Source: Sulfuritalea sp.
Lineage (GTDB): Bacteria; Pseudomonadota; Gammaproteobacteria; Burkholderiales; Rhodocyclaceae
Length of the DNA stretch: 54,867 nt
Assembly: GCA_021738385.1 (NCBI GenBank)
Contig: JAIPCF010000010.1
Coordinates: 1 to 54,867, forward strand
Direction: 5' to 3'
Notes under the pieces: generated by a model
Seen by the model: only the letters and a program-made list of their open reading frames with translations
Databases searched by the model: none
Told to the model about the DNA's origin: nothing
Translations under genes and position numbers: made by a program
Shown here: piece by piece, positions 1 to 54,867 of the stretch
Layout of the letters: every line of letters starts with the position of its first letter
How positions within the stretch are numbered: the first letter of the stretch is position 1

Positions 1-960
1 GTGGCGCTGGGCTACGGCGTCGGTGCCGCCGCCGTCAGTGCGGGAGCGCATATCGCGACCGCCAGCGGCCTGAACCTGAAAGCCAAAGACCCGAGTCTGG
101 TTGAGCCGCTGGTGATTTATGCCATCGCGTTGCAGCTTGGGGTGGTGCTTGCTGCGCCGCAAATTGCGTTTCCGTTTCTAGCCAACCTGTTCACCGTATT
201 CGCCTTCGGCATGATCTGGCTGACCTTGCGCGATTCGATCGTGGTGTGGACGCTGGGCATTGCAGGCACTGCGGCGGTCTTCTACGTTGCCCAAGCTCGC
301 ATCGGCATTCCCATCGCCAGCGACTTCCAATTGACGCTGGTATGGTTGTATTTCTCACTGATTCTGGGTCGCTGTCTGCTGCTGAGCGTCACCGCGAACC
401 GGATGCGGGCGCAATTGGCCAGCGGTCGACGCAAACTGGCCGAATCGCTGGTGCAGGTCGAGATATTGGCGAGCCGGGACGAACTCACCGGCGCCCTCAA
501 TCGCCGCTCGTTGATGGCAGCGCTTGAGCGCGAACGCGCCCATGCCGAGCGCAGCGGCGTGTCGCTCAGCGTCGCCATGATCGACCTCGATCATTTCAAG
601 CGGGTCAACGATACCTATGGCCACGCGGCGGGCGATGAGGTCTTGCGCACGCTCGCTGCAACGGTGCACGAAACCATGCGCACCACGGATGTGTTCGGCC
701 GTTACGGCGGCGAGGAATTCATGATGATTCTGGTCGGCTCCGCGCCCGAGTTGGCACTGGGCGCGATGGAGCGAATCCGCAACGTGCTGGCCGCAAAAAC
801 CTGGCCCACCATAGCGCCGGAATTTTCCGTGACCCTGTCCGCCGGCATCGCCTGCCATCGCAAGGGCGAAAGCGGCGAAGCGCTGCTGCACCGCGCCGAT
901 AAGGCGCTGTATCAGGCCAAGGATGCCGGACGCAACACCATCATCACTAGTTCGCCGTAG
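1..960 (+). CDS. Membrane-bound diguanylate cyclase (GGDEF), 5' partial
   Basis: Makes the second messenger c-di-GMP from two GTP. The first ~135 residues visible are a string of hydrophobic segments, so the sensor part sits in the inner membrane. A GGDEF domain follows from about residue 155 to the end, with RDELTGALNRRSL at its start, the active-site signature GGEEF at residues 236-240 and an RxxD inhibitory site (RTTD, 227-230) exactly five residues before it. The enzyme should therefore be active and subject to product inhibition. The reading frame is open from base 1 and the first codon is GTG, but the gene most likely begins before the window, so the N-terminus is probably incomplete. 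The signal sensed is not visible. Confidence 0.9.
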   Translation: MALGYGVGAAAVSAGAHIATASGLNLKAKDPSLVEPLVIYAIALQLGVVLAAPQIAFPFLANLFTVFAFGMIWLTLRDSIVVWTLGIAGTAAVFYVAQARIGIPIASDFQLTLVWLYFSLILGRCLLLSVTANRMRAQLASGRRKLAESLVQVEILASRDELTGALNRRSLMAALERERAHAERSGVSLSVAMIDLDHFKRVNDTYGHAAGDEVLRTLAATVHETMRTTDVFGRYGGEEFMMILVGSAPELALGAMERIRNVLAAKTWPTIAPEFSVTLSAGIACHRKGESGEALLHRADKALYQAKDAGRNTIITSSP

Positions 961-1022
961 TGCATTTGGGTGGTTTGTTTCATTTCTCGGCTTGAAGGCC
1001 CAAGCATGCGATCATTCGTGCC

Positions 1023-1523
1023 ATGAAGATTATCGAACTGCTTCAGTCGCTGACGGACGAGCCGGTTCAGTACGTGCTGGTGGGCGGCTTGGCCGTTCAA
1101 TTGCACGGCTACATGCGCAGTACCTTCGATATTGATCTGGTACTGGCGATGAACGATGACAACCTGGCGCGGTTCATCAATGTCGCCAAGCGGCACGGGT
1201 TGACGCCGGGCACCCCGGTGCCTATCGATTCGCTGCGGAATGCAGACCAGATCGAAAAGTGGCATCGGGAGAAGGGCATGGTGGCGTGTTCCTTGCGTGA
1301 GCCGCAGGCAGGTGGCGCAGTCGTGGATGTGATCATGCGGCCGGAGGTGTCGTTTGAGACGCTGCGGTCCAACGCGATTGTCGGTGACTTGTTCGGCAGG
1401 CAGGTACCGATTGCCTCAATCGACGATATGCTGGTGATGAAGCGTGCGGCGAACCGACCCAAGGACCGGCTGGATATCGAGGCGTTGGAAAAGATCAGGC
1501 GTGGCGAGGACCCAAATGACTGA
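1023..1523 (+). CDS. Nucleotidyltransferase-fold protein (MNT/AbiEii-like)
   Basis: A 166-residue protein with the nucleotidyltransferase signature: Gly21-Gly22 followed by Asp36-x-Asp38 (FDIDLVL), with a third candidate acidic residue at Asp102 (VVDVIM). These are the metal-binding positions of the polymerase-beta fold. Proteins of this size act as minimal nucleotidyltransferases, often as antitoxins or toxins in two-gene modules. The substrate cannot be told from sequence. Its last eight bases overlap the start of the next small gene, so the two are translationally coupled. That arrangement fits a two-gene module but the partner is not a recognised HEPN protein. Fold assignment is fairly secure; biological role is unknown. 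Confidence 0.75.
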   Translation: MKIIELLQSLTDEPVQYVLVGGLAVQLHGYMRSTFDIDLVLAMNDDNLARFINVAKRHGLTPGTPVPIDSLRNADQIEKWHREKGMVACSLREPQAGGAVVDVIMRPEVSFETLRSNAIVGDLFGRQVPIASIDDMLVMKRAANRPKDRLDIEALEKIRRGEDPND

Positions 1524-1728
1524 TTTCGCCCGGATGCCGGTCACAATTCCTCAGGAGCTGATGCTCGCGCGGCTGGCTCAGTCCGAGCAAATGCGAGAGT
1601 TTTTCATCCAGATGTGGTTGCAAAATCCAACTCTCGCAGGACAAGCCGGGCCACGTGTTCATGAGCTTCTCACCGATTTGTCGGCGCCAGCGAGAAGCGT
1701 TCCGCCGGGAGCTACCGACGGGCAATAG
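1516..1728 (+). CDS. Small hypothetical protein coupled to the nucleotidyltransferase
   Basis: A 70-residue protein beginning MTDFARMPVTIPQEL. The ATG at 1516 lies inside the end of the upstream gene (overlap ATGACTGA), which is why this start is preferred over in-frame starts further up. The N-terminal 45 residues look helical and the C-terminus is low-complexity (PARSVPPGATDGQ). No family is recognised and it lacks the HEPN RxxxxH motif. Its stop codon TAG lies inside the right arm of a rho-independent terminator, so it closes the two-gene transcript. It may be a partner or accessory to the nucleotidyltransferase. Confidence 0.55.
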   Translation: MTDFARMPVTIPQELMLARLAQSEQMREFFIQMWLQNPTLAGQAGPRVHELLTDLSAPARSVPPGATDGQ

Positions 1729-1738
1729 CTCCCGTTTT
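1706..1738 (+). terminator. Rho-independent terminator of the nucleotidyltransferase pair
   Basis: Perfect 9-bp arms CGGGAGCTA (1706-1714) and TAGCTCCCG (1726-1734) with an 11-base loop, followed by TTTT. The stop codon of the 70-residue gene is within the right arm. Confidence 0.8.
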
Positions 1739-1743
1739 CGTCA

Positions 1744-2562
1744 TCAGCGTGCTGCGTTCGGAAAAAACAACTGCTCGCCGCCGATCTTGTAGTCGGCAAT
1801 GCCTTTCTGGCCGGCATCCGACACCAGCCAGTCGACGAACTTCTGGCCATCGGCGACTTTCACATGGGGATGTTTGGTCGGGTTGACCATGATCACGCCA
1901 TACTGGTTGAACAGCCGCTTGTCGCCTTCAACGACGATGCCGAGCTCACCGCGATTCTTGAAGTTGAGCCAGGTGGCGCGATCCGACAGGATGTAGGCAT
2001 TCATCGACGAAGCGGTGTTGAGCGAGGGGCCCATACCGGAGCCGGTGTCGCGATACCAGGCACCTTTTTTCGAATCGATGTCGATACCGGCCGCTTTCCA
2101 GTAGCGCAGCTCGGCGGCGTGGGTGCCGCTCTTGTCGCCGCGCGAGACGAAGGGCGCTTTGGCGGCCTCGATATGGCGCAGGCCTTCGCGGATGTCCTTG
2201 CCCTTGGCCTTGGCCGGGTCGTTTTTCGGACCGATCACGACGAAGTCGTTGTACATGACTTCCTGACGTTTGACGCCGTAGCCTTCGGCGACGAATTTTT
2301 CCTCAGCCACCTTGTTATGCACAAAGAGCACGTCGGCGTCGCCGCGCCGGCCGGTATCCAAGGCCTGGCCGGTACCCTGGGCAATGACACGGACCTTGAT
2401 CCCGGCGTCTTTTTCAAACAGCGGCAACAGATGCTTGAACAGGCCGGATTGCTCGGTGGAGGTGGTCGAGGCGACGGTGATGTAGCGGTCCTCGGCCTGG
2501 GCCGGTGCGACAAGCAGTGCGATGCTGCTCAGCGCGGCGATGAAATGACAGTGGAGCTTCAT
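1744..2562 (-). CDS. tupA: Tungstate ABC transporter, periplasmic binding protein
   Basis: Periplasmic receptor that captures tungstate (possibly also molybdate) for the TupBC importer. The 272-residue protein begins MKLHCHFIAALSSIALL with a typical signal peptide ending near AQA at about residue 20. It contains the oxyanion-binding ASTTSTEQSGL segment characteristic of TupA/WtpA-like proteins, and later SRGDKSGTHAAELRYW, GMGPSLNTASSMNAY and a C-terminal WLVSDAGQKGIADYKI block. The frame stays open upstream but only as an alternative frame of tupC; the ATG at 2562 overlaps the tupC stop by four bases (ATGA), so the genes are coupled. The order permease-ATPase-receptor puts the abundant receptor last in the transcript. 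Tungstate specificity is inferred from family similarity. Confidence 0.9.
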   Translation of the reverse strand: MKLHCHFIAALSSIALLVAPAQAEDRYITVASTTSTEQSGLFKHLLPLFEKDAGIKVRVIAQGTGQALDTGRRGDADVLFVHNKVAEEKFVAEGYGVKRQEVMYNDFVVIGPKNDPAKAKGKDIREGLRHIEAAKAPFVSRGDKSGTHAAELRYWKAAGIDIDSKKGAWYRDTGSGMGPSLNTASSMNAYILSDRATWLNFKNRGELGIVVEGDKRLFNQYGVIMVNPTKHPHVKVADGQKFVDWLVSDAGQKGIADYKIGGEQLFFPNAAR

Positions 2563-3245
2563 GGTGTTTCCTCCTCGAGAAAGTCTTGAGCTGCATCGGT
2601 GCGCGGCGATTGAAAAAATTCGGTGACGGGTGTTTGTTCGGTGACTCGACCGCCGTCGATGAAGACGATTTCCTCGGCCAGGCGGCGTGCCTGACCGAGA
2701 TTGTGGGTGGTCATCAGAATGCGCGTGCCGGCGGCGGCGATGTCCTTGATGATGCGTTCGACCTCTCGGCTGCTGGCCGGATCGAGACTGGCGGTGGGTT
2801 CGTCGAGAATCAGCAGTTCGGGTTCCAGCGCCCAGACCCGGGCCAGCGCCACGCGCTGCTGTTCGCCGCCCGAGAGCAGGCGCGCCGGGCGTTTTGCCAG
2901 GGTTTCGAGTCCGACCCGGGCCAGCGCCGCGCGGGCGCGCCGCTCTCTTTCCTGCGCCGGGTAACCCTTGAGCTTGAGGCCGTAGACCACGTTGGCCAGC
3001 GCGGTGGTGCGCAGCATCACCGGGCGCTGGAACACCATGGCCTGCGACAGCGGCTGCAACCAGCTCAGCGTGCCGGTGCTGGGGTGTAGCAAACCGTGAA
3101 TCAGGCGCAGCAGGGTGCTCTTGCCGGCGCCGTTGGGGCCTAGCACCACGCTGCGCTGTGCGCCAAGTTGCAGCGAGACGCCGTCGATGATGCGCGTGCC
3201 GCCTTCGACCAGGCTCAGGCCTTCGATGGATAGCCAGGCCGTCAT
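2559..3245 (-). CDS. tupC: Tungstate ABC transporter, ATP-binding protein
   Basis: ATPase subunit of the tungstate importer, 228 residues. Walker A GPNGAGKST is near residue 37, the Q-loop segment AMVFQRP near 73, signature LSGGEQQR near 123, Walker B ELLILDEPTASLD near 143 and the switch histidine in MTTHNLGQA. All motifs are intact. The length is short for an importer ATPase because the extra C-terminal regulatory domain of ModC is missing, as expected for the Tup type. It overlaps tupA by four bases and lies 118 bases after tupB; a perfect hairpin sits in that gap. Confidence 0.92.
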   Translation of the reverse strand: MTAWLSIEGLSLVEGGTRIIDGVSLQLGAQRSVVLGPNGAGKSTLLRLIHGLLHPSTGTLSWLQPLSQAMVFQRPVMLRTTALANVVYGLKLKGYPAQERERRARAALARVGLETLAKRPARLLSGGEQQRVALARVWALEPELLILDEPTASLDPASSREVERIIKDIAAAGTRILMTTHNLGQARRLAEEIVFIDGGRVTEQTPVTEFFQSPRTDAAQDFLEEETP

Positions 3246-3300
3246 GCGGGAGCCGTCTCACCATCGCCGACTTTTTCGTGCAAGCCCGGCCTATTCCCAC

Positions 3301-3322
3301 GGTTGGCTTTGCACAGCCAACC
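3301..3322 (-). promoter_or_regulatory. Hairpin between tupB and tupC
   Basis: Perfect 8-bp arms GGTTGGCT (3301-3308) and AGCCAACC (3315-3322) around a 6-base loop in the 118-base tupB-tupC gap. A second small dyad, GGAGCA-N-TGCTCC, lies about 15 bases beyond. No U-tract follows on the minus strand, so an mRNA-stability or partial attenuation role is more likely than termination. Confidence 0.5.
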
Positions 3323-3363
3323 GGTTCGGCCGGCACGGAGCAGTGCTCCGCGCAACCCCGGCC

Positions 3364-4068
3364 TCACCCCCACCGCCTTTGAGCCCAGCCGCGCAGCGCA
3401 TAGGCGACGGCATTGATCGAGAGCACCACGGAAATCAGGATGAAGCCCAGTGCCAGCGCCAGCGGCAGATCGCCCTTGCTGGTTTCGAGTGCGATGGTGG
3501 TGGTCATCACGCGCGTTACGCCGTCGATGTTGCCGCCGACGATCATCACCGCGCCGACTTCGGCAATGGCCCGGCCGAAACCGGCGAGTGCCGCTGTCGA
3601 CAAGGAAAAGCGGCCGTCCCACAACAGGGTGGCTGCAGCGCGGCTACGACTGGCGCCGAGCGAGCGCAGCTGCTCGCGGTATTCGGTCCACTCATCGGCG
3701 ACGGTTTGCCGGGTCAGGGCGGCGACGATCGGCGTCACCAGCACGGCCTGCGCAATCACCATGGCGGCAGGCGAGAACAGCAAGCCCCATTGGCCGAGGG
3801 GGCCGGCGCGCGACAAGAGCAGGTAGACCAGCAGACCCACCACCACCGGCGGCAGGCCCATCAGGCCGTTGAACAATACGATCAGCACGCGGCGGCCGGG
3901 AAAGCGGCCGACAGCCAGCAGGGCGCCGATCGGCATGCCTGCCACACAGGCGATCAAGGTGGCGCCCATGCTGACTTCAAGGCTGAGCAGGACAATCCCG
4001 GCCAGGCGAGGGTCGGCACCGGCGACCAGAGCCCAGGCAGTGAGAAAGGGGTCGTTGAATTCGGGCAT
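3364..4068 (-). CDS. tupB: Tungstate ABC transporter, permease
   Basis: Membrane channel subunit of the tungstate importer, 234 residues with about five to six hydrophobic segments. The cytoplasmic coupling loop is visible in the middle (SLGASRSRAAATLLWDGR, with the preceding EYREQLR), and GLPPVVVGLLVYLLLSRAGP and GRAIAEVGAVMIVGGN are the characteristic blocks of TupB permeases. It is first in the leftward operon tupB-tupC-tupA. Its ATG at 4068 faces the divergent ModE-like regulator across 86 bases, which must hold both promoters. Confidence 0.92.
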   Translation of the reverse strand: MPEFNDPFLTAWALVAGADPRLAGIVLLSLEVSMGATLIACVAGMPIGALLAVGRFPGRRVLIVLFNGLMGLPPVVVGLLVYLLLSRAGPLGQWGLLFSPAAMVIAQAVLVTPIVAALTRQTVADEWTEYREQLRSLGASRSRAAATLLWDGRFSLSTAALAGFGRAIAEVGAVMIVGGNIDGVTRVMTTTIALETSKGDLPLALALGFILISVVLSINAVAYALRGWAQRRWG

Positions 4069-4154
4069 CGGACGGCGCTATTCGGCGTGCTTCATCTATG
4101 CAAGCTGCTACATATGGGCCGGCAAGAGTAAGCTATAGCCTTCAAGGACCAAAT
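4069..4154. promoter_or_regulatory. Divergent tupB / regulator control region
   Basis: 86 bases between divergent starts. An imperfect dyad TATGCAAGC-N-GCTACATA (about 4096-4114) sits near the centre and could be an operator; it does not match the E. coli ModE box closely. A TAAGCTATA stretch near 4129-4137 could serve the rightward promoter. Weak evidence. Confidence 0.35.
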
Positions 4155-5249
4155 ATGCCAAAACCTGCAACAACACCAGCCGGTTCAGTTCGTTCGCTTC
4201 CCAGCTTGCGCTGGACATGGGATTTCGGCCCACTGCTGGCGGATGTCGATACACGGCGCCTGCTCTCCTTGCTGACCGCCCTGGCGACGGACGGTGCGCT
4301 GGGCAAGGCGGCCAGGCAGGCCGGAATGTCCTACCGCTCGGCCTGGGGCTTGCTGCGCGATTGCGAGCGGGCTCTGGGCGCGGCCTTGGTGAGCATGGAA
4401 CGCGGACGCGGCACCCGGCTCACCGAATTCGGCGATGCCCTGGTGAAACTTGATGCGTCGGCGCGCGAAGCGCTGGATGTCGTGCATGCGCCGTGGCAAA
4501 AGCGCCTGGAGGATTTACTGGTACCCGTGGTGCGGGCGACGCCGGAGCGCCTGCGGCTGGCGGCCAGCCACGATCTGGCGCTGGCGGACTGGGTCGAACA
4601 TGGTCGCCGTATCAGTTTCGATGTGTTCTGGCGCGGCAGTGAAGATGCGCTGGCGGGGCTGGGGCGCGACGAAGCCGATGTGGCGGGCTTTCACGTACCG
4701 GAAAGCTGGACCGGCGAGCAGTTGGCGCTTTGGCTGACGCGCTGGCTCAGGCCAAAGCTGCATGTCTGCCTGCCGTTGATGCGACGCTCGCAGGGCTTGA
4801 TCGTGGCGCGCGGCAATCCGCACCAGTTGCAGACCCTGGCCGATGCCTCGAAGCGTGGCCTGCGCATGGTGAATCGGCAGCGCGGGTCCGGTACGCGCAG
4901 CCTGATCGACCAGTTGCTGGCGGCCAATGGGTTGCGTCCGGAAAGCATAGATGGCTATGCGCACGAAGAATTCACTCACGAGGCGATTGCCGCCACGGTG
5001 GCGGCTGGCCAGGCCGATGTGGGTTTCGGCATCGAGGCAGCGGCCGCGCGTTACGACCTCGGTTTTGTGCCCGTGGTCTGGGAGCGCTACGGCTTTGCCC
5101 TGCGCCGAAACGTGGCCGACAGCCCGGAAGGCAGACAGTTTCTGGCGCGCCTGCAAGGCAACACCTTTCGCCAGCGCCTGATCGCCATGCCCGGCTACGA
5201 ACCGTTGCCAGTAAATGCGCCGGGGGCGTGGGGTGATTTTCTGGCGTGA
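4155..5249 (+). CDS. ModE-like HTH regulator with periplasmic-binding-protein-like domain
   Basis: A 364-residue transcriptional regulator. Residues ~35-100 form a ModE/LysR-type winged helix (DGALGKAARQAGMSYRSAWGLLRDCE, then RGRGTRLTEFG). Residues ~115-360 resemble a type-2 periplasmic binding protein (PBP-like domain), with QRGSGTRSLIDQLL and AGQADVGFGIEAAA, the same fold that binds molybdate or tungstate in receptors. It likely senses oxyanion or cofactor status and controls the divergent tup operon; that is inference from position. ATG 4155 is chosen because AAGGA lies at 4144-4148; an in-frame ATG at 4098 has no clear ribosome-binding site and would overlap the promoter region. Confidence 0.82.
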   Translation: MPKPATTPAGSVRSLPSLRWTWDFGPLLADVDTRRLLSLLTALATDGALGKAARQAGMSYRSAWGLLRDCERALGAALVSMERGRGTRLTEFGDALVKLDASAREALDVVHAPWQKRLEDLLVPVVRATPERLRLAASHDLALADWVEHGRRISFDVFWRGSEDALAGLGRDEADVAGFHVPESWTGEQLALWLTRWLRPKLHVCLPLMRRSQGLIVARGNPHQLQTLADASKRGLRMVNRQRGSGTRSLIDQLLAANGLRPESIDGYAHEEFTHEAIAATVAAGQADVGFGIEAAAARYDLGFVPVVWERYGFALRRNVADSPEGRQFLARLQGNTFRQRLIAMPGYEPLPVNAPGAWGDFLA

Positions 5250-5279
5250 GCTTCGCGGTTGTGCCCGATTACCCGAACT

Positions 5280-6434
5280 TCAGTCGGCCACTACATCCAG
5301 GCCGGGATTAATCAGATATTTTTCACCTGTGGCGCGTTTGCCATAGATGGCGATCGAGCTCAACTGAAGTGCTTCGGCCATCGACACTTCTTTCGAATAG
5401 TGGCTTTTGAAGGTGGTTTTGAGTTCGGCTGCCACGCGATCTTTCAGTGCCTGAATACCCGTCGGTCCCAGCTTCTGCAGGAACGGGAACAGCAGCCAGC
5501 CGCCCATGCCCCAGGCAAAGCCGAAATTGCGGACGAGTTCGGTCGGGCTGGGGTCAAGCATGCCGTACAGATAGACCTGCTTGTGCGTGTTCGAGCCATA
5601 ACGACTGTATTCCTTGGCCGAGCGATTGATCGCTGCCTCCATGCAGGTGAGGATTTGCCCCGGCAGCTTGCCGCCGCCGATGGCGTCGAATGCGATGGTC
5701 GCTCCCGTCGCGGCCAGTGCCTCGGTCAGATCGGCCATGAAAGTGGGCGAACCGCTGTTGCAAACGTACTGTGCACCCATCCCCTTGAGCAGCGCTTCCT
5801 GTTCCGGCTTGCGCACGATGTTGACCAGGGCAATGCCGTCCTTGAGGCAGATGCGATTGAGCATCTGGCCCAGGTTGGAGGCTGCGGCGGTGTGCACCAA
5901 TGCCGTGTGCCCTTCGCGGCGCATGGTTTCGACCATGCCCAGTGCGGTAAGCGGATTGACGAAGCACGAAGCGCCGTCGGCCGATGTTGCATCCGCAGGC
6001 AGGACCAGACACTGGTCCGCGGCCATGCAGCGGTACTGCGCAAACATGGCGCCGCCGAGGATCGCGACGCGTTTGCCGATCAATGCCTGCGCCGCCGCGG
6101 ACGAGCCGGCGGCCACCACCAGGCCGGCGCCTTCGTTGCCGACCGGCATGGGGATATCCACCCGCGCCGCCATGGCCTTCATGGCGCCAGCCGGCACCGT
6201 GGCAGTAACCACCGGGCGTGACGCATCGCCTGATTGTTTTGCCGTGTTCACGTCGGCCGCGCCAAACAGCAGGCCAAGATCGGAGGGGTTCATGGGCGCC
6301 GCTTCCATGCGCACCAGAACCTGATCGGCTTTGGGTTCGGGCAGGGGAATGCTGACAAGTGAGAGTTCCAGTTCGCCACTTTGCTTGATGAGCGATTGCA
6401 GTTGCAATGAGTTGCCGGGGAGATTTGTTTTCAT
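5280..6434 (-). CDS. Medium-chain dehydrogenase/reductase (zinc-binding alcohol dehydrogenase / quinone oxidoreductase family)
   Basis: A 384-residue MDR-superfamily oxidoreductase. The N-terminal GroES-like part has VLVRMEAAPMNPSDLGLLFG and MPVGNEGAGLVV; the Rossmann domain has NPLTALGMVETM, LVHTAAASNLGQMLNRI and IAFDAIGGGKL. The catalytic-zinc cysteine of true alcohol dehydrogenases is not visible, so a quinone-oxidoreductase or enoyl-reductase-like NAD(P)H-dependent reaction is more likely. The start MKTNLPGNSLQLQ (6434) is chosen over an in-frame ATG 36 codons upstream, because that extension is low-quality sequence translated from an intergenic repeat. It lies downstream of fadH in the same direction but is separated by 206 bases carrying an inverted repeat. 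Confidence 0.82.
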   Translation of the reverse strand: MKTNLPGNSLQLQSLIKQSGELELSLVSIPLPEPKADQVLVRMEAAPMNPSDLGLLFGAADVNTAKQSGDASRPVVTATVPAGAMKAMAARVDIPMPVGNEGAGLVVAAGSSAAAQALIGKRVAILGGAMFAQYRCMAADQCLVLPADATSADGASCFVNPLTALGMVETMRREGHTALVHTAAASNLGQMLNRICLKDGIALVNIVRKPEQEALLKGMGAQYVCNSGSPTFMADLTEALAATGATIAFDAIGGGKLPGQILTCMEAAINRSAKEYSRYGSNTHKQVYLYGMLDPSPTELVRNFGFAWGMGGWLLFPFLQKLGPTGIQALKDRVAAELKTTFKSHYSKEVSMAEALQLSSIAIYGKRATGEKYLINPGLDVVAD

Positions 6435-6503
6435 GTTTTCTTTCTGGAGAAGTGCGTTGGGGGCGGACCTTGGCTGTGGTTCCAATCTGGGAAAATCATT
6501 TGA

Positions 6504-6634
6504 ACCACGGCGGCACGGCGGCACGGCGAAAACAAAAGCCATGACACATTTTACGAAGGCTCATCATTGAGTTTGATCGATATCCATTGGCAGGAATTTG
6601 TTTTTTCACCGTGTCGCCGTGGTTAACCGCCTTT
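6504..6634. repeat. Inverted pair of ACCACGGCG-type intergenic repeats
   Basis: The left copy at 6504-6539 reads ACCACGGCGGCACGGCG and continues GCACGGCGAAAAC. The right copy, on the opposite strand at 6601-6627, reads TTAACCACGGCGACACGG then TGAAAAAAC. The copies point away from each other about 65 bases apart. Similar units occur near 17.3 kb and 52.7 kb, again between co-directional genes. Confidence 0.7.
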
Positions 6635-6640
6635 CCAGAT

Positions 6641-9240
<2,600 letters not shown>

Positions 9241-9242
9241 AC

Positions 9243-9275
9243 TATGCAACGAGTTGCATTGCAAATCGTTGCATA
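9243..9275. promoter_or_regulatory. Probable PadR operator (palindrome)
   Basis: Perfect 10-bp inverted arms TATGCAACGA (9243-9252) and TCGTTGCATA (9266-9275). The 13-base centre contains further GTTGCA/TTGCAA half-sites, and another GTTGCA lies at 9288-9293. It begins three bases upstream of the PadR start codon. Autoregulation is inferred from this position and from PadR family habit. Confidence 0.7.
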
Positions 9276-9308
9276 GGGGTCGGGCGAGTTGCAAAAGGGC
9301 TCGGCAAC

Positions 9309-9337
9309 AAAAAAATGCCGACTACAGGGTGGTCGGC
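9309..9337 (-). terminator. Rho-independent terminator after hprK
   Basis: On the minus strand, arms GCCGAC and GTCGGC (9317-9322 and 9332-9337) enclose a 9-base loop and are followed by a run of seven Ts (9309-9315). It ends the leftward recA-to-hprK gene run, 58 bases after the hprK stop. Confidence 0.8.
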
Positions 9338-9394
9338 TTTCCATGGACGCTACGTGATTTGCTTGCCAGCCGGGGAGCGGCTTCGCGTTACTTG

Positions 9395-10351
9395 TTAATT
9401 GAGCAGGTCTTGTCCGCTGTTGGCTCTGAGGGCGGCTTCCTGACGGTCAACAAATTCCTGCATGCTGTCGATTCCGCGTAATTTCAGCACCGTGGCACGC
9501 ACGGCAGCCTCGAGCAACACGGCAAGATTTCGGCCGGCGGCAACCGGAATGGTGACGCGCCGGATCGGCACACCGAGTATGTTTTCGGTTTGTGCGTCCA
9601 GCGGCAAGCGTGCAGCTTCGGGGACGCCTGGGGTCGGCTTTTGCAAATGCACGATGAGTTTCAGGCGCATTTTGCGGCGGCAAGCGGTTTCGCCAAATAC
9701 GGTACGGATATTGAGCAGACCCAGGCCGCGTACTTCAAGAAAATCCTTAAGCATTTCCGGGCAGCGTCCTTCGAGGGTATCGGAACCGATGCGGGAGATG
9801 TCGACGACGTCGTCAGCCACCAGACCATGTCCACGCGAAATCAGCTCGAGGCCCAGTTCGCTCTTGCCGACACCCGAATCACCGGTTATCAGGACACCCA
9901 TGCCCAGAACATCCATGAAGACGCCGTGCAATGTTCCCGTTTCGGCAAGTTGTCGCGAAACGAAGGAGCGCAGGGTATCGATAACAAAAGCCGAGGTTCG
10001 CGGCGTTTGCAGCAATGGTGTTCCGGAGTCTTCGCAGCCCTTGAGAATTTCCGGACTGATGATGCAGCCGTCAGCGACGATCAGCGCCGGTGGTTGCGCG
10101 GAAAAGATTTCCTGCATGTGATGGGCCAGTTTGTCCGGTGTTTGCCGGGCCGACCAGGCCATTTCCGGCTCACCGACTACCTGTACACGTTCGGGATGCA
10201 TCAGGTTGAGGTGGCCGATCAAGTCGGCTGGGGAGGCTACATTCTGTTCTATGGTGCAGATTTCCCGCGTCATTGCACCGCTGACCCACACGAGCTGAAG
10301 TCGCTCGCGATTGCGTTCGAAAAGCTGGGAAACGACTAGCTTGCGTGCCAA
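9395..10351 (-). CDS. hprK: HPr kinase/phosphorylase
   Basis: Bifunctional enzyme that phosphorylates and dephosphorylates a serine of HPr, linking PTS activity to metabolic state. The 318-residue protein has the catalytic histidine in LHGVFMDVLG (His142), Walker A GDSGVGKS (157-164) and the HprK signature LEVRGLGLLNIRTVFGE. It overlaps the end of ptsN by 16 bases. The start codon is apparently TTG (10351): the next in-frame ATG would remove the conserved LVVSQLFERNRERLQL opening. As usual in betaproteobacteria it sits beside ptsN and rpoN, where it belongs to a regulatory rather than sugar-transporting PTS. Confidence 0.93.
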   Translation of the reverse strand: MARKLVVSQLFERNRERLQLVWVSGAMTREICTIEQNVASPADLIGHLNLMHPERVQVVGEPEMAWSARQTPDKLAHHMQEIFSAQPPALIVADGCIISPEILKGCEDSGTPLLQTPRTSAFVIDTLRSFVSRQLAETGTLHGVFMDVLGMGVLITGDSGVGKSELGLELISRGHGLVADDVVDISRIGSDTLEGRCPEMLKDFLEVRGLGLLNIRTVFGETACRRKMRLKLIVHLQKPTPGVPEAARLPLDAQTENILGVPIRRVTIPVAAGRNLAVLLEAAVRATVLKLRGIDSMQEFVDRQEAALRANSGQDLLN

Positions 10352-10794
10352 TTTGTGAATAAGCCATGCAGCGCCGCAGCGGTTGAGGCGGTGGCGAGCT
10401 GTTCGCGGAAGCTGGGGTCGGAGAACATCTGGGCCAGTTCGGAAAGCAGTTGCAGATGCTGCTCGTTTGCTGCCTCTGGTACCAGAAGAACAAAAACCAG
10501 CCCGACCAACTTTCCATCCGGTGCATCGAACTGAACGGGTGCTTCAAGCCGGACAAAAGCACCTATGGGCGTCTTGAGGCCTTTGATGCGGCCATGTGGA
10601 ATTGCTATTCCCTGACCCAGGCCGGTCGAACCCAGCTTCTCACGCGCAAACAGGGCGTCGTAAACGGCGCTGCGGGCAACGCCCTGATGGTTTTCAAAAA
10701 GAATGCCCGCTTGCTCAAAAACACGTTTTTTGCTACTGGCATCAAGATTTGCCACCACATTATCGAGTGGCAGCAGGCTGGCGATCTGATTCAT
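10336..10794 (-). CDS. ptsN: PTS IIA-Ntr component
   Basis: Regulatory IIA protein of the nitrogen-type phosphotransferase system; it takes phosphate from NPr/HPr and regulates targets such as potassium transport. The 152-residue sequence begins MNQIASLLPLDNVVANLDASSKKR and carries the phosphorylated histidine in GQGIAIPHGRI (His67). An upstream in-frame extension is not homologous, so 10794 is taken as the start. It lies between hpf and hprK; its 3' end overlaps hprK. Confidence 0.93.
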   Translation of the reverse strand: MNQIASLLPLDNVVANLDASSKKRVFEQAGILFENHQGVARSAVYDALFAREKLGSTGLGQGIAIPHGRIKGLKTPIGAFVRLEAPVQFDAPDGKLVGLVFVLLVPEAANEQHLQLLSELAQMFSDPSFREQLATASTAAALHGLFTNWHAS

Positions 10795-10888
10795 GGAGGA
10801 GGAAGCTCTGGGAATGAACGGGGCGATAGCGGCGGCGCGCAGTATACCGCTAACGCGGCCGCTCGTCCCATGTGCTGTAAACGCCTGT

Positions 10889-11203
10889 CTATTCAATAGG
10901 AAGGCGCTTGTCGTGGGCGTGGTTGGATACCTTACCCTTGTGTTTGAGAACTTGGCGATCAAGTTTGTCGACCAGCAAGTCGATGGCCGCATACAGATCG
11001 GCATCGATTGCGTCGGCAAAGATGTCTTTGCCCTTCACGTGAAGGGTTACCTCTGCTTTTTGCTGCAGCTTTTCAACTGACAGGATAACGTGCGCACTGG
11101 TTACCTGATCAAAGTGGCGCAACACTCGATCCAGTTTTCCCGTGGTGTAGTCACGGATAGCCGGGGTAACTTCAATGTGATGCCCGGTGATGTTGAGGTT
11201 CAT
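10889..11203 (-). CDS. hpf: Ribosome hibernation promoting factor (short form)
   Basis: A 104-residue HPF/YfiA-family protein, starting MNLNITGHHIEVTPAIRDYTTGKLDRVLRHFDQV, that binds the ribosomal decoding region and promotes inactive 100S dimers in starved cells. The single-domain length is the short HPF form. As in many proteobacteria it follows rpoN directly, 26 bases after its stop. Confidence 0.93.
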   Translation of the reverse strand: MNLNITGHHIEVTPAIRDYTTGKLDRVLRHFDQVTSAHVILSVEKLQQKAEVTLHVKGKDIFADAIDADLYAAIDLLVDKLDRQVLKHKGKVSNHAHDKRLPIE

Positions 11204-11229
11204 GATGTCTCCTTGTCAGAAGTATGTTC

Positions 11230-12672
11230 TCAGAAAACTTTTCTGAGGTTGACCGGCGGAATGCCGAGCAACTCGCGGTACTTCGCAACTGTGCGACGTG
11301 CCACGACGATGCCCTGCTCGCCGAGGATGTCCGCAAGACGGGAATCCGAGAGCGGTTTTTTGCCGTCCTCGGCACTGACCAGTTGCTTGATCAGCGCCCG
11401 TATTGCGGTTGAGGATGCCGCGCCGCCGGTATCTGTGGCGACGTGGCTGCCGAAAAAATATTTGAGCTCAAAGATGCCGCGCGGACTAGCCAGATACTTC
11501 TGGGTCGTTACGCGCGATATGGTTGATTCGTGGAGCTGGACGGTTTCCGCGATCTCGCGCAAAGTCAGGGGGCGCATCGCCACCTCGCCGTGATCGAAAA
11601 ACGCCCGCTGCCGATCCACGATGGCCTGCGAAACACGCAGAATAGTGTCGAATCGCTGCTGCACGTTCTTGATCAGCCATTTGGCTTCCTGCAACTGGCT
11701 GGCGAGCCCGCCCGAAGAACCGTTGCCGCCGCGGTGGCGATGCAGGATGTCGGCGTACATCCGGTTGATGCGCAGACGCGGCATGGCTTCTCGGTTGAGG
11801 CTGACGACCCACTGATCGCGAACCTTCTTTACCGAAACATCGGGCACCACATAGCGGGTATCGATAGCTGCAAACTGGGCTCCGGGACGCGGATTCAGCG
11901 AAAGGATCAGGCGTTGCGCCTCGCGCAGTTCGTCGTCATCGCAGCCGAGTGATTTCTTGATGCGAGCAAAATCGTGGGCAGCCAGATGGTCAAGGTGCTC
12001 GCCAACGATGATCAATGCACGTGCGCGCGTCTCCGAGTCAGCCAGACATTTCAGTTGCAGCGACAAACATTCTTGCGCGCTGCGTGCGCCAATGCCCGGC
12101 GGATCAAGATTCTGCAAATGGCACAGGGCGATACAAAGCTCCTCCAGCAGGGCTTCGCGTGCGTCATCATCATCGTTGACCAGCAGGTCGATCAGCTCAT
12201 CCAGCGGCTGTGTCAGATAGCCATCGTCGTTCAGGGCCTCGATCAGGAAGCCAACCAGCGCCCGCTCGCGATCGGGCAACTGGGTCATTGCAATCTGTGT
12301 TCCCAGGTGTTCGCGCAATGAAGTCGAGGCTGCCTGGGTCTCGCCGCTGTCAAGATCGTCGTCGTTGGGATCGCGCTGGCCGCTGCTGCCGGAGAAATCC
12401 ATGCCCCAGCCTTCATCGTCGCCACCTCGTGGCTCCTGGCGTTCTTCGTTTTCGGTCGGGGTGACCGTCTGGGGTGTCGCTGGCGCGTCGGCTGCCAGAT
12501 TGAATGTCGGCTCGCCCGGCTCATCCCTTTCCAGTAGGGGATTGTCCTGCAGTGCCTGGTCGATTTCCGCGTTCAGTTCCAGTGTCGATAGTTGCAAGAG
12601 CCTGATCGACTGCTGCAATTGCGGCGTCAGTGCCAGATGCTGCGAAAGCCGGAGCTGGAGTCCTTGCCTCAT
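11230..12672 (-). CDS. rpoN: RNA polymerase sigma-54 factor
   Basis: Alternative sigma factor recognising -24/-12 promoters and needing enhancer-binding ATPases. At 480 residues it is full length. Region I is visible at the start (MRQGLQLRLSQHLALTPQLQ, continuing QSIRLLQLSTLEL), then an acidic region II rich in D/E/G, the core-binding domain, and the C-terminal RpoN box ARRTVAKYRE. The frame extends upstream past 12672, but the conserved MRQ/MKQ...LRLSQHL opening fixes the start. The lptB gene ends eight bases upstream, so lptB-rpoN-hpf-ptsN-hprK read as one unit. Confidence 0.96.
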   Translation of the reverse strand: MRQGLQLRLSQHLALTPQLQQSIRLLQLSTLELNAEIDQALQDNPLLERDEPGEPTFNLAADAPATPQTVTPTENEERQEPRGGDDEGWGMDFSGSSGQRDPNDDDLDSGETQAASTSLREHLGTQIAMTQLPDRERALVGFLIEALNDDGYLTQPLDELIDLLVNDDDDAREALLEELCIALCHLQNLDPPGIGARSAQECLSLQLKCLADSETRARALIIVGEHLDHLAAHDFARIKKSLGCDDDELREAQRLILSLNPRPGAQFAAIDTRYVVPDVSVKKVRDQWVVSLNREAMPRLRINRMYADILHRHRGGNGSSGGLASQLQEAKWLIKNVQQRFDTILRVSQAIVDRQRAFFDHGEVAMRPLTLREIAETVQLHESTISRVTTQKYLASPRGIFELKYFFGSHVATDTGGAASSTAIRALIKQLVSAEDGKKPLSDSRLADILGEQGIVVARRTVAKYRELLGIPPVNLRKVF

Positions 12673-12679
12673 TGCGTAA

Positions 12680-13417
12680 TTACATTCTGAAATGCTCGCC
12701 AAGATAAACCCGGCGCACACTTTCATTATCGACTATCTCGGCCGGGTGTCCAGCGGCAAGCACTTCTCCGGCGTTGATAATGGTGGCGCGATCACAAATG
12801 CCCAGGGTTTCACGCACGTTGTGATCGGTGATCAGCACGCCGATACCGCTTTCCTTGAGAAAGCGGATGATTTTCTGGATGTCGATAACCGCAATCGGAT
12901 CGACACCGGCAAACGGCTCGTCGAGCAGGATGAAACGCGGGCTGGTCGCCAGCGCGCGGGCAATTTCGACGCGTCGGCGTTCGCCGCCCGAAAGCGATGC
13001 CGCCAGATTCTTGCGGATGTGGGTGATGTGCAGTTCCTGCAGCAGAATTTCCTCACGCTCGTCCATCGCGTCTTCGTCCAGGCCTTGCAGTTCAAGCACC
13101 GCACGCACGTTCTCGGCGACCGTGAGTTTCCTGAAAACCGAGTTCTCTTGCGGCAAATAGGAAAGCCCCAGCTTGGCACGCTGATGTATCGGCATGTGAG
13201 TCAGGCGCTGATGTTCGCCGCTGTTTTCAACGCGAATTTCGCCGCCGTCAGCGGCGACCAGGCCGACAACCATATAAAAGCAGGTGGTTTTGCCCGCGCC
13301 GTTGGGGCCAAGCAGACCGACGACCTCGCCCGCGGCAACATCGAACGACACATCGGTCACTACCGTGCGCGACTGATACTTTTTGCGCAGGTTGTGCGCC
13401 GAAAGCGTGGCCGTCAC
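12680..13417 (-). CDS. lptB: Lipopolysaccharide export ABC ATPase
   Basis: Cytoplasmic ATPase that powers LPS extraction by LptFG and transport along the LptCAD bridge. The 245-residue protein has Walker [10 protein letters not shown], signature [15 protein letters not shown], Walker [15 protein letters not shown] and the LptB-typical ending [11 protein letters not shown]. The start is GTG at 13417, overlapping the recX stop as GTGA; no ATG is nearby in frame. lptC and lptA, which usually precede lptB in proteobacteria, are not here; recX takes that place. Confidence 0.93.
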
Positions 13418-13860
13418 TGATCTTCCTCCAGCGCTTCCTTGAGCACGCGGCGGATAATGTCGCTGGCAAACCCGCGCCCCTGCAAGAAGCGCGCTTGACG
13501 CGCCCATTCGCGAGCATCTGTCGGCGCGGCGGAGAACTTTTTGCGCCAGACCTCGCGCGCGCGTTCCTGCTCGTCGGTGATTGCACCCTGTGCCAGTTGG
13601 GCTTCGATCAGATCACTTGCCACGCCGCGCATTTTCAGATTCTGGCGCAGACGCGAGGTACCCAGGCGGGCGGCCTGGCTGCGAACATAATTTTCTGCCG
13701 CGCGGCTATCGGATTGAAGGTGGGAGGCTTGTAACTCGGCGAGCACGGCGTCGATTTCGTCCTGAGTGCCAAGGGCTGACAGCTTGCGCGCCAGTTCAGC
13801 CTGGGTGTGCTCGCGACGGGCCAGCAGTCGGATCGCCTTCTGGCGCAGTTCATTTGCCAT
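13414..13860 (-). CDS. recX: Regulatory protein RecX
   Basis: Modulator that caps or inhibits RecA filaments. From [27 protein letters not shown] it is 148 residues of helical three-repeat architecture, with the family blocks [16 protein letters not shown] and [22 protein letters not shown]. An earlier in-frame ATG at 13977 would add 39 unrelated residues, so 13860 is preferred. It follows recA by 179 bases and is coupled to lptB through a GTGA overlap. Confidence 0.88.
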
Positions 13861-14039
13861 GGAGTTGACCGATGCTGTTGTGTGCGCGGGAGGGAAACAT
13901 TCCTTCGCGGCATGAAGTGCTGCTGACGACTCGCCCAGCAGGATTCCGGTAACGCAAGGAGAAGGCATGTAATGCATGAGTGGTCGTGGCGTGGTTCAAC
14001 AAAGCTCCGGCCTCGCTCCGATCGCCATGTATCTCGCGG

Positions 14040-15065
14040 TCAGCCGCCTTTTGCCGGTTCGACGGTATCAAGAGCGGCCACGCCGACCGCTTCGCGCACC
14101 CGGTTTTCTATTTCCACGGCGATTTCGGGGTGTTCGCGCAGAAACTCGCGGGCGTTGTCTTTGCCCTGGCCGATTTTTTCGCCCTTGTAGGCGTACCACG
14201 CACCCGATTTTTCAACAATCTTGTGCTCGACGCCAAGTTCGACGATCTCACCCTGGCGGGAAATACCTTCGCCGTACAGGATGTCGAAGCGTGTCTCGCG
14301 GAAAGGCGGGGCCACTTTGTTCTTGACCACCTTGACCTTGGTCTCGTTGCCGATGACTTCGTCGCCTTTCTTGATGGCGCCGGTGCGGCGGATGTCCATG
14401 CGTACCGACGCGTAAAACTTGAGCGCGTTGCCGCCGGTGGTGGTTTCCGGGCTACCGAACATGACGCCGATCTTCATGCGTATCTGGTTGATGAAAATCA
14501 CCAGGGTGTTGGTGCGTTTGATGTTCGACGTGAGCTTGCGCAAAGCTTGCGACATCAGCCGCGCCTGCAGGCCCGGCAGTTGGTCGCCCATGTCACCCTC
14601 GATTTCCGCACGAGGTGTCAATGCGGCGACTGAATCGATCACGATGCAATCGACGCCACCGGAGCGCACCAGCATGTCGGTGATTTCCAGGCCTTGTTCG
14701 CCGGTATCGGGTTGCGAGATCAGCAGGTCGGGCACGTTGACGCCAAGCTTTGCCGCATAACCTGGATCAAGCGCATTCTCCGCGTCGATAAAGGCAGCCA
14801 CGCCGCCGGCTTTCTGGATCTCGGCGACAATGTGCAAACACAGCGTAGTCTTGCCGGAGGATTCCGGCCCGTAAATTTCGACGACTCGGCCACGGGGCAG
14901 GCCGCCTATGCCTAAAGCAATATCCAGCCCAAGTGATCCGGTGGAAACCGTCTGAATGTCGTCAATGGCGAGACCCTCGCCCATTTTCATTATGGAGCCC
15001 TTGCCAAACTGCTTTTCGATCTGTGCCAGGGCGGCTTGCAGTGCTTTGCTCTTGTTGTCGTCCAT
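14040..15065 (-). CDS. recA: Recombinase RecA
   Basis: DNA strand-exchange ATPase and co-protease for LexA. The 341 residues include the P-loop GPESSGKTT (~67-75), the [20 protein letters not shown] opening, [17 protein letters not shown] and [31 protein letters not shown]. The C-terminus is shorter and less acidic than in E. coli. GAGGA lies a few bases upstream of the ATG. No canonical CTGT-N8-ACAG LexA box is seen in the 69 bases before the gene. Confidence 0.97.
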
Positions 15066-15134
15066 TTAGTGCGTTCCTCAAAAGTTGATTCGATTATGGC
15101 ATGGATGGCACAGTTTTTGCGCCACCGCTATTTC

Positions 15135-15638
15135 TCAAGTTGTGCCGATTCGTTTTAGCAGGCCCTGCAAGGCGTAAATCACCGCCTGACGGCGAATTTC
15201 CTCACGGTTGCCAGCAAAAATCACGGTATCCGCAGTGGCTTTTTCACCCGTCCGACACCAGGCAAAGCATACGGTGCCCACTGGCTTACCCGGTGAGCCA
15301 CCCGTTGGTCCGGCAATTCCTGTAATAGATAATGAAATCATGGCGTTGGAGTATTTCAGTGCACCTTCTGCCATTTCGGCGGCGATTTCCTGGCTCACGG
15401 CACCGTGCTTTTCCAGCGTTACCGGCCGGATCCCGAGCATTTCGATCTTGGCTTCATTGCTGTAGGTGACGAAGCCTCGTTCAAACCATTCCGAACTACC
15501 CGCTGTGTGAGTGATCGCTTGTGCGGCCCAGCCTCCCGTGCAGGATTCGGCAGTCGCGATCAGAACCTTGTGTTGGCTGGCACTGGCCAATGCCGCGGCC
15601 GCTATCGACTCGGACAAGGTGACGAGATCGGCGTCCAT
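15135..15638 (-). CDS. pncC: Nicotinamide-nucleotide amidase (CinA C-terminal domain)
   Basis: Deamidates NMN to nicotinic acid mononucleotide for NAD recycling. The 167-residue stand-alone CinA C-terminal domain starts MDADLVTLSESIAAAAL and carries AESCTGGW, YSNEAKIEMLG, AVSQEIAAEMAEGAL and ISITGIAGPTGGSPGKPVGTV. A further upstream in-frame ATG would add a poor extension. It precedes recA in the same direction, a common proteobacterial neighbourhood, and is separated from pgpA by a very stable GC hairpin. Confidence 0.93.
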   Translation of the reverse strand: MDADLVTLSESIAAAALASASQHKVLIATAESCTGGWAAQAITHTAGSSEWFERGFVTYSNEAKIEMLGIRPVTLEKHGAVSQEIAAEMAEGALKYSNAMISLSITGIAGPTGGSPGKPVGTVCFAWCRTGEKATADTVIFAGNREEIRRQAVIYALQGLLKRIGTT

Positions 15639-15699
15639 GCTTAACGTAATGAAACAACTCGTTCGGAGCGACAAGCAATAGTCGAGCGAAGCGAGCTGA

Positions 15700-15731
15700 C
15701 CCCCATCCCCGCCCCAGGGCGGGGATGGGGG
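15700..15731. repeat. GC-rich perfect palindrome between pgpA and pncC
   Basis: Arms CCCCCATCCCCGCCC (15700-15714) and GGGCGGGGATGGGGG (15717-15731) are perfectly complementary with two bases between. No U-tract follows on the minus strand. It could act as a REP-like element, an mRNA-end stabiliser or a rho-assisted stop between the two co-directional genes. Confidence 0.65.
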
Positions 15732-15796
15732 TGGGGGGCCTTCAATTCGCCTTTTACGTGTTTCATCATCAGGGGTGCCGGATCACTGCATGAAAG

Positions 15797-16303
15797 TCAA
15801 GCCAATAGCGATTCGAAGACCGCCTTGATCACGGCAAGCGTCAGCACCGTGTAACCCGCAGCAATGACATCATCCATCATGACTCCAAAGCCGTTCTTGA
15901 TTTCCGTGTCAAAAAACCTTGCCGGCTGCGGTTTCACAATGTCGTAAAACCGGAACCAGAGAAACGCAGCCAGTTGCCAAAGAAACTCCGGCGGCGTGAA
16001 CAACAATACGGCCCAGAAAGGCACGATCTCGTCCCAGACGATGGCACCGTGATCGACCACCCCAAGGGCGCGACCGGTAATCTGGCAGGCCGCCACGCCG
16101 ACGGCAAACGCCAGCAGGAGGAAGCCAGCGAGCCACAGATCGCTGACAATAAAGCTGCGCAATAGCGGGTAGCTTAGCCACGCGAATAGCGTTCCTGCTG
16201 TGCCTGGCGCGAACGGCGAAAGCCCGCTACCCATGCCGCAGGCAATGAAATGCGCGGGATGGTGGAGCAGGAACTTGAGCGGGGGCGGTGGGAGTTTTGC
16301 CAT
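15797..16303 (-). CDS. pgpA: Phosphatidylglycerophosphatase A
   Basis: Inner-membrane phosphatase that converts phosphatidylglycerophosphate to phosphatidylglycerol. The 168 residues have four hydrophobic segments and the family block GMGSGLSPFAPGTAGTLFAWL at ~23-43, then DEIVPFWAVLL and DTEIKNGFGVMMDDVIAAGYT. The start ATG overlaps the thiL stop (TAATG), so the pair is translationally coupled, the standard thiL-pgpA arrangement. Confidence 0.93.
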   Translation of the reverse strand: MAKLPPPPLKFLLHHPAHFIACGMGSGLSPFAPGTAGTLFAWLSYPLLRSFIVSDLWLAGFLLLAFAVGVAACQITGRALGVVDHGAIVWDEIVPFWAVLLFTPPEFLWQLAAFLWFRFYDIVKPQPARFFDTEIKNGFGVMMDDVIAAGYTVLTLAVIKAVFESLLA

Positions 16304-17238
16304 TACATAAAGTGGTCGTAGCCTCGGCGGGCAGGCGTGATGAGCTCGCCGTCATCGTCGGACAGGATTAGCTCACCGGGCGTACCGGCGGCGGTTTCGC
16401 CGATGCGCGTCAGCGCCAGTTCGAGTCGGTTCGCGAGGGCGTTCATCGCACCATCCAACTCGGCTGCTGCGGTGAATAACAACTCGTAGTCGTCACCGCC
16501 GGAAAGCCAGCAGTCGCGGGCGAGCCCGGTGGGCGGCAGGTTCGGGATGTGGAGTCGGGCCGTGAGGTTTGACTGTTCGAGAATGTGTCCGAGATCGGCC
16601 AGCAAGCCATCGGAAACATCAATGGCGGCGCTGGCGATACCACGCAAGGCCAGCCCGAGTTCGATACGCGGTTGCGGCCGGTGGAGCGCGGCCAAACAGT
16701 GTGCAAGATCCGGCTCCCGCAGGGTCGTGCGTCTCTGCAAATGTGCCAGCCCAAGCGCGGCGCGTCCCGGTTGGCCGGAAATCCAGATTGAGTCGCCCGC
16801 TTTGGCACCGTTGCGGCGCAAGGCCTGACCCGGCGGTGCCTCGCCAAAAATCGTCACGCAAAACGCACGCGGCCCACGGGTGGTGTCGCCCCCGATCAGA
16901 TCGATGTTGTAGTGGTCAGCACAATCGAAAAGACCTCGAGAAAAAGCCTCTATCCAGTCAAAACTCGGCGCTGGTAATACGGCGGCAAGCGTCGCCCAGC
17001 GCGGCTGCGCGCCCATTGCCGCCATATCGGACAGATTAACGGCGAGAGTTTTCCAGCCCAGATCTTCCGCGTTGGTGTCGGCGAGAAAATGCGTGCCTTC
17101 GACCAGCAGGTCTGTCGAGATCACCAATTCCTGACCGGGTGTCGGGGAAATCAATGCCCCATCGTCGCCGACCCCGAGTACCGTGTGACGGGTCGGACGC
17201 TTGAAGCAGTGGTTGATCAGCTCGAATTCAGAAGGCAT
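16303..17238 (-). CDS. thiL: Thiamine-monophosphate kinase
   Basis: Phosphorylates thiamine monophosphate to thiamine diphosphate. Starts MPSEFELINHCFKR (311 residues); HTVLGVGDDGALI carries the Mg/ATP-binding acidic residues, followed by LAVNLSDMAAMGAQPRW and SGGDDYELLFT. The upstream in-frame start at 17283 is rejected as translated repeat. A stretch of 28 bases inside the gene (16960-16987) matches a short repeat also found in dsbD and the GntR gene; it encodes AAVLPAPSF here. Confidence 0.93.
   Translation of the reverse strand: MPSEFELINHCFKRPTRHTVLGVGDDGALISPTPGQELVISTDLLVEGTHFLADTNAEDLGWKTLAVNLSDMAAMGAQPRWATLAAVLPAPSFDWIEAFSRGLFDCADHYNIDLIGGDTTRGPRAFCVTIFGEAPPGQALRRNGAKAGDSIWISGQPGRAALGLAHLQRRTTLREPDLAHCLAALHRPQPRIELGLALRGIASAAIDVSDGLLADLGHILEQSNLTARLHIPNLPPTGLARDCWLSGGDDYELLFTAAAELDGAMNALANRLELALTRIGETAAGTPGELILSDDDGELITPARRGYDHFM
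16960..16987. repeat. Dispersed short repeat, copy in thiL
   Basis: Begins AAAACTCGGCGCTGG and continues TAATACGGCGGCA. It differs at three of 28 positions from the copy in dsbD (21297) and at one of the first 25 from the copy in the GntR gene (43825). Confidence 0.65.
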
Positions 17239-17240
17239 TT

Positions 17241-17337
17241 TTGCCACGGCGAGTACAGGGGCACAGCGACACGGCGAGATCAAGGTGATTGTCTGTTGTC
17301 ACGGTCTTCGTCGCATTGCCGTGCTCGTCGTGGTCAG
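17241..17337. repeat. Inverted repeat element between nusB and thiL
   Basis: The left arm starts GCCACGGCGAGTAC (17243) and contains ACAGCGACACGGCGA. The right arm read on the other strand starts ACCACGACGAGCACGG (17334). Together they form an imperfect palindrome of about 95 bases filling the nusB-thiL gap. The units match those at 6.5 kb and 52.7 kb. Confidence 0.65.
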
Positions 17338-17768
17338 CGCTTTTGAATTTCAGCAGAACGAAGTACTGCCGCCAGTTTGTCCAGTACGCCATTCACGAAC
17401 TTGTGCCCGTCGGTGCCGCCATAAGTCTTTGCCAGCTCGATGGCCTCGTTGATGATCACGCGGTAGGGAGTTTCAGGGCGCAGCTTCAGTTCGCAGGCAC
17501 CCAGCAACAGAATGCAGCGCTCAATGGGCGAGACTTCTTCCCAGGCCCGGTCAATATATGGAGCAAGGTCGAGCTTGAGCAGTTCAGCGTTCTGCCGAGT
17601 TTCGGTCAGCAGACTTGTGTAGAGCGCATTGTCGGCTTTGTCGAAGCCGGCGACACCTTCGGCCTGTACTTGAATTGCAGCGGCATCCTGATCGGCGACC
17701 TGCCACTGGTAGAGACCTTGAACAACAAACTCGCGGGCGCGTCGACGCGGTGATTTGATTCCGCTCAC
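17334..17768 (-). CDS. nusB: Transcription antitermination factor NusB
   Basis: Binds boxA RNA with S10/NusE and supports antitermination of rRNA operons. 144 residues, all-helical, opening MSGIKSPRRRAREFVVQGLYQWQ and closing with YRVIINEAIELAKTYGGTDGHKFVNGVLDKLA. The start is GTG at 17768, overlapping the ribH stop (TAGTG). The ribH-nusB pairing is common to proteobacteria. Confidence 0.95.
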   Translation of the reverse strand: MSGIKSPRRRAREFVVQGLYQWQVADQDAAAIQVQAEGVAGFDKADNALYTSLLTETRQNAELLKLDLAPYIDRAWEEVSPIERCILLLGACELKLRPETPYRVIINEAIELAKTYGGTDGHKFVNGVLDKLAAVLRSAEIQKR

Positions 17769-18226
17769 TACTTGAGAGCCTTCAGCAAATTCGCCATTTC
17801 GATGGCTGCCTGTGCCGCTTCGCCGCCTTTTTGCACCATGCGTACCAGTGCCTGGTCGTCATTCTCGGTGGTCAATACCGCGTTGGCAATCGGTATCCCG
17901 GTGTTGAGCTGGACATCAGTAATTCCGCGCGCAGACTCGTTGGAGACAATCTCGAAATGATAGGTCTCGCCGCGTATCACCGCGCCCAGCGCCACCAGTG
18001 CATCGAAGCGCCCGCTTTGGGCCATGGCCTGCAATGTTAGCGGTAACTCCAGTGCGCCAGGCACCGTGGCGAAAGTGATGTCCGTATCAGCCACACTCAG
18101 GCGATCAAGTTCAGCCAGGCAGCCAGAGCGCAGGCCGGCACCGATATCCTCATTGAAGCGGCTCTGTACCACGCCAATACGCAGGCCTTGGCCTGCCAAA
18201 CTGGGTTCGAGTTCGTGGAGGCTCAT
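17768..18226 (-). CDS. ribH: 6,7-dimethyl-8-ribityllumazine synthase
   Basis: Penultimate step of riboflavin synthesis: condenses 5-amino-6-ribitylamino-uracil with 3,4-dihydroxybutanone 4-phosphate. 152 residues with [50 protein letters not shown] and [18 protein letters not shown]. The ATG overlaps the ribBA stop by four bases. Confidence 0.96.
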
Positions 18227-19329
18227 TCGGTGTTTTCTCCTGCTGCTGAAAAGTAGCCGGTAATTTCGAGACCAAAGCCGGCCATGCTCGGCATTTTTCT
18301 CGGACTGGACATCAATCGCATCTTGCCGACACCAACTTCACGCAGGATTTGCGCGCCGATACCATAAATACGAGGGTCCCAGGTGATGGCGGGGCTCTCG
18401 GATTTTTCATTGGTGAGTGCCGCCAGCAGAGCGTTTCCGGTTTCCGCGCGATGCAGCATTACCAGGACTCCGCTTCCGTGTTCGGCAATCTTGCGCAGCG
18501 CGAAATCGACACTATAGGTATGCCCGCGACTGCCGTGATCGAGAAAGTCGAGGACGCAGACGGCTTCATGCACACGGACCAGGGTTTCTTCGGTTGCCGT
18601 GATCTCACCGCAGGACATCGCAAGGTGCACATCGCCGCTGCTGCGATCGGCAAAGGCGCGCAACCGGAATGTGCCCTGGGTGCATTCGACGCTCTTGTCA
18701 GCGACGCACTCGATTAGTTTTTCGGTTTCCGACCGGTAGTGAATCAGATCGCGAATAGTGCCGATTTTGAGCTTGTGCTCGGCGGCGAATTCGAGCAAAT
18801 CAGGAAGGCGCGCCATGGTGCCGTCTTCCTTGAGAATTTCGCATATAACGGAAGCGGGTTCGCAGCCGGCCAGTTGCGCGAAATCACAACCTGCCTCGGT
18901 GTGCCCGGCACGCACCAGAACACCGCCGTTTTGCGCCATTAGCGGAAAAATATGACCAGGCTGGACAATGTCCTCGGCTGCCGCATTTTTCGCCACCGCC
19001 GCTTGCACCGTACGTGAGCGATCCTGGGCCGAAATACCGGTGGTGACGCCGGTCGCGGCTTCAATCGACATGGTGAAGGCGGTGCCATGCTGCGCCTTGT
19101 TGTTGCGCACCATCAGGGGCAGGTCAAGCTGGCGACAACGTTCTTCGGTGAGGGTCAGGCAGATCAGTCCGCGCCCCCACTTGGCCATGAAATTGATGGC
19201 TTCGGGCGTTACGTGGTCCGCGGCAAGAACGAGGTCACCCTCGTTTTCACGGTCTTCTTCGTCAACCAGGATTACCATGCGTCCAGCACGCATGTCGGCG
19301 ACGATTTCCAGTACGGGGCTGATGCTCAT
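18223..19329 (-). CDS. ribBA: 3,4-dihydroxybutanone 4-phosphate synthase with degenerate GTP cyclohydrolase II domain
   Basis: The N-terminal ~205 residues are a complete DHBP synthase (RibB) with [34 protein letters not shown] and [14 protein letters not shown], making the four-carbon donor for lumazine from ribulose 5-phosphate. The C-terminal ~160 residues follow the GTP cyclohydrolase II fold but lack the three zinc cysteines: where the enzyme has a Cys-x10-Cys-x-Cys cluster, this protein reads [17 protein letters not shown]. It is therefore a RibBX-type hybrid; GTP cyclohydrolase II activity must come from a separate ribA outside the window. Coupled to ribH by a four-base overlap. Confidence 0.92.
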
Positions 19330-19362
19330 GGGGAAAGTCTTTGGTTAAAGGAGGGGCGCATT

Positions 19363-19959
19363 TTACGCTTTGCCTGCGCTGAGCATGCGCTCGACGTAGC
19401 GGGCGATCAAGTCGATTTCGAGATTGACCTGTGCGCCTGGATGCAGATGTTTCAGGGTGGTCACCTCGATGGTGTGCGGGATCAGATTGATCGAGAAGCG
19501 TCGTCCCTTGACGCTGTTGGTCGTTAGCGAGACGCCGTCGACAACGATCGAACCCTTGCGGGCAATGTATTTCGCCAAAGACTTCGGTGCCTTGATCACC
19601 AGCTCATGGGATTCGCCGATCGGCTCGAACTTCTCCACTTCGCCGACACCATCGACATGCCCCGACACCAGATGTCCGCCGATGAAGTCGGACAGGCGCA
19701 TGGCTTTTTCCAGATTGACTTCGCCGCCCAGCGCGTCGAGACCGACGGTGCAGTCCAGCGTTTCGCGAGAGACATCCACCTGGTAGCTGTCTTTCATCTT
19801 TTTGATGACTGTCAGGCAAACACCACCGTGGGCGATTGAATCCCCCAGCGCAACATTTGCGAGCTTGAGACCGGGTGCCTTGACGGTAAGTCGCAAACCT
19901 TTTTCAAGAGGCTGGACGCGGCTGATTTTTCCGATGGCGGTGATGATCCCGGTAAACAT
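19363..19959 (-). CDS. ribE: Riboflavin synthase alpha chain
   Basis: Last step of riboflavin synthesis, a dismutation of two lumazines. The 198-residue protein starts MFTGIITAIGKI and has the two lumazine-binding repeats (ALGDSIAHGGVCLTV...VSRETL and LVSGHVDGVGEVE...GSIVVDGVSLTTNSV). It begins 15 bases after the dsbD stop, so there is no room for an FMN riboswitch; ribE, ribBA, ribH, nusB, thiL and pgpA follow in one direction. The gene is named ribC in some species. Confidence 0.95.
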   Translation of the reverse strand: MFTGIITAIGKISRVQPLEKGLRLTVKAPGLKLANVALGDSIAHGGVCLTVIKKMKDSYQVDVSRETLDCTVGLDALGGEVNLEKAMRLSDFIGGHLVSGHVDGVGEVEKFEPIGESHELVIKAPKSLAKYIARKGSIVVDGVSLTTNSVKGRRFSINLIPHTIEVTTLKHLHPGAQVNLEIDLIARYVERMLSAGKA

Positions 19960-19973
19960 GGTGGCTCCTGTGC

Positions 19974-21770
19974 TTAGCGCAAGACGCGCTCTAGAGTAGG
20001 CAAAAAAACATCCGCGGACTGAAAACCGACGACGCGCAGATCGTTCTGCTGCTCTCCCCGAGCATTCCAGAAAATGATGCCCGGTGGGCCGAACAGGCCA
20101 AAACGTTTGAGCAATGCGATATCGGCTTCGTTATTTGCGGTGACATCGGCTTGCAGCAGCACGAACTGTTTCATTCGCGCGGCTACTTTTGAATCGGCAA
20201 AGGTGAAGCGCTCCATTTCCTTACAGCTCACACACCAGTCGGCATAGAAATCCAGCATCACCGGTTTGCCCGCCGCCTTTGCCGCGACAAGGCGCGCGTC
20301 GAGCTGTGCGACCGAGCCGACTCTTTCCCATGCCGTCTCATGTGCTTCGGCGGCTTGGCCACCGCGCAGGAAGCCGAGCGGCTGCAGTGGATCCTTGGCC
20401 CCGCCCAGTACGCCCATCAGCATTGCGGCGCCGATCAGCAGGAGCACTACGCCAAGCCCCTTGCCCAAACGCTGCCAGCCATGCGCGTGAGGCGGCAGGG
20501 GGTCGAGTGCATGCAAGTAAATGGCCGGGATCACCAGCAACATCGACCACCCGAGCATTTGCAGCCACAGCGGGATAACCGGCGACACCAGCCACAGCGC
20601 GGTGGCGAGCATCAGCACGCCAAAAAACTTGTTGACGCCTTCCATCCACGGCCCGGACTTGGGCAGTAGCGAACGAGAAAACGCACCCACCAGCAACAGC
20701 GGCACGCCCATGCCCAGGCTCATGATGAACAGCGCCATGCCACCAAGCGCGGCATTGCCGGTTTGTGCGATGTACAGCAATGCACCGGCCAGCGGTGCAG
20801 CGACGCAAGGGCCTACGATCAGCGCCGAGAGCGCGCCCATCAATGCAATCGCGGGCAGCGAACCGCCCTGGCGATTGGCGGTGTCCGATACACGGCTCTG
20901 TAATGCAGCAGGCAACTGCAACTCGTAGAAACCGAACATCGAAAGCGACAGCACAACGAAGACCATCGCGAATGCACCCAGTACCCAGACATTCTGCAAG
21001 GCGGCGGACAACAATGTTCCCGAAAGCCCTGCGGCGACTCCTATCACCGCGTAGGTGGCGGCCATGCCCAGCACATAAGCCAGCGACAGCACGAAAGCGC
21101 GCACATGACTAACCGCATGTCCATGATTGACGATGATGCCGGACAGGATCGGAATCATCGGAAACATGCAGGGTGTGAGTGAAAGCAGCAGGCCGAAGCC
21201 GAAGAAACTGAGCATTACCCATGCTGTGCTGCTGCCTTTGAACAAACCGGCGATGCGTGAGCTTTCATCAGTTGGCGCTGGCTCGCTGGCGGTCTGAAAA
21301 CTCGGCGCTGGCGACACGGCGGCAGGAATGGACGTCGAAGCAGAACCTGCTGTTGCCGCGCCAGTGGAAGCGAGCAGAACGACTTTTTCCTGCTGGTTGA
21401 TCGGCGGATAGCAGATTCCACCATCCCAGCAGCCTTGCGAGATGGTTTTAAGCAACACCGTACCGGTGGCTTCGACCGGCAGCAAAATTTTGACTTCCTT
21501 GCGGTAGACCTCGACCTTGCCGAACAACTCGTCGTCCTTCATCTTGCCAGGCGGAAACTTGGGTGCGCCGAGTTTTCTGCCTTCAAGCGAAAACTTGAAT
21601 TTGTCGCGGTACATGTAATAGCCGTCGGCAATCTGCCAGCGGGCTTCGATGGTATTGGCATCCACCGCGCGCGCCGAAAGGCGGAAAGCCTGCTCTGGTG
21701 CCATAGGCTCCTCGGCCCGCGCCAGACTGACAAAGGCGAGCAACAGCAGGAACAAGTAGCGAATCAGCAT
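19974..21770 (-). CDS. dsbD: Thiol:disulfide interchange protein DsbD
   Basis: Carries electrons from cytoplasmic thioredoxin across the inner membrane to periplasmic DsbC/DsbE-type partners. From MLIRYLFLLLLAFVSLARAEE (signal peptide) the protein has 598 residues. It has an N-terminal periplasmic domain with CWDGGICYPP, a central 8-helix domain with cysteines in LTPCMFPM and VGPCVAAPLAG, and a C-terminal thioredoxin domain with DFYADWCVSCKEMERFTF. All three redox cysteine pairs are present. The linker between domains ([21 protein letters not shown]) is coded partly by a dispersed repeat. The start overlaps the cutA end. Confidence 0.95.
   Translation of the reverse strand: MLIRYLFLLLLAFVSLARAEEPMAPEQAFRLSARAVDANTIEARWQIADGYYMYRDKFKFSLEGRKLGAPKFPPGKMKDDELFGKVEVYRKEVKILLPVEATGTVLLKTISQGCWDGGICYPPINQQEKVVLLASTGAATAGSASTSIPAAVSPAPSFQTASEPAPTDESSRIAGLFKGSSTAWVMLSFFGFGLLLSLTPCMFPMIPILSGIIVNHGHAVSHVRAFVLSLAYVLGMAATYAVIGVAAGLSGTLLSAALQNVWVLGAFAMVFVVLSLSMFGFYELQLPAALQSRVSDTANRQGGSLPAIALMGALSALIVGPCVAAPLAGALLYIAQTGNAALGGMALFIMSLGMGVPLLLVGAFSRSLLPKSGPWMEGVNKFFGVLMLATALWLVSPVIPLWLQMLGWSMLLVIPAIYLHALDPLPPHAHGWQRLGKGLGVVLLLIGAAMLMGVLGGAKDPLQPLGFLRGGQAAEAHETAWERVGSVAQLDARLVAAKAAGKPVMLDFYADWCVSCKEMERFTFADSKVAARMKQFVLLQADVTANNEADIALLKRFGLFGPPGIIFWNARGEQQNDLRVVGFQSADVFLPTLERVLR
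21297..21324. repeat. Dispersed short repeat, copy in dsbD
   Basis: Begins AAAACTCGGCGCTGG and continues CGACACGGCGGCA. It encodes part of the dsbD interdomain linker (AAVSPAPSF), a position tolerant of inserted sequence. Confidence 0.65.
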
Positions 21771-22132
21771 GAAATGGACTTCCCGTCGATGGTTGCGGCC
21801 TGGGTCTCTGCACTCACCCATGCCAGATACTCGGGAAGGCCGTATGCAACTGGGACCGCGATGATCTCTGGAAGTTCATACGGATGGCGAGCGCGGATCG
21901 CGGCTTCCAGTGCGGGATAAGCGGCCGCGGTGGACTTGATCAGCAAGGGTACTTCCTCGGCATTTTCGATTTCACCCTGCCAGCGATATACCGACTGACA
22001 AGGGGCCAGAATATTTACGCACGCAGCCAACTGATCGTTTACCAGCGAAGTTGCCAACGCTTGTGCAGCCGCTTCGTTGGGCAGGCTCGTCAGGATGAGC
22101 AAGGTTTGGCTGCGGGTTTGAGATACTTCCAT
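21764..22132 (-). CDS. cutA: Divalent-cation tolerance protein CutA
   Basis: Small trimeric PII-like-fold protein of the CutA1 family, associated with metal tolerance though its molecular role is unsettled. 122 residues with LILTSLPNEAAAQALATSLVNDQLAACVNILAPCQSVYRWQGEIENAEEVPLLIKS and RHPYELPEIIAVPV. It opens the leftward cutA-dsbD-rib series and overlaps dsbD by seven bases; cutA-dsbD linkage is common. Confidence 0.94.
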   Translation of the reverse strand: MEVSQTRSQTLLILTSLPNEAAAQALATSLVNDQLAACVNILAPCQSVYRWQGEIENAEEVPLLIKSTAAAYPALEAAIRARHPYELPEIIAVPVAYGLPEYLAWVSAETQAATIDGKSISC

Positions 22133-22221
22133 CGGCCTATTCTACCTTCGGCGAAGGCCAGGTTTGGGTTAGCCTGCCGCATCCGGGAGGCCTGAGCCTG
22201 TCTGGAATCAGGAGCTTGGCT

Positions 22222-24015
22222 TTGAGCAAATTGTTGACGGGATTGATGGATGCTGAGCGCAAGCGCCGCGCGCTTGCAGCGACTGCTGCGGAGGCCTCGG
22301 TAAATCAAACTGATGCCGAGCGGGCCGCCGAGGCGAGCGCGTTTGCGAGAGCCGCCGGGGATGAGCGCGCGCGCGCTGCAGCTGAATCAAAGCAGGCTGC
22401 GGCTGCCGAGCAGATAGCGGCCGCACAACGCAGGCAGCAGGCCGAGCAGTTTGCTACGGAGCAAGCGTTGAGTCGCGCAGCAGCGGAATCGGCGGCAACA
22501 GAAGCGGCTGAGCAGCAAGCGCGGGCCGAACGTATGGCTGAACAAGTCCTGCGAAAACGTATCGAGGCCGAACAGCGGGCTCTGATGGAGGCGCAGCGCA
22601 AAGAGAACGCCGCCGCCGAACTGGCTAACGCCGCAGCGGCACGAGCAAAAAAGCAGGATGAGCTGAATCGTCTTGCTCGCGAACGGAGTGAATCGGAGCG
22701 TCGGGCTGCGGACCTGGCCACGGAGAAACTTCGTACCGAACAGATCGCCGAAGCGGCCGCTTTGGCTTGTCTGGCGGCAGAAAAAGAAGCCGCACGCGAA
22801 GCGCTTCGCCGCGCCCAGCGGGAGGCCGAGGCCGGGAGAGCGGAAGCTTTGCGGATCGAGGCCGAGCAGGAGGCGCAAGCGGCGCTAAAAGAGCATTCAG
22901 ACGCCGAGTCACTGGCCAGCCGCGCGGCAGCAGAGGCCCGAGCCGAGCGGTTGGCGGAAACCGAATTGCAAAAGCGCGTTGAAGCAGAGAGGCGTTCTCT
23001 TGAAAAGTCTCTGGCAAATGAAGTCGCCGCAGCTGAACGTGCCAGCGCTGTCCAGGCTCGCGTCGAACAGGAGCAGGAGCTGGCGCGACTTGCGGCGCAG
23101 CGAGCCGAGATCGACCGAAATGCAGCCGAAGCGGCCGGCCGGCAGCTGCGAGCCGAACAGGAAGCAGAAACCGCCGCTTTGGCGCGACTGGAAACTGAAA
23201 AGCGGGCAGCGCAGGAAGCCCGGAGGCGCTCTGATCAGGAAGCCGAAGCCGCTCGTGCGTCAGCGGCGCGCCAAGCGGCGGAGCAAGCTGTCAGCAAGGC
23301 GCAGGCAGAGCGTCTTGCCGCTGAAGCTGAGGCTGCGACAGCTCAGCGCCTGACCGTCGAGCGGCAGGCCGAGTCTGAGATGCGGGCAGCAGCCGAATTG
23401 GAGCGTCGCGCCCTGGCGGAAGCCCAGCGTAAGGAGCGTGCCGCCACCGAACTGGCAAATGTGGCGACCGTCCGCGCCACCAGGGAAGCAGAGCTTGCGC
23501 AACTTGCCGCGAAGCGCGCCGAGGCCGATCGGAATGCCGCCGAAGTGGCCAGCCGCCAGTTAATCGCCGAGCAAAAGGCGGAGGCAGCAGCGTTAGAAAG
23601 AATCGAAGCTGAAAAGCGGGCAGTGCTGCAAGCCCGGCAACGCACGGATCGGGAAGCTGAAGCGGCTCGCGCTGCAGCCGCGCGCCAAGCCGCAGAACAC
23701 GCCGCAATTGCCGCCAAAAACGAACGCACGGCCGTGGAAGAGGGAATTGCCACGCCAATCCCGCAACCGGTTAGTACAAAAAATGAAGAAAATAAGCGTG
23801 GGCTGAACGGAGTCAGGCCGAAGGATCTACCCTTTCGGCGCCTGCTCGCCGCAACCGCTATAGCCTTGGCCACAGGCTTGGGTGCCGGTTTCTGGCTATC
23901 GAAACCACCTACCCTGCGGCCGTGGTCGGAACAGCATGACAGCTTGAAACTGCGTCTTGACCTGACGCTGAAGAACCCGCCTGCGGATGAACAGCGAGTC
24001 ATTCCCCGGGATTGA
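22222..24015 (+). CDS. Alanine-rich coiled-coil protein with C-terminal membrane anchor
   Basis: Unrecognised ~597-residue protein. Residues ~15-520 are an almost uninterrupted Ala/Glu/Arg/Gln-rich coiled coil without proline, containing three diverged copies of a ~139-residue unit. Equivalent blocks are RRAADLATEKLRTEQIAEAA, RNAAEAAGRQLRAEQEAETA and RNAAEVASRQLIAEQKAEAA. A single transmembrane helix (LLAATAIALATGLGAGFWL, ~540-560) is followed by ~34 residues. There is no N-terminal signal, so the rod should be cytoplasmic with the tail in the periplasm. Composition recalls TolA, with the anchor at the opposite end. TTG 22222 is preferred because GGAG (22211-22214) lies seven bases before it; TTG 22216 would be too close. 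It precedes the TolC-like gene by ~250 bases. Confidence 0.75.
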   Translation: MSKLLTGLMDAERKRRALAATAAEASVNQTDAERAAEASAFARAAGDERARAAAESKQAAAAEQIAAAQRRQQAEQFATEQALSRAAAESAATEAAEQQARAERMAEQVLRKRIEAEQRALMEAQRKENAAAELANAAAARAKKQDELNRLARERSESERRAADLATEKLRTEQIAEAAALACLAAEKEAAREALRRAQREAEAGRAEALRIEAEQEAQAALKEHSDAESLASRAAAEARAERLAETELQKRVEAERRSLEKSLANEVAAAERASAVQARVEQEQELARLAAQRAEIDRNAAEAAGRQLRAEQEAETAALARLETEKRAAQEARRRSDQEAEAARASAARQAAEQAVSKAQAERLAAEAEAATAQRLTVERQAESEMRAAAELERRALAEAQRKERAATELANVATVRATREAELAQLAAKRAEADRNAAEVASRQLIAEQKAEAAALERIEAEKRAVLQARQRTDREAEAARAAAARQAAEHAAIAAKNERTAVEEGIATPIPQPVSTKNEENKRGLNGVRPKDLPFRRLLAATAIALATGLGAGFWLSKPPTLRPWSEQHDSLKLRLDLTLKNPPADEQRVIPRD

Positions 24016-24262
24016 GGATGTAGATCAAAACTGATCCAGGACGTAGTCTGGCAAATCCGGTCGGAGCTTCAGCTGGTGAAGTCGAACTGCGGGTGAATGG
24101 CGGATGCTTCCCGGTGGTCGAGGGGCAAGTCGCGGGATTCGGGCACGGCCACGCATAGGCAGTCTGTGCGGGACATTCTGGCCTTCATGGACTGTGCATT
24201 TTCTGGACGAATGGACGCTTGTACGCTATCCTTCAACGCCCTCCAGGAAGCGCGGATGATCG
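24016..24262 (+). other. 247-base gap before the TolC-like gene
   Basis: Nothing convincing is visible: no strong hairpin with U-tract, no RNA gene and no conserved short ORF. AGGAAG at 24245-24250 may be the ribosome-binding site of the next gene, though its spacing is long. Confidence 0.4.
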
Positions 24263-25660
24263 ATGGGCAAATGTTTCCTTTTCTTCCGTTTTGCGTTGCT
24301 CAGCATGGCCTTGGCGCCGGGTTTCAGCATGGCGCAGGTGGCCGAAACGCTGACTGAGCTGCAAGCTCTGGCGCTGCAACGCGACCCCGACTATCGAGTG
24401 GCGGAATTCTCGCGTGAGGCACTGTTGGAGCAGTACAACCAGAATGTCGGCGCACTTATGCCGACGTTCAACTTGGAGGCGTCCACCACCGGAACCAAGA
24501 CCATGCCCAGGGGCCCGAGCGCGACCGGCGGTCAGACGAACACCTCATTCAATACCAAGCGCTGGGAACTGAGCCTGACTCAGCCGATCTTTCGCGCCGA
24601 ACTGTTCGTCAATCGCATCCAGGCCGACGTGCGCCTGCAGCAGGCTGATGCGGAACTTGCTGCGGCACGGCAGGATTTAATCGTGAGGCTCGCTGAGCGC
24701 TATTTTTCGGCACTGCGCGCAGCCGATGATCTCGGTCTGGCACAAGCCGAGGCCGAGGCGCTCAAAAAGCAGCTCGAACTGGCCAAGGATCAGCTTGAGT
24801 TCGGCCTTGTAGCGATTACCGACGTAAACGAAGCACAGGCTGCGTTTGATACGGCGCTGGCGCGTATTCTCGATGCGGAAAGTACGCTTTCGAGCGCACG
24901 AGACCAACTGGCGGCAATTTCCGGGGTGTATCCGGAGGGCTTGGCGCCACTTGGCGAAAAACTTCCATTGATAGTGCCCGCTCCTTCCGACATTGCACTC
25001 TGGTCTCAGGCGGCACTGGATCAGAACCACAAGCTGCGTGCCGCCAATCTTAATGTTGAGGCAGCGCGTCAAGAGATTCGCAAAGCTGAGGCAGGGCACT
25101 TGCCATCGCTCGATCTGGTTTTCAAGGCGAACAGCGAAGCTGCAAATGGTGGTATCGGTGGGGCCTCGGATTATGGCAACGAGAGCGTGGCGCTGCAGCT
25201 TACGATCCCTCTGTTCCGTGGGGGGCAAATCCTCTCACGCACACGCGAAACCGTGGCGCAGCATGCTCAAGCGATCGAGCGGGCCATAAAGGAGAGACGC
25301 ACCGTAGAACGGGAGGCGCGGGAAGCCTACGTCGGTGTTTCAACCAACATTATGAAGGTGCGTGCGCAGGAGCGCGCGGTGCATTCGCATGAATCAGCGG
25401 TGGAGGCTGTGAAGGAGAGCTACCAGCTACGGCATCGTACTGCGATAGATGTTTTGACCGCACAAAACAAACTCTATCTGGCAAAACGGGATCTTTCGGC
25501 GGCTCGCTATGAGTACGTACTCAATGTTCTGAGGTTGAAGCGCGCGGCGGGCAGCTTGCAGGATGCAGACTCGAACCACGTTAACGGATGGCTCGACTTG
25601 AGCAAGCGAGTGGGGTTCAGCCCCAATGGCTCAACCCGCGCACATTTGTCGGGCAGGTAA
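24263..25660 (+). CDS. TolC-family outer-membrane efflux/secretion channel
   Basis: Outer-membrane exit duct of a type I secretion or efflux system. The 465-residue protein starts MGKCFLFFRFALLSMALAPGFSMAQ (signal peptide) and has the two outer-membrane-efflux repeats: LQALALQRDPDYRVAEF with YNQNVGALMPTFNLEAS, and NHKLRAANLNVEAARQEIRKAEAGHLPSLDLV with SVALQLTIPLFRGGQILSR. The ending YQLRHRTAIDVLTAQNKLYLAKRDLSAARYEYVLNVLRLKRAAGSL is typical of TolC proteins serving type I secretion. It is convergent with the peptide/ABC/HlyD cluster, which lacks its own outer-membrane component, so it is the obvious partner. Confidence 0.93.
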   Translation: MGKCFLFFRFALLSMALAPGFSMAQVAETLTELQALALQRDPDYRVAEFSREALLEQYNQNVGALMPTFNLEASTTGTKTMPRGPSATGGQTNTSFNTKRWELSLTQPIFRAELFVNRIQADVRLQQADAELAAARQDLIVRLAERYFSALRAADDLGLAQAEAEALKKQLELAKDQLEFGLVAITDVNEAQAAFDTALARILDAESTLSSARDQLAAISGVYPEGLAPLGEKLPLIVPAPSDIALWSQAALDQNHKLRAANLNVEAARQEIRKAEAGHLPSLDLVFKANSEAANGGIGGASDYGNESVALQLTIPLFRGGQILSRTRETVAQHAQAIERAIKERRTVEREAREAYVGVSTNIMKVRAQERAVHSHESAVEAVKESYQLRHRTAIDVLTAQNKLYLAKRDLSAARYEYVLNVLRLKRAAGSLQDADSNHVNGWLDLSKRVGFSPNGSTRAHLSGR

Positions 25661-25749
25661 GCTGAAGTTGATTCCATGCGCATTTAAGAAGCGGCGACTC
25701 GATCAAGGTTTTGAGTTAGACCGGTAGTCATCCAGGGTTAAGCAGGGTT

Positions 25750-25780
25750 AAAAAAAGGGCATCCATCCGGATGCCCTTTT
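25750..25780. terminator. Bidirectional rho-independent terminator
   Basis: Perfect arms GGGCATCC (25757-25764) and GGATGCCC (25769-25776) with a 4-base loop, TTTT on the right and seven As (25750-25756) on the left. It stops both the rightward tolC transcript and the leftward peptide transcript. Confidence 0.92.
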
Positions 25781-25802
25781 GCCGCATCAAGCGCGGGGGC
25801 GA

Positions 25803-26042
25803 TCAGACGAAACGCCAGCCAACCCGTACCCGGCGGAAAGCATAGACTGGTACACGGCGACGTGCTCTGCCGCGCGGCCGCTTACCATAGCTGGGAGGGC
25901 GCCGGCGCTGTGCGCGCCGCTTCGGGCGACGACGGAAAAATCCGCCAAAAACGTTGTCCTGTCCTTCGTCATCCAGTGATTTGGCGCGCGACGGCAGGTC
26001 ACTGATTTCGATAACTGTATCTTGCAGTTTTAGCTCAGACAT
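25803..26042 (-). CDS. Double-glycine-leader Arg/Pro-rich peptide precursor 1
   Basis: A 79-residue precursor that I read as a secreted cationic peptide. The leader (1-34) starts MSELKLQDTVIEISDLPSRA, is acidic (8 D/E against 3 K/R) and ends DNVFGG, a C39-peptidase-type double-glycine site with Leu at -12 and Val at -4; -7 is Gln instead of the usual hydrophobic residue. The predicted mature part (35-79) has 45 residues: 18 Arg, 2 Lys, 5 Pro, no Asp or Glu. Blocks include FFRRRPKRRAQRRRPPSYG and RRVRVGWRFV, resembling proline/arginine-rich antimicrobial peptides. AAGGAG lies nine bases before the ATG. It is last in the cluster, beside exporters with an active C39 domain. No homologue is recognised; a nucleic-acid-binding protein is the main alternative. 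Confidence 0.72.
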   Translation of the reverse strand: MSELKLQDTVIEISDLPSRAKSLDDEGQDNVFGGFFRRRPKRRAQRRRPPSYGKRPRGRARRRVPVYAFRRVRVGWRFV

Positions 26043-26094
26043 AATTTCACTCTCCTTTCGTCATGAAAAACACTAGCCCGCAGAACGGACTCCT

Positions 26095-26157
26095 TTAAAG
26101 CAAAAAGGAAACGAGCCTCGCGGTTTCGTTTCCTTTCACTAAATACAACATAAGCAT
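26095..26157 (-). CDS. Possible 20-codon leader ORF overlapping a hairpin
   Basis: Between the two peptide genes, GGAGG precedes ATG codons at 26157 and 26151 that open a frame of 20 (or 18) residues, MLMLYLVKGNETARLVSFLL. Most of it lies across the hairpin at 26104-26136, the layout of a leader peptide in an attenuator. Evidence is only the start signal and position; it may be untranslated. Confidence 0.3.
   Translation of the reverse strand: MLMLYLVKGNETARLVSFLL
26102..26136 (-). terminator. Hairpin with U-tract between the two peptide genes
   Basis: Perfect 11-bp arms AAAGGAAACGA (26104-26114) and TCGTTTCCTTT (26126-26136) around an 11-base loop. On the minus strand the hairpin runs into TTTTTG. 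It could end part of the transcript after peptide 2, attenuate peptide 1 or protect the upstream mRNA. Confidence 0.65.
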
Positions 26158-26168
26158 CCTCCGGCCCC

Positions 26169-26450
26169 TTAAAACCTGAATGCGTGCCAGAAGGAACGGA
26201 AAATCCGGTGCCTTGCTGCAAACGCATGCTGCCAGGCGGCGCGCTTGCGCCAACGAACGAACGACGCTATCAGACCAACTACAGCAGTGCGCACGGCCAT
26301 GCGCAGGGTGCCAACACAACGCCAAACACTCCGCCACCAACTGCCCCCACCGAGCACGGCAGCCAACTCAGCGCGATTCAACGGACGCTCCCGTTTCGGA
26401 AGCGTACCGATCACGATGACATGTGCAGGATTTAGTGAAGTGGCGGTCAT
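26169..26450 (-). CDS. Double-glycine-leader Trp/Arg-rich peptide precursor 2
   Basis: A 93-residue precursor. The leader contains LNRAELAAVLGG (24-35), an exact match to the classical double-glycine consensus: Leu -12, Glu -8, Leu -7, Val -4, Gly -2, Gly -1. Cleavage after Gly35 gives a 58-residue peptide starting GSWWRSVWRC. It has about 11 Arg, 1 Lys, 3 His, 6 Trp and no acidic residues. The pattern is amphipathic, with a hydrophobic centre (VGLIASFV) and aromatic/basic end (RSFWHAFRF), as in membrane-active peptides. One Cys is present, so no internal disulfide. No good Shine-Dalgarno is visible before ATG 26450. It lies 139 bases after the peptidase-ABC gene with a possible own promoter. 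Function as a bacteriocin-like peptide is inferred. Confidence 0.75.
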   Translation of the reverse strand: MTATSLNPAHVIVIGTLPKRERPLNRAELAAVLGGGSWWRSVWRCVGTLRMAVRTAVVGLIASFVRWRKRAAWQHAFAARHRIFRSFWHAFRF

Positions 26451-26486
26451 TGGAGCAAAGTAGCCGTTCGGTTGCAGGATGGTTCA

Positions 26487-26515
26487 AGCTTAATTTAGTG
26501 CACCTGCCCGGTCAA
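26487..26515 (-). promoter_or_regulatory. Candidate sigma-70 promoter before peptide 2
   Basis: On the minus strand TTGACC (26510-26515) and TAAGCT (26487-26492) are 17 bases apart, 37 bases before the ATG. Inverted copies of an AGTGCAC motif (TTTAGTGCAC at 26494-26503 and GTGCACTAATT at 26545-26555) flank the -35 side and could be a regulator site. Confidence 0.4.
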
Positions 26516-26589
26516 GCTGAATACCAAAAATAATGAGGCAATCTGTGCACTAATTCACGGTTGCAAGAATATTTCATTCTTAAGAGCGT

Positions 26590-29500
26590 TCAATCCTGCT
26601 CAAGTTGGCGAGCGGAGAGGTGGTAATACACCCCGCGCTTGGCCATCAGATCATCGTGGGTGCCGCTTTCAACGATGATCCCACGCTCAAGCACCACGAT
26701 CAGATCCACATTTCGCACGGTCGAAAGTCGGTGAGCAATCATGATCACCGAGCGGTCTCCGTAGTGGGCAGAGATGTTTTCCATGACGTTTCGCTCGGTT
26801 TCATTGTCCAGAGCCGATGTCGCCTCGTCCAGTACCAGGATCGCCGCAGGCTGCAGGAAAGCGCGCGCGATGGCAATTCTCTGGCGCTGTCCGCCGGAAA
26901 GATTTGCGCCGCTTTCCTCCAGTTGCGCCGTATAACCCCCCGGCATTTGCACGATGAAATCGTGGGCGTTGGCGGCGATTGCCGCCTCCTGTACTTGCTC
27001 CAGCGTGGCCCCGGGATTGGCGAGGGCGATGTTGTCGCGTACGGTACCCTGATATATGGTGCTCTTTTGCGGCACCATCGCAATCTGGTGGCGTAGTGTT
27101 TCTAGCGAAGCCTCGGCGAGATCGAAACCGTCGATCAAAATTTTGCCGCTGGACGCCGGATAAAACCCGTAGAGCAGCTTTATGAGTGTTGATTTGCCAG
27201 AACCGCTGGCACCGACAAACGCCACTTTCTTGCCAGGCGGTAGTACCAGATTGACGTTTTGCACGACATTGTTCGGGTCGTCGGGGTTGTAACGGAAGGC
27301 AACATTGCGGAACTCTACGTGGCCGCGCAGCTTTGGCAGATTCAGGCGCGGCGCCTCCTTCCCCTCGGTGCCGAACTCCGATTTCTTCTCCATGATATCG
27401 TTCAACCGTTCGACAGCGACGACCACTTCCTGCAGCTCGTCCCACTTGCCCACCACTTTGTTGATTGGCTCTTGCAGACTGTTGGCAAATGCGGTGAAGG
27501 CGACCAGTTCGCCGAGGGAAATCTTGCCCATGATGACGAACGCGCCACCGAGCAAGAGCACCGCCACGTCGGATAGCGCATCGAGTGTCCCGGAGAGCAA
27601 GCCGGCAAGCTGGGCGAACTTTGCCTCTCGGAACTTCATGTTCGCCACGGCGGCAAAATTGTTCTCATATTGCCAGCGTGCGAGATGGTCGGCACCGATG
27701 GTCTTCAGTGTGCGCGCGCCCCGCAGTGATTCGATCAAGTGGCTTTCCAGGTCGGCTTCCTTGACGAAAGTCTCTCGATTGATCTGCCGGATCCTCGGCG
27801 AAATCTTGGCGATGAGCACGATGTTTAGGAGCAGGAACGACACCGCGGCGAGCGTCAGCAGCACGTTGAAGTAAAGCATCACGCTAAGGTAAACCACCAC
27901 TGAAAACAGGCTGAGAAAGGTCTCCAGTCCGTCCTCGGTGACGAAATTTGTGATTTCTTCGTTTTGTTCGAGGCGGCTGGTTATGTCGCCGGTCTTGCGT
28001 GCCTCGAAGTAGCCTATTGGCAGCGACAACAGCCGCTGATAAACAGCGCCTATGATCGCGGCATTGCACTTCATTGAAACTCGCAACACCATCTCGTTGC
28101 GCAGGAAGGTGAGAATCTGCTTCAGGACGAGAACGCTTACCATGACGACCAGCGCAGCAGTGAGCCACTGGGTGCTCGCCGGCAGGATGATGTCGTCGAT
28201 AACGAACTTCGAGAACAGTGGGGTTAGCACGGACAGCAGTTGAAGCAGGAAAGACGCGACAAATATATCGATGATCGTCTTTTTGAACGGGGTGAAGATC
28301 GGCAGGAAAGTGAGCAGCGAGGTGCGCGACTCGGGAAAGGCGTCGAACGCCGGCGTTGGCTCGAGGAAGATGGTGTACTTGGCCCAATTTTCGAGAAACT
28401 CGGCTATCGAGTAAGTGACCAGACCTTCTGCCGGATCGGCGATCAGAACCTGGTCGGCAGTCACCTGGTGAATTACTATCCAGTGATATCCCCGCCAGTT
28501 GGCGATTGCCGGCAGGCGTTTCTCTCTCAATTGTTCAATCGTACTTTCGTAGGCCGCGGCCTGAAAACCCATTTCCCTGGCGGCGCGGATTATGCTGGCC
28601 ATTGATGCGCCTTCCTGGCGCACTCTTGCGATCTCGCGGGTCGTGTTGATCGAAACTTCCTTGCCATAGAAGCGGCAAACGGTCGACAGGCAGGCCGCGC
28701 TGCAGTCCATTTCGCTGTGTTGGCGGATGGCGGGCGGTTTGGCGCTGCGTGGCCACAAACGCTTCAGCAGTTTGATGAAACCCGAGCCCTGTGCAGTGTC
28801 GGAGGATGAAGCCGGCGAATGTGGTGCAGTCAGTTCATGCGAAGATGCGCCATCCTGATCGGCAGGCGCGACGACAACTGAGTCAGGATCGGTTAGCACT
28901 GCGCTACGGCGCTCCTCAATCAGCGTGCCCAGTCGCTGTGTGAGCGCGGCATGCGCTGCAGCGACACCGCGAAAGTCCTCGCCGGGCAGTGCATAGACAG
29001 TTACTGCGGTATCGGCAGTTACGTCGGCTATTCGCTGTTCGCCGGAAAGGACTGCCATTTCGCCAACGACGTCGCGCTCCCCGAGCAAGGCAATGCGATG
29101 ACTGGGCGCTTCGCGCCGGGTTACGACCAGCTCGCCCTTGCGCACGATATACAACACATCGTCGCGCGCGCCTTGCTCGATGAGCAAATCACCCTGGCGC
29201 AATTCACGCAAGGTCACGCGGTCGGCAAGTTCAATCAACGCCTCGCGCGGCACATCGCGAAAACTCGCACAGCCGGCGAGAAAGCCTGTTACCTCGGCGG
29301 TGCGCCGTGCCTTCCCGATCCTTTCGGCCAGCGCGGTGTTCTCAACAAGCAAGCGTGCGAACGTGTCACGGGAAATGAATTGCAGCAGGGCCGGCTCGCC
29401 ACCGACAACCGCACTCTGGAGCATGGGCTCCGCGTCATCGAGCGCCTGCTGGCAGAAAAAGGCGCCCTCGCGCAAGGTATCGATGATTTGACGGTCGGCA

Positions 29501-29697
29501 CCGGAGTTGACCGTGAGGCGTATTTCTCCTGCGACCACGTGATAAAGGCCCGCAGGACGCTCGCCTTGAGCGACTACTGTCGCCGATCGCGGAAGATGAA
29601 TAGGCTCGGCGAGCTTCGCAATTGTGGCTCGCTCGGCATCAGACAGTGAAGCAAAATCGGGAAGCGCCTTTAGTCGTTCGATCAGAGTGAGTGCCAT
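26590..29697 (-). CDS. C39 peptidase-containing ABC exporter with two cNMP-binding-like domains (active peptidase)
   Basis: A 1035-residue inner-membrane exporter that should cut double-glycine leaders and push the mature peptide through HlyD/TolC. Two cyclic-nucleotide-binding-like domains occupy ~17-130 and ~144-260. The C39 peptidase (~322-445) keeps its oxyanion Gln326, Cys332 (SEMDCSAAC), His405 (GYHWIVIH) and Asp421 (IADPAEG), so it is predicted active. Six membrane helices span ~473-735. The ATPase has Walker A GASGSGKST (829-837), signature LSGGQ (933-937), Walker B ILVLDEA and His989. Ordinary ComA/LagD-type exporters lack the N-terminal cNMP domains; NHLM-type and HetC-like exporters are the closest known layouts. 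It starts 20 bases after the HlyD stop and lies just upstream of the two peptides. Confidence 0.93.
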   Translation of the reverse strand: MALTLIERLKALPDFASLSDAERATIAKLAEPIHLPRSATVVAQGERPAGLYHVVAGEIRLTVNSGADRQIIDTLREGAFFCQQALDDAEPMLQSAVVGGEPALLQFISRDTFARLLVENTALAERIGKARRTAEVTGFLAGCASFRDVPREALIELADRVTLRELRQGDLLIEQGARDDVLYIVRKGELVVTRREAPSHRIALLGERDVVGEMAVLSGEQRIADVTADTAVTVYALPGEDFRGVAAAHAALTQRLGTLIEERRSAVLTDPDSVVVAPADQDGASSHELTAPHSPASSSDTAQGSGFIKLLKRLWPRSAKPPAIRQHSEMDCSAACLSTVCRFYGKEVSINTTREIARVRQEGASMASIIRAAREMGFQAAAYESTIEQLREKRLPAIANWRGYHWIVIHQVTADQVLIADPAEGLVTYSIAEFLENWAKYTIFLEPTPAFDAFPESRTSLLTFLPIFTPFKKTIIDIFVASFLLQLLSVLTPLFSKFVIDDIILPASTQWLTAALVVMVSVLVLKQILTFLRNEMVLRVSMKCNAAIIGAVYQRLLSLPIGYFEARKTGDITSRLEQNEEITNFVTEDGLETFLSLFSVVVYLSVMLYFNVLLTLAAVSFLLLNIVLIAKISPRIRQINRETFVKEADLESHLIESLRGARTLKTIGADHLARWQYENNFAAVANMKFREAKFAQLAGLLSGTLDALSDVAVLLLGGAFVIMGKISLGELVAFTAFANSLQEPINKVVGKWDELQEVVVAVERLNDIMEKKSEFGTEGKEAPRLNLPKLRGHVEFRNVAFRYNPDDPNNVVQNVNLVLPPGKKVAFVGASGSGKSTLIKLLYGFYPASSGKILIDGFDLAEASLETLRHQIAMVPQKSTIYQGTVRDNIALANPGATLEQVQEAAIAANAHDFIVQMPGGYTAQLEESGANLSGGQRQRIAIARAFLQPAAILVLDEATSALDNETERNVMENISAHYGDRSVIMIAHRLSTVRNVDLIVVLERGIIVESGTHDDLMAKRGVYYHLSARQLEQD

Positions 29698-29716
29698 GCC
29701 TAGGTCGTCCGTGCTA

Positions 29717-31219
29717 TCAATCTTCGCCGCTCAGCTTCGCCAGCACCAGTTGCAGGATCCGCTTGCGCGCGGTAAGCAGGTCGGCATTGACCTCAAGTCC
29801 CGGCTTGAGCGCGACTTGCTCGCCACGAACCTTTATTGTCGTCCGTTCCAGCGCGACACGTACCTTGAAATGCGGCCTGTCAGGCATCGGAAATGCGCTC
29901 AGCACTTTGCCAGGGACAGTACCGTACTGCCGGTAGGGATAGGCGTCGACTTTGACGTTTACTCCTATTCCGGCCTTGACTGCCGCGACATCCTTGTTCT
30001 GGATGTACACGATCGCTATCAATCTGCCACCGGATGGGACAAAAGTACCGACGCGGGCACCTCGCTCGACCAGCTGGCCTGGGGTAGTGAACTTTAATTC
30101 GGTAAGCATTCCGTCCTGAGGGCTGCGCACCTGCAGTTCGCCAATGTGTATGCGCTGCATACTGGTCTTGCTCCGAAGCTCGGAGATTTTGGTTCTGCCT
30201 TTGAGAATTTCCTGGTCGAGTTGGGCGATCGCGCCATTCAGATTGACAAGTGCGTGATCGTAGGCGGTAGTTGCCTGCGTCAGGCTGCTCGTGAATTCGG
30301 AACGTCGGCGCGCCAGCTCGCTACGCAACTCGTTCGACTGGTGTTCAAGCCGCGCACGCTCAAGTTCAGACTGGCCAATCCGCTGGCGTTCCGCATACAG
30401 GCTTGCTTCCGACTGAATAACGCTGTCGCGCGCCTGATTTACGGCCGAGCGCGGCACCGCACGACGTTTTATCAATGTCTCCATTTGCTGTAATTCAATA
30501 CGCTTGGAAGCAAGATCCTGCTCGCGACTCTTGAGCGCCTGTTGAGTAATTTGGATAACTTCATCAAGCTTGGTGATCGAGTCTTTGTTGATGGCAATCT
30601 GGGCTTCCGCAATTTTCTTTCGCGTCACATAGTCGGTACGCAGTTCGTCTTTGGCGCGGTCGAGGGCCTGCCGGGTGCGGCGCAGTGTCTGGATCTGCTC
30701 GACGACAGGGCCAGCATCGACGAATTCACTGGCGGCAGTACTCATGATCGATTGTGGATCGGCGGCCAGGCGTTGCGCAATGCTTCTTGCACGAGTGTTT
30801 CTCCGGTCACGGTCCTCCTCGATCTGCAGTTCATTTTGCAGCGTGGATAACTCAACTCCCGACTGCGGTTGTTCCAAAGTAAGGACGACTTGCCCCTTTT
30901 TCATCAGATCACCGGGTCGAGCGTGGACTGTTTTCAAGGAGCCACCCTGATGTGCATCGAGGACGACATCCTCCGCTTCCGGAGCAAGCAACCCCTTGCC
31001 GGGAACGATGACGTGGACCTTGCCGAACCAGCCGATCAGCAGCATCACGAAGGTAACAGCACCCAGTAAATAGAGCCCACCGCGCATATACAGCGGCGGA
31101 ACACCCTCGATCACCTCGGAACGTGAGTCGGCACTTTTCAGGTTCTCCGCATGGCGGTCCAGCGTTTCGTACTGAGCGGCATCGGCTGCGGTTTCAAGCG
31201 GCTTGTTCTCTTCGGCCAT
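29717..31219 (-). CDS. HlyD-family periplasmic adaptor
   Basis: Membrane-fusion protein joining the ABC exporters to the outer-membrane channel. From MAEENKPLETAADAAQ it is 500 residues: cytoplasmic tail, one transmembrane helix (GGLYLLGAVTFVMLLIGWF, ~47-65), half-lipoyl motif (DAHQGGSLKTVHARPGDLMKKGQVVLTLE), a long coiled-coil hairpin (~120-350), second half-lipoyl (VRSPQDGMLTELKFTTPGQLVERGARVG) and beta-barrel. AGAGAACC precedes ATG 31219; an upstream in-frame start at 31234 is less well placed. It lies between the two exporter genes, as in NHLM-type cassettes. Confidence 0.93.
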   Translation of the reverse strand: MAEENKPLETAADAAQYETLDRHAENLKSADSRSEVIEGVPPLYMRGGLYLLGAVTFVMLLIGWFGKVHVIVPGKGLLAPEAEDVVLDAHQGGSLKTVHARPGDLMKKGQVVLTLEQPQSGVELSTLQNELQIEEDRDRRNTRARSIAQRLAADPQSIMSTAASEFVDAGPVVEQIQTLRRTRQALDRAKDELRTDYVTRKKIAEAQIAINKDSITKLDEVIQITQQALKSREQDLASKRIELQQMETLIKRRAVPRSAVNQARDSVIQSEASLYAERQRIGQSELERARLEHQSNELRSELARRRSEFTSSLTQATTAYDHALVNLNGAIAQLDQEILKGRTKISELRSKTSMQRIHIGELQVRSPQDGMLTELKFTTPGQLVERGARVGTFVPSGGRLIAIVYIQNKDVAAVKAGIGVNVKVDAYPYRQYGTVPGKVLSAFPMPDRPHFKVRVALERTTIKVRGEQVALKPGLEVNADLLTARKRILQLVLAKLSGED

Positions 31220-31246
31220 TGTGGTTCTCTCCAATACTGCCCGCGT

Positions 31247-34200
31247 TCAGCGCGTTCGCGTTGCAAGGTAGTAATACAGACCTTTCGCGTCCATCAATTC
31301 GTCGTGCGTGCCCTTTTCGACGATCTTTCCTGCGTCGAGTACAACGATCAAATCCGCGTTGCGCACCGTCGATAAGCGATGGGCAATTACCAGTGTCGTT
31401 CTGTCACGCATGATGCGATCCAAGTTGCGCTGGATCAGTTGCTCGGACTCGGTATCGAGAGCTGACGTCGCTTCGTCAAGGACCAGAATGCGCGGATTTC
31501 CGGCAAGCGCACGGGCGATCACCATGCGTTGCGTTTGACCCCCGCTCAGCGCACGCCCTCCCTCGCCGACCCGAGTGTCATAACGCATCGGAAATCGATC
31601 AACAAACTCATTTACGCCGGCAAGTGTCGCCGCCGAAGCGACCGCTTCAAGGGGCAGGCTCGGATTTGCCTTGGCAATGTTCTCGCGAATGGTTCCGGCG
31701 AACAGCTGTGGCGATTGTTCGACCACACCAATCTGCTGACGGAGCGATACAAGGTCGACCCTGGATATGTCCACACCATCGATGGTGACTGTTCCAGAGC
31801 TGGGCTCCAGCAATCGATTTATCATGCTGACCAGCGTCGTCTTGCCCGAACCGCTGCGGCCCACGAAGGCAACCTTTTGGCCGGGCTCAATGTTCAGGCT
31901 GATGTCTGAAAGGATGGTTCGTCCCTCGGCGCTGTATCGAAAGGAAACCTTCTCGAGATGGATCGCACCTTTGAGTAAAGGGCAAGGCAGATCACTATTG
32001 ACGGGCTCGCGCGGTGATGACAGTACATCGTTCAGGCGATTGAGTGCGACCCCCAGTTCCAAGTATTCGTCGTAGAAATTGGCTAGCGCTTCGGCAGGCT
32101 CCATGACCAACCCGAGGATGCCGGCAAAAGCAATCAGAGCCCCCGGCGTGAGCTCACCCTGCAAAACCATGTTTGCGCCGAGGCCGAGTATTGCTAGATT
32201 GCTGCCCTGCTGCAAAATGTCGGTGAATATCTCAAAATTGTTGTCGAAGCGCTCAGAGCGCATTTTCACGCTGAGCATACGATTGAAGAACCCCTGACCC
32301 TTCTGCGTGAATTCAACTTCCTGTCCGAGGGACTTGATCGTCTCAACACTGGATATCACCTCGATTACGTGCGACTCCTTGTCCGAGCTTGTCTGGAACT
32401 CCATCCGTTCGTAGGCCCGCACCCGCGGGGTCACCGCGACGATGGCAACAACCAGAATGATGAGAAACACCGTCGCCAGTAACGCCAGCTTGACGTTCAT
32501 CATGAACAGTACTGGCAGGTAGATCAAGATCGCCACCGAGTTGGTGAGCACGGAAATCGCGCCATTGGAGGTCGTTTCGAGAAACTTCTCGTTTTCCTCG
32601 AAGCGTGTGAGTAGCGCACCGGTGTCCCATCGGTTGAGCGCGCTTATGGGCAGAGCCAGAATGTGCGCAAAAAAACGCACGAACAGGGTTCCCGACAACC
32701 TGCGGATCAAGTGCAGAGATAGAAATTCCTTTATCGCTCCGCCAACCCCTCCAATCAGCGTTGCTGACAGCAGCCCGACGAGCATCAGGCCAAGCATGTT
32801 CCAGTCCCCGACCACCAATACCTTGTCGATCAGGACCTGGGTGAATAGCGGGGGTAGCAACCCCAAACCCTGCAAAATCAACATCACCACCAGAATGCGG
32901 GCCACCATCCCCCAATAGGGTTGCATCAGGGGCAGAAACTGACGATAAACACCCGCCAGCGATACGCCGGCGGCGCCGAAATCAGGAACGTAGGCTACCG
33001 TAAGTATCGTGCCGTTGAATCGCTGGGCAAACTCCTCTAGCGACACCCGGGTCAGTCCACGCCGTGGGTCGGCGAGTAGCACGCCACGCTTGTCGACGCG
33101 GTAGACAACGAGGAGTTCTCCATCCGCAGTCTGAGTTACGCCAGGCAGAACTATTTCTCGTAGCTTGCCGAATTCGATACGCAGTAATCGACTAAGGAAA
33201 CCGACAGACTCCGCCTTTCGACCGAGAGAGTGCAGATCGTCGGCGCGACCGATCTCCAATTGCCTCTCGACCAAAGAGTGGTATGCAAACGGCCTGCCTA
33301 GACGCTCGGCGATCATTACCAGGCAGGCTATGCCAGAAAGTCGTGGATCCTCGACCATTGCCAGCGGCAGTCGCCTGCTCCACCAGCCGCGCGGTCGAAT
33401 ATGGCCGATGCGGATGAAGGACTCAACGTCGGCGCGAGCCACATCCTCCTCGGTATCGGAGGAGAGGATCGCCTCTTGCTGCAGCAAGTGCCGGCTGGCC
33501 TGCTCGGCGAGCAGGTCACTGATGTTGCTCTTGTCGCCGACAACGCTCAAATAGGCATCTCGCCTCAACTTGAGGGCGACGGTCGGCTCCTGCGCTACCG
33601 CGGCGGCACTGCGCGACTGGTCGTGGAGTAGCGCCATTTCACCAAGCAGATCACCGGCGCGCTTATAGCCGAGCAGCTTGTCTCCGTGGCTTTCCTTTAC
33701 TATTTGCAGCGAGCCGTCGCGAACCAGATACATCGCGTCACCTGGATCGCCTTCGTGAAAAAGGTAAGCGCCAGGCTCAAGTGAAACGGTTTCTATGGCG
33801 TCGATTAGCTTCGCCGTCTCAGCGGTTGTCAGCCCTGCGAGCAGATTCTGGGTCTTGAGAAAATTGAACTCACGTTGACGCGTGCTTGCGTCGTCGATTC
33901 GGTGGCGCAGCTCCGGACTGGCATCTACCAAAGCGCCGAAGTCGGCGGCCGCAAGGCCGTACAAGACGACATTGCCGGCTGCACGAACCGTGGCGGAGAC
34001 CTCCTTGCCATAAAGCAGTGCCTGTTCCCCGAAGCTGTCACCTCGTTTCAGGACGGCCAGTGTGACGGGGTTTTCGCTACGCTCGTCGACGATCCGGACT
34101 TTGCCCGAGCCGACAATATAGAACGAGTCGCCGGCCTGGCCTTGACGCAGGACCGACTCGCCGAGTTTGAACGTCGCCAATTGCAGCTTGGCGACGACGC

Positions 34201-34276
34201 GATCAAGCAAGTCCTCTGGAAGCGCCCCAAACAGGGCGCTCCCAGCGAGCAGCTCACGCAACTCTGCGGTGGCCAT
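31247..34276 (-). CDS. ABC exporter with two cNMP-binding-like domains and a degenerate C39-like domain
   Basis: A 1009-residue paralogue of the other exporter with the same layout: two cNMP-binding-like domains (~10-125 and ~140-255), a C39-like domain (~303-430), six membrane helices (~455-720) and an intact ATPase (GRSGSGKTT 806-814, LSGGQ 910-914, LVLDEATSALD, His966). The peptidase residues are gone: the positions of Gln, Asp and Cys read Val308, Leu313 and Ser314 (PRLSGIACL), and no His stands at the catalytic position (ADGELLVVYRV); only Asp403 remains. As in HlyB, the domain could still bind substrate without cutting. It may form a heterodimer with the peptidase exporter or move a second substrate. 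Confidence 0.9.
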   Translation of the reverse strand: MATAELRELLAGSALFGALPEDLLDRVVAKLQLATFKLGESVLRQGQAGDSFYIVGSGKVRIVDERSENPVTLAVLKRGDSFGEQALLYGKEVSATVRAAGNVVLYGLAAADFGALVDASPELRHRIDDASTRQREFNFLKTQNLLAGLTTAETAKLIDAIETVSLEPGAYLFHEGDPGDAMYLVRDGSLQIVKESHGDKLLGYKRAGDLLGEMALLHDQSRSAAAVAQEPTVALKLRRDAYLSVVGDKSNISDLLAEQASRHLLQQEAILSSDTEEDVARADVESFIRIGHIRPRGWWSRRLPLAMVEDPRLSGIACLVMIAERLGRPFAYHSLVERQLEIGRADDLHSLGRKAESVGFLSRLLRIEFGKLREIVLPGVTQTADGELLVVYRVDKRGVLLADPRRGLTRVSLEEFAQRFNGTILTVAYVPDFGAAGVSLAGVYRQFLPLMQPYWGMVARILVVMLILQGLGLLPPLFTQVLIDKVLVVGDWNMLGLMLVGLLSATLIGGVGGAIKEFLSLHLIRRLSGTLFVRFFAHILALPISALNRWDTGALLTRFEENEKFLETTSNGAISVLTNSVAILIYLPVLFMMNVKLALLATVFLIILVVAIVAVTPRVRAYERMEFQTSSDKESHVIEVISSVETIKSLGQEVEFTQKGQGFFNRMLSVKMRSERFDNNFEIFTDILQQGSNLAILGLGANMVLQGELTPGALIAFAGILGLVMEPAEALANFYDEYLELGVALNRLNDVLSSPREPVNSDLPCPLLKGAIHLEKVSFRYSAEGRTILSDISLNIEPGQKVAFVGRSGSGKTTLVSMINRLLEPSSGTVTIDGVDISRVDLVSLRQQIGVVEQSPQLFAGTIRENIAKANPSLPLEAVASAATLAGVNEFVDRFPMRYDTRVGEGGRALSGGQTQRMVIARALAGNPRILVLDEATSALDTESEQLIQRNLDRIMRDRTTLVIAHRLSTVRNADLIVVLDAGKIVEKGTHDELMDAKGLYYYLATRTR

Positions 34277-34336
34277 ACGGTAGATCAGTCCACTCAGGCG
34301 CGGGGGAAAAAGGGCCGCGCACCCGAACGGTGAACC

Positions 34337-35125
34337 TTATTCGTCGCCTTCCTTGTCTTCCGCGAATGGATTGACTTTAAGGCCCAGGATCAGCTGCTCT
34401 ACCTCGGCCTTCTCCGCAAGTTCGTGAATTGATTCCTCGAAGAGCGCTTCGCGCAATCCGAATTCCTCGTCCTCGAGTGTCGGCTTGTGGAGCTTGCCTA
34501 TCATGTATATGGCAAAGGCATCATCGGTCTTGAATGGTCCAATGATGTCGCCTTCCTTGCCCGAAAAAGCAGCAGCTTCCACCTCTCCGGCCAGCTCTCC
34601 ACGACTTGTCGCACCGATGAATCCGCCCTGACGCCCGGTTTCCGGATCGATCGAGTTGTCTTTGGCAAGCTGCAAAAAGCTCTCGCCTTCGCTGGCCTGG
34701 GCCTTCAGTTCCTTTGCGGTATCCTCGGAGTCGCAGAAAATTCCATATAGTTCGACCGTCTCGCCCTTGGTCTGGATTTCGGCAAACCGCTCCCGAATCT
34801 GTGCATCGGTAATTCCGGCGCGCATTTTGTTGCGCAGTGCCGTGATTTCGCAAAAGCCCTGCATCGCCGCCAGATCCAGGCCGCGCTCATTCATCCACTG
34901 ATTCATGGCCTCTGTTGACTCGAGGCCCATTGCGTAGCGCATCTCGTCGACTACGACCTGCATATCTTCCTTGCTGGCCTTCATTCCGGCTTTCGCGGCG
35001 CTCTGCAGAACCACCACGTTTTTCAACGTTTCCTGGGCAAAACCCTGATCATCACCGATCAGTTGCCACTGCAGTGCGGTCCGAACGTCTACGGTTTCAC
35101 CATTTACCTTGAGAAATGCAGTCAT
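34337..35125 (-). CDS. Cytoplasmic parvulin-type (PpiC) peptidyl-prolyl isomerase
   Basis: First gene of the peptide-export cluster. The 262-residue protein starts MTAFLKVNGETVDVRTALQWQ after a strong AAAGGAG. A helical SurA-N-like part (~1-120) precedes a parvulin domain (~125-225) with ELYGIFCDSEDTAKEL, GGFIGATSRGELAGEVEAAAF and GDIIGPFKTDDAFAIYMIGKL. There is no signal peptide or membrane helix, so unlike SurA/PrsA it should stay in the cytoplasm. Its place ahead of two exporter genes suggests a chaperone for peptide precursors; precursor 1 is proline-rich. Similar PpiC proteins accompany peptide-maturation clusters elsewhere. Substrate is inferred. Confidence 0.87.
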   Translation of the reverse strand: MTAFLKVNGETVDVRTALQWQLIGDDQGFAQETLKNVVVLQSAAKAGMKASKEDMQVVVDEMRYAMGLESTEAMNQWMNERGLDLAAMQGFCEITALRNKMRAGITDAQIRERFAEIQTKGETVELYGIFCDSEDTAKELKAQASEGESFLQLAKDNSIDPETGRQGGFIGATSRGELAGEVEAAAFSGKEGDIIGPFKTDDAFAIYMIGKLHKPTLEDEEFGLREALFEESIHELAEKAEVEQLILGLKVNPFAEDKEGDE

Positions 35126-35383
35126 GAAGTTCTCCTTTAAAGAAACAAAAAAACGCAAACCATCGCGTAGTCTATGAGTGAAAAAAATCCTGCTGGTTCG
35201 TATGTCACCAAAAGAACGCTTCTCAGTTCAATTATGCAGCAACTATTTCACCCCTGTTCACTCTTGTCGAATTTTGAGTGTTAGATCATGATTGCTGATC
35301 GTCCGCGACCATGGTAGTTTCCCGTGCTGATTTGGTTGTCTTTGTTCACGGCTTCATTGCATGAAAAATAGGTGAGAAAAATT
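35126..35383. promoter_or_regulatory. Divergent control region between ppiC-like gene and tpsB
   Basis: 258 non-coding bases, visibly more AT-rich than the neighbouring genes. It must contain the leftward promoter of the export operon and the rightward promoter of the two-partner secretion genes. A and T runs are prominent near 35145-35200, but no promoter match is clear enough to call. Confidence 0.45.
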
Positions 35384-37084
35384 ATGACAAAAGCGATTGC
35401 CGGATTGCTGGCATCCGCTGTACTGTTGGCCGTACTATCGCTGGATGAGGCGAACGCGCAGGATGCGAGCTTCGACGTTTCGCGGTTCCAGGTCGAAGGC
35501 AACTCCATCCTTTCAGCACAGCGGGTCGAGCAGCTTGTCGCGCCCTTTGTCGGCAGTGGCAAGGTCTATGGCGACATCCAGAGGGCGCTGGAAGCATTGG
35601 AAAACGAATATCGCCGCCTCGGGTTTGGCACGGTACAGGTTTATGTACCGGAGCAGGAGCTCACTACCGGCGTCGTAAAGCTGCAAATCACCGAAGGCGT
35701 CGTCGGAAAAGTCACAGTCACCGGCAACAAGTATTTCGACGAAGCCAATGTGCGGGCCAGCTTGCCGGATATCAAAGAGGGCAGCGCACCCAACATGCGC
35801 AAGCTTTCCGAAAATGTTCAGTTGAGCAATGAAAACCCGGCCAAGCAGGTCGAAGTCACTCTGGGGGTGAGCGAAGACGAGGGCAAGGTTGATATCAAGG
35901 TCGAAGTCACGGAGGAAAACCCCAGGCGTTTCTACGTCACGCTGGATAACACCGGTACCAAGGCCAGCGGCAAGCATCGGCTGGGCGTTTCCTACCAGAA
36001 TGCTAATGTGGGTAACCGCGATCAGGTGCTGACGTTGGCTTACACGACCGCAATTGATCCTCCCGGAGGCATGAAAATTCTCGGCAATCGTGCTTTGCCG
36101 TGGCAAGACGCAAATGGTGTGAAAGTCGACATTTTCAGTATCGGCTACCGCCTGCCCTTGTATTCGCTTGGCGATAGCATCGACTTAATCTACGGAAACT
36201 CCAGCACCGACTCGCCGACCAATTCGCCGAACCTCGGCGGGGGTCTTGCGATTAACGGCAAAGGTGAGGTATTCGGACTGCGCTACAACCATATTTTTGC
36301 GCGTGCTGGCGAGTACAGTTCCAAGCTGGTGATGGGAGTCGACTACAAGTACACCAACAGCCGTTGCGCCATTGCCGGCAATCCGACGGCTTTCGGTACA
36401 GCCGGTTGTACACCCCATACGTTTCGTCCTGTTTCAGCCACCTATAGCGGGCAGTGGCAAAAACCGGGTAAAGCCATTGATTTCAACATCGGGGTGATTC
36501 ATCACCTGTTTCCGATGGGCAGCCGCTTTACTTTTTCCCCGGCCGCCCCTGCCGCAGGGGGTTACGATCGATACTCAGCTGCGTCAGGCTATCGCACCAA
36601 GGATGAGTTCACGGCACTGCGCTTTGGCGGCAGCTATGCCACAGCATTGGGCAGCGACTGGCTGTTCAGGGCGGCGGCGAGCGGTCAGTATGCGAACAAT
36701 GCATTGCCTGCTGGCGAGCGGCTCGGGTTGGCGGGTTCCAATGCTGTGCGCGGTTTTCTGGAGCGTGCGGTCGCGTCCGATCGAGGCTACTTCGCAAATT
36801 TTGAAATCTATTCACCGGATATCGCGGCGCGTCTCGGTCTCAAGGGCAATCTCAAATGGCTGGCCTTCTACGATACAGCGCGCGGCTCCAACTTGAATCC
36901 GTCCGTCAACCAGATGGTAAATATTGCGTCGCTGGGTGTCGGTGTGCGCTACAACATCAAAAAGGATGTCAGCGCTCGCTTTGATGTTGCCCGGGTAATG
37001 GATGGCCTCTGGCCAAATGGGGCGCCAAACATTGCGCTTGAAGGCAATATTCGCGGCCACTTTGCCCTTGCGTTTGGTTTCTGA
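35384..37084 (+). CDS. Two-partner secretion outer-membrane transporter (TpsB/FhaC/ShlB family)
   Basis: Outer-membrane channel that exports the adjacent TpsA. The 566-residue protein starts MTKAIAGLLASAVLLAVLS with a signal peptide ending near NAQ. Two POTRA domains follow (FDVSRFQVEGNSIL...; GVVGKVTVTGNKYFDEANVR...), then a 16-strand barrel (~185-566) with the loop-6 VRGF motif (SNAVRGFLERAVASDRGYF) and a terminal phenylalanine (ALAFGF). ATG 35384 is preferred over GTG 35372 because GGTGAG at 35371 lies seven bases before the ATG. Confidence 0.93.
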   Translation: MTKAIAGLLASAVLLAVLSLDEANAQDASFDVSRFQVEGNSILSAQRVEQLVAPFVGSGKVYGDIQRALEALENEYRRLGFGTVQVYVPEQELTTGVVKLQITEGVVGKVTVTGNKYFDEANVRASLPDIKEGSAPNMRKLSENVQLSNENPAKQVEVTLGVSEDEGKVDIKVEVTEENPRRFYVTLDNTGTKASGKHRLGVSYQNANVGNRDQVLTLAYTTAIDPPGGMKILGNRALPWQDANGVKVDIFSIGYRLPLYSLGDSIDLIYGNSSTDSPTNSPNLGGGLAINGKGEVFGLRYNHIFARAGEYSSKLVMGVDYKYTNSRCAIAGNPTAFGTAGCTPHTFRPVSATYSGQWQKPGKAIDFNIGVIHHLFPMGSRFTFSPAAPAAGGYDRYSAASGYRTKDEFTALRFGGSYATALGSDWLFRAAASGQYANNALPAGERLGLAGSNAVRGFLERAVASDRGYFANFEIYSPDIAARLGLKGNLKWLAFYDTARGSNLNPSVNQMVNIASLGVGVRYNIKKDVSARFDVARVMDGLWPNGAPNIALEGNIRGHFALAFGF

Positions 37085-37194
37085 GCCAGGACTGGAGTTG
37101 CATTGGGAGTGTGACTTACTCCCTGGAAGCCGGGTCGGTTCTGGACTATATGTAATAGATGCGTGGGAGGCTGTCCCGCTATTGGAGTTTGCAG

Positions 37195-40100
37195 ATGCGT
37201 AACAATAACCCTTCCTTCAAGCGCCGCCCGCAGTTGTCCACGCCCCTTCGGTTGGGCGTAGTTGCTGTGGCCGCGTGCTTTATTTCCGCCCCTGCCTTTT
37301 CGAACCCGGTGAATCCGACTGTGGTCAATGGCGCGGCAACTTTCAATCAGGCCGGCAGTGTCCTGACGGTGACCAACAGCAACGGTGCTGTCATCAACTG
37401 GGACAAGTTCTCGATTCAGGCCGGTGAAACGACCCATTTTGCCCAATCTGCGGCTTCCAGCACCGTACTCAATCGGGTACTGAATGACCCGACGGCGATC
37501 TACGGCACCTTGAGTTCAAACGGGCGGGTCTGGCTGGTGAACCCGGCCGGTATCATGGTCGGTCCTGGCGGACGGATCGACACAGCAGGCTTTGTTGCTT
37601 CGACACTTTCCGTACGCAATGAAGATTTTCTCGCCGGCCGCAATTTGTTCGTCAATGATGGTATGGCAAAAGACGTCATCAATCAGGGCGAAATCAAGAC
37701 GCCAGCCGGCGGTAGCGTCTACCTGATCGGCAGTAATGTCAGCAACGAAGGCATCATCACCACGCCCCAGGGCGAAACTATCCTGGCAGTTGGCAATACG
37801 GTCAGTTTGATCGACAGCGCCACGCCGGGCGTCAAGGTCGATATCACCGGAGCGGAGGGTAACGCGACCAACTTAGGTACCATCGCTGCCGAAGCCGGTC
37901 GCATCGGTATTGCCGGCGTTATCGTTAGGAATAGCGGCACACTCAACGCCAGCAGCGTTGTCAGTGAAGGCGGACGAATTTTTCTCAAGGCCAGCCAGGA
38001 CGCCTACGTCGATGGCAACGGTCGCATCGTGACCACCGGTACCAAGGGCGGCAGCGTCGAAGTGCTCGGCAGTCGTGTTGCGGTGATGGACAATGCAAGT
38101 ATCGATGCCAGCGCCACCAGCGATGGCAGTGACGGCGGCAACATCAAGGTCGGCGGCGACTACCAGGGCAAGAACTCCGACATCCAGAATGCAAGCATCA
38201 CCTACTTCGGTGCCGATGCCGAACTAAAAGCCGACGCCGGAAAAGTCGGCGATGGTGGTACGGTGATTGTTTGGGCCGATGACACGACCCGCGCCTACGG
38301 AAACATTAGCGCACGCGGCGGCGACTTGGGCGGCGACGGCGGATTTGTGGAGGTTTCCGGCAAATCGAATTTAACCTTTAGAGCCACGGCGGATGTGCGC
38401 GCGCCAGGCGGCCGCGCGGGAACCGTTCTGCTTGATCCGGACGATATTTCCATTGTTTTGAGCGACGCCACCTTTACAGACGAGTCGCTTACCGGGAGCG
38501 GTCCTTTCGAGCTGGGTTCCGTTTATGGAGGAACCGTAGGCGCCACAATTGGATGGAATACCATCCAGACCCAACTGGGCTTGGGCTCGCTCTCAATTAC
38601 CTCACAGGCGGGCGGTATCGATTTCGCCAACGGCTCCTACGGATGGAGCAACAGCAATTCGCTCTCCCTTTACTCGTTGGGCCATATCGTTTTCAATGGC
38701 GGAAGTTTGAGCAATAGCGGCAGCGGGGCCTTGAATATGATGGCCGGCTGGAACTACACCTCAGGAACGGTAGCGCCAGCCACCACCGGAAGCACCGGTG
38801 ATATCCAGGCGACAAGTACCAGTATCAGCACGACTTCCGGCGCCATGAAGCTTACTGCCGCAGGTGCCGTAACGCTGACCAACTCCAATGTCTCGTCCGG
38901 GGGAACTCTCAATCTCACCGCCCAGTCCCTTACGATCAATGCAACAACGGGGAATGCCGGATTGTCGTCGCAGGGCAATCAGACGATTGCATTGGGTGCG
39001 GGCTCCAATGGTATTTTGAATATCACCTCAACCGTTGGCAACGCAAAAATATCCTCCGGCGGATCACAAGTCATTACCTTCAACGGCACTGCGAACACGC
39101 TGACGCTGCAGGGCAGCAACAGTGCCACGACCTACGGTGGCAATTCGGCAGAGATCAAGGCATCAGGCACCCAGAGCATCACCAAAACCAGCGGCAGCCT
39201 GGCGATTTCACTGACCGGCGGTAGCGGCACGGCCAGCAACCCGCAGAATGCCTACAAGAGTGGCTCGACCCTTATCTGTACATCATGTGCCACGTTCAAT
39301 AGTGCTCGAATTGAAAGCGATGGTGCCCAAACTATCAGCGCCACATCAATCACTGTGCAGGGGGGGAGCGGTGGCAAAGGTAACTCTGCACAGATCGAGA
39401 GCAAAGGCGGCACACAGTCGATTACGACAACGGGCCTTATCAGCATCACCGGGGGTACGGGCACCGGCTACTACAACTCGAGCGTCAACGATTCCGTCAC
39501 CTCTGACGCCGGAATTCATTCTGATGGAACGCAGACCGTCAATGCCGGTTCTATCACCCTGGCTGGCGGCGGAGACAGCACAACGCTTGGCGGCGCGTTT
39601 CTAACGGGCAAGACGTCACAGAGCATCACCACTACCGGCAATCTGACCATCACCGGCGGTGCCAGCGGCGCTTCCGGTCAGTATGGATTGGGTGCTGCGG
39701 CAGTCATAGGCGAGGAAACCGGGGCGAACATCACCCTGAATGTTGGCGGCACGCTAAGCATGGTGGGCGGTAGCGGCGCAAGCAGTTATGCGCTGATTGG
39801 TTCAGCGAGTGGGTCACCGACCGTCAATATCACAGCGGCTAACAACATCACCATGACGGGCGGCAGTTCTGCCGCCAAGATCGGTGTGTTAACCAACGGT
39901 CCTGCGGGATCGCTATCGATGACCTCGACAACCGGCAACATCTCTCAGGATGCCGCGAGCGCGATTAATACCGCAACCATGACCGCACAGGCAACTGCCG
40001 GAAATCTCCAGTTCGCGGGTGCAAACCGGGTTAATACAGTCAACCTGACGGCGAACAGCAGCATTAATTACAACAGTAAGCAGTCTTTCCATCTCGCCAC

Positions 40101-41541
40101 CGCGACCCCGGGTGCTGCCTCGCCGCTGACGGTCACCACGGTTTCCGGATCACCCTACGGAGGCAACATTTATCTCGGATCGGTGGGCGTAGCGGGTGCC
40201 ACAACCGTTGATGTAACCGCCTACGGGGCCATATATGACGACAACGGCAGTGGCGTCACCAATGTCACGGGCAATACCATTAATCTGACCAGCTACGGCG
40301 GCACGTCGGGGTCTCTGGCGATCAGCACCGACGTCAAGGCCAGTACGGCGACCACTGCCACTGTGGTTGCGGGTTCCAGCTACGGCGGCGTACGCATAGG
40401 TGCTGCTACGGGATCTGCGGGTACCTACACGATTAATGACTCGGCCAGCGCCGGGACGTCTGCTTCTTTCTTCGATTATTCGTCAGGCCCCTTCACACTT
40501 ACGGGCAGCAATCTAACAATCAGCACTGGCAGCTATGGTGATGTTTTCATCGGCGCGACCGGGAATCTGGCGTGGAACGGGAACCGGTCTTTCACGACGT
40601 CGGGCAACGTTCTTGTAGCGTCGGGCGGTACTCTGAGCTTTGGCACCAGCAACTATCTTTCGAACTCCGGAACAGTGAAGTTTGCGGCGGCTGCACTCGA
40701 CATGCCCTCAAATGCACAAATTACGGCTACCAAAGGCTTTACCGGAATAATCGTTGGCAACGCTTCGATGGACGGGGGCTCGTGGATTCGTACCTACGAC
40801 GGCGATCTTAATCTGGTCGTTGGCGGCGATCTGACTTTGAATGGTGGGGCCTATCTGCACGGCGGGTATAGCCCGACTACGAAAGTTCCGGACGTCACCA
40901 CAAGGGTGAGCGGCAATTTGCGGCTCAACAATGGAGCGCAGATAAAAGCGTACAACGATATTTACGTAGATATGGTTGGTTCGACCTCTACGCTCTACCT
41001 GAATGACACTGCCGGTTTGGGAAGTCCGTCAAAGATTTGGTCCGATGTGGGCATGCCGGTGGGAACCACGCATTTGGCTTTTCTTTCGCGGACCAGCGGC
41101 GGGGTAGTGATTGATGGCATAACCGGCGGTACCACGACCACTTCCGGTAGTGGATTTTTCACCGGGACGGACGGTCTGGTAGCCACCGCTGGCAATGGTT
41201 TGAAAGTCACCTATCCGGTCACCGCCGCACTGGATTTGTGCTCGACCGACCCGGGTCTGTGCAAACCGACATCGACCATTAGTACGCCTATAGAATCGCC
41301 GCCGCTTACCTTCGATCTCACGGGTTCGGGCGGTGCAAATAGCGGGAATCAAGGCAACGTGGTTGGCGGCGGTGAAGGTACGTTCGGTAGCGAAGAAAAT
41401 GGCGGCACGGGTGGCGCGAACCAGAACAAAGACGAAGAGAAAGACAAAAAAGACGACAAGGACAAGAAGTCTGACCAAGCCAAAGATGAGAAAAAAGATG
41501 ACAAGCCAGCCAAGAAAAAACTTGCCCAGTGCTCCACTTGA
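37195..41541 (+). CDS. Two-partner secretion exoprotein (TpsA, filamentous-haemagglutinin-like)
   Basis: Large secreted beta-helix protein, 1448 residues. The signal region MRNNNPSFKRRPQ...LGVVAVAACFISAPAFS is followed by the TPS domain (~37-150) with NPTVVNGAATFNQAG, VINWDKFSIQAGETTHFAQ and the NPNG-equivalent VWLVNPAGIMVGPGG. The body is Gly/Ser/Thr/Asn-rich imperfect repeats such as QSITTTGLISITGG. The last ~45 residues are a run of Lys/Asp/Glu (NKDEEKDKKDDKDKKSDQ) ending in a lone Cys three residues from the end. An adhesin or surface-matrix role is typical for the family; no toxin domain is visible. It lies 110 bases after tpsB. The start at 37195 fits GGAG at 37183; an upstream in-frame ATG at 37159 is less likely. 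Confidence 0.92.
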   Translation: MRNNNPSFKRRPQLSTPLRLGVVAVAACFISAPAFSNPVNPTVVNGAATFNQAGSVLTVTNSNGAVINWDKFSIQAGETTHFAQSAASSTVLNRVLNDPTAIYGTLSSNGRVWLVNPAGIMVGPGGRIDTAGFVASTLSVRNEDFLAGRNLFVNDGMAKDVINQGEIKTPAGGSVYLIGSNVSNEGIITTPQGETILAVGNTVSLIDSATPGVKVDITGAEGNATNLGTIAAEAGRIGIAGVIVRNSGTLNASSVVSEGGRIFLKASQDAYVDGNGRIVTTGTKGGSVEVLGSRVAVMDNASIDASATSDGSDGGNIKVGGDYQGKNSDIQNASITYFGADAELKADAGKVGDGGTVIVWADDTTRAYGNISARGGDLGGDGGFVEVSGKSNLTFRATADVRAPGGRAGTVLLDPDDISIVLSDATFTDESLTGSGPFELGSVYGGTVGATIGWNTIQTQLGLGSLSITSQAGGIDFANGSYGWSNSNSLSLYSLGHIVFNGGSLSNSGSGALNMMAGWNYTSGTVAPATTGSTGDIQATSTSISTTSGAMKLTAAGAVTLTNSNVSSGGTLNLTAQSLTINATTGNAGLSSQGNQTIALGAGSNGILNITSTVGNAKISSGGSQVITFNGTANTLTLQGSNSATTYGGNSAEIKASGTQSITKTSGSLAISLTGGSGTASNPQNAYKSGSTLICTSCATFNSARIESDGAQTISATSITVQGGSGGKGNSAQIESKGGTQSITTTGLISITGGTGTGYYNSSVNDSVTSDAGIHSDGTQTVNAGSITLAGGGDSTTLGGAFLTGKTSQSITTTGNLTITGGASGASGQYGLGAAAVIGEETGANITLNVGGTLSMVGGSGASSYALIGSASGSPTVNITAANNITMTGGSSAAKIGVLTNGPAGSLSMTSTTGNISQDAASAINTATMTAQATAGNLQFAGANRVNTVNLTANSSINYNSKQSFHLATATPGAASPLTVTTVSGSPYGGNIYLGSVGVAGATTVDVTAYGAIYDDNGSGVTNVTGNTINLTSYGGTSGSLAISTDVKASTATTATVVAGSSYGGVRIGAATGSAGTYTINDSASAGTSASFFDYSSGPFTLTGSNLTISTGSYGDVFIGATGNLAWNGNRSFTTSGNVLVASGGTLSFGTSNYLSNSGTVKFAAAALDMPSNAQITATKGFTGIIVGNASMDGGSWIRTYDGDLNLVVGGDLTLNGGAYLHGGYSPTTKVPDVTTRVSGNLRLNNGAQIKAYNDIYVDMVGSTSTLYLNDTAGLGSPSKIWSDVGMPVGTTHLAFLSRTSGGVVIDGITGGTTTTSGSGFFTGTDGLVATAGNGLKVTYPVTAALDLCSTDPGLCKPTSTISTPIESPPLTFDLTGSGGANSGNQGNVVGGGEGTFGSEENGGTGGANQNKDEEKDKKDDKDKKSDQAKDEKKDDKPAKKKLAQCST

Positions 41542-41545
41542 GCCC

Positions 41546-42268
41546 ATGTCCGGTCTGATGTGGCGCGCGTTTTTGTTGCTGGCAGCCGGGTTGTTCTGGA
41601 TGCCGGTAGCGCAAGCCGCCACGGCGGGCCAGATTACGCATTTGTCCGGCACGATTTCAGCCAAGCGGCTGGATGGCACAAGCAAGCTGCTCTCCGTCAA
41701 GTCGGAAATTCTTGAGGGTGACACACTGAGTACCGAGCGTGAAACCTATGCCCGCATCAAGTTCATCGACGGGGGCGAAGTGGTCTTGCGCCCAGGCACT
41801 CAACTGAAAATCGAGAGCTATTCCTACAATGCCACCAAGCCGGAAAGTGACAACATACTGATGAGTATGTTCAAGGGTGGTTTGCGAGCAGTGACCGGGT
41901 TGCTCGGGAAACGCAATCGCGACAAAGTAAATTTCAAAACCGAGACAGCAACCATTGGTATTCGCGGCACTCATTTTGGCGCGCTGTTGTGCCAAAACGA
42001 TTGCGGCGGTGTGCCTACCACGGGTGGCACACCGCCCCCTAACGGCTTGCATGTGGATGTGACCACCGGCGCCATTACCCTGAGTAATGCAGCGGGCTCA
42101 GTGCAGATCGGCGCAGGCCAGTTTGGCTTTGTCGCCGGACCCAACTCTGCGCCGGTACCCGTTCCGCCGCAACAGGGTATTCAGGTCACCATGCCAAGCT
42201 CAATCGCTTCCAACAAAGGCGGTGGCAAAGGAGTTGGCAAGAGTGGCGCCGCCGAGTGCAAGATGTAG
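41546..42268 (+). CDS. Secreted FecR-domain protein
   Basis: A 240-residue protein starting MSGLMWRAFLLLAAGLFWMPVAQA, a clear signal peptide. The FecR-like domain follows: AGQITHLSGTISAKRLDGTSKLLSVKSEILEGDTLSTERETYARIKFIDGGEVVLRPGTQLKIESYSY, then ATIGIRGTHFGALLC. The C-terminus is Gly/Pro-rich and ends CKM. It has no transmembrane helix besides the signal, so it is not a classic FecR anti-sigma; stand-alone periplasmic versions occur beside surface-protein genes and their role is open. It starts four bases after the tpsA stop, so it is probably co-transcribed. Confidence 0.85.
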   Translation: MSGLMWRAFLLLAAGLFWMPVAQAATAGQITHLSGTISAKRLDGTSKLLSVKSEILEGDTLSTERETYARIKFIDGGEVVLRPGTQLKIESYSYNATKPESDNILMSMFKGGLRAVTGLLGKRNRDKVNFKTETATIGIRGTHFGALLCQNDCGGVPTTGGTPPPNGLHVDVTTGAITLSNAAGSVQIGAGQFGFVAGPNSAPVPVPPQQGIQVTMPSSIASNKGGGKGVGKSGAAECKM

Positions 42269-42410
42269 GCTGGCTTGAACAATTGCGATAGTGCAGCATT
42301 GTCATTGTGTTGCTGTTCTATTTGCTGCGCACGTTGCAGCTTGCTGCTATCCTTGTTCTTGGAACGCAATCGGTGTCTTCCCTTGATCTGTTGACTGTCC
42401 AGAGGCTCGT

Positions 42411-43298
42411 ATGACCTTGTCTGCAAACAATCCCAAACACGATTCTCAATTCGACAGCCTGCTTCCCTCACTGAACCTTGATCGGCGCAGCTTTGTGGTA
42501 ACCACGCTGGGTGCCGGTTTTGCATTGGCCATGCAGCCGACGCTAGCTCAAACTGCGATCAAGACCGATACGGATGGCCTGATCGCCGGCGAGATCAAAG
42601 TATCGGTTAGCGATGGTGAAATGGTTGCGTATCGCGCGGTACCTGCAGAGAAAAAAAGTGCGCCGGTAATTTTGGTGGTATCAGAAATTTTTGGTGTCCA
42701 CGAACATATATCCGATGTTTGCCGACGGTTGGCCAAGCAAGGTTATATGGCAATTGCACCTGAACTTTTCGCACGCTATGGTGATCCGCGCAAGATGTCG
42801 AATGTGTCCGAGATTCTTTCCAAAGTGATCGCCATGACGCCAGATGCCGGGGTCATGGCTGACCTGGACGCCAGCGTTGCCTGGGCCGCCAAGAACGGCG
42901 GCGACGCCACCCGGCTGGCGATTACCGGTTTTTGTTGGGGCGGAAGAATCACCTGGCTGTACGCGGCTCACAACCCGAAACTCAAGGCGGGTGTTGCATG
43001 GTATGGCAGGCTTGACGGCTTGGCCAGCGAACAAACGCCCAAGCATCCGCTCGATTTGGTTGCACAGATCAAGCCGCCGGTGCTTGGCTTGTACGGCGGA
43101 AAAGACCAAGGTATCCCACTTGACGATGTTGAGGCGATGCGCACCGAATTGAAAAAGGCCGGCAGCAAGTCGGAGCTCCATGTCTATCCGGAAGCCCCAC
43201 ATGCCTTCAACGCCGACTACCGACCCAGTTATCGCAAGGATGCCGCCGAGGATGGCTGGAAGCGCATGCTGGCTTGGTTACGTCAGCATGGGGTTTAA
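42411..43298 (+). CDS. Dienelactone hydrolase family protein with Tat signal
   Basis: Alpha/beta hydrolase of 295 residues. The N-terminus has a twin-arginine motif ([19 protein letters not shown], ~23-41), so it is probably exported folded to the periplasm. The nucleophile is Cys175 in GFCWGG, with Asp232 (YGGKDQGIP) and His264 ([11 protein letters not shown]), the Cys-Asp-His triad of dienelactone hydrolases. The natural substrate is unknown; such exported homologues hydrolyse a range of esters or lactones. It stands alone between the FecR gene and the convergent GntR gene. Confidence 0.9.
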
Positions 43299-43497
43299 AG
43301 GTTGAACCGGTTTTTGCCTTGAGGTGAGTGGTCAGGTCTGACTGTTTAACTGAATCAGCGTAGGGGCAAATCCAAAAGTCGGCGCTGATGAGACCCCTGC
43401 GCAGCAAGGCGGTCGAGCAAAAGACGCTCTCCTCGCCGCTGCGGATGGCGATACGGCGAGCCGACTTGTGCAGAAAACGGGTTGAGGCTTTAAGGTG
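43292..43497. repeat. Long imperfect inverted repeat between convergent genes
   Basis: The outer ends match when one is reversed: TTTAAAGGTTGAACCGG (43294-43310) against the complement of the segment near 43470-43493 (about 18 of 24 positions). Inside, AAGTCGGC (43377) pairs with GCCGACTT (43460). The segment AAAAGTCGGCGCTG resembles the dispersed repeat. It spans both stop codons and could fold into a large terminator-like structure or be a decayed small mobile element. Confidence 0.5.
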
Positions 43498-44161
43498 AAA
43501 CCGCCAGCCGCGCCAGAGCTGCGCGCCCCGACAGAAGGTGGTCATGCATTCTCTGTCCGGCCAATGCAGGATCCTTCAGCTGCAAGGCCTCAAGAATTTC
43601 GCGGTGTTCGGTTAGGGACTGTATAAGTCGGCCGTCCAGTCGCAACGAATCGCGGCGGGTCAGTTTGATGACCTTGCGTGCGTCGTCTATCAAATGCGCC
43701 AGATAACTGTTGCCGGCGATTTCCTGCAGAGCCTTGTGGAAGCGTTGATTGGCCTCGAAGAATCGATCGGCATTGTTGGCAGCCGCCTGTTGCTCCAGAT
43801 CCTCATGGATGGCGGCAAGCCGTGAAAACTCGGCGCTGGTGATACGGCGAGCGGCTTCCTCTGCAACCTTGCCTTCGAGTACCGCCATCACCGGAAAGAC
43901 CTCGTCGATGTCCTTTTCCGACAACAGCGTCACGTAACAGCCGCGGCGCGGCTTGAGCACGACCAAGCCCTCGGCAGCGAGCACTTTGAGCGCTTCGCGC
44001 AAGGGAGTACGGCTGATGCCGTACTCTTGAGTGAGTGCTTGCTCGTCTATCCAGCCACCAGGTGGAAGCTCGTGAGCGAAGATTCTCGCGCGCAAGCGTT
44101 CTGCGACTTGTTCGTACAAGGCGGGTGCGGTGAGAATCTGTGACGAGGTACTTGCATTCAT
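43490..44161 (-). CDS. GntR/FadR-family transcriptional regulator
   Basis: A 223-residue regulator, starting [67 protein letters not shown] (winged helix), followed by a FadR-type all-helical FCD ligand domain ([59 protein letters not shown]). It is divergent from the mutase gene with 61 bases between, so it likely controls the propionate/methylmalonyl genes; the ligand could be a carboxylate or CoA ester. An in-frame start at 44347 would run into the mutase gene and is rejected. A dispersed-repeat copy lies inside (43825-43850). Confidence 0.9.
43825..43850. repeat. Dispersed short repeat, copy in the GntR gene
   Basis: Begins AAAACTCGGCGCTGG and continues TGATACGGCGA. Here it encodes RRITSAEF, a different reading frame from the copies in thiL and dsbD (AAVxPAPSF). 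Confidence 0.65.
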
Positions 44162-44186
44162 AATTATGGATGCAGTATCATGCAAG
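44151..44186. promoter_or_regulatory. Candidate operator between gntR and the mutase gene
   Basis: Inverted arms CTTGCAT (44151-44157) and ATGCAAG (44180-44186) flank a 22-base centre containing ATAATTAT. The left arm overlaps the regulator's start codon. A binding site for the GntR protein is inferred from position. Confidence 0.45.
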
Positions 44187-44222
44187 CTCGCTTGGAAGTC
44201 AAGCGTGTTCAAAGGAAGAAAT

Positions 44223-46388
44223 ATGAGCAAGGCACCCGAAGTCAGCATTCCCTCGATCGAGGCTTGGGCCAAGGCCGCCGCCAAGTCGGCGCCTGAAGGC
44301 GATGTCGCGAAACTGAACTGGGTCACGCCCGAAGGTCTGACAGTCAAGCCGCTCTATACCAAGGCGGATATCGAAAATCTGCCTTTTGCCGACACGCTGC
44401 CGGGTTTCGCGCCTTTTCTGCGCGGGCCGCAGGCCACGATGTACGCCGCTCGGCCGTGGACCATTCGTCAATACGCGGGGTTTTCCACCGCCGAGGCGTC
44501 CAATGCGTTTTACCGCCAGGCACTGGCAGCCGGCGGTCAGGGCGTGTCCGTGGCCTTCGATCTGGCGACGCACCGCGGTTACGATTCGGATCACCCTCGT
44601 GTCACAGGAGATGTCGGCAAGGCCGGCGTTGCCATCGACTCGGTGGAAGACATGAAGATTTTGTTCGACGGCATTCCCCTGGACAAGGTCTCCGTCTCGA
44701 TGACCATGAACGGCGCCGTGCTGCCGATTCTGGCCGGTTACGTGGTGGCGGCCGAGGAGCAGGGCGTGCCCCAGGAACAACTTGCGGGAACCATCCAGAA
44801 CGACATCCTCAAGGAATTCATGGTTCGCAATACCTACATCTACCCGCCCGAACCCTCGATGCGCATCATTGCCGACATCATTGGCTACACCGCACAGCAC
44901 ATGCCGAAGTTCAACTCGATCTCGATTTCCGGTTACCACATGCAGGAAGCCGGCGCGACTCAGGCGCTGGAACTCGCCTTTACGCTGGCTGACGGCCGCG
45001 AATACGTGAAGACCGCTTTGGCGTCGGGCATGGATGTCGATGCCTTCGCCGGTCGCCTGTCATTTTTCTGGGCGATTGGCATGAACTTCTATCTCGAGAT
45101 CGCCAAGATGCGTGCGGCGCGCATGCTCTGGTGGCGGATCATGGACGAGTTCAAACCGAAGAACCCGAAGTCGATGATGCTGCGCACCCACTGCCAGACA
45201 TCGGGCTGGTCGCTGACCGAACAAGATCCCTACAACAACGTAGTACGCACCACCATCGAAGCCATGGCCGCAGTATTCGGCGGCACGCAGAGCTTGCATA
45301 CCAATTCGCTCGACGAAGCCATTGCGCTGCCGACGGAATTTTCGTCGCGCATCGCGCGCAACACCCAGCTCATCATCCAGGAAGAAACCCACATCACCAG
45401 CGTGATCGACCCCTGGGCCGGCAGCTACATGATGGAAAAGCTGACCCAGGACATCGCCGACGAAGCCTGGCGCATCATCGAGGATGTGGAAAAAATGGGC
45501 GGCATGACCCAGGCAGTACAAAGCGGTTGGGCAAAACTGCAGATCGAAAAGTGCGCGGCGGAAAAGCAGGCCCGCATCGATTCCGGCAAGGACGTCATCG
45601 TCGGTGTCAATAAATACAAACTCAAGGAAGAAGCGCCGATCGAAACGCTTGACGTGGACAACCACGCGGTGCGAGACAGCCAGATCATGCGCCTGAAAAG
45701 AATACGCGAAACGCGCGACAGCGCAGCGGTGCAATCGGCACTCGCGGCGCTGACCGATGCTGCGCGCTCCGGCAGCAGCAACCTGCTCGATCTGGCGATA
45801 AAGGCCAGCCGGCAGCGTGCTACAGTCGGTGAAATTTCGGACGCACTCGAAGCGGTCTGGGGCCGTCATCGCGCCACCAATCAAACGGTGTCGGGTGTTT
45901 ACAGTGCAGCGTTTGGCGAGGACGGCACCATGAAGGAAATCCGCGATCTGATCGAGAACTTTGCCGCTGCAGAGGGGCGCCGGCCACGCATCATGATCGC
46001 CAAGCTGGGCCAGGACGGGCATGATCGCGGTGCCAAGGTTGTCGCCACCGCATTTGCCGATCTCGGCTTCGATGTTGATGTCGGCCCCCTGTTTCAGACG
46101 CCCGAGGAGGCGGCACGTCAGGCTATCGAGAACGATGTACATGCCGTTGGCGTGTCAACGCTGGCCGCGGGTCACAAGACCTTGGTGCCGGCATTGATCA
46201 AGGCACTGCGCGAACAGGGCGCAAAGGACATTGTGGTGTTCGTTGGCGGAGTGATTCCGGCGCAGGACTATGAACAGTTGTACAAAGACGGCGCGGCGGG
46301 AATTTTCGGACCGGGAACGCCGATCCCGCAAAGCGCCCACGAAGTCCTGCGCGCGATTCGTGCCGCTCATCTTCCGGCAAGCGCCTGA
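44223..46388 (+). CDS. scpA: Methylmalonyl-CoA mutase
   Basis: Adenosylcobalamin-dependent enzyme interconverting succinyl-CoA and (R)-methylmalonyl-CoA. Single-chain form of 721 residues starting [21 protein letters not shown]. The TIM-barrel substrate domain includes [36 protein letters not shown] and [17 protein letters not shown]. The C-terminal B12 domain (~585-715) has the cobalt-ligand motif [13 protein letters not shown] and [24 protein letters not shown] precedes ATG 44223. MeaB follows eight bases after the stop. No epimerase gene, needed to link the (R) and (S) forms, is found in this window. Confidence 0.96.
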
Positions 46389-46396
46389 TCCTTTCG

Positions 46397-47410
46397 ATGC
46401 AATCGATGCCGGAACTGGGCCAAGCTGACCTGGACGCTGAGGACCAGGCGCTGGCGCGAGGCTTGCTGGCTGGCGAGCGACGGGCTTTGGCCAAGGCCAT
46501 TACGCTGGTCGAGTCAACGCGAGCCGATCATCGGCAGCGTGCGCAAAAACTTCTTGATGTTGTACTGCCTTATACCGGGCGCTCGATACGTATAGGGATT
46601 TCAGGTGTGCCCGGAGTGGGCAAGTCCACTTTCATCGAAGCTCTGGGCATGTTTCTGATCGAGGCCGGTCATCGCCTGGCGGTACTCGCGGTAGATCCCT
46701 CATCAAGCGTCAATGGCGGTTCGATACTGGGTGACAAAACTCGCATGGAACTGCTTTCCCAGCGCGACGAAGCTTTCATCCGCCCCTCGCCATCATCCGG
46801 AAGTCTGGGAGGCGTGGCGGAGCACACTCGCGAAGCTCTGCTGCTGTGCGAGGCCGCGGGATACGATGTGATCATTGTTGAAACCGTAGGCGTCGGTCAG
46901 TCGGAAACTGCAGTAGCCGGCATGACAGATGCCTTCGTATTGATGCAGCTGCCCAATGCCGGCGATGATTTGCAGGCAATCAAAAAGGGCATCGTGGAGC
47001 TCGCCGACCTGGTGGTATTCAACAAGGCCGACATCGATCCCGCGGCTGCACAGCTGGCTGCAGCACAAATGCGTTCGGCATTGACCATGCTGCATCCGAC
47101 CTCCGTCAACTGGCAGCCGCCGGTCCTCACCCTGTCGGCCACACGCAAAGATGGCCTGGCGGAATTCTGGAAGACGATTGAAAGCTATCGTGACACACTG
47201 ACTTCAACTGGTGAATTCGCTGCCCGGCGCCAGCATCAGTCGCTCGCGTGGATGTGGCACATTATCGATTCGGATTTGCGGCGCCGCTTCCGCGAACATC
47301 CATCTGTAAAGGCCGACATGCTGAATCTGTCCCTCGCGGTAAAAACAGGAGAAACCACACCTGCCGCTGCTGCCGACCATCTGCTCAAAAAGCTTGACCG
47401 GACATTCTGA
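46397..47410 (+). CDS. meaB: Methylmalonyl-CoA mutase-associated GTPase MeaB
   Basis: G-protein chaperone that gates cofactor loading and protects the mutase from inactivation. 337 residues with P-loop GISGVPGVGKSTFIEALG (~70), AVDPSSSVNGGSILGDKTRM, RPSPSSGSLGGVAEHTREA, DVIIVETVGVGQSE and the specificity motif VVFNKADID. Previously called ArgK. Its position directly behind the mutase supports the assignment. Confidence 0.95.
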   Translation: MQSMPELGQADLDAEDQALARGLLAGERRALAKAITLVESTRADHRQRAQKLLDVVLPYTGRSIRIGISGVPGVGKSTFIEALGMFLIEAGHRLAVLAVDPSSSVNGGSILGDKTRMELLSQRDEAFIRPSPSSGSLGGVAEHTREALLLCEAAGYDVIIVETVGVGQSETAVAGMTDAFVLMQLPNAGDDLQAIKKGIVELADLVVFNKADIDPAAAQLAAAQMRSALTMLHPTSVNWQPPVLTLSATRKDGLAEFWKTIESYRDTLTSTGEFAARRQHQSLAWMWHIIDSDLRRRFREHPSVKADMLNLSLAVKTGETTPAAAADHLLKKLDRTF

Positions 47411-47550
47411 GCGATGACAATGGCAGAAGGCCTGTGGAGCGAGCAAATCGTGATATTGAATCTGGATAACGTAGATTGCATCACCTCTGGCGCAATTCGC
47501 GGTAGCGCTCGCGAACCGGCCGGAGCGCGGCACAAGAAAGAGAGGCAGTC
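47411..47550 (+). other. 140-base gap between meaB and the decarboxylase genes
   Basis: No terminator is obvious, so read-through from the mutase genes is possible. GAGAGG lies just before the next start codon. Nothing else is seen. Confidence 0.4.
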
Positions 47551-49086
47551 ATGACGTTATCGCGAAATTCAATTGACGAGTTGCGTCGTCGTCGCACCAG
47601 GATCGCCTCGGGCGGCGGCGAGAGCAAACTTCGGGAGCGCCGCGAAAAAGGGCTCATGTCGGCGCGGGAGCGTCTGGCAGCGCTTTTTCAACCGGGCACC
47701 TTCCAGGAAGTCGGCATGCACGTGAAGGCCAGCGGGAACAAGGATCTTGCGGCTGATGGCGTTGTGACCGGCACCGGCTATGTGGATGGGCAACTGATCG
47801 CCGCATTCAGCCAGGATTTCACGATCGCGGCGGGTACGCTTGGCAAGATGCACGCCCACAAAATAGTCGAGCTAATGAAGCTGGCTATCAAAATCGGTAT
47901 TCCTCTGGTTGCCTTCAAGGATTCCGGCGGGGCTCGCATTCAGGAGTCGGTGGACGCGCTCTCCGGCTATGGCCACGTCTTCTATCACAATGTTCTGATG
48001 TCGGGTGTCGTGCCCCAGATAGCCATCATTTGCGGTCCCTGTGCCGGTGGTGCGGCTTACTCGCCGGCGCTGATGGACTTCATCATCATGACCCGGCACA
48101 ACGCCCAAATGTTCATCACCGGTCCGGAGGTGATCAAAGCGGTGACGGGACGTTCCACGACGCTGAATGAGGTCGGCAGCGCCGAAATGCACGCGACGGT
48201 CAGTGGCAACGTGCATTTCATTGCTGAAGATGAGCGCCATGCCATCCAGATCGCGCAGAAGCTATTGTCCTATCTGCCTTCCAACAATACGGAAGATCCG
48301 CCTCACAAACCGCACACGGATATCTCCCTGTCTCGCGACGAAGGCATGAACGATTTGATCCCTGCGGATTCAGCCGAGCCCATGGATGTGCGCAGAATCA
48401 TTGGCCATCTGGTCGATGGCGCCGAGTTTCTGGAAGTTCACGCCGGCTTTGCCCGTAATCTGATTGTCGGTTTCGCCCGCGTCGAAGGCATCGTGGTCGG
48501 TCTGGTGGCCAACCAGCCGACAGAAATGGCCGGCGCACTGGACATCGATGCCTCCGACAAGGGTGCTCGGTTTATTCGTACCTGCAATGTCTTCAATATT
48601 CCCTTGATCACTCTGGTGGATGTACCGGGTTTTCTGCCCGGTGTCGAACAGGAGCGAGGCGGCATCATTCGTCATGGCGCCAAACTGCTTTTTGCCTACG
48701 CTTCAAGTACGGCGCCGAAGGTCACCGTGATTCTTCGCAAGGCTTATGGCGGCTCCTATCTCGCCATGTGCAGCCAGGAAATGGGCGCGGATTTCGTCTT
48801 TGCCTGGCCGGTCGCTGAAATTGCAGTGATGGGTGCGGAGGGTGCGGTAAATCTTCTCTATCGCAAGGAACTGGCCGAGGCGGAGGACCGTGCCGCCAAG
48901 AAAGCCGAACTGGTCGAACGCTACCGTGCCGAGTTCGCCTCACCCTATCTTTCCGCAGGACATGGCTACATCACGGACGTAATAGAGCCAGCGGAGACGC
49001 GGAGCGTGTTGGCGCTATCGCTACGCAAAGTACTCGACAAACGCGAACTGCGGCCGATGAAGAAGCACGGCAACATTCCGCTCTGA
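47551..49086 (+). CDS. mmdA: Methylmalonyl-CoA decarboxylase alpha subunit (carboxyltransferase)
   Basis: Carboxyltransferase of 511 residues that moves CO2 from methylmalonyl-CoA to the biotin carrier. It has both crotonase-fold halves with the oxyanion motifs [59 protein letters not shown] and RKAYGGSYLAM, and ends MKKHGNIPL. It resembles PccB, but it is followed by the membrane delta, biotin-carrier and beta genes, so the sodium-pump decarboxylase role is preferred. A propionyl-CoA carboxylase beta chain with a different partner remains possible. Confidence 0.85.
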   Translation: MTLSRNSIDELRRRRTRIASGGGESKLRERREKGLMSARERLAALFQPGTFQEVGMHVKASGNKDLAADGVVTGTGYVDGQLIAAFSQDFTIAAGTLGKMHAHKIVELMKLAIKIGIPLVAFKDSGGARIQESVDALSGYGHVFYHNVLMSGVVPQIAIICGPCAGGAAYSPALMDFIIMTRHNAQMFITGPEVIKAVTGRSTTLNEVGSAEMHATVSGNVHFIAEDERHAIQIAQKLLSYLPSNNTEDPPHKPHTDISLSRDEGMNDLIPADSAEPMDVRRIIGHLVDGAEFLEVHAGFARNLIVGFARVEGIVVGLVANQPTEMAGALDIDASDKGARFIRTCNVFNIPLITLVDVPGFLPGVEQERGGIIRHGAKLLFAYASSTAPKVTVILRKAYGGSYLAMCSQEMGADFVFAWPVAEIAVMGAEGAVNLLYRKELAEAEDRAAKKAELVERYRAEFASPYLSAGHGYITDVIEPAETRSVLALSLRKVLDKRELRPMKKHGNIPL

Positions 49087-49100
49087 GCCAGCGGGAACAC

Positions 49101-49445
49101 ATGATGCCTGATATGTGGAGCAAGATTCTGTGGATATACGGCTTGGCGGTCGCTGTCTCGATGCTGATTGCCGTGCTGATCAAACTCATCGTCATAATCC
49201 TCGGCCGGCTCGAACGGGTGCCGACCAGGCAGCCTGAGCCAGCGGCCCCTGCAGTAACGGCCAACAATCCGGCTGCAGACCATGTGGTGGCGATATCGGC
49301 GGCCGTATATGCGGTATTGGGCAGTCACCGCATCGTACACATAGAGGAAACCCGACGCCGAGGTGGCTGGCTGGCGGAAGGCAGGCATGCGCAACATACG
49401 TCCCACGGTGTGGGCCATCATCCGCGACACAAGAGTGCTGGCTGA
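49101..49445 (+). CDS. mmdD: Decarboxylase delta subunit (OadG-like membrane anchor)
   Basis: A 114-residue protein with one N-terminal transmembrane helix (ILWIYGLAVAVSMLIAVLIKLIVIIL, ~8-33), an Ala/Pro-rich linker (PEPAAPAVTANNPA) and a conserved HVVAISAAVYAVLGSHRIVHIEE block, as in OadG/MmdD subunits that hold the pump together. It starts 14 bases after mmdA. The His-rich end (HAQHTSHGVGHHPRHKS) may bind metal. Sequence similarity is modest; gene order makes the call. Confidence 0.8.
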   Translation: MMPDMWSKILWIYGLAVAVSMLIAVLIKLIVIILGRLERVPTRQPEPAAPAVTANNPAADHVVAISAAVYAVLGSHRIVHIEETRRRGGWLAEGRHAQHTSHGVGHHPRHKSAG

Positions 49446-49465
49446 CGAACACTGGAAGGCAGACC

Positions 49466-49864
49466 ATGGAAAAGCGATTTCGTATTACGGTGGATGGACG
49501 CGAATATCAGGTGACGGTGGAGGATCTTAATGAAGGTGCGGGCCAGCTCTATCCGCAGCCCGATAGCATGAAGATTCCAACGCCTCCCAGTCCGGCCGCG
49601 ACGTCGGCCCCGACACCTGTCGTCGGCTCCAACGCGAATGCTGCGAGCGCCCCCGGCGATGTCACCAGCAACCTTGGCGGAGTGGTGCAGGCGGTACTGG
49701 TCAGCGTTGGTCAGCAGGTCAGCGTGGGCGACCGGCTAGCGGTTGTTGAGGCCATGAAAATGAAGACGCCGATAATTTCAGGGGTTGCCGGCAAGGTCAC
49801 ATCAGTTGCGGTCAAGGCTGGCGATCCCGTCGAAGCAGGACAAGTTCTGATGACGATCGCCTGA
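49466..49864 (+). CDS. mmdC: Biotin carrier (gamma) subunit of the decarboxylase
   Basis: A 132-residue biotin-acceptor protein: an N-terminal beta-rich piece (MEKRFRITVDGREYQVTVEDL), a Pro/Ala hinge (~35-65), then a biotinyl domain with VVEAMKMK, where Lys98 is the biotin attachment site. It shuttles CO2 from the alpha subunit to the membrane beta subunit. GGAAGG precedes the ATG. Confidence 0.92.
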   Translation: MEKRFRITVDGREYQVTVEDLNEGAGQLYPQPDSMKIPTPPSPAATSAPTPVVGSNANAASAPGDVTSNLGGVVQAVLVSVGQQVSVGDRLAVVEAMKMKTPIISGVAGKVTSVAVKAGDPVEAGQVLMTIA

Positions 49865-49869
49865 ATTCC

Positions 49870-51075
49870 ATGGAGGGCATGGATATCCTCAATTTGTTTC
49901 AGGGCATCGGGACGCTATTCGCGCAGGACCCAAAGATTGCCATTGGCCGCGTGTGCCTGATATTTCTGGGGTTTCTGCTGGTGTATCTGGGCAAGAAGGA
50001 AGTCCTTGAACCCTTGTTGATGATTCCCATGGGGCTGGGCATGTCGGCAGTCAATGCCGGCGTTCTGGTGCTGGAAGGCGGCAAAACCGGCACCTTGTTC
50101 GTCGACCCGCTGGCGAGTTCCACCGACGAGGTGATGAGCGTCCTGCAGATCGACTGGGTCCAGCCCATTTATACCCTGATGTTCAGCAATGGTCTGATCG
50201 CTTGCCTGGTATTCATGGGAATTGGAGTTCTGCTCGACGTCGGCTTCGTCATGGCGCGGCCTTTTCAGAGCATGATCCTGGCCCTGTTCGCGGAACTGGG
50301 CACGGTGATCACCTTCCCGGTCGCGGTGATGCTGGGCATGACGCAGGCAGAGGCGGCCTCGGTGGCGACTATCGGCGGCGCGGATGGCCCCATGGTCCTG
50401 TTCACTTCTCTGGTGCTCGCCAAGCATTTGTTTGTTCCCATTACCGTGGTCGGCTATCTCTATCTCGGGCTGACCTACGGCGGCTATCCTTATCTGATCA
50501 AGCTGCTGATTCCGCCTCGGCTGCGCGCGATTCCCATGCCGGTGGAGAACGTCAAGAAAATCAGCTCGACGCAGAAACTGGTTTTTTCGGTGGTGGTCTG
50601 TACGCTGTTGTGTCTGTTGTTCCCGGTGGCGGCGCCGTTGTTTCTGTCTCTCTTTGTCGGCGTCGCCGTGCGCGAAAGCAATCTGGTCAATTTCCAGAAT
50701 CTGCTCGGCGAGACGTTTCTCTACGGCGCAACTTTCTTTCTCGCACTGACTCTCGGCATTCTTTGCGAAGCGAGCACGCTGCTCGATCCGGTGGTGCTGA
50801 AGCTTCTATTGCTTGGGATCATGGCCCTGTTCTTTTCAGGCATCGGCGGTATCGTCGGCGGCTATGCACTGTACTTCTGGTACCGTGGAAAATTCAACCC
50901 GATGATAGGAATCGCTGGCGTCAGTTGTATTCCCACCACCGCCAAGCTGGTGCAGAAAATTGCCACGGCAGAAAACCCTGGTCTGATTCTTATGCCCCAC
51001 GCACTGGGTGCCAGTATCAGCGGCGTCATCACCAGTGCGATTTTCACCGGCATCTTTGTTGCGGTTTTGAGATAA
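49870..51075 (+). CDS. mmdB: Sodium-pumping decarboxylase beta subunit
   Basis: Integral membrane subunit of 401 residues that decarboxylates carboxybiotin and exports Na+. About nine to eleven hydrophobic segments are visible, with the functional motifs [10 protein letters not shown] (the re-entrant region with the essential Asp) and [14 protein letters not shown] near the C-terminus. It belongs to the OadB/MmdB/GcdB family; methylmalonyl-CoA as substrate is inferred from the linked mutase and carboxyltransferases. Starts at 49870 or 49879 are both possible (GGAGG lies very close to the second). Confidence 0.92.
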
Positions 51076-51136
51076 GCCAAGTTCTGAAGTACTGCGGCAA
51101 GACAGTGCATCGAAATTCAATCTGGAGCAATTTGAT

Positions 51137-52669
51137 ATGCATGAAATAATCAAGAAACTTGACGAGAAGCGAGAGCTTGCACGTCTGGGTGGTGGGCAAA
51201 AGCGCATCGATTCACAGCATGCCAAGGGCAAGCTGGCAGCACGCGAGCGAATAGAAATGCTGCTCGACGATGGAACCTTTGAAGAGTGGGACATGTTCAA
51301 GGAGCATCGCTGCGTCGATTTCGGCATGGGCGCCAGCCATATTCCCGGTGACGGTGTTGTGACAGGCTATGGCACTATCAACGGGCGCATGGTGTTCGTT
51401 TTCTCGCAAGACTTTACTGTGTTCGGTGGGGCCCTGTCGGAAGCGCATGCCGAGAAGATCTGCAAGATCATGGATCACGCCCTCAAGGTGGGTTGTCCGG
51501 TAATTGGACTCAACGACTCGGGTGGCGCGAGAATCCAGGAGGGTGTTGCGGCGCTCGGTGGCTATGCCGATGTGTTTCAACGCAATGTCATGGCGTCCGG
51601 CGTGATTCCCCAGATCTCGCTGATCATGGGCCCTTGCGCTGGTGGCGCGGTGTACTCGCCCGCAATGACCGATTTCATCTTCATGGTCAAGGACACTTCC
51701 TACATGTTCGTCACCGGCCCCGAAGTGGTGAAGACGGTGACGCACGAGGAGGTCACGGCCGAGGAACTCGGTGGTGCCGTGACACATTCGAGCAAATCCG
51801 GCGTCGCCGATCTGGCTTTCGAAAATGATGTCGACGCGCTTTTGATGCTGAGACGGTTTTTCAATTATCTGCCGCTCAACAACAAGGAAAAGCCGCCCGT
51901 CAGGCAGACCTTCGACTTGGCAGATCGGCTCGATTTTTCGCTCGACACCCTGGTGCCGGACAATGCCAATAAGGCCTACGACATGAAGGAGCTGATTCTC
52001 AAGATAGTCGATGACACCGACTTCTTCGAGATTCAGCCGGACCATGCCAAGAATATTTTGATCGGCTTTGCCCGTATGGAAGGCCAGACGGTGGGTATCG
52101 TCGCCAATCAGCCGATGGTGCTGGCGGGTTGCCTTGATATCAAATCTTCAATTAAAGCAGGCAGATTTGTCCGCTTCTGCGACGCCTTCAATATTCCGAT
52201 CATCACGTTGGTAGACGTACCGGGCTTCATGCCGGGAACGGCGCAAGAGTACGGCGGCATCATCAAACATGGCGCCAAGCTGCTTTACGCCTACGCCGAG
52301 TGCACCGTGCCAAAAATAACCCTGATTACTCGCAAGGCTTACGGCGGCGCCTACGACGTGATGGCTTCCAAGCATCTGCGGGGTGACGTGAATTTTGCCT
52401 GGCCATCGGCCGAGATCGCGGTCATGGGTCCCAAGGGCGCGGTCGAGATCATTTTCCGCGAAGAGAAGAACGACAAGCTCAAGGTGGCGGAACGTGAGGC
52501 CGAATACAAGGCCAAGTTCGCCAACCCATTCGTTGCCGGTGCACGCGGCTTCATCGATGATGTAATCATGCCGAATGAAACGCGCAAGCGTATCTGCCGC
52601 TCGCTGGCAATGCTGCGCGGCAAGGACATCAAGAATCCGTGGCGCAAGCACGGGAATATTCCGCTGTGA
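51137..52669 (+). CDS. pccB: Propionyl-CoA carboxylase beta chain
   Basis: Carboxyltransferase of 510 residues, starting [44 protein letters not shown]. Motifs [65 protein letters not shown] and the ending [11 protein letters not shown] are typical PccB. With pccA downstream it converts propionyl-CoA to (S)-methylmalonyl-CoA using ATP and bicarbonate. It is a diverged paralogue of the carboxyltransferase at 47551. Confidence 0.93.
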
Positions 52670-52676
52670 AAATCGT

Positions 52677-52736
52677 TAGCCACGGCGAGAACCAAACACT
52701 TGGGTTTCGCCGTGCCGCCGTGTCGCCGAGGTGAAA
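52677..52736. repeat. Inverted repeat element between pccB and pccA
   Basis: Left part AGCCACGGCGAGAACCAAAC (52679-52698). Right part, read on the other strand, ACCTCGGCGACACGGCGG then CACGGCGAAACCC. The two pair around CACTTGG. Same unit as the elements at 6.5 and 17.3 kb. Confidence 0.65.
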
Positions 52737-52749
52737 AGGGGTTAGTGAA

Positions 52750-54735
52750 ATGTTTAAGAAAATTCTGATTGCCAACCGCGGGGAAATCGCCTGCCGTGTC
52801 ATCAAGACCGCCCGCAAGATGGGCATTGCCACCGTCGCTGTGTACTCCGAAGCCGACAAGGATTCGCGTCATGTCGAAATGGCGGACGAGTCAGTCTGCA
52901 TTGGCCCACCGCCTTCGCGGGAGTCGTATCTGGTGATCGACAAGATCATTGCCGCCTGCAAGGAGACCGGAGCCGAGGCGGTGCATCCCGGCTATGGGTT
53001 CTTGTCCGAGAACGAAGAGTTTTCACGTCGGCTGGAAGATAGCGGCATCATCTTCATCGGACCCAAGCACTACTCCATGGCCGCGATGGGCGACAAGATC
53101 GCCTCGAAGAAGCTGGCGCTGGAAGCCAAGGTCAATACCATCCCGGGCCACAATTCAGCGATCGATACTACTGAGCAGGCGGTGGAGATCGCAAAGGGCA
53201 TTGGCTACCCGGTGATGATCAAAGCCTCCGCCGGTGGCGGTGGCAAGGGTCTGCGCGTGGCCTATGACGACAAGGAAGCGGCCGAGGGTTTTGCGGCTTG
53301 CAAGACAGAGGCAAAAAATGCGTTTGGCGATGACCGGATTTTCATCGAGAAGTTTGTCGAGGAGCCCAGGCACATCGAGATCCAACTGATCGCCGACGCG
53401 CATGGCAATACGATTTATTTGCACGAGCGTGAGTGCTCCCTGCAGCGCCGCCACCAGAAGGTGATCGAAGAAGCACCTTCTTCCTTCATCGATCCGGTGA
53501 CGCGCAAGGCCATGGGCGAGCAGGCCGTGGCGCTGGCCAAGGCGGTGAACTACCAGAGCGCGGGCACGGTGGAATTCGTGGTCGGCAAGGACAAGAGTTT
53601 CTACTTCCTGGAAATGAACACACGTTTGCAGGTCGAGCATCCGGTCACCGAGTTGATCACCGGCGTCGACCTGGTGGAGTTGATGATCCGGGTGGCTGCC
53701 GGAGAGAAACTGCCTTTCAGTCAGGAGCAAGTCAAACTCGATGGCTGGGCGATGGAATGCCGGATCAATGCCGAAGATCCCTTCCGCGGATTTTTGCCTT
53801 CGACTGGGCGGCTGGTCAAGTACATCCCGCCGCCTGAAGTGCACGGCGTGCGCGTCGATACGGGTGTATATGAAGGCGGCGAAATTTCCATGTTCTACGA
53901 TTCGATGATCGCCAAGTTGATCGTGCACGCGGCGACGCGCGATCAGGCCATCGCCCGCATGCGGGACGCCTTGAATCAGTTCGTGATTCGCGGCGTCGCC
54001 TCGAACATCGCTTTTCAGGCGGCGCTGATGCAGAACCCGCGCTTTCTGTCTGGCGATTTCAACACCGGCCTGATCGCAGAGCAATATCCCAAGGGCTTCA
54101 ATGCGGCCGATGTGCCGCACGACGATCCGGCGATGCTGGTGGCCGTTGCGGCTGCGATCCATCGCCAGTATCTGGCGCGTAATGCAACCATCTCCGGCCA
54201 GATGCCGGGGCACGAGTTCGTTCCGGGTGAGGACTTTGTGGTGCTGCTGGGCGACGATTCGTATCAGGTGAAGGTGCTCAAGGCCGAGAGCGGCTGGGAT
54301 GTCAGCTTCGGCGGCGAGCGTTTCGAGTTGCGTTCGAACTGGCAGTTTGGTGACCCATTGTATGTAGGCACCCTGAATGGCCAGTCGATCTGCATGCAAG
54401 TGGAGCGGCGAGGCTTGATCTATCGCCTGTTCCATTGGGGCGTACAGGCCGACATGCAGGTGATGTCGGCCCGTACCGCCGAATTGCGGGCGCTGATGCC
54501 GATCAAGGTCGCTGCGGACATGTCGAAGTTTCTGCTTTCGCCAATGCCCGGATTGCTGACTCAGGTTGCCGTCAGCGTGGGGCAGGAGGTCAAGGCCGGC
54601 GAAATTCTGGCCAAGATCGAGGCCATGAAAATGGAGAACGTGCTCAAGGCCGAGCGTGATTGTGTGGTCGAGAAGCTGCTGGCCTCGCCTGGCGAAAGTC
54701 TGGCGGTGGATCAGGCCATCATCGCCTTCAAATAG
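52750..54735 (+). CDS. pccA: Propionyl-CoA carboxylase alpha chain (biotin carboxylase + biotin carrier)
   Basis: 661 residues. Biotin carboxylase domain (~1-450) starts MFKKILIANRGEIACRVIKTARKMGI and has GGGGKGLRVAYDD (ATP-grasp glycine loop), HIEIQLIADAHGN, ECSLQRRHQKVIEEAPS, FLEMNTRLQVEHPVTE and RINAEDP. A linker domain typical of acyl-CoA carboxylases follows (~480-590). The C-terminal biotinyl domain has KIEAMKMENVL. The ATG is preceded by AAGGGG. Its biotin domain could in principle also serve the neighbouring pump, but that system has its own carrier. Confidence 0.95.
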   Translation: MFKKILIANRGEIACRVIKTARKMGIATVAVYSEADKDSRHVEMADESVCIGPPPSRESYLVIDKIIAACKETGAEAVHPGYGFLSENEEFSRRLEDSGIIFIGPKHYSMAAMGDKIASKKLALEAKVNTIPGHNSAIDTTEQAVEIAKGIGYPVMIKASAGGGGKGLRVAYDDKEAAEGFAACKTEAKNAFGDDRIFIEKFVEEPRHIEIQLIADAHGNTIYLHERECSLQRRHQKVIEEAPSSFIDPVTRKAMGEQAVALAKAVNYQSAGTVEFVVGKDKSFYFLEMNTRLQVEHPVTELITGVDLVELMIRVAAGEKLPFSQEQVKLDGWAMECRINAEDPFRGFLPSTGRLVKYIPPPEVHGVRVDTGVYEGGEISMFYDSMIAKLIVHAATRDQAIARMRDALNQFVIRGVASNIAFQAALMQNPRFLSGDFNTGLIAEQYPKGFNAADVPHDDPAMLVAVAAAIHRQYLARNATISGQMPGHEFVPGEDFVVLLGDDSYQVKVLKAESGWDVSFGGERFELRSNWQFGDPLYVGTLNGQSICMQVERRGLIYRLFHWGVQADMQVMSARTAELRALMPIKVAADMSKFLLSPMPGLLTQVAVSVGQEVKAGEILAKIEAMKMENVLKAERDCVVEKLLASPGESLAVDQAIIAFK

Positions 54736-54738
54736 CGC

Positions 54739-54797
54739 AAAAATTCGGCGCCGGTGACACGGCATTGCCGTGGCACCAGCGCCGGGTTTTTGTGACT
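54739..54797 (+). terminator. Strong terminator after pccA, built from a dispersed-repeat dyad
   Basis: Left arm TCGGCGCCGGTGACACGGCA (54745-54764); right arm TGCCGTGGCACCAGCGCCG, followed by GGTTTTTG. Pairing covers about 17 of 19 positions. Each arm equals the short repeat seen inside thiL, dsbD and the GntR gene, here as an inverted pair. Confidence 0.85.
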
Positions 54798-54867
54798 TGC
54801 CTCAGCGGAAAACGCCACAGTGTCGGGGAGGCGGTGTAGCCCCTGGCGCCGCCCCCCTAGAAAGACG

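Follow-up and report, generated by a model that had tools for sequence, protein, structure and literature searches.

The closest described counterparts of the locus considered here are the group I and II bacteriocin clusters of cyanobacteria, which, in the available part of the account of Wang, Fewer and Sivonen (2011; PMC3140520), combine a long-type exporter of CAP_ED-C39-TMD-NBD architecture with an HlyD adaptor, a single-domain rotamase (there termed SurA) and short double-glycine (GG) precursors. One precursor class among these, skewed to group II, carries the HetP-type leader KIxDLxYLEx10GG. On one reading of the scheme in that part of the account, extra ABC exporters belong to groups IV and V, and nothing there describes a dead-C39 second exporter for groups I/II. 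A further likeness, by description, is to the PteB/EbfG system of Synechococcus elongatus, in which a C39 exporter that needs its Cys exports several small GG proteins, the available part of the report making no mention of a dead-C39 partner (PMC4997328). A C39 fold without protease function is seen in HlyB, whose C39-like domain, as presented in the accessible sections of PMC8277102, has lost the Cys but kept the His and has an uncleaved toxin as cargo. The TIGR04500 family of isomerases is exemplified by MirC (rosaritide), a proposed chaperone that adjoins a PCAT exporter (PMC13097080).

The window, i.e., the whole stretch of 54,867 nucleotides from Sulfuritalea sp. that was analysed, carries a gene row that resembles these systems, with two exporters in place of one (Table 1). 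The reading that we regard as likely is that this cassette is a self-contained type I system dedicated to two cationic ribosomal peptides, P1 and P2, which it chaperones, cleaves and exports. Its paired-exporter form is a rare two-pump version of an export system known from cyanobacteria, and this is the new element here.

Layout of the cassette and its place among known systems

Table 1. Features of the paired-exporter cassette and its immediate surroundings in the window
Feature	Positions	Strand	Basis
PpiC-type isomerase/chaperone, TIGR04500-like	34337..35125	-	PF00639, 8.9e-14
Partner exporter: two cNMP stretches, C39-like domain, TMD, NBD	31247..34276	-	Domain matches, residue columns
HlyD-type periplasmic adaptor	29717..31219	-	TIGR01843, 147.5 bits (below cut-off of 208.65); PF13437
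Active exporter: two cNMP stretches, C39 peptidase, TMD, NBD	26590..29697	-	PF00027 (twice), PF03412, PF00664, PF00005
P2, 93-aa precursor	26169..26450	-	Leader HMM, rank 1 of 509 window ORFs
Hairpin and T run between P2 and P1	26094..26140	-	Fold -16.8 kcal/mol, z -3.5
P1, 79-aa precursor	25803..26042	-	Leader homologous to L029 precursor; ribosome site
Intrinsic terminator 3' of P1	25749..25780	-	Fold -19.7 kcal/mol, z -3.7; stem, then T run
TolC-type outer membrane channel	24263..25660	+	TIGR01844, 290 bits (cut-off 225)

The original prediction, made from the sequence alone, had the PpiC protein, an exporter with a dead C39 domain, HlyD, an exporter with an active C39 domain and the two precursors as a leftward row facing a convergent TolC gene, and all of these parts were recovered where it had placed them. 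The type I route is thus complete in its ATPase, adaptor and channel; an exporter of the GG-cutting kind and a pair of GG precursors go with it, and the prolyl isomerase does sit within the same gene row as the exporters. For the PpiC proteins of the window and three relatives tested, TIGR04500 is the best NCBIfam match, the window protein scoring 61.4 bits, under the cut-off of 180; by eye, no signal peptide was seen in it. An AAAGGAG ribosome site goes with its ATG at 35125, and the alignments of relatives begin at or near that residue, so that the listed TTG start at 35158 probably lies too far upstream. The longest ORF of the HlyD gene starts at a TTG at 31234. Since the other genus matches listed for the TolC protein stay at or below 39% identity, this channel is, judged by its sequence, probably distinct from the ordinary TolC of the genus.

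No immunity gene was recognised in the ORF list from 24263 to 35372, where immunity proteins of unfamiliar type may escape recognition; no modification enzyme was recognised near the cassette, and among the main ORFs scanned from 22216 to 43298 none matched an ATP-grasp/graspetide synthetase. A two-partner adhesin system adjoins the cassette. Judged by the flanks, the relatives of the window are proteobacterial.

The gene set itself is less novel than had been supposed: a cNMP-C39 exporter, HlyD and a rotamase already make up the cyanobacterial groups I/II (PMC3140520), and the set of PpiC, HlyD, cNMP-C39 exporter and GG precursors is also present in Burkholderia-type genomes. With groups I/II the window shares the long-type exporter, the HlyD adaptor (PF13437), the single-domain rotamase (PF00639) and leaders of the form IxIxDLP...GG that resemble the HetP leader. 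However, the P1 and P2 leaders show a related pattern with other letters and spacing, and their cores differ too. Membership in the single-exporter groups I/II without qualification was rejected on account of the second exporter with its dead C39 domain. NHLM-type cassettes, which likewise combine an HlyD protein with a pair of ABC proteins of which one lacks peptidase activity, had been named for comparison, but all three NHLM models score far under their cut-offs (TIGR03796, 590.9 and 462.5 of 853.3; TIGR03797, 406.5 and 379.6 of 709.4; TIGR03794, 75.4 of 156.2) and NHLM membership was rejected. Neither P1 nor P2 has an NCBIfam or Pfam match up to E 10 to a Nif11 or nitrile-hydratase-like precursor, and the NHLM ABC1 and ABC2 proteins join neither exporter clade of the window firmly, with ABC1 beside the active clade at 42/89.

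A peptidase exporter and its pseudo-peptidase partner

Two cNMP-binding stretches (PF00027) are present in each exporter, as predicted, and the second cNMP domains retain a GExA...R pattern. The active exporter, whose best solved match is the ABC-type bacteriocin transporter 8vp3 (PCAT1; 2e-133), has the catalytic Cys, His and Asp beside TMD and NBD that mark a PCAT, a combination that the partner exporter does not have. A column check of the latter gives Cys to Ser, His to Glu and Gln to Val, with the Asp kept. All four residues are kept in the 4 active-clade and 10 single-type exporters aligned. In contrast to HlyB, which lacks the Cys and keeps the His, the dead exporters of the window, a Magnetovibrio MAG and a Leptolyngbya plasmid have lost both His and Gln in each of the three cases and the Cys in two of them (the Magnetovibrio protein keeps it, that of Leptolyngbya does not), each alongside a cutting partner.

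Folded alone, the dead domain of the partner exporter retains a C39 fold in its predicted structure, with a TM score of 0.78 to the leader-bound C39 domain 6mpz. A model of the whole N-terminal part gave 50 listed matches, all of them tandem-cNMP proteins and mostly of the protein kinase A or G type. The NBD of the partner has its Walker A/B motifs and H-loop, and the Walker B Glu is kept in all seven proteins of the dead and active clades.

The dead-C39 clade, (Leptolyngbya,(window,Magnetovibrio)), has support of 100/100, and the active-C39 clade, (Leptolyngbya,(L029,(window,Magnetovibrio))), of 100/99. The two are concordant on their three common members, and at the level of sequence the exporter pair has been inherited jointly. 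The Leptolyngbya plasmid has the same PpiC-dead-HlyD-active order as the window, plus one extra MauE/DoxX gene, and the Magnetovibrio MAG has the dead-HlyD-active order on a contig that starts at the dead exporter. The cassette was probably acquired.

Two precursors and their leaders

P1 joins a leader ending in ...IEISDLPSRAKSLDDEGQDNVFGG to a core of 45 aa with 18 Arg, and P2 a leader ending in ...VIVIGTLPKRERPLNRAELAAVLGG to a core of 58 aa with 11 Arg and 6 Trp; both cores are free of Asp and Glu, with net charges of about +20 and +12. The cores would begin at F35 of P1 and G36 of P2, with calculated average masses, if unmodified, near 5768 Da and 7047 Da. The leaders follow the patterns IEISDLPSRA...GG (P1) and VIVIGTLPKRE...GG (P2). 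A leader HMM built from 12 leaders of relatives, with the window sequences excluded, places the two at ranks 1 and 2 among 509 window ORFs, with P2 first, and an HMM from the 11 Burkholderia-type leaders alone places them at ranks 1 and 7 of the 509. The P1 leader is identical at 14 of 25 positions (56%; E 6e-7) to that of a precursor at locus L029, in a genome from another order of the phylum, where the ORF adjoins an exporter 47% identical to that of the window. With this precursor as query, P1 is the best of the 509 ORFs (score 68; next 39), a score reached in none of 2000 shuffles. The L029 precursor is convergent to its exporter, whereas P1 and P2 follow theirs on the same strand. Several comparisons are weaker: the Leptolyngbya precursor as query retrieves P1 only third among the 509 ORFs, the match of P2 to that precursor is equalled by 78 of 2000 shuffles and that of P1 to P2 by 111 of 2000, and the leader match of P2 to TIGR04497 (E 0.096) falls below the cut-off. 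Given ranks 1 and 2 of 509 and the 56% identity to the L029 leader, the leaders of P1 and P2 are, at the sequence level, not due to chance.

The GG-leader precursors of the original prediction therefore stand by their leaders, but not by the composition of their cores. A comparable acid-free, Arg-rich 45-mer is present in 19 of 90 shadow ORFs, and cationic composition was rejected as proof of gene status for that reason. Codon use was rejected likewise, with no separation from shadow ORFs: P1 gives 0.076 and P2 -0.026 bits per codon, against references of 0.131 (sd 0.10) for real 80-codon windows and -0.014 (sd 0.126) for shadow ORFs. Shuffles reach the helical amphipathicity of the two cores in 966 and 1052 of 3000 cases, and an amphipathic helix was accordingly rejected as proof of antimicrobial action. 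From its sequence, P1 is the stronger gene of the two, having an AAAGGAG ribosome site at its start, a terminator (absent from the output of the pattern scanner) and a homologous leader. P2 has no clear ribosome site, and its standing as a gene rests on the leader. The hairpin between the two is the probable terminator of the P2 transcript; the pattern scanner missed it and gave another hairpin at 26075-26091. No sigma-70-type promoter was found between 25600 and 26700 (0 against 0.6 expected from shuffles), and none before P1 or P2.

Leader matches and divergent cores at related loci

The case that would have told against the original prediction, that homologous cassettes always lack GG-leader ORFs, is not what is seen: the leader HMM has a match (E<=0.1) in 12 of the 19 loci scanned, i.e., the window and 18 related loci, 8 of these 12 having supplied leaders. 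Outside the training set, 4 of 11 loci match (the window by P2 only, L168, L169 and L029). The 65 control loci, drawn from the 80 of the genome scan with 11 cyanobacterial loci excluded, yield no match at E<=0.01 and two at E<=0.1. Seven of the 19 loci, that of Magnetovibrio among them, have no leader match. Among the 80 genome-scan loci, full coverage of the query at high identity is confined to the first.

The cores, in turn, differ from locus to locus. Those of 11 relatives have net charges from -4 to +8, with a single Arg-rich one at +8 and the remaining ten between -4 and +3; many are close to neutral and, judged by eye, Asn/Gln-rich. The Leptolyngbya core is Cys-rich, and that of L029 is short and neutral. 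Cationic cores are thus no rule for the wider family, and with 10 of the 11 not strongly cationic, antimicrobial action is not transferable from these relatives. The last feature on the contig of the closest relative, Magnetovibrio, is a convergent ORF end that lies behind a strong terminator and has 12 Arg and no acidic residue in its 35 residues; attempts to extend this contig end were without success.

No homologue of the cores was found, for P1 in 31 genomes of the genus and for both in plasmids, Pfam and NCBIfam. The other case that would have told against the original prediction, a lack of the two ORFs even among close relatives, holds in part: no P1 ortholog was found in the 30 other genomes of the genus, in which the presence of the exporters is not established. 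Ten of them gave weak matches (best E 0.0011), and at the nine such loci read the leader HMM had no match. The plasmid search gave one match without annotation to P2 (E 4) and none to P1, and Pfam up to E 10 gave none to P1, P2 or the Magnetovibrio tail. The dead exporter was found in none of 386 cyanobacterial genomes at E<=1e-165, a search without a positive control and uninformative by itself. Three of 289 genomes of the Magnetovibrio class gave a match, two of these at 34–35% from loci with one exporter, HlyD and no leader match; in the order of the L029 genome (48 genomes) only that genome matched.

Proposed mechanism and alternatives

P1 and P2 would be synthesised with a leader of beta-strand, DLP, helix and GG, and the cytoplasmic PpiC protein would keep them export-competent. 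The leader would bind the C39 domains, with the active exporter cleaving after the GG and the dead C39-like domain of its partner serving as a docking or tethering site only. Both ATPases, HlyD and the adjacent TolC would drive the core across both membranes, perhaps gated via nucleotide on the cNMP domains, and the strongly cationic cores would then hit anionic structures, for which the envelopes of competing bacteria are the likeliest candidates. Of the antimicrobial-like type I system that had been predicted, the type I system is borne out, and antimicrobial action of the cores is a plausible inference.

The main rival to such action is a biofilm or signal role, in which the same machine would export peptides for the extracellular matrix, adhesion or signalling, comparable to EbfG1-4 via PteB. 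We judge this unlikely, though several points speak for it: biofilm formation depends on PteB/EbfG and on the C39 Cys (PMC4997328, in its available part); an adhesin system lies next door; an immunity gene was not seen; and the near-neutral, Asn/Gln-rich cores of many relatives fit it. It is the extremely basic, acid-free cores of P1 and P2 that argue against it. Such a make-up is typical of membrane- or nucleic-acid-active peptides.

It is similarly improbable that the exporters form two separate homodimers, the active one for P1 and P2 and the dead-C39 one for a larger uncleaved cargo encoded elsewhere, in the manner of HlyB. The two exporters share a single HlyD, they are inherited as a pair, and the ORFs scanned beside the cassette include no recognisable large type I substrate, all of which weigh against it. 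A degenerate NBD site is common in heterodimeric exporters. On the other side, both window NBDs are intact in Walker B and H-loop with no degenerate site; and the available sections of PMC8277102, which touch on the degenerate sites of heterodimers, have HlyB-type C39-like domains binding uncleaved cargo. That P1 and P2 are chance ORFs, with the true substrates elsewhere in the genome, is very improbable: the frequency of Arg-rich stretches in shadow ORFs, the missing P2 ribosome site, the lack of core homologues found and an own-genome leader scan that covered the window ORFs would favour it, against leader homology, the P1 ribosome site, the terminators and a location directly behind the exporter.

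Returning to the dedicated two-peptide export system, a bolder version can be put forward tentatively, and with more doubt than conviction: the peptidase and pseudo-peptidase half-transporters might form one cyclic-nucleotide-gated machine, in which an ultra-basic peptide would have its leader bound by the pseudo-C39 domain while PpiC keeps it open and the active C39 domain cuts it. This unit might have spread between Cyanobacteria and Proteobacteria with its leader kept and its cargo swapped freely, being Arg-rich here and probably in Magnetovibrio.

Significance

If secreted in that form, the P1 core, with 45 residues, 40% arginine and no acidic residue, would represent a natural scaffold of a new kind. 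The leader motif IxIxDLPxRA...GG offers a handle for finding more precursors, and the pseudo-peptidase partner poses a testable question, namely why a C39 fold without its His is retained beside a C39 domain that cuts. To cyanobacterial-type peptide export, these observations add a conserved paired-exporter form, now placed in Proteobacteria.

Organization of the cassette

The two short ORFs with double-glycine (GG) leaders, P1 and P2, stand at the end of a cassette with two exporters, one termed dead, as its C39-like domain has lost catalytic residues, and the other active.

Features of the Sulfuritalea sp. export cassette and of its TolC homologue
Feature	Position	Strand	Description
Whole cassette	25803-35125	minus	order: PpiC, dead exporter, HlyD, active exporter, P2, P1
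PpiC-type protein	likely start ATG 35125	minus	AAAGGAG ribosome site and alignment start of relatives
Dead exporter	31247-34276	minus	ABC exporter, two cNMP-binding stretches, degenerate C39 domain
HlyD adaptor	between the two exporters	minus	
Active exporter	26590-29697	minus	ABC exporter, two cNMP-binding stretches, intact C39 domain
P2	26169-26450	minus	short ORF, 93 aa, transcribed ahead of P1
P1	25803-26042	minus	short ORF, 79 aa, last in transcription order
TolC homologue	24263-25660		convergent with the cassette

An AAAGGAG ribosome site precedes P1, and no clear one was found upstream of P2. Folding recovers a strong hairpin with a T run behind P1 (z -3.7) and another between P2 and P1 (z -3.5); a pattern scanner reported neither as a terminator and detected no promoter of sigma-70 type within 25600-26700. 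Two promoter-like sites, against 0.6 expected, lie upstream of PpiC, which should be cytoplasmic, since no signal peptide is visible by eye downstream of its ATG.

Directly divergent from the cassette is a two-partner secretion pair (35372-42268, plus strand), namely a TpsB with POTRA domains and then a 1460-aa TpsA-type adhesin with a TPS domain, 3' of which lies a FecR-domain ORF. Just upstream of TolC is a 599-aa Ala/Glu/Arg-rich ORF (22216-24015, plus strand) with a 212-nt internal duplication (75%), one membrane span close to the C-terminus (by eye), and no match in NCBIfam (E 0.001) or Pfam (E 0.1).

Precursor leaders

Composition is a poor guide to whether P1 and P2 are genes, because 19 of 90 shadow ORFs inside known window genes hold a 45-mer that has no acidic residue and is at least 20% Arg+Lys, against 3 of 610 45-mers taken from real genes; codon use is indecisive. 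It is the leaders that decide for P1 and P2 as probable real ORFs. A leader pattern matched these two alone in the window (0.10–0.15 expected per window) but was composed with both already in view, and a separate HMM was therefore built without them from 12 leaders, 11 Burkholderia-type and one from Leptolyngbya, none from the window. Among 509 window ORFs it ranked P2 first (E 0.031) and P1 second (E 0.58), E-values that are each weak taken singly; with the 11 Burkholderia-type leaders only, P2 and P1 ranked 1 and 7.

The same 12-leader profile selected a 77-aa ORF at L029, a locus from another order of the phylum, at E 0.03. Placed behind an exporter that shares 47% identity with the window's active one, this ORF is in convergent orientation, and its core is short and not cationic. 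Its leader is identical to that of P1 at 14/25 positions (E 6e-7 as a single comparison), a score reached by 0/2000 shuffles; used as a query against the 509 ORFs, it retrieved P1 as best (68), with the next at 39 and P2 third at 38. The Leptolyngbya precursor, with a leader DVQDLPARA...IYGG and a Cys-rich core, has a DLPxRA box in common with P1 at equal distance to GG. Its score with P1 was reached by 1/2000 shuffles, but P1 was just third among the window ORFs with this query. Shuffles equalled P2 versus the Leptolyngbya precursor 78 times in 2000 and P1 versus P2 111 times.

The original prediction linked such exporters to GG-leader ORFs, and homologous cassettes are indeed not devoid of them, as leader matches occur at related loci and are few in controls. 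At E<=0.1 the leader HMM matched 12 of 19 loci (the window and 18 related), eight of which match by construction as sources of the leaders, against two matches in 65 control loci (1.09 Mb; none at 0.01). Matches among the 11 non-source loci number four: the window (by P2), L168, L169 and L029; the other seven (L123, L124, L127, L166, L167, L170 and L032) had none, L124 and L032 being on contigs <8 kb. The GG leaders of the cassette are judged to be real.

The Burkholderia-type relatives have a simple form, HlyD, PpiC and one cNMP-C39 exporter with one to several GG precursors, whose leaders are of the type TIxDLxxxxxLDxxAMxxVRGG. Several precursor cores at L012, L013, L027, L028, L168 and L169 have Asn/Gln-rich stretches and a 'GAPWVxGWI' start (by eye), and the cores look like one or two families. 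At L013 an 826-aa ORF with an FHA-like N-terminus by eye (13593-16073, minus strand) adjoins the single-exporter cassette. At L126 (9100-11960, minus strand) five cyanobacterial-leader ORFs, one with GA in place of GG, stand in tandem between two cNMP-C39 exporters.

Paired exporters

A Magnetovibrio MAG (L032) and a plasmid of Leptolyngbya boryana (L030) carry homologues of the dead exporter, at 51% and 38.6% identity respectively, and at both loci the homologue precedes HlyD and an active exporter. At L030, PpiC also lies ahead of it, separated by one MauE/DoxX gene, and the HlyD there is short, at 182 aa. This MauE/DoxX-type gene (11127-11963) and a Cys-rich core (9723-9968) would be consistent with disulphide bonds forming in the cargo.

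By an alignment column check, His and Gln are lost in all three dead C39 domains; Cys is lost in the window and L030 and retained in L032, and Asp is retained in the window and lost in the other two. The other 14 aligned exporters (4 active-clade, 10 single-type) retain Gln, Cys, His and Asp. A tree of 27 proteins places the dead exporters in one clade (100/100) and the active exporters in a second (100/99); because the three members that the clades share branch in identical order, the pair has been inherited or transferred together. Long branches leave the deeper placement, that of the NHLM proteins included, without firm support. No cNMP part is present in the active exporters at L030 (725 aa) and L029 (733 aa), and that of L032 (4713-7787) has one in-frame stop, either sequencing error or decay.

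Modelled alone, the dead C39 domain (pLDDT 86) still finds C39 domains as its best matches, with TM 0.78 to the leader-bound domain 6mpz (LahT) and 0.72 to the C39-like domain of HlyB (3zua). In both window exporters the NBD catalytic residues are retained, which leaves no indication that an ATP site is degenerate; their second cNMP domains have kept the GExA...R pattern typical of nucleotide binding. HlyB provides a precedent for cargo being tethered by a C39-like domain that has no protease activity (PMC8277102).

The Magnetovibrio contig ends 189 bases past its active exporter. There, an ORF first spotted by eye enters on the opposite strand, with its N-terminus beyond the contig end, behind a strong terminator (z -7.1); its last 35 residues, free of acids, include 12 Arg and a single Lys. 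Among open segments, 10/3378 have such an end where the locus is of comparable G+C, and 664/25590 across all loci. In position and orientation it resembles the L029 precursor (convergent, ~80 bases behind the exporter), unlike P1 and P2, which are on the exporter strand. This is a lead that Arg-rich peptides may be the cargo of both the window and L032, which are closest to each other.

Distribution and origin

At E 1e-150 the dead exporter is found in 3/150 genomes of the host's family, host included, the other two at 33% identity, and the active exporter in 3/349 genomes of the order (host included) and 4/398 of the phylum. P1 has weak matches in 10/30 other genus genomes (best E 0.0011), with a leader match at 0/9 such loci examined. 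TolC-type matches (E<=1e-60) occur in 27/31 genus genomes, host included; none of those listed other than the window's own exceeds 39% identity, which argues that the window TolC is not the genus' own. Given the rare exporter matches, weak P1 matches and unlike TolC, cassette and TolC look acquired, the exporters having been compared with just three other genus genomes.

Relation to known systems and function

The best NCBIfam match of PpiC in the window and in three relatives tested is TIGR04500, below cut-off. The TIGR04500 protein MirC, which adjoins a PCAT exporter, is required for graspetide formation, with a proposed role as chaperone (PMC13097080). The graspetide-target model TIGR04497 gives E 0.096 and 0.0072, far below cut-off, for the leaders of P2 and one relative. 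This likeness was rejected as evidence of peptide modification because the window ORFs scanned include no ATP-grasp enzyme, and is read as a probable shared leader/chaperone toolkit.

The kind of export system is already known, because cyanobacterial groups I/II have a long exporter (CAP_ED-C39-ABC), HlyD, a rotamase and GG precursors (Wang et al. 2011, PMC3140520). There, the NHLP and N11P precursors are mostly negative, and those of HetP type carry the opposite charge; the grouping scheme recurs in a paper on Subsection V cyanobacteria (PMC4558948). The accessible open-licence literature yielded no description of this leader box in proteobacteria or of a dead/active exporter pair. The cassette is a variant form of a known kind. 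Overall, it is predicted to be a well-formed peptide export cassette, and an antimicrobial role of the P1 and P2 peptides, as originally proposed, would be likelier than the other single roles considered.
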